64,000 nt of DNA from Tetrahymena thermophila SB210 (taxonomy: Eukaryota; Ciliophora; Oligohymenophorea; Hymenostomatida; Tetrahymenidae), in contig NW_002476086.1 in NCBI RefSeq assembly GCF_000189635.1, positions 248,001-312,000 on the forward strand, written 5' to 3'. Below are positions 1 to 64,000 of the stretch, in pieces (positions within the stretch are counted from its first letter, which is position 1; each line of letters opens with the position of its first letter). The position numbers and the translations under genes were made by a program. Under the pieces are notes generated by a model. It was not told the DNA's origin, did no database searches, and worked only from the letters and a program-made list of their open reading frames with translations.

Positions 1-722
1 ACAAAATATATAAATTTATTTACATTACATAGTTTACAACCACAAGTTTTGTGTAAATTATCTTCTAAATTATAATAAATTTTAAGGTAAGGAAGGAAGT
101 AATATTTAATCTATTTGAATTCTTTTCTCTCAAATATTAATAAAAAGGAAGTCTTAAAAATTAAGATCTATCTTCTTAATTCACATATTTTTATTTTTGA
201 TTGATCATATTTTGAATATTATCTAAAAAAGTTATTTTCAAAATTCAAGTAGACAACTAATTTTTAAAACTTAATTGGTAAACACAATATTATATTGGAA
301 ATACATTAACTAAATATGGTAAGTTTACTTTTTAAATGAATATTAAATAAAAGAATATTTTTTTGATAAAAACTCTGACCAAAACTGTTAGAAATTCTTC
401 AAAAAATTTATTATGTAAGATATTATTATGAAGTTTCTAATAACTAATTTTAAAACAATAATAGCCAATCTTCAAATAAGAAAACTCTATAATACATCAA
501 ATTATTATATAGTATTAATAACATTAAATAATTTAACCACAAAAAAATATTTAATTGAATTTTATTGTATTCTTTTATGAGCTATTTTCCTTATAAAAAC
601 CAAAATAAGATTATGTATTGTAATGCAAATAATGACTTGAATTTCTATTATGAACTATAGTAAATTTTTATCATTTTTAAAGATTTAAACATTTAAAATC
701 TGAATAATTAATAAAAATAAAT
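1..722. other. AT-rich spacer, no gene seen
   Basis: Very AT-rich sequence with frequent TGA in all frames. I see no coding-like run, RNA gene or clear repeat. Confidence 0.5.
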
Positions 723-1328
723 ATGATATTTTCATTTGATATGTTAAAATATTATAAAGATATGTTTACTAATGAATCAAAGTATTATTTTGATGAATTT
801 CATTTATTTTAATCTAAAATTTTGGCTGATCTAAAAAAATTATTTAATCAAGCTTTAATTGATTAAAGTATTTTGCAGAATCCTCAAATATCTAACTTTG
901 AGAAAATTAATATTAATACTTTTAATTCATCATAATAATATCAATTATATGTAATTTTAATTTTAAATCCATCTTTCAATATCCCCTTTAACATAATTCA
1001 AGATTTAAAATTTTAAAAAATTTCTTGATTAACATTGAAGGAGGTATTTTAAGAAAAAAAAGTTATTTTAAATAGAGAATAAAATGATATTAAATAAAAT
1101 ATATTTGACTTCATTTATTTAAAATACTATTAAATAAAGCTCATTTTAATTTAAATATATGAACATTAAATCTAGATTCAATTAATTTTGAATTTTTTTG
1201 AAAAGTGTTTGGATAAAAATAAATAATTTGCTGAAACTGAAATAGCTTAATTTATCATAAATTAAATAAATTATTATTTTAATTAACTAAGATAATTTTT
1301 TTAAATAAAATTATATTAATGTAAATGA
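723..1328 (+). CDS. Unidentified small protein, two exons
   Basis: Read in the ciliate code, exon 1 is 723-950 (76 codons). A 90-bp intron follows at 951-1040 (GTAATTTT...TTGAAG), then exon 2 from 1041 to TGA at 1326-1328, giving 171 aa. Both exon ends are phase 0, so the join keeps frame. The product is Lys/Gln/Ile-rich and probably helical, with runs such as KILADLKKLFNQAL and KQFAETEIAQFIINQI. I do not recognise a family. A possible extra 34-bp intron (1321-1354) would extend the frame to TGA at 1537-1539 (230 aa), but that intron is shorter than the others here. It could be a real small gene or an old gene relic. With TGA as the only stop, open frames of this size are only mildly significant. 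Confidence 0.4.
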
Positions 1329-1725
1329 AATTTGATAAATAAATTTAATTAAAGCATTTCGATGTGAAAATTTATATTATTACCATTAAAATAGCTTAAT
1401 AATTAATATTAATTAAATTTTAATTTTGAAAATCCTTAAAAGTCATTTAAAGGTGGTGCATTTAAGATATAAATTTTTAGAGTTAAATGATTTTCAAATT
1501 TGCATATTTTGTTTATTAATTAAATTGATGAATAAATGAATGATGACTATCAAAATCTAAAGATTTGAAAAATTATTCAAACAAAATACATGCTTTTTGA
1601 GTTACATGGTTTTTTAAAAATATATTTATTCATTTTATATATTAAAATTCAAAATATTTATTAATTGATAAAGAGTTTAAAATCTATTTATTGTACTTCA
1701 CTTAGTATTAACCGCATAAATAAAC

Positions 1726-4174
1726 ATGGAAAAACAGAACTCGCTTAGGCTATATGATAGCTCTAAACTCAAAGAATAAATTAATTTATATAATATTTAT
1801 GATAGCTAGTCTTTCAAATAATCTAATTCATTATAAGTAATTAATTCATTGTCCCCATGCTTTTTATTCTATTATTCATAAAGAACTTACAAGCTTTTTC
1901 TAACTTTTAAAAATAGAATGAACAGTTCAGATACGAGTAGGAAAAAAAAAGAGTGGAAAATGGCTTAAAATAATTGCTTGAAGTTGAATATGACGATTAA
2001 ACTGATTACCCATTAGGTATGACTGCAAAATCAGATTATCTAAAAATGAACAATAATGCATCTTAAACCACATCAAGAAGTTTTCTTCACTTTAAACCAC
2101 CTCTTTCTACAAAAGGGGGAAAGAAAGTAAGTTAATGTCCTAAAAAAGCAATCATCATAATACTTTTAATTTATAAATAAGCAAAAATTCTTCTTTACTA
2201 GCAATAACAATCCAGATAAGAGCGAAAGCGTTATTAATAAGACGATCTGCAATAATAGTAAAGAGAATATTAGCATAAATTAGACACTGCATTCAAATAA
2301 AAGTTTAATCATTGAAAAGAAACATATTAGATAATCGTCAGTAGGAGCTATTTCAGATTTGAATACTACTAATAATAGCAATTAAAACAGCAGCTTTCGT
2401 CTAGTTAAAAAGCAAAGCTTTTCATAGCTTGAAACTTTAGAGTAGATGAAGTAGAAGAAGAGCACTGAATATATTTATAATAAAATGGGTTTAAATAATC
2501 AGGCAATAGCTGAAAAAATATAAAGCAAAATAATAAAGTATTCACCAAATATTAAAGTTTTAAATCAAAATAATATGCCTATGTTTTTTAACAAAGAGAA
2601 TACAAGCGATTATCGCTATGAATAATTCCTTAATTATGAAGACAGTGAAGAAAATAGTTTGTGTAATACTAATAATAAATTAAACATAGCCAACTATGAC
2701 CTCAGGTCTGGAGGAGAAGATAATGATTAAGATGATGAAAGCAAATTACTTTCTCTAAATTTTACACTTTCAGATGCTAAGAGTTAGTTTTTGGTTTTAT
2801 CTCATAACAAAAAATAGCAGCAAATAATTCAAGATCAAATTTTATAAAAATAAACTCTATTCGCAACTAAAATTCAAAAGAATATAAGAAGATATATTTA
2901 ATAAAATAAATATTAAAAATAAAAAAAGGCTGTTATATTGATTTAAAGATACTATAGAAAAATGAGATAAGTTTAAGAAAAAAAAATCAAAGATCATCTA
3001 TTTGTATTGAGCGGATAGTAAAAAAGAGTATTAAAAGAGTTAGAAAATTTGAATTCGGTAGAAACTCAACTTAATAATATATATAAAAATAATAAGCGTG
3101 TTTAAAAATTTATCAAAAAGAATCAATCTAGAGTTTTTGAATAATTTAGCGCATATTTTTCAAAATAATAATAATAAACGACTAGTAGCTAAACCCAAAC
3201 TGATTTCATTCAAACTAACATTTAAAATAAAATAAGTTAAATTAATAGCTAGATCTCTTGTTTACAAACCTACTAAATACCAAAGTCAATCATATGTTAA
3301 TTATAAAATAAAATTACAGAGTTATCTCTAGATTTTAGCATGTCAACAATTCATGCTAACATAGATATTGATTAAATAACTTAGCAAAAAGAAAATATTT
3401 AAAACTCAAACCACTATTCTATTAAAAAGAAAGATTAGATAGAACAAAAAGGGTCTTAATCAAGCTTCGTTGCAAATTCTACTTCACATCACTTCACTCC
3501 TTATAATCACGCTAGCAACAACGAAGGTTATCTTACAACTCAAGAATCAGAAAACTAAACAGAGAGAATAATCAATGAAGTAATAAATAAATATATTACT
3601 TATATTTTGTTTTTTTAATTCATTAATTACTTTCAAATTTCAAAAATTAAATTTAAAAAAAAATACATTGATTACCATTAATTTATTAATTGTTAATTTA
3701 TCAAACCAGAATTGCAGATGCTCATCTTAAAAGATTATTCAAAGACTCAGAGATGAACTGAGATAAAAAATTGAATACGACAGCCTAAAAGAAACAAATA
3801 CTTATAAAGAACTCTTATACATTTAGGATGAACTACATAAGTCTAATTTATAGCATAAATCTCTAATGGTTTAAATTAGTGAAGCCCTAAAGAAATTCGA
3901 AATCAAAATAATCTCAGACTTAACAAGCAGTAATTAAGAAAATTTTGAATTAATCAAGGACCTATAACAAATAAATGCTTTTATTCAAGGTATTTAATAT
4001 TATTTAAAATTTATACCAAAAATTAAATACACTAAGGACTCTTTATGTCTTAATTTACTCAATATTTTTAAAAACTTTGCAAATTATTTCAAAATATTTC
4101 AATAATTAACCCTTTCCAACGAGGGTATATCTTCTATAATAAATATAAGAAAAATTTTGAATTATAAAGTTTGA
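1726..4174 (+). CDS. IQ-motif coiled-coil protein, four exons
   Basis: Exons are 1726-1836, 1917-2126, 2182-3579 and 3710-4174, all joined in phase 0, giving 727 aa. The start is ATG at 1726, reading MEKQNSLRLYDSSKLKEQ. The introns (80, 55 and 130 bp) are AT-rich GT-AG. Around residues 335-375 there are two adjacent IQ-like motifs, IQKNIRRYIQQNK and IQRYYRKMRQ, which in other proteins bind calmodulin or EF-hand light chains. The centre is Ser/Asn/Gln-rich. The last exon (about 154 aa) is predicted to be helical, with LRDELRQKIEYDSLKE suggesting coiled coil. There is no signal peptide or membrane segment. By family knowledge such proteins are usually cytoskeletal or ciliary, but nothing here fixes a function. 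The frame is strong because four exons fit without any TGA. Confidence 0.75.
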
Positions 4175-4257
4175 TAGAAAAAATATATAAAAAAGTTTAA
4201 AAAATTTGTTTAAATACCTCCTAAAAATTTTATATTTATTCAATATTAGATTCAATA

Positions 4258-4419
4258 ATGTTTTGTTCACCATAAACTGTAAAAAGAAGATAATTTTATG
4301 GAGTAATAAGTTCTAATGATTCTTCATCTGGCATTTCAAATAAAGCTATGCCTCAAAATAAACCTTATGAATCAAGAAAACTGGTTTTTGATTCTGCAGG
4401 TAGCTACTGTACTAATTGA
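4258..4419 (+). CDS. Possible 53-aa protein or orphan 5' exon
   Basis: ATG at 4258 opens a 53-codon frame to TGA at 4417-4419. Its composition is unlike the surrounding spacer: Ser-rich with varied residues (SSNDSSSGISNKAMPQNKP, then ESRKLVFDSAG). A strong donor-like GTAGCTACTG lies at 4400, so it may instead be the first exon of a gene whose later exons I could not find before 5262. It lies 84 bp after the preceding gene. No family is recognised. Confidence 0.35.
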
Positions 4420-5261
4420 AAACCAAATTAAAAGCTTTAATCTTAAATTTTTCTTCATATATAAAAAACACATAAATATTAATAAATTAATAGTATTTTA
4501 TATTTATAAAAGATATGTATATAATAATTTAAATCAAAGTATGAGCTAATTAATATATTTGTTATTTTAATAAATACTTAACTTTCTCCTATTAATTAAT
4601 CCATTAATATTTTACCCAATCCTTTTATTTGATTCTATTTATTTAAATTTCTTTTTTTTATTATATTCAATTAATTATCTGCTTTATCTTACAATAATTA
4701 GAAATTCTTACAGAGATTTTGGAAAATTGTTTGAAAAAAATGCATATTTTATTAAAGTATGAATTAAATTTTGGTTGGATTTTGGTTTTATTATATATTT
4801 AATCCTCTATAACTGTCAATTACTCATAGTATGAAAATAATTAGTAGATTATAATTTTTTTTCTATAAATGAGAGTTTTAATTTTTATATTTTAATTTTT
4901 TTAAGTATTTTCATAAGAAATTTTGAATTAGCCTTTTTCCTTGAATAAAATATTTTGATTGTAAAAGCAATTAACAGCTTGCTGATATTTATAAGCTTTA
5001 CTATCACTATTAGGTAGCGATAGATAATTTTTAGATTACAAGTTTAAAAAATACAAAAAGGAAAGCAGGTTTTATGGTGTTAGTAAATTATGTGTTTATG
5101 AAAATAAAGTAAATCGTTAAAAAAAATAAAAACCTAATAATAATCCAAAATACTAAATAAAACCAAAATAACAAATTATTTTTTTATTAACTAATTAAAA
5201 GATCTAAAAAAACTAGCTATTAAGTAATTAGCATACATTTAATTAAATAGCTAAATAGATT
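4420..5261. other. AT-rich spacer
   Basis: Nothing recognisable. The standard-code ORF of 77 codons at 4316-4549 overlaps this stretch but has the Ile/Leu/Phe/Lys composition of random AT-rich DNA. The last 40 bp is A-rich and looks like a 5' leader for the gene starting at 5262. Confidence 0.5.
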
Positions 5262-8200
5262 ATGAATTCTCGTTCTAACTCTCTTAGTAAAATCGGTAAT
5301 GCTACTCTAAAGAAAGAAAGCATATCCTTTATTATCCTTAATATTGATGCAAAATTCTAAGAAAGCTAGGTTTAAATTATAGTCAAATGCTAGCAGGATA
5401 TTTACTTCATTGGCTTAAATCAACCATTTACTTTTGATAATGAAAGTAAGCTACAAATATAAGTTGTAATGAACAATAAATTGTTTGGAAGTGTCTCGTT
5501 TAAACCTAAAGTTCTGAATAAAATTCCTAATAAATCTATTAAATGGTAAATCTATTTTTTGCTTTTTTTTTTATTGAATTTTTTATTACAGGATATCATT
5601 ATTAGATCCAAGTGATGATTTTTATGATGGCGATTTTAATGATGATGACATTGAAGGTCCAAGAGTACTGATTCAATTTAATAGATAGTTAAAGTAAGAA
5701 GAAAAGCATATTTAAGAACAATAGAATAATACTTAGAGGTTTATAGAAAAAACAAATGAATAATCTGGAGTGTTTACAAACAGAAGTTCTATTTTAAAGG
5801 AAATAAATGGAGAACTTAAATCAAATAGAACATCTCACAGAGAATCTTAAAATTGTATTTATAGCTAACAAAATCTAAAGAATGTATATAAATAAGGCTT
5901 TAATATGAAGTAATATTATACATACAATTTTTAATTGATAAAAATGAGTTTAAAAATTATTCTTAAATGTCAAAATCAATCTACCTATTTAATTTATTTT
6001 AATTTTCCAAATATTTAACGAATAGTTAGTCTAATTTATAATTTTTACTTTTAAATAGGCTGATTAATGAAGATTTATGTGAACAAATAACCAACAAAGA
6101 AGAATTTATCAAAAAAATGAATGAATAGGTTAGATTTTACAAAGTCAAATTAGAATTTAAGGAAAAAGAAAATGAAGTCCTTTCTTAAAATATTTAGAAA
6201 GTCTAAGCTTAATGTAACAGTTTACAAATGTTGATCTAGTAAGACAGAATTTAGAAAGAATCACTTGAAATATCTCTAAAAAATGCAGAAAGTAAAATAC
6301 AAAAGCTTACAGACTATCTTATTGATCTAAAGGAAAAGCATTAAAAAACATAGTTAGAGAACGAATAACAAAAATAAAAATTAAAAGTAAAATTAAATTT
6401 AATCAATAAGAATATTCCCTTACCAAGATATTTAACAAATTTTTTTAAAAAATTAATAGGAATTTGAAGAAAAATAAAATTAAGATGAAGAAAATGGATA
6501 TTATAAGGAATAGTTGGAAAAGAAAAAGTTGATTATAGAAAATTTGAGATAATAAATATAAGAATTTTAAGATAGTGATAATATAAAAGAAAACTAAATT
6601 CATAACCTGGAGAAAGAATTATGTGATTTTAAGAATAAAATATAAGAGTAAAATGTAGTTTAAATCAAAAACTTAGATGATGAAAAAAGCTAAAAAATAG
6701 AGTAGTTGATTGAAGAAGTTAATTCATAAAAAAACCAAGTAGATTCTCTTTTAGAATAAGTTAAAGAAGTGCTCGAGTAGCAGAGCAATTTAAAAAAAGA
6801 AATTGAAGAGAAAAATAATTCACTAAGTCTAAAAGAATAAAAAGAACTTTAAATGATAGAGGATATAGATAAATTAAAGCAAGAGATAAATGATTAATGT
6901 TAAATGATCTAAGAATAGAGTTAGCACATTAAAAACTAAGCAAAATAAATAAATGAATAAAACCATCTAATTCTCAAATTCAAATAAACCTAAGAATAAT
7001 AAAAAGAAAAAACAGATAGAGAGGCTGCTTATAGAAATTAATTGGATAATGAAAATAAAAAATTAACTCAGATATTCTTAGATTAAAAATAAAAGTATGC
7101 CGAATGTCAAGTAGAAAATAAAAAAATACTAGAAAATTTAGAGTAAAAAGAAAAGAAAATAAACTAATTATCAGAAGAAAATCATTTTTAATAATAAGAA
7201 ATATCAAAATTGCTGTAATAAAACAAGGAGTATTAAGGAAATCACATTCAATAATAATTGTATATGAATGAATAATCATAATAGTTTTGGTAAAAAATTC
7301 CTATAAAAATTGCAGATCTTGAGAAAGACATTGCTGAATATAATTAAAAACACCATATAAATCTTCCTTTCTAATCATAAAGCTATGTTCAATAAAATAC
7401 ACATTAGGTTGAAACTCCAACAATTGGTAATTTGCTTGTTAAATTTAAAAATTAAATAAATTTCAAAAATTCCTTAATAAAATAAGTCTTTTCGATACAT
7501 TTTTAAGAAAATAATTTTTAAATGTTTAGGTTTAGCTACAAATTAACAAGAAGAATCTTAGAAAACTGATTAATACTTGATGATCAGCGGAAATACAAAT
7601 TAATATTATCAATCTTAAACAGTTACTCCATTTTTATAATTAATGAATAGCAATAATGAAAATTAAAAATAAAGAAATATGGAAGAAATGAACTTACCAG
7701 TTTAAGTAAATAATTATAATTAAACCATAAAAAACTAAGCAAATAATAAACCAATGACTCATTCTCCTTTTAATGGTTTATACTTCTGTGAAGAATCTTT
7801 CAATTTAAATAATTAAAATGAGAGTCAGTAGTAGCTTTAGATAAACAAACCAATATTTAATTCATAAAAAAATGATAATGGCTTTAAAAAATAACTTTGT
7901 ATTAGTTTCAATAATAAATCTATTGAATAGCCAACTGAGTCTTCAAAAAATGAACATATTGTTAAAAATGACATTTTAATTTCAGAGCTTAAAAATAAAA
8001 GATAATAATTTAGAGCTTTAAATTCTAATTTGAATTTGTCATCACCACTTATAAAATAGAACTATTAGGCTAATAAAGCTATTTCTTAGCAAAATAAAGT
8101 TGAGTTATTAAAGGTTTAAAATAGTTTAAATGATAAATGTTTTCCTTAACTCTTAAATGAAACCCAATAAATTTAATAACAAAATTGCTCAGGAGCTAAA

Positions 8201-8317
8201 ACAAAAAGAAGTTTGAGTATAAATTAACTCTCTGATGCAAAGAATAAAAAATCTCCTTGCTCTTCAAGTCAAAGAAGGAATAGTACTAACATAGATACAA
8301 AAAGATGGAAAATATGA
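5262..8317 (+). CDS. Long coiled-coil protein with globular N-terminal domain, five exons
   Basis: Exons are 5262-5545, 5592-5909, 6059-6386, 6460-7426 and 7530-8317. Phases match at every junction and the protein is 894 aa ending at TGA 8315-8317. Residues 1 to about 130 look like a compact beta-rich domain (SISFIILNIDAKFQ, IYFIGLNQPFTFD, GSVSFKPKVL), possibly C2-like, though I cannot confirm this. Residues about 200-560 are almost continuous Lys/Glu/Gln heptads, typical of an extended coiled coil. The C-terminal 260 residues are Asn/Ser/Gln-rich and probably disordered. There is no signal peptide or membrane helix. A cytoskeletal, basal-body or trafficking scaffold is plausible from this layout but is inference. 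Most Gln residues are TAA or TAG codons, which is why a standard-code scan misses the gene. Confidence 0.75.
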
Positions 8318-8588
8318 AAAATTGGTAAATACAATTATATAAACTTATATATATATAAAGGTTGTTTGTAGTATATAATTTGAGTTAATAGTAAAAAATC
8401 TTATGATGTTTAAAAAATATTTATTTATTTAACTTAATAAATGAAGATTTTGTATTTTATATTTGAGTGCTTTATAATTGTTTTTTTGAGTATTTTGATA
8501 TTAAATTTTGCAGAAATTTTGATATTATTTTTACAATAAAGTTAGAATAAATAGAATATTAGTTAAAGGAAAATCAAAATTAAAAATT

Positions 8589-10073
8589 ATGGATTCATTC
8601 TTTGATGGTACATTTGATAGAGGAATATTTACTTTTGAGATACTTTATAGTATTAGTGCTATTGTAATGGTCTATCTAGCATACATCTATATTAATTAAT
8701 CACTCTTGGCTTGCTTTATAATTGTTATGATTTGTTTTGGATTAAAAAGAATTTTATCTGCAATTTTGTGTATCTTTTTTTAAGAATCAAAATCAAAAGG
8801 ATTGGCTTTGTGGATGTTCGATGCACTTTTACTTGGATTCGTATTCGGATTGGTAGATATAGAACAATTTTCAGGAATGCAAACCTTCTATGTTTTCTTT
8901 ACTACATTGAAAATAATTGGTATATTTTTAACGTAAATGATAACATTTTTCTGTTTTAAATTGCTTTCTGATGATAATCTAAATGAATATATCAAAATTG
9001 TGGGATATGTACTTTTTTTATACTGCCTAATTATTTTTTCATGCTCTATTTCATGGATAAGTGGAAGTAAATTTAAATTTAAATTCATGCTTAATATTAT
9101 AAATTATTATATAAGTTTAACTTGCCTTACTTTGTTTGAAAAACCTTAAGGTAATAATATGGCTTACTATTAATTGTTGATAATAATAATAAGTATGATT
9201 ATTATATACATAAAAGAGAAATCTTAGTTTCTTAATGTATTCGTATATATTTTTCTAAATGGAATTAGTGAAGAGCTAGATTTTGAATTCTATCACATAT
9301 ATGATTAAATTTAATTCAAATATTTTATTTTGTTGAGATACTTAAGCGAAGTAATTAGGTTTGGCTTGATACTTTTTTTTGGATTTAATTATATAATAGA
9401 TCTAAGTTTTGATAACTAAACAGCAGCTGAAAAAATAAAACTAACACATATTCTTATGAGTATGATTATAAGTATAGTATTTTTTATAGCAAATTATAAT
9501 AATTTTTTGCTTTTTTTTAAAGTTAAAAAGTACCTAATTTCTACTGAAAAAGATATCTAAAAAGTTGCTGAAAAATTAAAAATGTAAACATTTAAGAATT
9601 TGATTATAATAGATTTTAAAATATAATAAAAAAATAAAGATTAAATATACTAATATCTTATTAACCAAAGCTACATTTAGTTATTTTAGAAAATTTCTGA
9701 AATTAAGTTAGCATATGGATAATCAGTTAATTTAGAAATAAGAACTAATTACAATTTTACTGCATATTTTACAAAGGAACAAGATCTCTTAATTGAAATA
9801 TTAAAATCTATAGAGTATATTGAGTTAAATACATTCTTTGATCTCGTTAGACAAAATAAAATTTTTGAAATAGTATAGGGCAGAATCTAATACGGATTTA
9901 TATAAAATAAATTCACTTAAAACATCATTTCTAAAATTTAAAATTAACACTAAAGAGTTCTAGTAGAAAAATTATTAGTTTAAAATTTAATCATTACTTC
10001 TTTTTATAAGAATCTTTCACAATCTTAGAATTTTTCATCTCAATAAATACTATATGATCTTTATGAAGACTGA
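8589..10073 (+). CDS. Polytopic membrane protein, single exon
   Basis: ATG at 8589 (context AAATTATGG) to TGA at 10071-10073 gives 494 aa with no intron. Residues about 15-330 contain roughly eight hydrophobic segments, for example SISAIVMVYLAYIYI near the start and MSMIISIVFFIANYNNFLLFF near residue 300. The last about 170 residues are soluble, charged and Gln-rich, with KKVAEKLKMQ and a helical end. There is no cleavable signal peptide, so the first helix probably acts as the membrane signal. I recognise no transporter or channel motif. This architecture resembles the many uncharacterised ciliate membrane proteins with an N-terminal helical bundle and a cytosolic tail. Confidence 0.7.
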
Positions 10074-10272
10074 TTTTTATTTCATATATATTTATTGTAT
10101 TGTTGTTTCTTTTACAAATATAAAACATGAGATGTTTTAAAACATATCACTTTATATAAACTTTATGGCTACAATCATTTTATTTTATTTTTATATAATT
10201 AATAAAGTCCTTTCTTTCTCTTATTACTCCCTTTTATCCTAGTCTTTAGCAATTCTTTTCATATATATATAT

Positions 10273-10303
<31 letters not shown>

Positions 10304-11329
10304 TATAATATTATTCATTCTAAAAGATTTTTTTATATTTTTTATAAATTTTTTTTGTAATCTGCTTAATTTATTTAAAATTTAAAATGATTACTTGGAT
10401 TATTTTATCATTTCAAGTTAAAATTTAAATAATAAAATATGTTTAAAATACTAAAAGAATAAGTTATTACAAATTTTAATTTGAAATTTATGTAAAAATA
10501 TTAAAAAAACATTCAAACCTTTAATTTCAGATTCTGACCACCTTAATAATATCAGCACTCATTCATTTTTGGTAATTTTTTTAAACATTAAAAATTATTT
10601 TAAGTTAATAGTTTTGAAATTAAGGTGATCATATTAAACAATTACTACTGCATCATTACTATGATTTTTTACTTTTACATAAAAATTATTATTCATCATA
10701 TTTAATTTTGAAATTTAAAAATTATGGATTATGCTTAAAGTTTTTTAGAGAATTTACCTAAATTTCTAATGCTTATCTTTTTTTAATATTTAATAAAACT
10801 ATTTATAAATAAAACTTAATAGCTCATTATTTAATAATTTATAAATCCAAATCCAAAAATAAATATTTTAGGATATTTTTCAAATAAAATAAATATTTTA
10901 TAAAATAATGTTGATAAATAAACTTAATTTTTTATTTATTATTTTTACAGCAAATAATTCGTCTAATTTTTATTTTTGAGTTAAATTAAAATTACCTTCT
11001 ACATTCAATTTTAGTTTTAATTTATTTATTTAAAGTAAAATCCAAATTTCTATTTTTTATTTCATAGCTATTTTAATAAGTTTTAAAATAAATACTTGAT
11101 ATTTATTTATCAGTCAGTCATTTATTGAATTTTCTTTAATATATCCTAACTATTTTTTATATATTTTTCAAAAATACTTTTGCTTTATATTTATATTAGT
11201 ATTTTTATAACAATTTAGATAATTTATTATACTAATTTGAAAATTTAAGGTGATCAGGAAAGCATCTATACTAATTGAATAATAAGACTGTTAATATCAA
11301 ATAATTAGTTTGCTTTTTAAGTATTTTTG
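10074..11329. other. Spacer with ATTT repeat and short inverted repeats
   Basis: No gene is seen. It contains an (ATTT)n tract near 10260-10305 and three copies of a 13-mer around AAGGTGATCA: inverted at 10535-10547, direct at 10619-10631 and 11244-11256. Confidence 0.5.
10260..10305. repeat. (AT)n/(ATTT)n simple repeat
   Basis: A short ATAT run passes into about eight consecutive ATTT units. It is a low-complexity microsatellite in the 3' spacer of the membrane protein gene. Confidence 0.85.
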
Positions 11330-12760
11330 ATGATTTAATAACATTCAAATCACTTATAATTAAGAAATTGCAGAAAAACTTTTGATTTAAGAGATCTTTA
11401 TTTTGGTAAGTAAAAATTAGAGTTAACCAATCGAGTCATGATTTAAAATAGCTTCCAGCTGCCTATAGAAAATTTAAAAGATGATGATATTATAAAAATA
11501 ATAAAATTGAATGAAGAAGAATTCATAAAAGAAATTGACTAGTATTAATTTCCAGCATGTTAAAAAGAATAGTCACATTCTAATAACCCTATTTAATATG
11601 GTTTAATTAAAAAAATCTTTGATGAAAAAGAGAACATCTTAACAGAAATTGAACCTGCTTGCTAAGAATGCATTGAAAATGCTACAGGAAATGTAGTTGA
11701 CTTGAAGTAACTTTTGATCAAAACCTATCACATCGCTAATATGCAGTGCGATAAAAATTCTTTCAAAGAGTGTATTGATGGTACTCTAATTCTACTTCAA
11801 GAGAGCTTCAAGAAGTTGTAGGAAGTAAAAGAGAGAATAGATATATATTGCGAAGAAGTTTAAGAAAAAATTTAAACTCTTTAGAAAAAGGCATCTTTCT
11901 ATCCTCCTGTTTATGTGAGGGACATACTCACAAGAATCAAAGATAGTATCCATACGAACCAGGATGAGTAGAATTCCACCATCGTAAGTGAATTAAAAAA
12001 GTTATCATAGCAGGTCTTTTTTGAGGAAAAGCTTAATATGCAGCCTGTTATAAAGGGGGCTAGTTTAGATGTGAGTATGTACTATCTGTTGTTACATAAA
12101 ATAAAGTGTGACACAAATATTATTAGCCAATGCTTAGATAGAGGATGCTTTATCCTAAATGATATAGATTAATCTGAGAATATACCACATTATGCTGAGA
12201 AACTCATAAATAATATTAAGTGCTAAGGAAATTATCCTCTCTCCAGAAATAATCCAAAGTTTGATAAAAAATTTTAAGAGTATAAGAAAAAAATGGAATA
12301 GGTGGGGCTGTAAGAGAATGAACTTAACATAGATAAGACTATTGATTTTCATATTCTCTATCTCTATGAGCTTTATAAATTTGAAGGTTTTAAAGCTGAC
12401 AGTTCAAATTATGATTATCAACAAATTAACCAATAAGAAAAGTTAAAAGATAATATAGCAAGTGAAGACCATTAAAAAAAGATAGAGAATAAGCATCAAA
12501 GCAATTAACTTAGCAATGCAATAAGAAATTAGCAATATTAAAACTAAGGAGGTATTTTCCTACTATCAAATTTATTTTAATAGTAGCAATAGTTAAATAG
12601 TCATAATATCAACTAGCAAAGTAGAAATGAGCAAATAAAAAATCCAAGAAGGATGAGAATATTCGAAAATTATGTCTAGGAGAAGGAGAATAAAGCAGCA
12701 TAATCTTAATCTTAATTTATTTTAAAACAAAATAATGAGAATTCTGATTAAAATAAATGA
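11330..12760 (+). CDS. Unidentified Cys-containing helical protein, single exon
   Basis: ATG at 11330 to TGA at 12758-12760 gives 476 aa. An upstream in-frame TGA at 11276-11278 limits the start. A later ATG at 11438 is also possible, but the intervening frame (LRNCRKTFDLRDLYFG) is coding-like. Residues about 60-330 are helical with several Cys (CQECIENATG, MQCDKNSFKECIDG) and coiled-coil-like stretches such as LQESFKKLQEVKERID. Codon use there is richer in G and C than in the spacer. The last about 150 residues are Gln/Asn-rich and probably disordered. There is no membrane helix or signal peptide. I do not recognise the family. The spacing of Cys could suggest a divergent zinc-binding or TRIM-like element, but no complete motif is visible. 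Confidence 0.7.
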
Positions 12761-13480
12761 AAAATCTTTGATAAATACACTCCTTTCCATTTTATCATAT
12801 AAAACAAAAGATTTAGATGGAATCAATATTAAAAATCACTTCCTGTAATTGAAAAGACTCAAGAAATAAATTCAAATATTAAAATAATAATTTTATGAAT
12901 AAATTAAAATCATTTATTGTTTATTTTTTTAAATAAAAATTTGAAAGATTTTTTTTATCTTTTATTTTAATACTATTTCAAACAAACATTGATTTGTTAC
13001 TCAATTAATTATTTGTTAAAAAATTATTTAATTTTAATTTTTCTTTTATCATTCTTAATTAGGATATTAGGAAGCATCAATTTTTGTATTTATCATTTAA
13101 AAAAATATTTTAAATATTTTTTTTTATTTATTTATTTGTTATTTTCAAGTGTTAACTTTATTAAATTAAATAAATTTATAATTATTAATAAATTAAAAAA
13201 ATCAAAAAGTTTAATAAATTTCAAAATCTATATTTTTATTAAAAATCAATTATACAAAGTGATTTATTATTGCAAAATATAAATTTAGGTATTTATTTAA
13301 TTATAAATATTAATCAAAATAATCTTTCAAAATTAAGTAGAAAAAATAAATTAGCCATAAATATAATAGAGATTATAGTAATATTGGTCATCTTAGTTTT
13401 ATTATGTTGCATTTATTAATATAAAATATTTAATTTATGTAAGCAATAATTTGGTAGATTATAATTGATAATTATATTTA

Positions 13481-13909
13481 ATGGAATAAAAAATATGTGT
13501 GGTTGCCACTAATTAAAATTATATGAAAAGGTGTGATAATATGGATTGGATCTTGATTAATATTTGTAAAATTTTTTAAATATTGTAATTGTATCTAAAA
13601 TTAATATTGCTCGCTTATTTAATAAAAAATACAAGCACCATATAATTTTTATTTAACTAAGTAGCCAATCTAAATTTATCTCTGTAATAATCTATCTTTC
13701 TATTTCAAATATTCATTTAGTATAATGGAAAAGATAAAAGAGGAGGGAGACTTTTGAATTTAAATTTTTAGATGATGGAATTAAAGAAGTACTTTAATTC
13801 ATTCATAACCTCATCTTTTTTTGGGAATTGCGAATAGCGATATTTGAGAAAATACGGTAATTTAAAAGATCTAGTAAAAAAGTAAAAAGACAGATCTATT
13901 TTTCCTTGA
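13481..13909 (+). pseudogene. Possible decayed coding sequence, two overlapping frames
   Basis: One frame runs open for 142 codons (ATG 13481 to TGA 13907-13909) and ends with KKYFNSFITSSFFGNCEQ. The neighbouring frame over about 13690-13940 reads TFEFKFLDDGIKEVLQFI, which looks equally protein-like. Coding character switching between frames suggests a frameshifted relic. No family can be named, and chance is a real alternative in this code. Confidence 0.2.
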
Positions 13910-15531
13910 AATACATATTCAGTAATACTAGATGAATAGTAAAATACAATTTAAAGAGCAAAAATTTCAGTGTGATAATGCAAAAAAATTGTAAATCTAA
14001 ATATTATGTTTGAAATGCTACTTTAAATCTGTAAGATTAAACTAGTTCTAATTATAATACTTGATTAAATTTAAATAAAATAAATTACACTGGAAATTTA
14101 AAAAAAATACTGGTTTTCTTTTGAAAGATATTTAATTTATTCATGAATGTTATCAATTTATGCTAAATCCTATTTATAATTATGTATATTTAGCACAAAT
14201 AAATAAAGGTTATTTATTCTGTAAATCAGTATGGATTTGTAATTTACTACTTTTATATAGACTAATACTATATCTTTTATTACTTTTAAAACCATAAATA
14301 TTGAATATTGGTATCTTTTTATGATGCTGTAACATTTGTAATTAAATTTATTATATAATTAATTTTGAGTACTTTTTATCAAAAACAAAATAAAAGGAAA
14401 ACAATCGATAAATTTCAATATTTGGATCAGAAAAAATACAATTTCCTCCATTCTAAAATTAAATCTTTCCTTTTAAATAAATTATTCATCTTTAAATTAT
14501 CAATCAAACTTTTTAAAAAATACAATAGAGATAAAAACTAATTTTTGTAAGTTATGTTTCCTAATTTAAATTGAGTTGTTAAACTAACATATAGTACAAG
14601 ATTAAATATTGGTTAAAATTGTTTGAGAAAATGAAATATTTTTTTTATATTTGTAATTAGTTTTGAATCGAATTTAAAAAATAGTCATGAAAATTGCTTT
14701 TTAAAAAGATAGATTGAAATATTAAAAAAAACATATGTGTATTTATGTATCTACGATTAATATTTTTGGAAGGCTTATTAACCTTTGAATACCTAAAAAT
14801 ATTAAGCTAATTTTTCCTTTTTGTTAATATATTCATGAGATACTTTAAGTGCATCATAATTATTTCCCTATAATGCCAATTTAACAATTAAGTAAAGCAG
14901 ATTTTAAAAATTGGTATAATGAAAAATTTTTTCTTTTATTACTGAAAAAATCAAAGAAGTTTGTTAAAGTTTTTTATTTCTGTATTATCATGGCTATTTA
15001 ATAGGCAAACGATAGTATCAAAAGAATGATTAAAAAAACAAAGTATTTGTGGAATTATATTGGCATATTTGATTATTAAATACAATAAAATGGTCAGAAA
15101 TAATTAGAAATAATAAAAAATAGTAAGGTAATGTAGAAAGAAAAATATAATAATATTATAGTTTTAAGGAAAATTAAAATTTTTATTTAATTGTTTTGAA
15201 TAACTAAAATATCTGCCTTTCATACTAAATTTAAATGTCAATGAACACAGAATTATTCCAGAATTAAGGTTATGTAAACAAAATAATCATGGTATTTATT
15301 CAGTCAAAAATAAATGCTATGGTGAAATATTATATTTCATTTAAATAGTTTTTGCATTTATACTTTCAACTGATCAAATGATCGAAGGGTTAATCAGAGT
15401 TTAATATGAAGATTATTATTAATATCAAAAAGTAGTAAATCTAAAATATCAAAATCTTATTATGTAATATAAATTTCCTCTTTTATTAAATTTCTTTTGA
15501 GCCTTCACTGTTTAAGTGATGATTTACTAAT

Positions 15532-15587
15532 TTATTTGTTTGTTTGTTTGTTAGCTTGATTTTTACTTGCTTGCTTGTTTGTTTGCA
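15532..15587. repeat. TTTG/TTGC simple repeat
   Basis: TTTG units run from about 15532 to 15552. After a short break come TTGC and TTTG units to about 15587. It is a low-complexity tract in spacer. Confidence 0.8.
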
Positions 15588-16003
15588 TATACTTGTACTT
15601 TATACTGAAATGATCTTAAAATGAATATATTTATATATGTATGAATGAATCAAATATAAAATGCATGAACACATAAAAATAATGCACAAGAAAGCCATAA
15701 AAAATTACATCAAGAGATATATATTAGTAGTCCTTTTTTGCTTGTTTTTGTTATTGATTGATATTAATTACTTGTAAAATTCATTCATTCACATATTGAA
15801 GAGAATATTTTTTAGATTTGATTAATAAAGAAAATAAAAAAAAATCAAACAAAGTACATAGACTGCATTATATTCTTGAAAGAAACAGTAAAGAAATAAC
15901 AGTGAAGTAGCTCAATTTAAATATCAAATATTATACTGCAATTCACAAAATTCAGTAAGGGAGAGCTAGGATAATCCTTATCAAGTTAATAAATTTTTGA
16001 AAA

Positions 16004-16752
16004 ATGAGATGGATATATATTTACCATCTTTATGAGTTCTTAATCTTCTTTTTTAGCTAAATAAGATTGATATATTCCAGTACTAATTATCCAGTAATTA
16101 TACCAAACAACTATTAAATTACTTATGACTCTACTACCAAAGATATTTACTCATATTATAAGTCTTAAGGACTCGTTGTTGCTGATAAGAGCGATCCTAA
16201 CAATATACAAATTTGTCATTTCAATAACTAGTTTAATCTGCTCGTTTAAGAGTCAGTGAATAGTATTTATCTTTACTTAAAGGTAGAGTATATCTTATCA
16301 AATTCTGTAGAGTACGAATATATAATAGCTTTCAATAATGAGAGGCTTAGAGGATAAAGGATACCAGTTATAAATAGTAGTAATAACATTCCAGGATCTC
16401 CAAGTTTTTTTTATGACTCAATTTATATCTTTTAAATGAGCTATATATTTCAAGTAAGTCCTCCTTATTCTTTCATTACTTTTACAATACATATTACATT
16501 TATTACTATACTTTATAACTAAATCTATATTTTTTATTAAGGATTCTATAAAGCCAGCACAAACTGATATGAATGGTGTAGAACTCACTCATAATACTAA
16601 TAACTCTTAACTCTAATACTACTTATGTCTGAATCAAGGTATTTACATAGCAACTCTTTTAGAAGGTTCAATTTAGACATAGCTTAGTTTTTCTAAATAT
16701 ACCTTTGCCCAAAATCTAATTAGTGGTACTGCCTGCAAATCTATTATCAAAT
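16004..16752 (+). CDS. Signal-peptide exons, probably the 5' end of the downstream surface-protein gene
   Basis: ATG at 16004 opens MRWIYIYHLYEFLIFFFS, a good signal peptide. Exon 1 is 16004-16453 (150 codons), the intron is 16454-16541, and exon 2 starts at 16542. The predicted protein is beta-rich and extracellular in character, with a few Cys. Exon 2 either stops at TGA 16767-16769 (225 aa secreted protein) or is spliced from a strong donor GTAAGATT at 16753. Joining that donor to the acceptor TTCAACAG ending at 17790 keeps frame into the Cys-cassette gene and yields about 1825 aa with a signal peptide, matching its single-pass topology. The implied intron is about 1.04 kb, long for this window. 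I favour the joined model but cannot prove it without transcripts. Confidence 0.55.
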
Positions 16753-17738
16753 GTAAGATTAATTATTGAATACTTATCTTTGATAGCATTAACAAAAGAT
16801 TTCCGATAGAATTTTTTAATAACTATTTTCAAATCTTACCACTATTATTGTAAACTGATTTTACAACTCATATCTCCTTATATTAATTTGAAATATCTGA
16901 TTTATTCAAAAGCAATCACATTTAGTTCTGATTGATTTAATTTAAAAATCATTGATAGGTTTTTTTTGAAAAAAAGAGCTTGAATAGAAATATTTTTAGA
17001 AAAATAGACTATCAAAAAATTAATAAATTTGATTAAATAAGCAATAGAATTAATATCATTTATGCGTCATTAGCCAAAGAATATACTAAATATTTAAAAG
17101 CTTTTTATAGGAATTTTGTGCACCTACATAATTAATTGTAGACTGTAAAGATTTAACTTTTTACTAAAACTTTTGAATTGAAAAGATAACATGAAAAAAG
17201 ATAGATTATTTTATTTAACTCAGAGTAACACCAATAATTTGATTTAGATCGAGATATATCAATTGATAGATATATAAATAAAAAAATATCCTTCTAGCTT
17301 TTTAAATTATTTCGAAGCTTTAAAGTCCATCCATCCAATCATCATTAAATATAATAGAAAAATTAAATATTTTAAAATAAAATTATAATTCAAGATTAGC
17401 CCAAAAAAAAAATTATTTCAACTTTTAAATTAAAAAATTTTTAAATTTAAAATTAAATTGTAACTATAAATTTATTTCTAAAATATCTCGAATGAATTCA
17501 AGCAAATCAATTTCTTTCAGAATCTATCAGCGAAATATTTTTAATAATTGTTTTTTTAAATTTTATTCACAAATCTTTTTCCTTTGATTTAAATATTTTT
17601 ATTTCTCAAAGCAAATAAATGAGTTCTAGATTAATTTGACATTTACTTTTAAACTTATTTTTCAAATTTCAATCTAAATAACAAACTCTTACTTTTACAT
17701 TATTTTTTCTTCTTCTTAATAATTTCATTTTCATACTC

Positions 17739-20700
17739 ATGACTTATTGTTTTAACTATTTTATTAATATAAAAGAAAATTATTCAACAGTACTAATTAA
17801 TTAAAATATTTCCTGCAACCCTTAAGGATGTACTAAATATAGTGTGACTGTTGATACATCCGTTTTTCTTGAGATTAACGATTCTATTAAATAATCTACT
17901 TATAGTATCAGTGAAACTACATGGAATTCTTTACCTTACTCATGGACAAGTGTTCCTATTTTATATGCCTTTGACTACTAAAAGTCAGGTCAATATACTT
18001 TGTATATCTTAGCAGATCAGACTAATTAGATGATTTTGATAAATATTAGAGACTAAGTAGATAATTAAATTTTTGTAGGGTAATTGCAAGGAATCACCAA
18101 CTTGAGTAACAGAGTTATCTCTTATAATACTAATGCATTATATGTAGTAGAAACAACTAAAAAAACAAATGCTTAGATTATTGCATTTTGCATCAATTCT
18201 ACTTTCAATAATACTCAGAAACTTTGTGTCAAAACGACTGATTCGTAAAAAAAAATATAAAATAAATTTTATATTTAATTATTGTTTATTTTATAGCAAT
18301 TGCTTATTCGAAAATAACTCTGTTTGCCTATTATGTAGCTCTACTACTTTTATAGATCCTATTTCAAAGTAATTTTGAGATTTTACAAGTATTTTTATAA
18401 TATAATCAATTTTTTTATTAGACTTTGTGTAAAATGTCCAGATACTTGTGTTGGTTGTACAAGTGCAAATATATGCACTTCATGCATATCAAATTATAGA
18501 GATCCAAACAACAGTTGCTAGTGCACAGGAGGTAGAGTTGAAAACCCAAGTGTTAGGCTTTTATTAGAATAAAAAAACCAACCAAGAAATCTTTAATTCT
18601 CAACATGTGTTTGCCCAAATTAAACATATGAAGATCCAAAAACTAAAAACTGCATTTCATGTTCTTCAATTTCAACTTTTTGCTTAAATTGTGATGCACA
18701 GGGCTGCAATAGTTGTAGTCAAGGAAGCTATTTATCAAATAAAACATGTATACCTTGTTAATAAAATTGTTTGTCATGTAGTCAAAGCTCATGCTCAAAT
18801 TGTTAATCAGGTTATTACATTAATAATACTTAGTAATGTAGCTCTTGTTCTTCACTTGTAACTAATTGCGTTTAATGTACTTCTTCAGGATGCTCTTAAT
18901 GTGCCTAAGGATATTATCTAAAAAATAAGTATTATTTTTTAATTAAATTAATATTTTTTAGGATATTAATAATATTTTATGTAAAGTCAATGCCTCTAAT
19001 GTTCACCTAACTGCTCAAATGGATGCTCAACTGAATTAATCTGCAATTCGTGCTATACTCCTTATAGAGATGTAAATAATAAATGTGCATGTATAGGAGG
19101 AACAACAGAATAACCAGGATCAATCCCAGGTTAAGGATAATGTGTATGCTAAAACAATTAATATTATGATACTACCAACAATATTTGCAAACTATGTAGC
19201 CAAAGTTTTGGATCTACTTGCACTTCATGCTTGTAAACTGGGTGCATTACATGTGACTCTTCAAGTGGAGGATAATACATAGATCCCAACTCTCATTCTT
19301 GTGTAGCTTGTGCAACTACATTTGGAGCTTAATGTCTATCTTGCAGTACTACCTAGTGCTCAACATGCAATATTGGATACTATTTAAATGCATAGTAAGT
19401 TAATTTTTATATTAATTGAAATATTTATTAAATTTTTTTCAATAGAAACCAATGTACGAACTGCAATTAAAATTGTTCTGGTGGGTGCTCAAGTGCCAAT
19501 AAATGCAACTCATGCTATACAAATTATAGAGACCCAAATAATTAATGCAACTGTATTGATGGTAGACATAGCGTTCCAGCATCAAATTAAAATTAACGTA
19601 TATTATAATCTACTCATTAAAGATTATTAGGTTAAACAGATTAATGTGTGTGTAATTCTGATAGAGTTGAACAGCCAAATGGCTAATGTCAATTGTGCTC
19701 TGCTCTATTTGGAAGTTAATGTACAAGCTGTAACTTATAGACTTGCTTAACTTGTATAAATGGTTCTTATGCAAATTAAAGTGGTATTTGTTAATGCCCA
19801 TCTGATTAGTATCTTGATGTAGGTTCATTAACTTGCTTATAATGCGCTACTCAATATTCTTAATACTGTAAGTCCTGTAGTAGTACTACATGTCTTGACT
19901 GTGGGGACCCAAATTCTTAATATATACCAACTACAAAAGCATGCTAGTGTATTTAAGGATATTTTGTATCTTCTCGAGTCAATAACTCCTTTACTTGCTA
20001 ATAATGTTCATAAAAGTATGGTAGCAATTGTACAGTTTGCAATGAAACTATTTGCTAGAATTGCTAGAATGGCTATATATACAATCCTACCTCTTAACAA
20101 TGTGAATGTCCTGTTGGATATGCTGTTAAAGATAATATTTGCAAGCCATGTTCATAATTATACAATAAATATTGCTCTTAATGTGACAATAATCAATGTA
20201 ACTTATGTTCTTAATTAGATAGAAATCCATTAACAGGCTGCTCTTGCAGCTAGAGCTAAGCTGCAGACTTAAATGGGTAGTGTTATTACTGTTCTATAAA
20301 TCTATCTACCCAAACGCCTGTTGCTCTAGCTACTATAATAAATGCTAATATTGTTTGTAATTTTAACACAGGGAACGATGGAGAAGAGTCAAACAAAATT
20401 CAAGGATAAATTTCAATATATTTAGCTCTTTCTTATAATTTTGTTAATTCATATGGAGTAATTTAAAAAAATACTAAACAATACCTTTTATCTAATACTT
20501 ACAGCATCTAAAATTTGGTTTTACCTCATGGAAATCATTAAATTATTAGCAATTTTACTTCAACAGGAAGTTAAGCTTTTACTTAAATATCAACAATTTC
20601 TGTTAGTGTCAGCTCTGTCTATAACAATATGCAATAGCTTTACATTAACTACTTCTCATTTAAGAGCCTTTCTTCTAAGCTAGATTTGACTCAGCTCGTT

Positions 20701-22821
20701 AAATATCTTGTAGAAATACTAGAAGTAAAAATGGTTTAAAGTGATAATATCTCTATTTAATAAAAAAGCTGCTCCTCAATTTCATAAAATGGTTCTATTT
20801 GTGTCTGCAGCTCTTCTTCCTCTTATTTTGCAGACTGTTCTGGCTCTAACTAATAATATTCTTAATTTTAGTAAATCATGCTGTAATACTCCAGCTTTTT
20901 AAACAATAACGGAGTTAATCTTACAAAGCTATAGCAGATTTAATTTAATTACCTACTCCCACTTGTGAATGAATAGATTGATTCTACTTTTATTAGCAAA
21001 GACTCAACTTAAGTTGATAGCCTAGTTAGCACAATATAGCAATAATCTAATTAATTCAATGATATTACTAATCTTCCTTAAAATTTCAGCTAACAAGCAA
21101 GCCAGGTAACTTAATAAATTTCTGGATTACTTGATTCTCCTTCAATAAGCTAGGAAAACACTCAAAAAGCTATGAAAGTAGTCACTTAAATTTAGCAAGC
21201 TAGTTTATAAACAATAAATCCCTACTATAAGTAAGTTAATAAACCAGAACCTGTTCCACAAATAATCACCAATAACTTACTTTTGGATTAAAAGCTTATA
21301 AAATGTTCATCAGCTAACTTCACTGCTTAGAATATTTAATACATAATAGGAGATCCTTTTAGTGGGTCTTAGAATAATAGATTTTTAGGGGTTAATGAGC
21401 AAGCCTTTGACCAACCTACTCTTTAGATTAGAATTTTAGACTCTTCTTAATGCTAAGCAATTACTGCAGGTTCTGAAGCAGATAAAAACTACCATTACAA
21501 TGGTGTCAGTGCTTCAATTTATAAAAGCAACCCTTACTAAAATTTATATGAGTTACCTTATTAAGAGTAAAGATATCAGTTTTTTTCAACATAATTAAAA
21601 TACTTTGATCCTTCATAGCAGAGAATCTTAGATAGTTCAACATAAGAAAGTAACCCTTAACTTTATTCTTTGCAATTTAAAGTTGTTAATACTAATCCAT
21701 AAGACAGCTCTACTAAATTTAACAATACGCTCTTCAAATGTATTTACTTTAACTAAACTGCAGAATCTTCTATGAAATGGAGTTAGTGTCCTTAAAGTTA
21801 TTTCTTAGCTCAATCCAGAATCTTAGGATGCAGTTGCCCTACTCAATCTACCTATGTATACGATTACGACAACATATTTACAGATGATTCAACCCATGAC
21901 TTAATAGAAGAAGCTAAAAAGAAATAGACTACTCTAATTATTATTGCTATCATATTAGCTGCTGTTTTTATTATTTTAATAATACTCTATGCTTTTATCT
22001 ATAAACCCAAGCATATTATTTATGAACTTGCATAACTCGGAAAGCAATAAGAGTTACAAGATTCAAATTAAGTAAAAATTAATGAAAAGCTCTAGACTGC
22101 GAAGGTTAAAGATAATGTTAATGATGAAACTAAAAAATTCAACAATATTATATCCGCCTAAAGCACTCCGATGAACCAATTAGCTATCACTCAAGCATTA
22201 CAATAGTTAAAAAATAAAAATAATTACTCTCCAAATAATATCTAAAATTAATAAGCAAATAATTTTTCTATAAATAGTAATAACATAAATAATATAAACA
22301 ATGTTCAATATAGTTCAGCAAAATTCAATCAAAACTTAAAGTTTGATACTTTTGGTAACAATTCAAGCTTTTAATAAAATAAAAAAATGGGAGCTTCGTT
22401 CTAAGATAACTAAGAAGCCTTGAATTCTAATAATCGTTCCATTTAATTAAATCCTTCAATTTTTAATAATATAAGCAAATTTAATGTTTAACATAATAAC
22501 TTAACAGATATTCCTCTCCCTTCTGTTAATGAAAGAAAAGAGTATTTGCAGACATTTGAAAATAATTACACTGAAAGAAATCCATAAGAGCATTAAAGTT
22601 CTGATAAAAGATTAGAAGAAATTCAAACCCACAATTACTTAAAAACTAATGCAAATACAAACAGAGATATTTAATCTAATGCTAAGCTTTAACTTTCAAA
22701 TTCTGAAGAAAATATAGAAGTTGGTAGTAAAATTCAATTCACAAGCTAAAGTTTGAGTAAATAGCCTAGTAATCAAGGATAAAAAAAAGATATCAAGGTC
22801 TAAGAGGATAATAAGGTTTGA
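17739..22821 (+). CDS. Large cysteine-cassette, GPS-like single-pass surface protein
   Basis: Exons are 17739-18244, 18297-18368, 18422-18928, 18987-19394 and 19446-22821, with all phases matching, giving 1622 aa from the ATG at 17739. The upstream exons at 16004-16752 may replace this N-terminus and supply the signal peptide. Residues about 1-190 are beta-rich. Residues about 193-870 form furin/growth-factor-receptor-type cassettes full of CxxC pairs, with a repeated NYRDPNN-C-C unit near the start of exons 3, 4 and 5. Around residues 1270-1315 a CIYF...W..CP...GCSC block resembles a GPS motif just before the membrane. One transmembrane helix (TLIIIAIILAAVFIILIILY) lies near 1328-1350. The cytosolic tail of about 270 residues is Asn/Gln-rich. 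Likely role: a plasma-membrane receptor or adhesion protein. Ligand unknown. Confidence 0.85.
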
Positions 22822-23770
22822 GCAAAATTTCAGATAAACAAACAATAAAAAAACAATTTTTCATGAATAACTAACTGAGAATTACTAATAGCAAATGACA
22901 AACTAAAAAGACATTTAAAGCAAAGATTAATTATACATACTAAACTTTAAGCAATCTTTGTTTTTAAATTATAAATTAATTTTTTTCAAATATATTATTG
23001 TCAATTAAATTAATTATGTGCCAATTATATTAATTAATAATAAAGTTATTATATTATTTTTATAGTAAATTATATAATTTTCTAAAATGTATTTCTAAAT
23101 TACTAACTAATTAATAAATTTTTATTCATATTAATTATTATATTATTTTTATTTATTTTAATCATTTTTGAATTATTATACTTTTAATGCAAACAATCAG
23201 ATTAATAAAATAAATTAATAATAAATAAATAAATGAACAAAGGTTGCAAGATTAAAAATAAGCATGTTTAATTCATATGTCAATAATTTTTGGTCTTATT
23301 TGTTATAATATGAATATATTTTTTTAATAAATAAATAAATAAAGTAAAAATTTTATTATTTTGATTAGCAAATTAAATGTTAAGTATTTAATTTTTTTAA
23401 TTAATTAAGTATATTATCTAAATTTTCATAATTATTTATATATAACTAGGTTTTAGAAGGATAGATTAATTAAAACAAACATTGATTTATTGCTTGCTTT
23501 ATTAATTTTAATGGGGAATAGAAATAAATTAATTAAAAGTAAAATAAAAGCTAAGAAATGATTTTTACTATTTTTATAAAAATTAAGGAAATGAGAGGAG
23601 AATTTACTAATTTTCTAATTTTTTGATATTTATCATCTTTATACATCAATGAAAAGTAAAACAAGTAGAGTAACATTTATTAGAATATAAAATAATCTAT
23701 ATTTTTCTTAATAATTTAAGTTTTTCTTATTTATAAAGTCTTAATTTTAATTTATTTTTATTTTAGTAGC
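22822..23770. other. 3' spacer between convergent genes
   Basis: AT-rich spacer between the surface-protein gene and the convergent acyl-CoA synthetase gene. No gene or RNA is recognised. Confidence 0.6.
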
Positions 23771-26428
23771 TCAGAGTTTAGGAGTTGGATTTTTAGTAGT
23801 ATTCTTTTTCTTAAGGAGGCCATAGTTTTCAACATCTGATTATATTTTAGGAATTACAGATGCATCATCAATTGTAGGAGGAATTTTTTCTATTTTTTCT
23901 CCATCTACAATTTTTTTAAGAGTTTGTCTTAAGATCTTGCCGCTTCTTGTCTTTGGTAGCTTATCTACTAAAATACAATTGTTGAAAGAAGCAACAGGGC
24001 CTAATATTATAAGAGAATAAAATTTTTAAATTAGTTTAAGATTTAAATTTGAATGTAATTTATATTTATCTTTTAAGCTTGTATTAAAAATGTTAAAAGT
24101 TTGTTAAATTAGAATTATCAAGCTAATTGAAATAATTTAAATTTTAAAAAAATAAATACCTATCTCTTTTCTAACTATAGCTACACATTCTTTTTCGAAT
24201 TCTTTTAAGTTAATGTTTCCACCTTATTTAGCAACCACAAAACCAATAGGAATTTCACCTTTGAAATCATCAACTTATGCAACAACGGCAGCTTCAACGA
24301 TGTTTGGGTGTTTAAGGAGGGCTTCTTCCATAGCTGCAGTAGATAGTCTATGACCAGCAGTGTTTATGATATCATCTATTCTAGCCATAACATTCAAATA
24401 TCCTGTTTCATCAAAGTAACCACTATCACCAGCTAAATAATATCCAGGTGAGTCTGATAAATACTTTTGAATAAAGGCTTCATCGTTGTTATATAAAGTA
24501 AGCATGAATGAAGGAGGCATAGGGAGTTTAATACAGATTCTTCCAAGCTTATTTGGTTCAGTGATTTCCTTGTTATCTTAGTCTAAGATACGAACATCAA
24601 AGCCAGGGGCAGGTTTAATAGCAGAACCAGGTTTAACTGGATGAGTGTATAGATTCTTTAAATTAATTAAAACTTAAGTAAGTTATAAAAATATATATTA
24701 AATACCTTGTAATTGCATGAAATAATCCAACCAGTTTCAGTTTGCCAATAGTTATCATTGATTAAAACAGGAACATGCTTTTGAATCCATTCATATGTAG
24801 GTACATCACATCTTTCACCAGCCATAGAAATGGATTATAAAGAAGATATATCAAATTTTTTAATCCAATCACCATTCAAATCATCCCTAAAAGTTAATTT
24901 TAAAAATAAGTAAATCAATATTTTTTTAAATATTAGATTAATTGATTTATCTAAATGAACGTATTTTTAGAAAGCTTAGCAATTGGGTAATAAAATTTTT
25001 TATATGTCAATCAATGCAATTTCTAAAATAAAAATGAATTACTTTCTTATGGCTCTAAGAGCAGTTGGAGCTGTATAAAGACCCTTTACTCTATATTTTT
25101 CAATAATTCTCCAGAATTAGCCTGGATCAGGAGTACCAGTTGGCTTACCTTCATACAAAATAGTTGTAGCACCTATTTTTATTATTTATTAAAAAGATTA
25201 ATTTATATTTTCAAAAGAATTCTTTATTTGTTGAATCTAATAAAATTTTGATCACAAAAAATAATAATATTTGATAAGAATCTTTTATCAAGATTTATTG
25301 TAAACAAAATATTTAATTAATCTTTTTATTAATTTTCAATAAAATGCTTTTTATTAGAAATTTAGAAGATTATTTATTATTTTATTGCTTCCTTTAATGA
25401 ATATGGCATGTAAAATTAAAAAATTTTATATATTCTCTTTAAACATTCATAAATTCTATTTTATTTCTTCCTCCTAAAATCTAAACTTTGGTTTTATTTT
25501 ATTTACCTCTGATAAGGGGTCCATAAACTATGAAATGATGTCCAACAACCCAACCAATATCGCTACCAGAAAAGTAGACATCTCCTTTATGGATATCCAT
25601 GATATGTTACATAGTCCAAGATGTAGCAACGCAGGTACCTGCTGTATCTCTCACTATACCCTTGGGTTATCCAGTAGTTCCTGAAGTATAAAGAATATAT
25701 AAAGGGTGATCACCTTCAACAGGTACACAGTCAACTCTTTCAGCAAACAACATGGAGGAGTGGTAATCAAAATCTCTACCAACTTTAACAGGAGCTGTCA
25801 TTTTATCACCTCTTTACAAAAGTAAGACCTTAATACCTTATACCTAAGATAAATCAATAGCTTCATCCAAAATTTGTTTGTAGTTAATCACTTTACCAGG
25901 CTCAAAACCATAAGATGCACCTAAAATTAAAGTAGGCTTTGAGTCTTAAATACGGCCTGATAATTCTTTAGCAGCAAAACCTCCGAAGACAACTGAGTGA
26001 ATGGCACCTATTCTAGCACAGGCAAGCATACCAAATACAGCTTCAGGGACCATTGGCATGTAAATTACTACTCTATCACCCTTCTTAACACCTAATTTTC
26101 TATAAACACCAGCAAGTCTTGAGACATTATCAAGTAGCTCAGCCCATGTGTATGATTTTTCTGTGCCTAAATATCCGCATACATACTAAATAGCTGTTTT
26201 ATTTGCAAGTTCTCCAACATGACGATCGATAGCGTTGTAGCACATGTTGACTCTACTGTCCTTAAACCAACGCCAGAAGCCAGGATTTGGGTGGGATTTA
26301 TCTAAAATAACATCAGGCTTCTTGTACCAATCAACTTAATAGGTCTGTTCTTTCCAAAATTCTTCACGAGTTTAATCATTTGTAGCTCTATCAAAAGCTA
26401 TTTAGTAAGCATTGTTAGGACGACTCAT
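23771..26428 (-). CDS. Short-chain acyl-CoA synthetase, ACSS3/propionyl-CoA synthetase type
   Basis: Minus-strand exons are 26428-25507, 25172-25043, 24886-24706, 24655-24160 and 24000-23771, giving 652 aa. The enzyme activates acetate or propionate with ATP and CoA through an acyl-AMP intermediate. Visible motifs are the phosphate-binding loop [14 protein letters not shown] near residue 250, YWQTETGW in the adenylate-binding region, the hinge region [13 protein letters not shown], and the catalytic lysine in RSGKILR (about K598). [12 protein letters not shown] near the N-terminus and [13 protein letters not shown] match the ACSS3/PrpE branch better than classical acetyl-CoA synthetase. No mitochondrial presequence is evident. 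The C-terminus is PKL, a PTS1-like tripeptide, so peroxisomal location is possible. Codon use is less AT-biased than its neighbours, as expected for a well-expressed gene. Substrate choice between acetate and propionate is inference. Confidence 0.95.
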
Positions 26429-29035
26429 ACTTTTAGTTACAGAAGATTATTTTTAAATTTTTGAATAAAATGGTTATAAAAACTTACTTTTACTAGGCTT
26501 TGGTGTACTTTTTTTATATATTAATTTGTTTTGCTGTTTTGTATATTAAAGATTTATTTTTTATCTTTGTTGTTTAATATTATTAATAATATAATATTTT
26601 TAATATTGGTAGAGCAAGAAAGTATTTATAAAGAGCAGTAATATGTAATAAGCTTTTTGTTTTGAAGTGTAAAATACACACTTAAAAAATTAAATACAAA
26701 AATCAATAAAACACTATTTTTTGAAATAATATGGGCTGTACTCTAAATTAAAGAATTTTTCTAAATTCTTTAGAATTCTGAATAGTGACGTAAAAAATAT
26801 CTTAACTGAAGAAGAATAAACCTTCATTAACAATTAAGTAATCATAATTGAATTAAATCTGTCACAATAATAATATATCAGAATTAAACCTGTACATCAT
26901 TATCAAATTTTAAAAATCTAGAACAATACTTTAATTACATTTCTTCTATCATCTTCATAATGTTCTTCAAACATTTTTTTGTTTGCTGATTTATTAATAT
27001 TGCTTACAAAAATTAAAATTTATTTAGCAGCCTTCATATTTACCTGATTTATTTATTAACCGAGTATTTAAATTCAATAATTTGAGATTAACAACTTAAA
27101 AAATTAATTTATTACGAATTAATGTCAAATTGTTTATAAAATATGTAAAAATCCAATTAATTTTTGATATGTGCAAATCAATTTGCATCTTATCAGAAAT
27201 AATCCTTAAAATTGATTTTTTAATTTATTTATTTACTTTTCATGATTTAATTATTTTTATAGTATAGTCAATATTAACAATATCTCTAAAATAGGAACTT
27301 GATTTCTTTTTTAGAAAAATTAGTTTATAAAATATTTACTCAAAACTTAAAAATTAAATAATAAAAATTATTTTTATTGTAGTTTTGTTTTAATCTATGT
27401 TGCATCTTGAAGTTTTTAAATAGATATAAATTAAAATACTTATAGAAAATAACTTTTGAATCTTACTCGTAATCTTTGCATAAAAACTCCATATAAAATA
27501 AGTTAAAATATGTAAACAAAATGAAGAAATAAATAATTCATCATAGGTATAGTGCATGCTGGGATTTAGTATTTGGTTTTATGAGCAGAATTTAATCATC
27601 TTTTATAATTATACTCGAATAATTAAGAGTTTGACTTGAAAGTATCATAAAAATATCACAAAAAATTTATATACTCCGTCATCTTAAATTAAAATCGTGT
27701 AATTAAGATTTAATTTGAAAAGAATACATAAAACAAATTTTCATAAATAATATATATATTTTACTTTTAGGTTTTAATTTTTTTGTATACTATGTCTTTT
27801 TAAGTAAAAAGTTAGCATTCTTAAGGTAACATAGTTTGGTAAAGATTATTATATTAAGATAATAGTTAGATGTTATTTTTGATCAATTATTCCATGAGAT
27901 TAGGTAGAATATAGAAAAAACAATTTTGCATTGAGCTAATAAAAAAATTTAAAATAGATTTCAATAAAAATATATATTTCAACAATATTATCAATAATAA
28001 AAAGATTATATGTTAAATACATAGATAAATATGTAAACTAATGCTAATTTTTGCAATTAAAATATGTGGTTTTAGGTATTTTATACAGGAATGGCTCTCT
28101 CATAAAACATTACTTCGAGGATGAATAGATAGAAGCAAATCTTTACTTAACATTTCAAATCATCAGTAATTAAAAAATTTTTAATTAAAAGTTTGCATAA
28201 CTTAAATTATAGTGCTTAATAAAATTCATCAGTATTAAAAAAATAAATAACTTAATTTATAAGATAAATTAATAGCCTCTAAATAGCAAGTTAATATTCA
28301 AAAAATTAATAAATACAAAAAATAATTAAATCTATTTTTTGAAAGATAAAATATATACTGTCAATTTTTAGTAAGACAAAGCAATCACTCTTAAATAATA
28401 TTTTATCTCTTAAAACTAATTTATCAAATATACCAAAAAGAAATAAAAGTGTCAGAATTAAATTATAAAACAAAACAGGGAATACTATTCTAACCTAAAT
28501 CTTTTTTGTAATAAAATATTTAATAAATTTCTAATTAAATTTAAATATTTCTTTAACACTTGAAATATATATGCATATAAATATATTAAATTTAAAGTAA
28601 ATTTAAAAACAAATAGAAAATGAATAGATAATGCTTAAAAATAGTAAATGCTTCATAAGAGATTTGCATAAAATTTCACTAAAACAAATGATAAAAGAAA
28701 ATGAAAATAAAAAAAATTTTAAAGATATCTTAAATATTGAAAAAAATTATATATAGTCTATTTATTTTATTTATTTGATTATAATTTACTTACTTTTTAT
28801 ATAATAATTTTTGCTTTAATATTTTTTTTAAAAAGGATTGCTTTAAATATTGTTTATTTATTTTTTTATAAACCAAAGAAAAATATTTAAGATATATATA
28901 GGTGTTATTAAATTAAAAAAACACTTTATTTTTTTTGATGAAAATTTTTACTTAAATTTAATAAAAAATAGAGAACTTTCAGAAATTATTTAATTAAACA
29001 CAAAAATTTAATAAAATAAAAAGCTCTTTAAACCC
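26429..29035. other. Divergent promoter region and spacer
   Basis: This is the shared upstream region of the minus-strand synthetase and the plus-strand TPR gene. Between about 27791 and 28556 all three plus frames contain coding-like patches, none forming a convincing gene. A 44-codon minus-strand ORF at 26903-27037 is too short to support. Confidence 0.5.
27791..28556 (+). pseudogene. Patchwork of coding-like frames, possible decayed gene
   Basis: ATG at 27791 opens about 110 codons in one frame. A second frame carries MNRQKQIFTQHFKSSVIKK, and a third carries GILYRNGSLIKHYFEDEQ and stays open to about 28556. No arrangement of GT-AG introns I tried joins them. It could be a frameshifted relic or simply Asn/Gln-rich noise in a one-stop code. 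Confidence 0.15.
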
Positions 29036-31000
29036 ATGTAAAATTTTTAAATCTAGGAATATAATATCCCTTTAGGATATGCTCTATCAAATTGTCAAGG
29101 AATATGCTTGGATTTAGGATGCAGCGATACTATGAGACTAATACCTTCTGAGCAATGGAAATCTTAATTTAATAAATCTTAAAATAAAGGAAAATTTGTT
29201 GGTACTTCAGCTTGTTTTATATCTCATAACCACCCAGAAAAAATAGCAAAAATAGAAGACGTTTTAGAGAAGAAATATGATAACTTAAAAACTTTTTAAA
29301 GCAGCCTAAAGAAACTTTAAGATTTCACTCAAATTCTAGTATAGATTGAGAACTCCTTTACGAATATGAAGCAAGTTAGCTCCCTTAATTTTCAAGATTA
29401 ACAATTTCAAAACTTTTGTTCAAAATAGGCTCAAAAAATATCTTCTTTTTATAAATAGTTGGAAGCTAACTATTTTTAAGAGTAGCTAAGAAATTTTTTA
29501 ATTTAGTATTAAGAAAATAGCATTTGCTACAAACAATTATTATCAAATATTAATTAGCTTATTGAGGAATTTAATTATATAGAAAAAAATATATACAGTC
29601 CTATCATGTCTTACTTATATAAAGGTTTTCAAATAAGAAATGCAGGAACCACAAGCCAGAATGTCTTTGAGTTTATAATAAAATTTAGTAATTAGGTAAC
29701 CTCATTATTGGCTGAAATTCTTAGAAAAATAATTTAAAATCATGCAAGCAGACTTGAAAATTAAACAAATTTTTCTTTAGACTCTTTCTAATACTTCTAA
29801 ATTGTAGTTAGAATATTTAAAAAGTATTTTATTAACTTTTTGCAACCAAAAGATAAGCAGAATCTAATAGATCAGCTTATTAAATTTTCTAAATATTTTC
29901 TGACCATATTTGACATTTAAAATGCCCTCATTTGCTACAAATATTCTCTTGAAATAAATCCAGAAATAAGTGATATTTATTTACAATTAGTAAAAATATT
30001 TAAAAAATAAGAAGATTTAGATTCTGTTTAAAAAGTTTACTGCTTAGGATTGTACTACTTTCCTTAAAAAACTTCCTTTCTTTCAGGTTTACTAGAAAGC
30101 TGTAGTACTTAAGAGCAAAATTAAATTAACTTGATAAAAGATTACCAGTTTTAACTATCATAGAAACCAAGTGGTAATGAATTTCAACTTTTAGCCATGC
30201 TTTTTAAATAAATAAATAATAAAGCTTCTTTACTATTCTAGCAGTTTTGTGATTCAGATAATCCATAATAAATACTCGAAAATCTAAGAACAAAACTTTT
30301 AGCAAAAAACATAAATTCCAAAAACTTAAATCCTATTAAAAAATTTATAATAGCATACGAATCTAAACCAAACCCATAATTATAAACTACTGAATGTAAA
30401 ACTCCAAACCTCCCTGATAATAACTAAAATCTTACCCTATATGAGTAATATTGCGATCTACTACCTTTAGAAACTCACCAAATTACTACTACATAGCTTT
30501 TAGCAAAAAAAAATAATAATTTCAGCATATCTAATTCACTTAATAAATATGATTCTATTGAAAATACTCAAAAAAAAATTTTTGAATAAAAAGTTTCAAA
30601 TTATTAGAATGAGGATAATGATGAAATTTTGAAAATATAAAAAAATTTACATGAGTAGCAGAAAACTCAAAAAATATAGCAAAAAAGAAAAATTATTAAA
30701 AAGGTTCCTGCTAAAAAGATAGAGATTATAGAAATTTATTCTGATAATGAAGATACATATGAAGAAGAAAAGTAAAGTTTATAAAGCAATCAATCATTAG
30801 GTAGCAATTCTTTCCAAAAAGAATGTGATTCTGTTTAAAATATTAAGCAAAATATATTAAAAATAATAAACCACCCAGAAATTACCAGAAGTGTTTAAGA
30901 TATTTTTAAAAATAAAATTCTTCACAACTTTGACCAAAGCACTAAAGAAAATTCTAACATGATTAGAGTATAACAATATCTTATTAATAATTTGTCTTGA
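29036..31000 (+). CDS. TPR-containing protein, single exon
   Basis: ATG at 29036 to TGA at 30998-31000 gives 654 aa without introns. The N-terminal about 60 residues contain several Cys (SNCQGICLDLGCSD). Residues about 60-285 are helical, with coiled-coil-like segments. Residues about 288-345 read as tandem helix pairs with TPR spacing (NALICYKYSLEINPEISDIY, then DLDSVQKVYCLGLYYFP). The final about 170 residues are low-complexity, Gln/Lys/Asn-rich and acidic in places (EIYSDNEDTYEEEK). There is no membrane helix or signal peptide. TPR modules mediate protein-protein contacts, but the partner is unknown. It is convergent with the PARP-like gene, 0.7 kb downstream. Confidence 0.75.
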
Positions 31001-31710
31001 AGAAACTATAAAAATTTAATCATTTTGTTATAGTAAAAAATATATAATTTTTGTAGTCCATTTTTTTAATTTTTACATTATTAATTTTAAATAATCACTA
31101 AATTTATTTATTTAAATCATTCAAAAAAAATTCTATTAATTTATTATTTTTTCACTTTTATAAATTTTTGAAAAAAAAAATTTTGAAAAATGTTACATTA
31201 TACTATTTTCAATTTATTAGAAAGTTATTGATAATAATATTTTTAAAATATAAAATAATAAATAGGAAATGTGTGTTAAAATTATTTAAAAATTTAAATG
31301 TAAAATATTTAGATTACCAGTACGAAAAATGTTTCATAATTTATTTTTTTGAAAAAAAATGACATTATATAAGAATATATGGTATATATTATTTCTAATT
31401 TTACATTTTGCGAATTTAAAACTTTCTAAAAACTTAAAAATAAATCTGTTTTAAGCTTATTTAGCTTTGTTTATTATGTTATTAAGATATTACATTTCGC
31501 CTATTGTAAATTAAATAGGCATTTCACTCTAAATAAAATTTAATTTTGTTATATATTATTAATTTTTTTAATACAAATAAAGTTTTCTTCTTTGTAATGA
31601 TATAGTTATTTATAAATTAATTAAATACAAATATGGAGATATATCTTTTCAAGACACTTTATTCATTTACTTAATTAATTTTATATATTAATATTTTTAA
31701 AAATATAAAT
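31001..31710. other. AT-rich spacer between convergent genes
   Basis: Nothing recognisable. The 64-codon standard ORF at 31168-31362 is Lys/Ile/Phe-rich and looks random. Confidence 0.6.
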
Positions 31711-34700
31711 TCAATCTTAATTATGATATCTGGATTAATCGTCTGTTGTATAATTAGTTTCACTCTCATCTTTTTTCTAAAATTTAATTAAGTAAGCAGG
31801 GTAAATTCTGTGGAAATCGAAAACTGCTACTCTCACTTCTTCTCCTTCTTCCATCTAGGCACAGTCATAAAACTAATTATCAGATTCATCTTTTGGTAAT
31901 CTCTTTAAGTTTGCAAACTATTCATTGGAGAAATCCTATTTTAGAACTTTACCTTTAACAACAAAGCAAGCTAAGCATTACTCATATCCATTAATATTAT
32001 TAATATTATTGAAATACCAAGGCCTATTTTCCAGCAAAATTCTGTTTGTATTTTTCATAGAATTGTAATGGATTCTAGGATCAAAACCTATTTTTATTTA
32101 TTATTTATTAATATTTATAAAAAAAAATAATATTTAAAATAAATAAAAGTGGTTGTTACCTATACTATTGCATTAGAATATATTTTGTAGAATTGAATTA
32201 TCGCTATGGCTATAAAACATTGGTTCTTAATATTCAGATACCACTTTACATTTATTGTGTAACTAAATCACTTATTCTTAAAATTTTTAATAAAGAGAAA
32301 TATTTTATATGAATTGAATCTCTAATATTTTCAATTATTTTTTTCTAAATATTTTTTCAAATGAATCAATAGTTTTTATGTGATTCTAATCACTTTTGAT
32401 TAAGGGAAGTAGCTTAGGAATTTTTTCGTCAACGTAATTATAGTCCCATAATTCTTTGAAGTATTTTAAGTTTATAAATAGCTTACTATTAATTTAGTTT
32501 TATGATTCTTTGATATCTTCTTGGTTATATCCTCTTATGATGTAAACAAAATTTAACTTTTCATCTTATTAGATATCTTTTTCATTGTACTCAACATATT
32601 GTTATTTATTTCTTTAGTAGACAATCTTTCTTTTTTTAACATTAACTCTCACGAGCTCGCTTTAATAGCAATCGTTATCGTCACTATATATATAAAAACT
32701 TTCAATTTTTTAATCTTTAGCTTTTTAAATAGCCTTCTTAATATCTTCAATATCTTATTTTTCACTAATTTTTTATTGATAAAATATTTTTATTTTGTTA
32801 GTTAATTGTTAAAAGTATAAGCGATAAAACATTAAAACAAAATCAAATAAATAAAAAGCTGATTATGAAAGATGGATTCTTTTTTATTAATAAGGTTAAA
32901 AATATTTTGTTTAATTAAAGAAAATAAAAAATAAGTTTACAAATCAGCTTTATCTAAGTAGCTTGTTAATGTGTAACGAGTGTTATTTTTGATAATAGTT
33001 TATATAGAGTTATCTTCAGTTGGTATACAAATTTAAATTTTTTCTAGTTTAACTCCTTATTCAACTTTTTTAGGGAGAAAAGCATAAAATCTTTCTTGAT
33101 TTCTGTGTTTACCAATTGTAAAACTATCAAGTAATAGGTGAAACTCATGAGGGACAAGTTCTTAATTTATAAAATATTATTTTTTAATTGAACTAAAAAG
33201 ACTATCTCCTACTTTAAGCTTATTCATAAGAATTTGATTATTCCCATCCTTATTCTAAAGACTATTTTATATTTTTGAGAATTATGATTCTTCACAAAAT
33301 AAGAAAATATTTTTTTGTTTTTATCCTATGTTTTGATCACCACCATATAAATCATAGAGTATTTCTTTCAGGCTTTAAATATATAGAATATCTAAATCCT
33401 CTTCTTTAGGAATGATTATTCCGATTTTGAAATTCTATTCATTTTCTTTCAAGAATTTCTTCAATAGATTTCTAATGTTTGACTTGTTTTCTTTTAAAAC
33501 AGATATGCAAATATGCTTTATAGGGAAGTTTGTGTTCAAATGGCTAACAGAAAAATATTAAAACTTTCTCTTTTAGTTTTTCCTTTTTTTAGGGTTTGAA
33601 TTTTATAAATCTTCACCATCATCATCATCTTCGTTATCTGGGTAATCAAGAAGTAGCTTAGATGTTCCTGCATTAATTTAATTAATTTCTTAAATGACAA
33701 ATTTGCCACATTAAGTTTAGTTCACTATTTCTGGAGAAAAATTATCAATGTAATTACCACTAATCTTCATATTAATCATCAGGGAATCAATATTAACATT
33801 TTGAATATCAGCACATAATAAGCAAACCTATAATTTAGAGTTTGTAGTTGAAAATGCCAGTTGCTGCTTTATATGAAAGGAGTTAACATCTAAATCTTTT
33901 ACAGTATGACCTAATTCATTGAGTCTTTTAGGATCTGTAATAATTTCAACGCTATATTTCTATTATACTTAATGTAGAAAACTTATTTCTTTTTATAAGA
34001 TTTAAAATTAGTTCTATGTGCAGGAAACTACAGATTCTTAAATCTTTGAATTTATTTCTTTCAAGCATGTAGTCAACTTTTCCTCAACTTCCTAATTAAA
34101 AATAAATTTAATAAAAATCAAAACAAAAAAACTATAAAAATTATAGAAAAGTAAATAAAAAATTAAACTTAAAAAGGCTTCAATAAAAAATATTTTAATT
34201 TGAAAAAAAATTAATTCTTCAGCAATTACTTTTTTCTAGAATTCTTTGATTTTGTAATAGATGGTACTATATTAGAGGCTATTTTAATTGACGACCTCAA
34301 AGTCAGGGAATTCATTTTAAAATTCAGTTTAGAAGTACTTTATAAAAATACTTTTGTTTAATTAATTTATGCAAAAGTCTTATTAAATATGGAAGGTTTT
34401 CTAGATATTCATTTTGATGTAGTCTTGACATGCTTATTTTGTCTTTTCTATTTGTTGTAAGGTACCTGTTAAATAGATGTTTTTACCAAATTTTTGTATA
34501 GGAAAGCAAAATTTATTCTTTTCAGATTCAATAGAACTATTGAAATCATCTATCTTATTTAATAACTCAACTGAAATTTCTGGCTATAATTTATCTCTTT
34601 TAAGGTTCGAAATATATTCTAACTATTCTATAACCTATTAAATATTATTATTTATTTTCAACAAATGAATTAGTAAAAATTTTTGTTTATAAATTATTTG

Positions 34701-36119
34701 TTAATTTACATTGTTAACATCATTCTCTGACTCTGGATTTCTTATATACATAAAAATAGTTACTTCATCAAATTTATTATTTATAGTCATAGTGTTTATT
34801 TCTTTTATTTTTTCAACTATGTTGTTTATTCTTTTTTTGGCTTCTTTTTCTAGGAATTAATCGTTATATTATGTAGAAAATATATTTCCTTATATGCTTG
34901 ATATTTTTTCTTCACACCACTTTTAAATATTTTAAATGTCTCTCTAATCACCATCTAATCTGTACCTGATTTATGTATCATTTTAATTTTCTTTCTCTCC
35001 TCTTAATCCTTTTGAATCTTTACTTTCTTTTAACATATCTTCAAACTACTTCTCAAAACATCTTTTAAAAATTTCAATCTTAGTCTTTATAAACTCAGAA
35101 TTATACTTAGTATCATTATACATGCTCTATTTATTAATATTACTATTAATATTGGTTAAGTCTGAAAAATCTAAATAGAGTGGTTAAGATTCATAGTTTT
35201 TTAAATGTTCAAAGCATGACTCAAGCTTTTGCTAATTAAGACCAAATAAGATCAGCTTACTTTCTTTGGAATATTTTTCAAAGTTTCTGTATAAGCTTGA
35301 CTCGCATTCTGAATCTGATTCGCTGAATGAAACGCTAAGCTTCGAAGAGTTTTTATCATACTGCATTTTTTGTGCTATCAAGTTGTACTATTTAATTATG
35401 AATTAAATAAATGGTGAATTAAAGAATTGAATTTGAGCATCTTTAGAACTATAGAAATTTGAGCCTTCATTAAATATTTCAATCATAGAAATCTCAATAG
35501 AAACAATGCTGTCTCTCTCTGTTATAATTTCTTAGCAAAGACTTTAGAATCGAGACTGATCCATTTTTTTATTTTTTATATCTATACTATATTCTTTGAG
35601 TTCATATTCTATTTCTTCGTTCGCTTTTTTTTCCTTTAAATATTTGTTTTCAAAATGTTGCATGCAGTACTATTTCTCTCCTCTAAAATCAATTGTTTTC
35701 GCTTAATCCTTGTTATTTCTTTCTAAAATAACTGGATAATTTTCTTCTTCTCCATATTGTGCCAGAATTTCCTCAACCTCTTTCTCTGTAAAGTCAGCTA
35801 AAAAATTGATCCTCTTCATAGATTACTTAAACTTAACTTGGTCCTTGATCTTTTCTATTACTTTTTCTAAGTAAGAGTAATTAGAAAGCTTTACTACATA
35901 AGATAAGGGTCTGGATACATTTGTATACTTGTTGAGAATCTAATTATTTGATTCTCTAGATTTAATACCAAAATTTTAGATAGTAGACTATTATACTAGA
36001 ACATCCTTTTACTTTGAACTATCTAAATTATCAAGGTAATATTCTTATTAATTCAAAAAACTATTTTAGGAGCTGACTTCATTATCAGTCTTTTGTATCT
36101 AGTTATCTGATATATCCAT
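31711..36119 (-). CDS. PARP14-like protein with degenerate ADP-ribosyltransferase domain
   Basis: Minus-strand exons are 36119-34710, 34634-34230, 34091-32941, 32764-32160 and 32087-31711, giving 1315 aa. The C-terminal about 170 residues match the PARP14-type catalytic fold in order: ILEIQFIQNISLYQKFQ (like the family's KIERIQNPDLW), FYSHSDNSILQNIF at the HGT position, GFDPRIHYN, RPWYF at the KGxYFA position, and a close ending VAVFDFHRIYPAYLIKF. The conserved His of HGT appears to be Ser (around 1174) and the glycine-rich NAD loop is altered, so transferase activity is doubtful, as in other inactive PARPs. Upstream, QKFGKNIYLTGTLQQIEKT resembles a KH-like module. The rest (about 1000 residues) is acidic, helical and unrecognised. 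Introns 1 and 2 are 75 and 138 bp and lack in-frame TGA. Confidence 0.75.
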
Positions 36120-38343
36120 TTTTGCCTACTTTATATGATAATTTAATTTATTTATCTACATTTAATAATAAGACTAATAACAAATTAGTTTTTTAATTAA
36201 TACACAAACTTTATCAGTCTCTTTTTTAAGTAAAAAAAATAAAATAATATAAGATATGTTTATACTAATTAATTTCTAATTAGAATATTAATGACATATA
36301 TTTTTTTTTTTAAATACTTACTCAGAGTACTAAATCTAACTACTTAAATTTGCATTTAATATTTTTAAAACTTAATAAAGAATTTATTATAAGAACTCAT
36401 TTTTTATAGAATCATTAACTAGCAAGATAGATCTCTTTGCATTGACAAATTTACTTTTGTTTAAGAAAAAAAAAGTTAATTAATAAATATGCAATTTCAA
36501 TTATAAAAAAAACAATTATTTTTTTTATTTGGTTCATTAGTTTTTATTTTTAAAGGACTATTTAATTTTTAATTCACGAAATTGTAACAAATAATTGTAA
36601 TATTCACACATTGTTTCTAAATGGTTTTGAAAATACTTTTATTATAAAGGTTAATCAAAAAAATTTAAAATATTTAAAAACAAAAAAACCAAAATAAAAT
36701 AAAAAACTATTGTCCACCATAATCCTTTGATTATAAGGTTCTAGAACAATTTATAAAGTTTTCATAGCTAAATAAAAGATAAAAGTCAGTTTAATGACAG
36801 ATTTGAAAATTAAAATCTCACAAAATAACTTGAAAACTTACAAATGCTATTTTTAGAATTATTATTTAAGGTTATAAAAATGTTAATTTTAAAACAAATT
36901 TATTTTTGTTAAATTTAAAACATGAAACTTATTTAGTTAATATAAAAATATATTAACTATTGTTTAGATAATAATTTTTAAAAGCAATTAGAATTTAAAC
37001 ATGAACAATATAAAATAGAGCTTGTTGATAATTATTCATATTGGAAATCTAAATAAAAATTGAACTCTAATGAGTTAATTAGAACAATTAAAATCATATC
37101 TTTAAATTAATTTAATAAATGAGAGAGCAATTTTAAAAAAAATTTATTTAGCAAAAAATCTTAAAATTTAAAGCAACAAGAACCTGTGAAACCTTTAAGT
37201 TATATGTAATTTATTTGTTATAGTACTTAACTTAATTAAGAAAATATTTAACATATTTAAGTTTATTATTACAAAATTTATAAAAAAATCATTTTTGGAA
37301 TGGTTTAAAAATAAACCAATTTAACATTTTTCAAAAGAATTTTTCAAGTTATTTTTATACAAAATGAAATATTATCTGAAATATTTAACTGCTATTTAAA
37401 AATATAACCATTAATTATTTTTTTTATTTAAGAGTTGATTCCTTAATTATGACTATTCAAATAACTTAATCTGATTAAAATATAATTTAACTATATTAAC
37501 TTGATCTTCACCTTACCTCACACAAATAATAAAATCGATAAACATCTAATCTCGCACATATAATATAATTTTTTAAAAATTTAAATTTCTATTATTAACA
37601 GGTATTGCATATGATTGAATAAATAAATTTTTTATTACAATTAATAAATGTTATTTAGTAATCTTCAATGATAAAAAAGAACCTCCTTTTTAAATTGTTT
37701 ATTTTGATCTTGATTTTAAATGTGAAGAAATAACTTACTAAGGAGTTATTCTATAGGCAACACATGAGTCTCTTACTGAATAAATATTTAAAAATTAATT
37801 TTGATGTTTTAATAATAAATTTGATAAATAATTTACAAGAAATTTAATTGTTTTGATTGCATTGGGAAAATAATATAAATAAGTTAATATTATAATTTAA
37901 ATCAAAATAAAAAATAACATCTCATCCCAAATAAAAATTATTAACAATATTTGGGGAAAAAAAAATAAAATTTGATTAATTGATTAAGAAAATAATAAAC
38001 AAATTTTTTAAGAATTTACTTTTTTTTTCTATAATAATTATCTCCAATAATTAAAGAAAGCAAATATTAGATGTTTTTATAAAATTATTTCTTTTATTAA
38101 AAAAGAATTTAGATAAATAAAAAATGTTTACCATGTTTTAAATTGATGGATGATGATGAAATTTGTTCAGATTACTGTAATTCTAGTAAACTAAATTACT
38201 TTCTTTTTAGGAATACAAGAGAGAAGAAGATTATAATTTAGACTTATGTTTACTAAAAAAGTAAAAAATTAAATTAAATAATAAGCTAATCTTTTTCAAA
38301 ATCAAAAGCAAAACAAATAAAACAAAATTAACAACTTAGTCAT
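36120..38343. other. Divergent promoter region and spacer
   Basis: AT-rich sequence upstream of both the minus-strand PARP-like gene and the plus-strand two-pass membrane protein. An in-frame ATG at 38146 could extend the latter by 66 codons. Nothing else is recognised. Confidence 0.5.
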
Positions 38344-41068
38344 ATGTTTAACAAAATAGACATTTTCGGTAGCTAAATTTTACTTAGATTTAAGGGAGAG
38401 CCAGTTTATCATACTAGAAGTGGTTCATTTATTACACTTTTAATCATAAGCTTTATTGGTTTTCGTTTGTATTCCATTATCGAAGATGTATTTCTCAGAG
38501 CAAGTCCACAAGTAATTTATAGCGAAAGGTAAGTTGATAACCCTGCTCCATTTTAAATATCAAGCTCTACATTTCCTTTAGCTTTTGGAATGGAAGACCC
38601 AAATTTTAGTTATTATATTGATGAAGGTATTTATACTATTTAAGCTTCATTTTACTAAAAGACACTTATGTTCAATGAGACTACGTAATAGAATGATGCT
38701 GTTTGGAATATAACTCAAATTTAAGTATAACGCTGCACTTTAGATAATTTTAAGAATCCAGACAATATAAATTATTATACAAGCTTAAAATATTAAAACA
38801 TGTATTGTCTTCCACCAAATATTGAATTAACTTTGTAAGGTGATTTCTAATCTCCTATATATTCTTATCTTGAATTGTTGGTTATAAAATGCAAATAGAA
38901 TTGTAAGTCATAAGAGTAGCTAGACCACTATTTACTAAATTCTAATTTTGCTATGCAACTATCAGATTCTTTTGTAAATCCTTAAATTAAATATAATCCT
39001 TTTAAGATGTATTCAAGAGATATATACTGGGCTACAACCACTTAAATGCCAAAAGCTGTTACATTGTATCTAAGAAATAATTACGTGCAAAGTGATTTCG
39101 GATGGTTTTTGCCTGATTTAACTACACAACATTTTCCTGCTTACAGCTATAATGATGTTTCTGTAATCTCAATTTTAGTCACCAATCAAACATTTTATTT
39201 TTTGTTTTAAATTAGTCAATTTTTTTATCATAAAAAAATTATTTATTTATTTTTTATTTGTTTGTTTGTTTCTTTTTGCTAAAAGCTTGGATGATTCTAA
39301 TAAAACCATAAATTTCAAAGTATTAATAATTTTACTATTATTATTAATAAACTAGGTCTTTCCAGACAACTTTTAAAATTACTTTCTAAGTGTAGTATTT
39401 AGATTTGAAAAATAAAAAGAAGGCTTTTATAGTAGAACATATAAAAATTTTAATAACATAATATCAGAAATTGGAGGATTTACACAAAGTCTCCTGGCTG
39501 TTGGCTATCTCATTTGTACAAGAATTTCTTAACTGCAACTAAATTAAACTCTTATCAACTAGGCTTTCAGCTATGAAGACTCAAAAAATGAGGACGAGGA
39601 AAATAAAGATAGTGAAAAAAAGCACATTAATCTTTCATAAAAACTCTAATCTCCGAACTAATCTTAACAGATCGATAGTTTGCAAAATTAATTACAAGAA
39701 TAAGTATAATCATAGAATCATCGATTTAAATTTAATTAAATAATGAAAAAAAACACTTAATATTTGAGTTAAAATTAAAAAACAAATTTTTATGATCCTA
39801 ACAGTCCTGTTTATTCACCATAAAATAAGGGAAATTAAATTAACAATGATTAAAATCTCTCTTAAAAAACTCTACATTTCTAGCAGATAAAGTAGAATAA
39901 AGAAAAATAAATTTTTGATAGCAAATAATTTATATCAAATTATAGAAACGATCTTAAATAAAGCAAACAATATAGCAAACAAAAAACAAATCAGCTTGAT
40001 TAAAAAAAGATACTAAATTTACTTATTCAAGATGTCTAAAACAGTGATGAAATAACTCAAGGAGTTAAGGATTAGGAAGTTTTAGACTAAAATAACCATC
40101 TTAAAATTCAAAAATATAAGCTTAAAATAAAATAGATTGAGGAGAAACTTAAAGAAAATAGATTTAACGAACTTATGAAGAAAGAAACAAAATGTATGAA
40201 GATGAACATTTGGGAGTACTTTAAATCAATAATTTATCCTTTTGGAGAGCTGAAAAAAAAGAAATAAATTATATAATACAGTATTGATAAACTATATTAC
40301 AATTTGGATATTTTTAATATTTTGAAAAAGCTTGTAGAAGTTGAAAAATTGAAAAGACTACTATTAGATCAAGAATAATTAAAACTATTTGATTATTTGC
40401 CAAAGCCAACTATTCACTCAGATTTAGTTTTAAATAAAAATTAAAGCCAAGTTTCAATTAAAAAAAGCTATGAAGTGGATGTACTTTATCAAGACCACAG
40501 AACAGAAATGTAAAGGGCAAAAGACGCCTTTTAGGCCTATAAAAAAATAGTTAACAAGTAAAATCATACAATTCTAGATCAAAAAATTATTGATTTGCTT
40601 GATCCTAATTTGGTATCTATCTTTTAAGCAGAGGGTAATAATGTCTGGTAAAATAACTACATTGAAGAATCTAATATTGAAGATATTTCACTTTAATCTA
40701 AAATCAATACATTTAATTAATAATCTCCAATAATCAAGCTAGAATAAATACAAGGATAAACTGAAGCCTAATATCCAACAAAATAGGATGATATTATTAA
40801 AAAGTAAGAATCTATCAATCCTTTACTTGTCAATGAATCTTAGAGTTTTTTGCTAAATAAAAAGTAATTAGAGTTATAGTTAGAGAAACCTAAATTCTAA
40901 GTAAAAAATATATATGAATAAATGAATAAATTTAACGAACAAAAGAATTTAGAAGATGAAACTAAAGATTTAACACAAAGTATTTACAGTGAGATAGCCC
41001 CTAATCAATTATACTAAATGCCTATTGATTTTTAAAGCAACTAAAACGATTTAAAAATAAGAAAGTGA
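38344..41068 (+). CDS. Two-pass membrane protein with long cytosolic tail
   Basis: Exon 1 is 38344-39162, the intron is 39163-39355 and exon 2 is 39356-41068 (TGA 41066-41068), giving 843 aa. The N-terminus MFNKIDIFGSQILLRFKGEP leads into a first helix near residues 32-50 (FITLLIISFIGFRLYS). A loop of about 240 residues with paired Cys probably faces the lumen or outside. A second helix near 305-325 (IISEIGGFTQSLLAVGYLI) is followed by about 510 residues of Gln/Lys/Asn-rich cytosolic sequence. This layout is common among uncharacterised ciliate membrane proteins. I know no biochemical function. An in-frame upstream ATG at 38146 exists, but the sequence between looks like untranslated leader and the N-terminal IDIFG motif argues for 38344. 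The tail contains a charged block (KLKENRFNELMKKETKCMK). Confidence 0.75.
39241..39272. repeat. ATTT/TTTG simple repeat within an intron
   Basis: Short runs of ATTT and then TTTG lie inside the 193-bp intron of the two-pass membrane protein gene. Similar tracts lie near 10260 and 15532. Confidence 0.6.
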
Positions 41069-42119
41069 ATAAATAAAATTAAATATAATATTTGAAAATG
41101 TAAGAAATTTGATATTATTATGGAAAAAAAGCATTTAAAGATTAATAATAAATACAAATTATGGTTCATCAATTTTTTAGGTTTAAAAAAGCTTTTCACT
41201 TTTGATCTGATTTTCCTAATAATAAAAAAAAATCAAATAATCTTTGGTTTTAACTGAAATTAGAAAAACATAATTAATAGCAGATAAATTTTTAAAAAAT
41301 TTTATTTATTTTTTTTTGGTAAACAAATTAAAAATAGTCATCTATTTTAATTCATTTTTATAGTCTTCCAAATCACTTTTACATTTTAATTTATTTAAAA
41401 ACAAATAGAATTTTTTTATTATTGAAACATGTGCATGTAATAATTAAATAAATAACTTAAAGACAACAATATTATTACTTTATTTCTCAAAATTAAAAAA
41501 TACTCAAATTGAAATTTTAAATTTTAAATCCTTCATAATAACTTTGTACAAGTTTAAATAATAACAATTTTTTTAGATTTAAATTAATATTGATCAAGCT
41601 ACTTAATTTAGATATAGACATGCTTAAAAAATTCAAATATTTTATTTTTAAAAGTAAATTATGTTTTGATTTCACTAAAATTTAAGTTTTTTTAAAAAAT
41701 AAAACTTCTTAATAAAAATAATGAAATAATATTATATCTTCAAAATAGTATTTTAATAATTATTTAGAAATGTTAAAATTATCATGAGAGTATATACTAT
41801 TTCACAAATTAAGCTAAAATTTAATTATTATTTTTGCTTTTTCAATATATTTTTCTGGATTTTGATTTTTGTCAAATGTTCTTGATTCTAGATTTAACGA
41901 TGTAAGAATAGAACAAACTGAATTAGTAAGTAAGTTAAATATATTAAAATTATTACAAAATATATATATAAATAAATAAAAAGATAAATTCAATATTTTA
42001 TAGGATTTAAATTATATATTATTCTCATTCTTTTTTAATAATACTAATTAATATTAGTTTTTGATTTATCCTCTTTCATAAATGATCATTTAATTTTATA
42101 TATATTTTTTAAATTACTA
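41069..42119. other. AT-rich spacer
   Basis: No gene, RNA or clear repeat recognised. Confidence 0.6.
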
Positions 42120-42631
42120 ATTATAAAAGCTCTCTAATTTTCTAATTTTGTGGTTTTCTTTAGCAGACACTTCAATATATTTCTCTTAGTTAATTATAAA
42201 AGAGTCATAGGAGTTGTATATATATCTACCTTCTTTTTAAAGTAACATTTATTTTCAACAATAAACCTTACAATTTGACTATCTTTATTTACGAATGTTA
42301 TTTTTTATATCCATTCTCAACGCTCTCAAAGTTTTATAAATCGTTAAAGCATTAAAGTAACAGTAGCTCCTCTGTATTAAACATTATTTTAACGATATAA
42401 AGAATAACTAGCAGTATCCCATACTTAGAATTTCATAATATTATTACCTAGTTTGATAAATTTAAATTTTAAATCTTTTCCAATAGTTGATGTTTGTTTT
42501 TCTTTATATTATAAACTTGTTATCCTCATTGATATTTATTTTTTATTACTCCTTCTGCACCTAATAAACTAATTTCATAATGAAATCATACTATTTTTTT
42601 TAATTTTGTTTTTTCTGTGATTATGAGACAT
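42120..42631 (-). pseudogene. Rab-family small GTPase pseudogene
   Basis: Read on the minus strand, pieces of a Rab GTPase appear in the correct order but in different frames. From about 42631: an N-terminal MSHNHRKNK, a P-loop remnant ISLLGAEGV that continues IKN instead of GKT/S, then IKLGNNIMKFQVWDTA (WDTA of the G3 motif, here followed by SYS instead of GQE), YRGATVTLM, FIVENKC (G4, normally NKCD), and EVSAKENHKI (G5, SAK) near 42170. In-frame TGA codons and several frameshifts interrupt it, and the lysine of the P-loop is gone. No intron arrangement restores a continuous frame. It is therefore a decayed copy rather than a functional gene. Rab genes normally control vesicle traffic. The remaining identity suggests fairly recent decay. 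Confidence 0.8.
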
Positions 42632-44260
42632 TTTTATTTTTTTACTAATTTCTGATTTTTATGTATATCTTGATATTTTGGTAAACAATTAATGATTCAG
42701 AATATATGATATTATAAGTCATATTATTTTTTTTGCTAATATAATTAACTCGCTTCTTAGTGAAAAATATTTAATTTACTTACTTTGTAATATTTCACTT
42801 AATTTACCTAAAATTTATTTTTAGAGTGCTCATTGCCAATTATTCTTTTATGAGAAATTCTTTTTGAGTCACTATATAAAAATCAAATAATATATTTATT
42901 TAAATATTTTATGAATTATAAATTGACTCTAAAGCATCTTAGTAAAAAGCTGAATATTTAATTTATACTTTGAAAAACAAATATTTATTATTAGAATCCA
43001 TCAAATATTATTTATTTATTATAAATACTTTTTAAACTCATGTGTAATAATCAAATAAAATATTAGATGAATTTTTATTGACTCGCTTCCTATCCTTTTA
43101 AAGAAAATGTTAATATTTCATTTAGTCACTATGAAATATATCTTAAAAATAAATAAAATTTATTATAAGAATGTTAATCATTAATATTACTTTTATTTTT
43201 AATACTGTCTTAACCTGCATAAATAAGGTATTTTTTATTTTTAGAATAATTGGTTAACAAGATATTAATATATAACCATCTTAAAAATTAAAGTATACAT
43301 CAATAAAGCAAACCAGAGAATACTAAATAATGTTTTATTATTTTACATTTATGATTAATAAAAGTAACTTGTACCTTATTTATTTACATATTTTCAAAAA
43401 TATTTTTACTGTTAACATATATTATTATAATAAACAATGTTAATTATCTAATCTTATAAAATAGATAAATTTATTCAGAATTTAATTTTTAGAAACGAGT
43501 CAAGGCTACAAGTGTTTGAATATTAAAAACTTAATTTAAATTTCTAATAAACTCATAAAATTCATTACTTTATAAATCATGAAAATAAAAACTATCTTAT
43601 CTCACTCAAAATGGCCAAATATTATTTCATTTTTATAATTTAGAAAATTTAAAAATTAAATATTCTAATAATTTAAGATAATCATAATGTTTATTTTTTA
43701 GACAAATTTTTTATTTATATTTCAGAACCGAGAAATCTAAAATTATGTTACTACAAGATTAACAAAATCAAAGTATTTTTAATAAAATATAAATAATATT
43801 CATTTCAAAAAATTTATTTTTTAAGTAGTTTTTTTTGTATATAAACTAGTATATAAAATTTAAAAAGTTTAATGAAGTTTTAAGAAATTTTAAAGCAGAA
43901 AAATGCACACCGTTTCAAAGAAAATAGTTTTAATCTAAATAGTATATATTATCTATCCTAGAATATCGTAATGCTATTATAAATTTAGAATGATTATAAT
44001 AATATTTGTTTAGGGAAAAGATATTTTGGATGAAATCTGATAAAATTATCATTTTAGAATTTAATAATTTATCATTAAAAAATGCTTATTATTGGTTGAG
44101 ATAGTGAATTAGTTACGCTAATGCCTAGATAAAACTGATTAATTACTAATGTTTATAAGAGAATACATTTAATAAACGACAAAAAAATATACATTTAAAT
44201 AGATAAAATTTTGAGATAAATATTCAATAATATTTTTTAAAAAACAAAAAAATTAAAAAA
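42632..44260. other. AT-rich spacer
   Basis: No gene recognised. Short similar words such as ACTCGCTTCYTA (near 42750 and 43083) and AGTCACTAT (near 42868 and 43124) recur about 260-330 bp apart, which may be a faint old duplication. Confidence 0.4.
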
Positions 44261-45520
44261 ATGGGAAACTTAACAAACAAAAATATCTAAAAACTTAATA
44301 CTTAAAAACTGCTTACTAAATTTAAATCAGATTTAGAAAGAGAAAGAAAGGACTTAATCACTAAAGAATTTGAGGTTTTTGATTAGTTCTCTGGAATATG
44401 CTAATAAAACAATTTAGATTAAAACAATTTATCTCCAGGTGATATATATACTAATTAATGCATTTAGTAGTATCTGAAAACAAAAAATTTTAAAAATATT
44501 AAGTATGTGGATAAAGGGTGTTAAGCAAGGGTATTTTTTGGATATGATGATCGAAATATAATGTATGCATTCAAATGCTATGAAAGATAATCTAATTGTT
44601 AGCAAGCACAAGCAGAGATTAATGTACTTTAACAATTTCCAAATAAGAAACATGTAATAAAATTTATTAATAAATATGTTGATAACTAAGATTACATTAT
44701 CATTTAATTGCAAGCATGCTAAACTAGTCTTCAGCAAATAATTAATTAAAACTAATATTTTAGTGAAAATACAATCATCAAGCTTGCTTATGAAATATTT
44801 TTGGGAATTTGTAATATTCATAATGAAAATGTTATAATTTTTGATTTGAAACCTGAAAATATATTGATAGACTATTGCGGATAGGCTGTAGTAAGTGACT
44901 TTGGATTATCAAAGTAGCTATAATAAGATCTAAGCACTGCTTCTTAGTCTAATGGAAATTATTTATACAGAGCTCCAGAAGGAATTGATTAGAATAGATA
45001 ATTATTTGAAGAATAAGTTTAAGGTTTTGTATTTGAACCAAATAGACTTTCAAAAAAAGCAGATTTATTTTCATTTGCTTTAATACTTTATAGAATGTTA
45101 ACTGACTAAAAGACTCTATTTGAAAGATGTGCATATCAAAAATATAATATTGATATATCACTTTTAGATAGATAATTAAAATACAAAGATGAGTTTAAAT
45201 TAATTATTTAAGGATTAACCAAACTTGATCCAAAGAAAAGATTAGAGCATATAAAAGTTCTTTTAACTTTAGAATAAATGTACTTAAAAGAAATTTAATA
45301 AGATACATTTGGTCTTAGAAAAGAAAGCATCCCTACTAATTTTAGGTGTTAAGATATTTAATCTTTTGTTTCCAATGATAAAGACCATGTAATTCCAATT
45401 TACAATAAAAACCATCAATAAGAATAATAAAAATGTAATAATTGGTTGAAAAAAATTTAAGTATTTATTCTAACTTTTTTGGTATTATTTATTCAAATTT
45501 TATATTCACAAAATTTTTGA
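44261..45520 (+). CDS. Membrane-anchored protein kinase-like protein
   Basis: ATG at 44261 to TGA at 45518-45520 gives 419 aa, single exon. The kinase fold spans about residues 78-370. The ATP-binding lysine is in YAFKCYE (K105), the alpha-C glutamate is likely E119, the catalytic loop reads VIIFDLKPEN (D195, K197, N200), the metal site is SDFGLS (D213) and APE is at 238-240. HRD is replaced by IFD and the glycine loop is poor (YVDKGCQARVFFG), so the key Asp and Lys are present but activity is uncertain. The extreme N-terminus MGN fits an N-myristoylation signal (Gly2). A C-terminal helix (VFILTFLVLFIQILYS) would anchor the protein as a tail-anchored membrane protein. Substrates are unknown. 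Confidence 0.85.
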
Positions 45521-46725
45521 GCATATGTGTATTTAGGCATCCTTACTGGAATCATAATAAAATAATACTTAAATTATTAAATAGAAGATTTGATTCTGAA
45601 AAATATTGAAATATTATTATAAATATACGAGTTAAAAATAATGTAAAAGTTACTTTGAAAAATTTAATAACTCTCATATTATTTATTTGTGATCTAATAT
45701 TATTTCAATAAAAAAAATTAAATCTCTCTCAAATAAATTAATTTTTTGTGCAAAATATCTAAAAACTGATAAATGAAAAGAGTATTATAAAATATCATAA
45801 AAGTAATTAAATTTTTTGATAATTTACTTTATTTATAAAATTTTGTAATTTTGACAAGAAAGTAATACAAAAACATTTAATACAAGAAATTTAATTTTTA
45901 TGTTTGAAAACCTCAATAGAATTAAAAATATTATTTATTTTTAATTAATTATTAAAAAGAAATCTCAAAATAAATAATTTTAAGAAATTAGAAAATTCTT
46001 AAAATAAAAAATAATAATTTTATATCAAAGTCATTAAAAAAGAAATAATTAAATAAAACAATAACTTTATTTATAAATGTTGAAATTCTTTTTTATCTCA
46101 TAATTATTTTATATTTGAGAGCCATTTTAAATTAATTTAATTAATCTTACCATAAAAACAATTTCTATTAGAAATTAAGATTAGAGAATTATATCTAAAA
46201 CTAAGTATTTTTCTCAAATTTTAATAATTTTTGATTTTAGTTTTCAAAATCTAGCTTTTATTATGATTTCAAAAAAATATTAGAAACTATTTACAGTTTT
46301 TTATATTGATTTTTTTAAATAAATTTTCTATCCAAAAATTAAAGTATTTTTACCTTTTTCCATATTTTTGCAATAAAAAAATATCCAAAATTTGTTTTTA
46401 TTAATAACTTTATTTCTTAATTATATTAGTAAGGTTCTGATTTATATATTCTTAATGTAAAAAATTTTTTTTAATAAAAAAGAAATTTCTGAAAAAATAT
46501 TTACTTTTGTTAAATCAATAAAAAATTATTTGACATTTAACTAAATTAATCTGAAATAAGTCAATATAACATTAAGGAAAGCTTGGGAAATAATAAATTA
46601 CATGAATATAAAATATGGATTAAATGAAATAATTTTGGTTTTTATTGAAATTTTTTGAGATAATTTAATTTTTTATAAAGAATTATTGTTTTTGTACTTA
46701 AATGAAAATTTTGTAAGTTTTTTTA
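45521..46725. other. 3' spacer between convergent genes
   Basis: AT-rich spacer between the kinase-like gene and the first alternative oxidase. Nothing recognised. Confidence 0.6.
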
Positions 46726-47694
46726 TCAAATGTAGTGTTCATCTTATGTTGTATCTGCAAGCACCTTAGTCTGAGAGTAGTCGCTTGCTAGATCATGATT
46801 TACATCTCTATGATGCTCTTCGTCTTTACGAATTGCATAAATTACATCTTCCATAGTTGCATTTTCAGGCAATCTCCAATAATCAATAGCAATTTAAGGA
46901 GCTTTCTTAGTTTTCCAATGACTAATTGAACTATTTTCTTAATTAATAACTTCAATACAGTGAGTATAGGTTTTTACAGCTTCTTCTTCTAGGTAACCAA
47001 CAATTCTGTGGCAAACTCTAGGGAAGAATTGATATAGTAATCCAAACATCAAAACATAATTAAATTAGGCAGAAATTACTCCTAATCTGAAAAGTAATGT
47101 TGGCTTTTATACTTTTAAGAATGTAAGTAAATGCATTCTTTCATTTTCAGCTTCTTCAAGTAAAACATGGATCCAACCATAATCACGTTCCATTCTTCTC
47201 AATGAACGTAAATGCCTATGCATAGCAGCAACAAATCCAGGTACTCCTGCGACAGTTTCTAAGAATACCATTCTGTTTAACCAACCTCTTTCAGTCAATT
47301 CGCCACTTTTTTACTACCATGGGAAGACCTTTTTGTAGCCACTCATGACATCAAAACCCAATCTCATACTTTGAATAAGATAATGAGATAATCTATCGCC
47401 AATATTTTTTGGCTTGAAATGAGTAATTTAAACATTTTCAACATCTTCTTTTGTCCATATAGGGTGTGGTAAGACATAAACACCTAGCTTTTCTTCAGTA
47501 GAAACTGCATTAGGCTAGAATTAAGTTTTGACTTCTTTTTACTTTTAAGATTAACTGATACTGTTAAAAGTATTCTAGAAAAAGTTATTCTCTGGGGTGT
47601 ATTGTAAATCTGATTTGAATCTTCTGGAAACAGAAAAAAGAGTATTAGTGTTCTTGTGAATTTATAAGCACTTTTTGAAAAGATTAGCTCTCAT
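46726..47694 (-). CDS. AOX: Alternative oxidase, copy 1
   Basis: A single minus-strand exon from ATG at 47694 to TGA at 46726 gives 322 aa. The enzyme is the mitochondrial inner-membrane ubiquinol oxidase that reduces oxygen to water without pumping protons, bypassing complexes III and IV. The di-iron ligand motifs are complete: LET (E146), NERMH (E185, H188), LEEEA (around 235-239) and DEEHH (around 291-295, normally DEAHH). Hydrophobic helices near 145-158 and 203-225 would sit in the membrane leaflet. The N-terminus [19 protein letters not shown] is basic and Ser/Thr-containing, fitting a mitochondrial presequence. The next gene upstream on the same strand, 2.3 kb away, is a paralogue. The coding strand carries a 14/15 match to the Tetrahymena chromosome breakage sequence at 47277-47291, within conserved codons. 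Confidence 0.96.
47277..47291 (+). other. Near match to the chromosome breakage sequence
   Basis: TTAACCAACCTCTTT differs only at position 2 from the 15-bp Tetrahymena Cbs (TAAACCAACCTCTTT, from memory). It lies inside conserved alternative oxidase codons (ERGWLN), and an active Cbs would have been removed from macronuclear DNA, so it is probably coincidental or inactive. Confidence 0.3.
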
Positions 47695-50003
47695 AATTAT
47701 TATTTAGCAAACTTAAGCAGAATTATAAATATTTATTTGTATGTTTGTTATTTTTATTTATTTAATTATTAAATTAATTTTACTACTTGAAATGAGTATT
47801 TAAAAAGGAAATATTGCTGAACTTTCTTGAAATAGAAAGATAAATTAATATTAAATTTGTACGGAAAGTTCGTAGTTTATCAGAATCGTAAAAATTTAAT
47901 TTCATTGAAAAATTATGATAAAATATCAATATGGTATGCTATTAAATTATCTATTCTTAATTGATGCATAATATGATTAAATTCTCGACTTTCAATAGAT
48001 TATTTTAAAGAAAAACTCCATTATTACAAATCTTAAAAAGGATTCTTCTCTAATTCTTCATATATCATGCCTAGAATTTTTAAAAGCAGAACATGTTAGA
48101 AGTTTCTTAATTTTTATAAAATTATGTAAATACTCTGGAGGATTCATAAAAAAATAGATTATTTAAGGTTAAGTTAACAAATTGATTAAATTTAAAACAG
48201 ATAGATCTAAATCTATCAAAAAGAAAAATGCAATTAAATTTCTAATACTCTTTTCTTTTTCTTTTTCAAAACTCTTGATTTTACATCTTCAAGTTGCCTT
48301 CATACTTCTACAGAGTTACAAAAGTCAAATAAATTAAGAACCAATTAAATATAGAGAATGATCACATTTATTGGTTAATATTATGAGCTTTTATGTTATC
48401 ATAATGTGAATTAAAATGGGAAATATAGTACTAAATACATGAATTCTAAATCAGAATGAAGTTTCAAGATATTGTAAAATGTAGAGGAAAGTACTCACAA
48501 TTTATAAAAAATAAATAGAAAAAAGCGCATCATAATAGCATAGTATTAAATTAAGCATTTATTATTTAAATTAACAACGTATTTTTGATGATTAACTTTA
48601 ATTAAATACTGAAATGTTAATTAAATAATTCGTAATATTAATATTAGTAAATCACATAAAATTAACTACGCATCTTCTTTATCAAATTCTTTCATTATTC
48701 TTTTTGCAATAAATAAATGGTCTTATAATCTTCCATAGATATTTTTTGAAGATTGAGATCATATCTATCTAAGTTGGATAAAAACAAAGAAAATAAATCC
48801 AAAATATAAAAATTTATTATGGTTTTATAAATTTTACTTTGAAGTATCAATAAAAGTTAGCGTTTTTTACTTGATAGTTAATTTATTTCTAACTTAAATA
48901 AAATAAAATAACTCTTCAATAATTATTTGCTCATAATACATAAAAAATTAACAAACAAAATTATGGCTCATTGAGAAACTTTAAATTGCTTTATAAAAAT
49001 TTTTTTAATCTAATTGAATAAAAAAAATTAACTTATTTAATTATAAAATTTAAAAATGTTAGTTGGTATATATAAAAATGTCTTCATAGATAAATAAAAA
49101 TAAATTTTAAATGTTATTAATAGATTTTATTTGATTAATGATATAGAATAATAATATATTTATTACAAAGCCTTTCAAATCAAGTCAAAACATATTTTAT
49201 TCGGATAAAATAAAATAAAATTAGAATATTATCGCAAAATTATAATAAAATCATATCAAATTATGAGAGCAAAATTTAACTGAAAGTAATATATTATTAA
49301 CATATATTTTAATATATATATTTCAATAATAATTGAATGTTTAAAAAATAAATGATATTAATTGTTATAGATTAACTTGAAAATAAATTTGATTTAATTA
49401 TCTGCATCAATTCAAAAAAAATTTGTTCTACATAATTTAATTAATTTATTGATGATTATTTTTTTATAGTTTATTTATTTATTGAAGAATAGATGATTAA
49501 ATTATTTTTGTTTATAATATGCAAAAAATTTTTAATAAAATAAAATAAAAAAATATTATCTATATATATTCATTTTTTTATGTGCTATTTTATAATTTTA
49601 TTTTTAAAATAATTGATTAATTTCTGTAAATAAATCAAAATAATAATTTTTTAGTTAGAATAGAATAAAATAAATTTTGAAATATTATTTATGAAATTAA
49701 TTAACTATAATTTGAGATTAACCTTCAGTTATTATCTTCGTTTAAATAAAAAAAAAACATACTAATAAATCTATTGTATTTAGACTATTTTTGTAGCAAA
49801 TTAGAAATAAAATTTTTAAATATTAATCTTGATTTAAATTAGATAATCAAATTGATTAAAAAAGTAAATATTTGATTTTTTTGAAAAATTAGGTTATAAT
49901 TGTATATATAAAACATAGAAGTAATTGTATATAGATTAAACGATTTAAAAATAATAAATTGGTTGATATTTAATAAACTTTTTATTTTATGTTTCAATTT
50001 AAA
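47695..50003. other. Spacer between the two alternative oxidase genes
   Basis: Mostly AT-rich. Two overlapping plus-strand open frames, 47973-48182 (69 aa) and 48068-48461 (130 aa), are open in the one-stop code but show no family match or splice logic, so I do not call a gene. Confidence 0.45.
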
Positions 50004-50909
50004 TCAATGACCAGGAGGGAAAGGATTGGGCTTCTTTTGTGAGTAGTCATCTGCTAACTTGTGGTTTACATCTCTGTGATGCTCTTCATCTTTTCTTACT
50101 GCATAAATTACATCAAGGAGGCATGCATTTGGTGATAACTTCCAATAATCTATTGATATTTTTGGTGCTGGTTTGGTTAACCAAATATGTATTTCAGATC
50201 CCTCTTTTAAAGCAGTTTCAATACTATGAGTGTAGGTCTTTACTGCCTCTTCTTCTAGATACCCAACAATTCTATGGCACACTCTAGGGTAGAAGAAGTA
50301 AAGAACCGAAAATAAGGCAACATATCCGTATTAGGCTAGAATAACACCAGTTCTAAATAGAAAAGTAGGTTTTTATACTTCTAAGAATGTTAGCAAATGC
50401 ATTCTCTCATTTTCAGCCTCTTCTAAAAGAGTATGAATCCAACCATAATCACGTTTCATAGATCTCAATGAACGTAAGTGTCTGTGCATGGCAGCAACGA
50501 ATCCAGGAACACCAGCTACAGTTTCTAAGAAAAGAATTCTGTTAATCCATTCTCTTTCAGTCAAAGGAGCACCCTTCTCTTACCAAGGGAATACCTTTTT
50601 GTAACCACTCATAATATCAAATCCATATCTTAAAGACTAGATGAAAAAGTTTGCAAAACGATCTCCAAAATTAGCAGGTTCCAAGTGAGTTATAGCAACA
50701 TCCTTTACTTCTTATTCAGTCCATACTGGATGAGGCATAGTCCACTAACCATTTTTAAGTATTTATTCCTTTTTTTCAAGTTCTTATTTCTTTTGTTCAG
50801 GAGTCATTTAAAAGCCACCAAACTTGTAGTTTGGAATAGCTGAGAATAGAGATTTCTGATGGGCGAAATTTCTAAAAATATTGGCACTTCTTTTAGTTAA
50901 GAAATTCAT
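50004..50909 (-). CDS. AOX: Alternative oxidase, copy 2
   Basis: A single minus-strand exon from ATG at 50909 to TGA at 50004 gives 301 aa. All di-iron motifs are present: LET (E129), NERMH (E168, H171), LEEEA (218-222) and DEEHH (274-278). The central about 170 residues are nearly identical to copy 1 (for example [15 protein letters not shown] and [18 protein letters not shown]). The N-terminal about 60 residues and the C-terminus (PNPFPPGH) differ, so the copies have diverged mainly in targeting and regulatory ends. The N-terminus [20 protein letters not shown] suits mitochondrial import. Head-to-tail order with copy 1 indicates tandem duplication. The two copies may be expressed under different conditions, which the sequence cannot show. 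Confidence 0.96.
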
Positions 50910-53900
50910 TGTTAGTCTTAATTTGTATACTAATTGCTAGTTTGTTTATTTTTAATTGTTTAAATTTCGTTTTCTAAATTTATTAATAGATATTTATTTT
51001 TTTTAATTATTATATTATTGCTATTATTTTGAAACCCAAACATTTAAAGCTGATTTCAATTAGAAATAAAAATATTAAATATATAATTTATGTTCAGTAT
51101 TTTATTGCGTATTTGCTGATGAAGATTCTTTTTGTTTATTTATAAATAAATTTTTTTGCAAATTTTATTTTGTTATATTTTTTACTTACGTTTAAATTGT
51201 TTTTGAAAAATAAAAATTGCTAGATAACACATTCAATTAAGCATGAATCTAAAAAATTTGATATGAAATATTTAACAATATATTCGAAATTTTATGTAGA
51301 GATATTGTTTCAGTAAGGTTCATGACTACTTTCGCATATAAATATGAGTTTAATTTAGTTTTAAGTAGAAGATTATATAATTTCTTGAAAATTTCTTTTG
51401 AGAGTTAATCAAAATTAATTTATTATTTCTGATGACGACCCAAAGTTTTTCTCGAATTTTTCTAAGAAAAAATAAGTTAATTTGTACTATCTAAAAATAG
51501 CGCCTTATTACAAATCCTTCTACTTAATAGAAAAAACTTATCTAAGTTAGTCAATAAACGATTAAAGTATAATCTTTGTGAAAAATAATTTCATTTCTTA
51601 AGATTTAAAAACATATTTATAATATTTTTGTATTAGTTTTTTGTAAATGCATATGAAATTTCTGGAAAGTTAAGATCATTTAATTGTGGCTTAATAATTT
51701 CTCAGTTACTCTAATTAGATTATGCATAAATGGAACCTTACAAACTAAAATTTAATGATAGGCTATTTTAAATAAAAATTTCATATTACTTTTGTTTTTT
51801 ATTTAAATAAAAAATGGCATATTTAAAAAATAAATAATTATTTTAAAAGAATGATAAGCTTTTACAAAATTATTTTTTATAATTGATTGGAATAGGTAAT
51901 TGTACAATGATTTATTTAAGAAATAGTATAAGAAAAGTAAATAATTTTTAAATTTGTTAAAAGCTTATCCTTCAAGCATTATAAATAATAAAAATGAAAG
52001 CTATAATAGAAAAATAAAATGTAAATATGTTTTTTATATTTGGATTAGAGATATATACAAATACCATTCAAATTAGACACTAATTTTTATAAAGAACTAT
52101 AAACTATATATATAAATAACATCTTAATTATATTAATTACCATTTAGAGGTTAGAATAAAATTAATTTTTAAATATTTTGAGCTAGAAGAATGTCTATAT
52201 CTTATTGTATTAATTATTAATATCATATTCATGAATAGGTAAATATCCTGAATTTGCATTAATTTTGTTAACTCTTTTTACAGATAGTAGAAAAAAATTA
52301 AATTTAAGCTAGTTCAGTTCTAATACAATCTGGTTTATTTTTTTATTTCCCCAAAAGCATATTTTTAATTAAAACAAGTAATAAAGCAAAAATAACTCTT
52401 AATTTTTAATATTACACTTATAAGGAAACACATTTTTTAAGATAGAAAAAATAAAAAAAATAAATTTTTTTAATTTTATTCCTTTTTATTAAAAAATTAG
52501 TGATTTTAAAAAATACAGGAAAATTTATAAAAAATCAGCTAAATAGAGAAAGCATAAGCATATAAAAATATTTAATCATAAAGGTTCGACATAAACATTT
52601 TAAATTAAAAAATGTTTCCAGAAAATTTAAAATAAAAACAAATTATTCTAAATTATTATTTAACGAACCGAAATTATTTCATTTAAAGAAATAAAATAGA
52701 TAAAATAGTTAGCCAGCAGGTTCTAAATAACTTTAACTAAAATTAAATAAAGAGAGCAACTTAATTTTTACAAATTTTTATCTGTAATATACGAGTGAGC
52801 TAACACTATATATATTTCAATAATTCTTTTTAAGAAAAAATTTAAACATAATGCGCCATAAATTAATATTAATATTTTTTAGTTTATGAAATAAATAAGT
52901 AAAATAGTTTGTTTAATAATAGATATAAAAATTATCCAATTATAAAATATAAAAAATTAGATATTTCAAAAAGTATTCAGACATAAATTTTTAAAGTTTC
53001 TGATTCAAGTAATTATTTTTAGTTGAAAAATTTATAAAATTTAGATACAAAATAGTTTTTAATTTTTGTAAAATATTCAAAAATTAAGATATTTGATTAA
53101 ATCATTATAGCTTCTTTAAATTTAATAAATTATGAAACTAAACTAAAAAAAATAATTTACATTTATAATTTGCTAAAATTTCAATTTTCATTACAAATTA
53201 AATAATTTATATTTATTTGCATTTTGGAAATAAAAATTAAAGTTTAAAGTATATTAGTATAATTAAAACATAAGAAAGGTAATATCAACATAAGAGTTTC
53301 AATTATACAAACTTGATATTTTTAAAGCACTAAATATAAAATTTATCTAATATTTAAATACATTTGCAAATTTAGCACACCAGATAATGTTTATATTTTT
53401 ATGTTATTAGAAGTAGTCATATCAAAACATAAAAAAAGTAAATATTTAAATATTAGGTGATTTAATATAGATTTAATTAAGCTTATTAAATTCCTAAAGA
53501 ACTCATCTCAATAATACATAATATAAACTTATAAATATGATAGTATTTCTATTTAAATTTTTTGCTTGCTGTATAAATATTTTTAATACTATATTTTACT
53601 ACAATTTCATTTCATTATCAGCATTTCATTTTTATTAATTCAATTCAAACATACCATACTATAAACATCACTTTAATTAACAGATTAAAATAATTTTTCA
53701 GTTATAAATTGAATAGTCTAATTTTTATTTTTTTAGTTTGTTTTTTTATTCATTTTTCTCTTCAAATTTTACTGTGATACACATATTTAATTTTATAAAT
53801 ATTCCATCTAATTTGTCATTAATTACTTTTATTTATTTTTTCAACATTGAAAATAGTTTTAATTCATTTTTATAGTATATTTTTTATTTGTAATTTAATA

Positions 53901-54428
53901 AGAAAATCAAAATAACCAATTATTAAATAAAACTTAATATTTAAACATATTTTAAATGAAATCAAAAATTTAAACTACATTTTCTAATTTATTTTTAAAA
54001 TTAAATACCTTGATTTTAAATAATTTTAATCACCCTTAAAAGGAAATATTTTTTTTTTGATACTTTTATTTTTACTATAATTCTGTAATTTCTGTTTTCA
54101 TTTTTGTATTTTATTAAGTTTTTTTTCATAATATATTATTTGTTATTAGTTATTTTTTTATTTCTATTAAAGCTTATTTTTTCATTTAATTAAAGATAAA
54201 TTAATATAAAATGATTGTGGATTTTAAAAATATTAATCGAAATTAATAATTCTAATATTTTATATTTCTTTTTTAAACATAAGATTTAATTTATTTTTAG
54301 TTTTGTGTTTAGAAAGAAAGAAAGATATTTCCTTAACATTCTATTTTTGAATATTTTTAATTAATTTATTTGTATGTTTTTGATATATTTTTCAAGTAGA
54401 TTAAAAAAATTAGTAAATTATTAGTAAG
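50910..54428. other. Long AT-rich spacer, divergent promoter region
   Basis: About 3.5 kb between the minus-strand alternative oxidase and the plus-strand DHODH-like gene. No coding run, RNA gene or strong repeat is recognised. It is the longest apparently empty stretch in the window. Confidence 0.5.
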
Positions 54429-56184
54429 ATGCTGAAAACATTAGGTGCTTTAACATTAACAGGGACTGGATATTATCTAAACTAAAAATATAGAATAGCT
54501 CCTTCATTTAACTTTGATTTTTATAATCTTTTTTACCAGTTTGTTTAAAAAGTGTATGTAAGATATAAAATCAATAATTTAATTTTATACATACAAAAAT
54601 GCTTTTTTAAGCACAAAATTGAAATAAATTTTTTATAATTAAGAGTACAGAACTTGCATATAGCGTTACATAATAGCTTATGAGAATGGAATTGTTCTAT
54701 TAAATTGATCGAGATTAGTATACCAAAAATTTATGTGGAGAAATAAGCGGAATATTCCTACCTAATATTATTGGATTAGAAGAAGGAAACGATTTATCAG
54801 GTAAATAGCTAGAAAGTTTATTTGATATAGGCTTTGGTTTTGTTGAAATTGGTCCTCTAAGCTAAAATTCTGTATTTCAGGTAAAAATTGGAAACTAATC
54901 ATTTTATATTGGTGATTAAAATAAATATGGAAAATATTTGGTATTTGTTAGTAGAAGATTTACTTATTATAATCATAATTTAATTCTAATTTATAAAAAT
55001 AAAATAATAAAATAATATAATAGTTTTTCTTATCATTTATTAAATTTCTTTATTAAAATAAAATAATATCATTCCTTATTTTGCATAGTGATAAAAATGT
55101 ATTTTAAATATTATCAAGGAATAAGAAATGCAAACTCAATAAGTTGATGAGAATATACTAATAGGAAAATCAATTTTAGGTAGCTTTAAGAAGAGAAATT
55201 TTGAATAATCATATAAATATCCTGTTGGTGTAAATATTTAAGTAAGTTAAGAAATAAAAGAAATGACTCCATTTTTAGCTTAGAAAGAATATGAGTAAGG
55301 ATGCACTGAATTAATAGATATATCAGATTATCTTGTTATCAATTTCACAAACAGTTAAAATATAAAACATTTATTAGAACCAATAAAACTAAAAGAGCTA
55401 TTAGATGGTGTCAAATAAAAGAGATAATATGAAATAGCAGTTAATGCTTTAATTTAACATGAAAATTAAATCATCCAAAAAGAAAAAAAACAATTTGGTG
55501 TAATTTATGCTGATGATATTTATGGATTTTCAAGAATAAATTCTGAAGCTTTTGTTCCTAAAATTTATATTAAACTTGATGAAAAGGAGCACTAATTACC
55601 AAAGTTAATAGATATAGCATAGAATTATAAAAAAATTGGAATTGAAGGGTTGATTATTCGCACTGAAAATATCTCTACAATTTCTAAAATTGCTAGCTTA
55701 ACTTAAGGTAAAATAAAATCATAATTTTATTTAAAAGTTTAAAATTTTAAAATAGACTAACAATCTATCTTAATTGATTAATTTTTTAAATAAATTTTTA
55801 TAAAATATAAATATACTCTAAAAATTAAAATATAATTAATAATAAAATAAGGTGAAATACCTTTAATAGTAGCTACTTCAGTAAAGGATGGGGAAGATGT
55901 CATAAAGAAAATTAAAAAAGGTGCATGGGCTATTTAAATTAGTGAGGACTACAAAAATAAAGTAAAATAACTATTTAAAATAAAATTAATCCTAAATCAA
56001 AATGCAGTTGAAAAAAAATAGCCACTTAAAAAAATTAAAAATATTTTTTTAATTTTTATATTTATTTTAAAAATATTTAAAGGGTCCTCGTTTTGTTTAA
56101 GATCTCATGGATGATGTAAAATAAGAGTTAGACAAAATCAATGTGAAGAATATTACATAGTTGAGAGGAGTTGATATATTTTGA
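54429..56184 (+). CDS. Divergent class 2 dihydroorotate dehydrogenase-like protein
   Basis: Exons are 54429-54557, 54644-54880, 55119-55707, 55852-55961 and 56083-56184, giving 388 aa. The order of family landmarks is clear: an N-terminal hydrophobic segment (LGALTLTGTGYYL), STELAYSV, FGFVEIGPLS (about 107-116), PVGVNI (157-162), ISDYLVINFTNSQN (about 190-203), IGIEGLIIRTENIS, LTQGEIPLIVATSV and GPRFVQDL. Class 2 DHODH is an FMN enzyme of the inner mitochondrial membrane that feeds electrons from dihydroorotate to quinone. Here key sites are changed: the AAGFDK region reads IIGLEEGND, the INRxGFNN segment is absent, NxSSPNT is NFTNSQN (the catalytic Ser position appears to be Asn), GKNK after PVGVNI is lost, and the FMN phosphate GGV is ATSV. 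It is probably not a working DHODH. The 238-bp second intron is placed by phase and is the least certain junction. Confidence 0.8.
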
Positions 56185-57827
56185 GCAAAAAGTTTGAATA
56201 TGTTGTTTAATTTTTACAAAAGTAATAGAAAAAATAATGGAAATAAATGGCATTCATATTAAATGATAGTTAATGATTTTAAAGTTACATATTTTGATAT
56301 ATAATTTAAGCATTTCTACACTTTTAATTAGTAGATATTTACAAATTGTTAATTTTTTAATTATAAACACAAGTTATTATTTAAATATATTAATTTATTT
56401 ATAATTTAAAAGTTATATATTTAAAAAAATAGAATGAAAAAATACAGAAATATAACATTGGCATATTTATTTTGTTTTTGTGTAAGTTTAAAATACTTTT
56501 CAAAAAAATTAAAAAATTGATACTTTGTATTTTGAAAAAATAAACATGGGTTATTTTAAATTTTATCGATTTCAGACTGAGTGGTAAAAGATATACTGTT
56601 CATTAATTCTGGATAAAAGACAAGAGATAAAAGACAGTTTAAAAAATAAAAGGCGTTGAAGAAATACTTAGTTTTTTTAACTTTGGAGAGTAGAAAAATA
56701 TTTGATTTTGATTAATTAACTTTCGAATAGATTGAATAAAGGAAATATATCTACTTGATTTTTAAAACTGTTAAACTACTCAACCAAAAAAAAATTAAAA
56801 AATAATAAAGATTCCTCAAAAAAATGAAGCGCTTATGGTGAGAAATTAAATTTTTATAAATAATTAAAATAAAACCATTTAATAGATTAAAATAAAAAAA
56901 ATATTTAAGTTGGTTAGGTTGATAATAAAGGTTAGTAATATATATCAGAATCATAATAAATATATTTGTAAGATTTTGAATGATAAAGATTAATGGATAT
57001 TATCTCAGTTTGATATAATATAAATTATTGGTAAAATAAAGCTTAATAGATATTTGTAATTATATATCATTTGATTGGATTGTAATAAAAACCATAAATT
57101 AAACATTGAAAATATGATTGAAAATAATATGCATTCACTAAATTGAGCAATTATTTCCCAATCAAAATTTTCATTCGAATTAGTTATGCTCTGAAAATCG
57201 CCAATCACTTAAATTTATTATTTAATAATATCCAAAAAACATTCTGCTTTTACTAATCTTACCTCTTCAATAATAATTAATCTTACTCTTACACCTATCA
57301 ATTATTTATTATCTTTATTAACTTATTTTGCATGCTTTTATCTCAATCTTAACAAAAACCTAAAAAATATTAATTTGCATAAATAGAAAAAAAAATAGGC
57401 AAATAATTTATATTCCAACTTCAATTAAAAAGGTATAAAGAAAGATCATATAATAAGAATATAAAAAACTCGTTTCAACTACTACTTTTTTACCAGTTCC
57501 AATACTAAACCAACTCAAAAAAATACTAATTTCTTTGAATTATTAAAGCGGAAGCATTCAACAACTCAAATATAATATATTAATTACTAAATCAGTTCCT
57601 AAATTTTAAGTTTGACCACATTTTTATTTTTTTAAAGCTTCAAACTTAGTAGTTAGTTATTTAATAAAATTAAGTAAAATAAATAAGTATCCTAGATTTT
57701 AGAAAGATCAAATTCGCACTTAAATATAGCTAAAGTATTAACATCAAAAAAAGGCATATTGTATTTAAATTGATTCAAAGATAGCACCCTTAAAAAATAT
57801 ATTATTTAGAGTTAATATAATAATCAA
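56185..57827. other. AT-rich spacer
   Basis: No gene is supported. Standard-code minus-strand ORFs at 56751-56954 and 57005-57208 are Ile/Leu/Phe/Asn-rich and look random. The last 50 bp is A-rich leader for the next gene. Confidence 0.5.
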
Positions 57828-60800
57828 ATGGCGCAAATAATTACCATATCAAATAGGTACTAATATCATTCTGATGGATGTTTATATGAGTAAGGAAATA
57901 TGAAAATCTTTTTAGGCAATGATACTCAATTAAAATAAGATGTTACCATTAAAGTACTTGAATTTGGAGCTAGCAGTCTAGGTAATGTAGATGTTAGAGC
58001 CTAAATAGCAAATTACAGACTTCTTAAGGGTAGTACATGTGAAAATATTATGGAAATTAAGGAAATTATAGAATCTGATTCAAAAGCATTTATAATAGGA
58101 GAATGGTGTGAAAGAGGTTCACTTAAACCTTATATAAAAAATGGTTTTTTGGATGAGAAAGATGCTTTACTCATTTTCAAGTAAATAGTTAATGGATTGA
58201 AGGAGTATCATGATAAAGGTATTACTCATGGTTTTGTTTAGTTAAATAATATTCTTGTGGCTAATGGTTATTTCAAATTGAGTAATTTTGCTGAAGGTAA
58301 TGAAGACCGTTATCTTGCTCCAGAAGTCAGTTCTCCAGATAAAAAAACTAAAAAATCAGATATTTGGTCACTTGGTATTCTTTTATTCTTGCTTTTAAAA
58401 GGAGATTTCCCTTTCTAAAGTGGATAAGATATCTTAGGTGCTATCAAAAGCTTAAAGTTTGTCTTCGATGAAAAGTCTAGTAATTAAGAATCTTTTGTTT
58501 TCCCTGTTACGATTTCTAAGCGTTGTCAGTAATTCATAAGTCGTATGCTCTCTGTCAACCCCAGTGAACGTCCAAGCTTACAAGATTTACTTCGTAACTC
58601 TATTTTAGACTCAGTAAAAATAACTTATACAGCTAGCTAAAGATAGACTACCTCTCAGCGTATTTTGACTGATAGATATATGCCTAAATACACAATATTT
58701 TTAGAATCAGCTGAAAAGAATGACATAAATGGTCTTCTCGAAAACGAAATTGTCTATTTTGGTCTATGCTAAGAGGCGAAGATGTTCGTTAAAATTAAGT
58801 AAATGACTTTAAACGAGGAAAGGTCCAAATATTATTTACCTAAACTTAATGCCTTTGCTCAAATTAATAACCCTGGTTGTGTTAAAGTTTATGATCTTGG
58901 GTAAAATTAGAAAGGAAATTCTCTGATACTTTTTGAGGAATATGCAAATTAAGGTAGCTTAAATGATTTTCTAATGAAGCGTAAAGCTGCTAATCTTACA
59001 CGTTCAGAGTAGGAAGGAGAATTAGCTATGCGTCGTTTACTATAAACAATGACAATTATTTAAAAATAAATAGGTTATCATGGTTCAATTCATATTAAAA
59101 ATGTATTTGTCCACAATGGAAATTTAAAAATAGGAGAACCTCTAAATCTCTCTTAAAATGCAGAGGTATTACTAAGCCAATAGCACTAATAAATGGATTT
59201 CTTTGCACCTGAGTATAAAAGAGATTTAGTAGAATAAGACCCAAATGCCAAACTAGATAAAGCAGATGTATGGTCATACGGTATGCTCTATTACACAATT
59301 CTTTATGGAGACTTGCAGTTTGACTAATTTAAAAACCCTAAATTCCCTGACTAAGCCTCAAGAAAAAATTAATACGCAATTCAATAGTGTTTATAAGGTG
59401 ATTTAAATGCTCGTAGTGATTGGTAACAAGTTTAGTAGAACTTAGATTTGGATGAGAATAATGTCCCTCGCTATAAATAAGTTGTAGTTTAAAGATAAGA
59501 ACCTCCACCATTATAATAATACATCCCTGTTAGAGCTCCTACTCCTTAGATTACAAGAGAAATGACTCCTATACAACCTGCTTACATTATTAGACCTTAA
59601 ACTCCTGTAAATTTTGACATTCCTCATGAAGAAGATCCTGAATTGCACCTTATTCCAGTTAAACCTACTGGTGGAGAAAGACTAAGAAAAGTTAAGTAGT
59701 TTGTCAAAGCAATATTTTGTATTACTCTGCTCTTAACAGTGTAAGTTATTTATTTTCTTTAAAAATAATTTTTTAAATCAAATAAAAACACAAACAACAT
59801 CGCTTAAATGGATTTATTAAATATTTTTGTTTATCTTTTAAAATTTTACATAATAAAAGATATATAAATTAATAACATTAAATAAAATTAGATTCTTTAG
59901 ATTAGCATTAGTTAATTGTTGGGATATGATTGGTAGCAGATATAATATGAAGAGACTCGATTTTAGTATACTAAATCCAAAAAATACTAACGAATTATTA
60001 AATCTATCAATTATCACAGATAATCCAAATTATTACAAATATGGAACAAACCCATCAGCGTAGCTTACTTAAGGTTAGTGCCTAAATAATTTCTTTGATC
60101 CAGACTGGCCAAATTATTAACTGATTGATTATATTCATTCTGCAGGCTTTTTTTGTTGGGCTTTTTTCTGTTTTATAACTATGATTTTTACTTGTATTTT
60201 TAAAGCTATACATATGGCTAAATTAGATCAATATACAGTTTATATTAATTGGTAGACAAATTTACTAGCTCCTTATAACAAGTATTTAATGGCATGCTAA
60301 GTTTGGTCTCATTTTGATTTCGCTTTCCTCTATTATGTCCATTACCATCTATTTAGTTTCTTTTACTATACATAAACTAGCCCCTGCTTGGGAGTAACTA
60401 TGAATTAAGGAGTATAAATGTTATTTGATTCAACCATTTACTTATTTAAAGGCTAAAATACTAATTATTTAACTAATTATTTATTTACTTTGGGTTTGTT
60501 TGGTTATATTATTTGCATAGGACTCTTTTTCTATATTCGCCACCCAATAAAAACGTCTGGAATTTTCACAAACTACATTTATCTAGGATTTAGAATCGTA
60601 ACCTATATAATTATCATTTTAGTTTGTCGTTTTGGTGCTCTTGCTCCTTTTTAACCTTAAGTCTTTAATGATCCTCATAGTATAATCTCTTCAGCTTTCT
60701 CTAATGGTGAATTTATGGCAGTTATTGGATTTATTCCAGAAATAATGGAAATATTTTTGATCCTACTTGATCTACTTATAGAAGGTGTATTCTATTTTAT

Positions 60801-61047
60801 TGGTTAAAATAATCCTGAAACTGAACCTTATGATAACTAACATTTACCTTATAGATTCTAAAATGACTAATCGTAATTAATGGCTGATAACACTCCTTAC
60901 AAATATGATAATGTTGCCAATAATAGCTTACTTCCTTCTGTAAGAAACTCTGAATTTTAAAAAAGACCACCTTTGACTGAAAAAAATATGAATAATGTGT
61001 TTACAAATGGTTTACCAAAGCGTCGTGCTGACTAGCATGTTATTTGA
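57828..61047 (+). CDS. Tandem pseudokinase domains fused to a C-terminal membrane bundle
   Basis: Exon 1 is 57828-59740, the intron is 59741-59891 and exon 2 is 59892-61047, giving 1022 aa. Residues about 15-265 form one kinase-like domain: TIKVLEFG (K42), GITHGFVQLNN where HRDxxxxN should be, LSNFAEG for DFG, then a normal APE (164-166) and DIWSLGILLF. Residues about 285-520 form a second: MFVKIKQM, GYHGSIHIKNVFV, LKIGEPLN for DFG, FFAPEYK and DVWSYGMLYY. Both lack the catalytic Asp and the metal Asp, so both look inactive. A Pro-rich linker (about 545-615) leads to about six membrane helices between 625 and 920, starting with KAIFCITLLLTVFF and ending with EIFLILLDLLIEGVFYFIG. The soluble C-terminus is about 90 residues. 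It is probably a membrane signalling scaffold with cytosolic pseudokinases. Function unknown. Confidence 0.85.
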
Positions 61048-61860
61048 AATCAATGAAATCATATCAAAAAATAAATACATAATTTTTTATTTAGACCATT
61101 GATTATAATTATATAAACCTATTACTAAAAAAACTGATTAATGTTTGAAAAAATTATATTTTCTTTTGTTTACATTAGCCACATTTAATAACCAATTTAA
61201 CTAAATACTTAAAAATTTAACAAAAATATTTTGTTGGTTCGATAATTAATCGTAAGATTATTTATACATATTATTTTAAAGTTCCCAAAAATATAAAAAT
61301 ATTGTAAGCTAAATTACTAAAAAAGTTTATTACTCCTTATCGAGAGACATTTATTATATAAAAAGCAGTGTAAATCGATTATATTTTATCTATTTTGTAT
61401 TATTTTGAAATCTTAAAATTAAATTTTCCAAATAAATTAATTTCAATTTTTTTATATTAAGTATTATAAATTGGGAAATTTAGCAATATTTTTTTTATTT
61501 TGCAATTTATTTAGATAGTTTTACAGCATTTACATCTTATAATATTAAAAAATATTTTGTAATTAAAAATAGCTTATTATTTAGATAAAATTATTTTTTT
61601 TAAATTGTTATAAGTCTAAAAAAATGTATATGTATGTGTTAAAATAAATGATTAATCATAAATAAAATTTAATAATTTAAAATATAAAAAGTATCGTGAA
61701 ATAATTGAATGATAAAAGTTTATAACGATAATATCCTTAAAAATATGAAGAATTAAAAATTAACTTGAAAAATAAATATAAGCAGAAAATAACATTGTTA
61801 ATAGAAAAAATTCAATTAAATTAATGTATTAATCTTTGAAAATAATTATTGATTTATAGT
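61048..61860. other. AT-rich spacer
   Basis: Nothing recognised between the pseudokinase gene and the start of the last gene. Confidence 0.55.
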
Positions 61861-64000
61861 ATGTATAGTAAGAAATAAAAAGCGAATAGTTAAATTGTTA
61901 ACTCTTTAGAATCACAAGACTACAATAGGATATATAGTTTTTTGCTTGAAATAAGTTTCGTTAACAAACCTTTAACTATAGCTGAACGGTCATAGCTTTT
62001 TACAGGCATTCTTGAGTAATAATTTAAATAATTTTTTTTATTTTAGTTTTATGATTTTGGCGGACATCAATTATCATATTATAATTTTATTTTTAAATAG
62101 GGTTCTTGATTGGGCATATCAAAAAAAAATTACGTAATAAGAACTTCAAATATTGTATTCAGAATGGCAAAAAAGCAAAAATATTTTAGTGGAGAATTAA
62201 TAAGAGTAATATATTGATTTACTTGCTTCAGTAGATCAATGCCATCTTTATTTTTTATAAAACTTTAGAAACCCAGAGGAAATATCAAATAGGGTAATAA
62301 ACCAATAATTTAAATAAAATATTTTAAGAAAATATTATTTATCTAAATAAAGTTAAAACATATTTTAATAAATAATAATTTTATGTTCTTTAATTAATAG
62401 ATACAATTTTATTTAGATAAATTAAATAATCTATATAATTAAAGTCTACTTGACGCTTGTCTTGCTACTAAACAATAAGTATATTTTTAATTTAAATTAT
62501 ATAGTTAAGTATTATATTTATATTCTGAAAAAAGATCATTGCTATTGAAGACTTATATTTGAAATTTGATGATTAGGGATATGGATTTATATATCCATAT
62601 TAAATGAGAATTCTTTATTAAGTTTTAGGACCTCTTTTTATCAATAGCCATCATAGTAATTAGTAATTTGCTAGCAATAATAAGTATTAAAGTGAAGAGA
62701 TATCATCTAAAATATTTAAAGAAAACAATATCAAGAGCTGTGGTTAAAATTAATAAGATAATTAAAAATTCTAATATTTTTTAAAATAGTTTTGCACTTA
62801 TGACTATAAAGTATGTTAAATAAAATTTATTAACCTTAATAAAAACAACATTTTTTATATAAATTCAATAAATTTAGTTTCCGTTAAAGTCTTATAAGAA
62901 TATGATGGTTAACTCGTTTCTAAACAACGATTAAATAAATTAAACTATAGAATCATTAAATTAGTTATTAGAAAAGATTCAGACTGTATGTATATCTTAA
63001 TAAAACTCGCATGATAGCTAAATAAAAATTGAAACATTTAATTTGATAGACCCAATTTTTTATAACTTGCTTGACTAAAGTATGGACTTTACTTAAAAAA
63101 GAAGTAATTTTTATAATTTAAGATTATTTAATCATAACAAAAGTATTATTGCTAAAAGGTATCTATCATTCTACAACTGAATTAGTTAGTATGATTTATG
63201 AAAATGACTATGTTTATAAAAGAGATTGTATAGATGATAATTAAGCTTTATTTTTCAAGGCATTTATAAAAAAATTTATGAGAGTTTATTAATTTTGTAT
63301 TGGAGTCGAAAAAGATGATGTCAACTAAGAATACATATCAACCAATTCTAATTTAAGTAAACTTTAAAAAATAATTATTTTAACTAAACTTTTTATTTAA
63401 AATTAAGGCAACAAAGAGTTTTCTTAAGTATATAAAAAAAATCCAAAATACTAAAACTTAAATATAATGAGTTAAAAATATGAAAATCCTCCAGAGATTT
63501 AAAAGACTTTCACTTTTAACTAAACAAAAAATCACCAAAGCCTAGAAAACCTTAATGAAGATTAGCATAAAAGCTAACCATATTTATAAAAAAAATATGT
63601 TTTTGATTTTAAATTTGATGAAAATTTATTGCTAAACTAATCTCCTCCATAAACTATTAAAAACAGCCAGTTGAACAAATCACTTAAACTTTAACAAAAA
63701 CCTACTTCAACAGTTAAAAAGTAAATATAGAATAGGCATAAGACTCATTAAGAAACAATAAAACATATAACAACTTTAGATCTTTCTCATCTAAAATCTA
63801 AATTAATTAATGATGAATTGTCCCCAAATAATAAAAACTAGCAATAATTATCTCTTAATAAATCAACTCCTAAAATAAACTCTAAAAGTAAAACATAAAT
63901 AAAATCTAATTCAAAATCTCCAATGTAAAATCAAAATAAGTTAGGCACAACATCTTTTTACAAACTTTAAGAATTCAGTGATTAGTTTGTAAATACGTCT
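61861..64000 (+). CDS. Unidentified multi-exon protein, truncated by the window edge
   Basis: ATG at 61861 begins MYSKKQKANSQIVNSLESQD. Exons are 61861-62015, 62101-62293, 62401-62478, 62535-62810, 62878-62985 and 63050 to beyond 64000. Phases agree at all five junctions and 587 codons are visible, with no TGA reached. Introns are 56-107 bp and AT-rich. The first about 380 residues are helical, with LDWAYQKKITQQELQILYSE, a possible degenerate EF-hand-like stretch (LYLKFDDQGYGFIYPYQM) and a hydrophobic helix near VWTLLKKEVIFIIQDYLI. The remainder is Lys/Ser/Asn/Gln-rich and probably disordered. No family is recognised. A shorter first intron ending at 62045 is also phase-compatible but would be only about 30 bp. 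Confidence 0.65.

Follow-up and report, generated by a model that had tools for sequence, protein, structure and literature searches.

Two tandem pseudokinase domains followed by a multi-helix membrane domain in a two-gene family of Tetrahymena thermophila

A single gene of Tetrahymena thermophila SB210 (contig NW_002476086.1), lying on the plus strand at positions 57828-61047 of the window, by which we mean the whole 64,000-nucleotide stretch of DNA analysed, is predicted to encode a protein of 1,019 residues that carries, in this order, two consecutive kinase folds, a proline-rich linker and a domain of about six membrane helices, and in both kinase folds the two catalytic aspartates are absent. 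The design recurs in a second gene of this genome, and this shows, as far as a comparison of the two copies goes, that the combination of domains is real and has been kept by selection. By the sequence definition the gene belongs to a known kind, the pseudokinases, for which the arrangement found here, a tandem joined to an orphan multi-pass domain, appears to be new.

The gene model (Table 1) derives from two long overlapping frames under NCBI translation table 6 (TAA and TAG read as Q), one at 57828-60098 and the other, in a different frame, at 59626-61047. The ATG at 57828 is the sole in-frame ATG after the nearest upstream in-frame TGA (57771), and the stop TGA occupies 61045-61047; the limits of 57828 and 61047 proposed by a sequence-only reading of this DNA were therefore correct at both ends. 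The intron that connects the two frames opens with GTAAGT and closes with TTCTTTAG, and has an A+T content of 87%, as compared to 69% and 71% in the flanking exons. Note that 25 GT-AG pairs keep the frame open in the range scanned; we picked this one for its donor, which is the best of them (GTAAGT) and lies at the codon used by the paralogue, whereas the acceptor is less secure and could shift by a few residues. The 160-base intron at 59741-59900 was absent from the sequence-only description. As the ciliate code has only one stop codon, long frames alone are weak evidence, and the proof of the model rests mainly on the paralogue.

Table 1. Features of the tandem pseudokinase gene; positions are those of the window.
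Feature	Position	Strand	Residues	Remarks and basis
Exon 1	57828..59740	+		Start codon, pseudokinases 1 and 2, Pro-rich linker, first part of TM1; ORF under NCBI table 6, spliced model, paralogue match
Intron, 160 bases	59741..59900	+		GTAAGTTA...GATTCTTTAG, 87% A+T, within TM1; paralogue donor at homologous codon and phase, acceptor less certain
Exon 2	59901..61047	+		Remainder of TM1, TM2-TM6, tail, TGA; spliced model, membrane domain with 139/339 aligned residues identical to paralogue
Pseudokinase domain 1	57918..58601	+	31-258	Pkinase profile 19-261/263, Pfam PF00069 E=2.5e-34
Beta3 lysine, kept	57951..57953	+	K42	Alignment with active kinases of same genome
Catalytic loop, kinase 1	58227..58250	+		HGFVQLNN; Phe136 in place of HRD-Asp, Asn141 kept
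DFG site, kinase 1	58284..58292	+	153-155	NFA; Asn153 in place of Asp
Pseudokinase domain 2	58752..59396	+		Pkinase profile 15-221/263, Pfam PF00069 E=9.9e-15
Beta3 lysine, kept	58797..58799	+	K324	Alignment
Catalytic loop, kinase 2	59079..59102	+		HGSIHIKN; Ser420 in place of HRD-Asp, Asn425 kept
DFG site, kinase 2	59136..59144	+	437-439	EPL, in KIGEPL, which is identical in paralogue
Linker	59448..59681	+	541-618	19% proline
TM1	59697..59913	+	624-642	Split by intron; hydropathy 2.29
TM2	60145..60201	+	720-738	Hydropathy 2.19; paralogue 2.78
TM3, likely, limits uncertain	60283..60372	+	about 766-795	Tyr/Phe/His-rich, sub-threshold here; paralogue 1.70, slightly further on
TM4	60481..60537	+	832-850	Hydropathy 2.23
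TM5	60595..60651	+	870-888	Hydropathy 2.19; paralogue 1.45
TM6	60712..60780	+	about 909-931	Hydropathy 2.2-2.3; GFIPExMEI, conserved in paralogue
Cys698, TM1-TM2 loop	60079..60081	+	698	Conserved in paralogue; possible disulfide with Cys800
Cys800, TM3-TM4 loop	60385..60387	+	800	In SPCLGVT; conserved in paralogue

Both kinase-like domains of the window gene score above the curated cut-off of the Pfam Pkinase profile PF00069 (31.7 bits), the first at E=2.5e-34 (119.3 bits) and the second at E=9.9e-15 (55.1 bits), and so do the two domains of the paralogue (3.3e-28, 99.3 bits, and 1e-11, 45.2 bits), i.e. four domains out of four. When these are aligned with three active kinases encoded elsewhere in this genome, the HRD motif reads HGF and HGS in the first and second domains of the window gene and HGA in both domains of the paralogue, and the DFG motif reads NFA, EPL, CLS and EPL in the same order. 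Neither the HRD nor the DFG aspartate is present in any of the four, while the beta3 lysine and the catalytic-loop asparagine are kept in all of them; a glycine-rich loop was unrecognisable in all four domains of this alignment. The APE motif is found in three domains, including both of the window gene, with SPE in the fourth, and D[IV]W[SA]xG occurs in every one. Two consecutive kinase-like folds, the loss of both aspartates (here Phe136 and Ser420, NFA and EPL) and the retention of APE and DxWSxG had all been put forward by the sequence-only reading, and each of these points held. A pseudokinase, in the wording of PMC4718504, is a kinase fold without at least one of the beta3 lysine, the HRD aspartate and the DFG aspartate, and here both aspartates are missing from all four domains. 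Since neither catalytic aspartate is present, conventional phosphotransfer is very unlikely; the lysine and asparagine kept in all four folds may nevertheless allow nucleotide binding or an unusual catalysis.

The loss is not shared by the nearest other kinases of this genome. All 21 further kinase loci compared carry HRDxxxxN, and 20 of them also a D[FLY]G (these loci are the top-scoring ones from two lists of 28 and 89 matches and correspond to 19 distinct places, two having been fetched twice). As the losses occur in both paralogues while HRD is kept at all 21 loci compared, they are specific and older than the split between the paralogues. Moreover, the remnant of the dead site in kinase 2, HG[SA]xH[IM]KN...KIGEPL, is nearly unchanged between the two genes despite an identity of 36% over the domain; this conservation beyond that of its surroundings argues that the fold itself is in use.

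The paralogue was found by searching the organism's own genome (101,022,631 bases in 445 contigs). In agreement with T. thermophila as the source, a telomerase stretch of 104 residues encoded in this genome is identical to the T. thermophila telomerase chain 2r4g of the PDB at 101 of 102 aligned residues, the single difference being at the very edge of the alignment. With exon 2 as a query, the search returned the gene itself and one further place, on the minus strand of contig C341 (E=1.9e-56); with kinase 2 and the linker as a query, the same place came out at E=4.3e-35, followed by ordinary kinases from 2.1e-8 down (28 matches in total). The gene at this place, contained in a 10-kb region (L019), runs on the minus strand from an ATG at position 6445 of that region to a stop just below position 2344, and encodes 1,307 residues with the same domain order. 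Three blocks are conserved, in the same order in both genes: kinase 1 (84/246 identical residues, 34%), kinase 2 (92/254, 36%) and the membrane domain, which is the best conserved (139/339, 41%); the linker (13/60) and the tail (11/47) were compared likewise, and the linker of the paralogue is 296 residues long with 17% Asn. Exon 1 ends at AACAGT|GTAAGT in the window gene and at GACAGT|GTAATT in the paralogue, in both cases after a homologous LTV and in the same phase. Between the paralogues, codon positions 1, 2 and 3 differ at frequencies of 0.545, 0.362 and 0.622 in kinase 1, 0.472, 0.358 and 0.567 in kinase 2, and 0.487, 0.357 and 0.596 in the membrane domain. Second positions are therefore the most and third positions the least conserved, a pattern that points to constraint at the protein level and that is to be read qualitatively, the copies being far apart. 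With either paralogue as a query and E values of up to 10 admitted, the genome search detected no third copy of the membrane domain, the best first-pass candidates having been scored, a procedure that a remote copy could escape.

These comparisons bear on two rival readings of the locus. The two blocks could be separate genes wrongly joined, one for a membrane protein and one for a soluble protein with two pseudokinase domains, as the reading frames differ and the frame of exon 1 remains open to 60098. The frame switch, however, lies within a GT-AG stretch of 87% A+T, and the split point falls inside the membrane helix TM1, which splicing completes; above all, the C341 paralogue, at 34-41% identity, has both blocks in the same order and an intron whose donor occupies the homologous codon in the same phase, which speaks strongly against two genes. 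We consider this reading very improbable and have set it aside, and the claim of a single gene, which evidence for two genes would have overturned, stands. The loss of catalytic residues would also suit a decaying pseudogene of an ordinary kinase, but 1,019 codons are open after splicing, the fold and the intron are kept, and paralogues of 34-41% identity have the graded conservation of codon positions described above; given this constraint, the pseudogene reading was likewise rejected as scarcely credible.

The membrane helices are predicted from hydropathy. In residues 601-945, five segments reach a mean hydropathy of at least 1.6, a number equalled in 8 out of 2000 shuffles; the membrane part of the paralogue also has five such segments, equalled in 135 out of 2000 shuffles. 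The third helix is weak, with a two-sequence average hydropathy of 0.81-0.90, yet it reaches 1.70 in the paralogue, so that a count of about six helices (five clear and one weak), as initially claimed together with the proline-rich linker (19% P over residues 541-618), is a fair description. Against this, when an insertion-energy scale is summed flat, only 3 of the 11 helices assigned in the two proteins come out favourable (TM2 and TM4 of the window protein and TM2 of the paralogue). The motifs GFIPExMEI, SPCLGVT and CRxG are conserved in or beside the helices.

The distribution of basic residues suggests an orientation. Lysine and arginine account for 5/23 residues in the stretch before TM1, 3/27 between TM2 and TM3 and 3/19 between TM4 and TM5 (3/16, 4/27 and 2/16 in the paralogue), the putative inner stretches, and for 5/77, 1/36 and 0/20 in the putative outer loops TM1-TM2, TM3-TM4 and TM5-TM6 (3/81, 2/41 and 0/22 in the paralogue). 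This higher density inside suggests that both ends of the protein are cytosolic, despite the acidic residues before TM1, where in the window protein five acidic residues equal the five basic ones. An N-glycosylation sequon is present in the TM1-TM2 loop of each protein (N672 here, N974 in the paralogue, which has two further sequons at 1119 and 1209). Of six cysteines common to both proteins, residues 233 and 521 lie in the kinases and residues 698, 770, 800 and 880 in the membrane part; Cys698 and Cys800 sit in loops predicted to face the lumen or the outside. From charge and cysteines, we infer a topology in which the N-terminal half and the tail would lie in the cytosol, while the loops that follow TM1 (77 residues) and TM3 would be lumenal or outside, perhaps joined to each other by a Cys698-Cys800 disulfide.

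Sequence searches assigned the membrane part to no named family, in line with the initial reading. With exon 2 as the query, which comprises all but the first part of TM1, the Pfam matches were at chance level (QCR10, E=0.35 and 0.42), as was a single-sequence match in the PDB (a light-harvesting chain, E=0.56); a two-sequence profile gave no match in the PDB, and the NCBIfam models, which are for bacteria and archaea, gave none either. A known membrane family for the helix bundle was set aside on these chance-level matches. In particular, no channel or transporter was matched convincingly in Pfam, NCBIfam or the PDB, and no pore or substrate motif was recognised in the sequence. As for relatives elsewhere, pattern scans of viral and prokaryote contigs gave 600 and 98 matches, respectively, none of which was confirmed. 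The protein may, as initially suggested, be a ciliate-specific regulator of signalling or transport. No description of this architecture was found among the titles and abstract openings listed for the open-access PMC literature.

Apart from the paralogue, the closest relatives of kinase 1 in the genome are active kinases, with E values of 3.6e-20 and weaker (best of the matches listed). For one of them, on contig C122, the best PDB matches are MELK, ULK3 and AMPK structures, and for both kinases of the window gene the first PDB match is to MARK structures; KSR appears among the PDB profile matches of kinase 2 (E=1.9e-6). The remnant of the dead site in kinase 2 may bear a likeness to NRBP/WNK-type kinases, but no WNK is present among the 60 PDB matches listed for this domain. 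The first and second domains, which may stem from an internal duplication of one kinase, are 26% identical along stretches of at most 194 residues (E values no better than 3e-10). In an unrooted tree of 18 own-genome sequences (the four pseudokinase domains plus 14 rows for active kinases drawn from the 21 loci, two of these rows being identical), the first domains, the second domains and the active kinases form three separate groups, a split from which, the tree being unrooted, a sister relationship of the first and second domains cannot be read.

We propose that the product spans the membrane several times and that its two kinase folds, located in the cytosol and very probably unable to transfer phosphate in the conventional way, would serve as a platform for docking or allosteric control. 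Scaffolding and allosteric switching are known roles of pseudokinases, and by analogy the pair would bind a partner, which may be an active serine/threonine kinase, and either recruit it or control it allosterically; the helix bundle would fix the protein to one membrane, or make the kinase pair responsive to a ligand or state that is sensed at this membrane. With the precedent of KSR, Tribbles, STRAD and MLKL, the lost aspartates and the conservation between the paralogues, a non-catalytic protein anchored in the membrane, serving as a scaffold or as an allosteric regulator, is the best supported reading, and we hold it with moderate confidence, giving it about an even chance. Against it, conservation is highest in the helix bundle, which may itself be the functional part.

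In this alternative, the main one, the bundle would work as a hitherto undescribed membrane enzyme, channel or transporter, which the pseudokinase pair would gate or regulate from the cytosol, perhaps by sensing nucleotide. The conservation of the membrane domain (41%, versus 34 and 36% for the kinases) and its three motifs agree with such a role, and the beta3 lysine and catalytic-loop asparagine kept in all four folds would suit a gate or regulator; the searches, however, gave no convincing channel or transporter match in Pfam, NCBIfam or the PDB and no recognised pore or substrate motif, and we regard this explanation as possible but rather unlikely. Activity by a non-canonical chemistry, as in the atypical active kinases WNK and CASK, would be in keeping with the same lysine and asparagine, and with the glutamate found at the DFG-Asp position of kinase 2 in both paralogues, but the replacement of the HRD aspartate by Phe, Ser, Ala and Ala and a glycine-rich loop unrecognisable in all four domains make it improbable. 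More speculatively, and in our view doubtful, the protein may represent a new class of membrane signalling protein, its bundle being a novel fold, detected in this genome only alongside the tandem pseudokinase, that would sense something on the far side of a membrane through its disulfide-linked outer loops and signal by a change in shape of the two non-catalytic kinase folds. This two-gene family of a genetically tractable ciliate would allow a clear-cut test of the role of kinase folds at a membrane in the absence of catalysis, and the helix bundle may reveal a new membrane fold. In the genome of the ciliate Ichthyophthirius, 38 kinase-domain genes that could not be reliably grouped with known families are reported as likely pseudokinases (PMC3341644). 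Unassigned ciliate pseudokinases are thus known in bulk, and the present gene is one concrete case from an unexplored pool.

Several known systems share part of this layout. In single-pass receptor kinases a single membrane helix separating an ectodomain from the kinase would be expected, whereas here the kinase folds are N-terminal and are followed by five to six predicted helices; with this number of helices and no 7tm match in Pfam, the membrane part does not read as a GPCR at sequence level. The TRPM6/TRPM7 channel-kinases also combine a multi-pass domain and a kinase fold in one chain, but theirs is a C-terminal alpha-kinase, while here the folds are N-terminal and of the PF00069 type, and no ion-channel match was found in Pfam. 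A signalling domain joined to a multi-pass membrane domain is likewise described for the guanylyl cyclase-P4-ATPase fusions of alveolates (PMC6592433, PMC7858053). The layout is similar, but neither a cyclase nor a P-type ATPase was matched in Pfam here. Two kinase folds in a row are found in JAKs and in the tandem kinases of wheat; JAKs keep one active kinase domain, whereas in the present protein neither domain has the HRD or the DFG aspartate, and a helix bundle follows. The wheat proteins, as reported in PMC6997164, keep one active or putative kinase. Within T. thermophila, serine/threonine kinases of a ULK/CAMK-like type, as judged from the locus on C122, are the nearest relatives of kinase 1 listed outside the family, but HRD is kept at all 21 loci examined, and the membrane domain was detected in this genome only in the two paralogues. 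The pseudokinases STRAD, KSR, MLKL and Tribbles likewise have a kinase fold (here above the Pfam cut-off) without its catalytic residues; to our knowledge, none of them has two tandem folds fused to a multi-pass membrane domain. KSR and Tribbles are non-catalytic scaffold or allosteric pseudokinases, and Tribbles reportedly acts as a binding platform. STRAD, with LKB1, and MLKL are given as pseudokinases that act without catalysis in PMC4718504, and according to the same source human MLKL has HGK in place of the HRD motif, as compared to HGF and HGS in the present gene.

Both copies of the gene that encodes two tandem pseudokinase domains followed by about six membrane helices lie near a macronuclear telomere, the window gene on contig C363 and its paralogue, which has the same domain order, on contig C341. 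On C363 (312,867 bases), terminal GGGGTT repeats lie ~3.8 kb past the window gene; C341 starts with CCCCAA repeats, ~7.8 kb past the 3′ end of the paralogue. Each gene is transcribed toward its own telomere, and the two might therefore be neighbours in the germline genome, flanking a chromosome-breakage site.

Features of the window and of the paralogue region (L019, 10 kb of C341)
Feature	Position	Strand	Basis
Window gene	C363:305828-309047	+	
Paralogue	C341:7841-11945 (in L019)	-	
Frames adjoining paralogue	L019 reverse complement 5-2588	-	
Cys-rich repeat protein	window 17739-22821	+	by eye
Acetyl-CoA synthetase-like, first piece	window 25211-26845	-	Pfam
Acetyl-CoA synthetase-like, second piece	window 23771-24718	-	by eye
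Additional kinase	window 44261-45520	+	Pkinase 3.2e-34
Alternative oxidase	window 46726-47694	-	Pfam AOX 3.7e-95
Alternative oxidase	window 50004-51323	-	Pfam AOX 1.2e-91

Elsewhere in the window, the additional kinase gene has IFD at the HRD site and retains the Asp and DFG; a C-terminal hydrophobic stretch, seen by eye, may serve as a membrane anchor. Two consecutive alternative oxidase genes share a common strand. The acetyl-CoA synthetase-like gene seems to be split into at least two exons, with Pfam matches in the first piece to AMP-binding (6.8e-43) and ACAS_N (9.5e-14) and the second piece assigned by eye. The Cys-rich repeat protein spans several overlapping frames with, by eye, a hydrophobic stretch close to its end, and its first piece, searched against Pfam, gave no match.

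Beside the paralogue, the adjoining frames presumably resemble methylthioribose-1-phosphate isomerase and methylthioribose kinase, adjacent to each other, and perhaps form a single fused gene.
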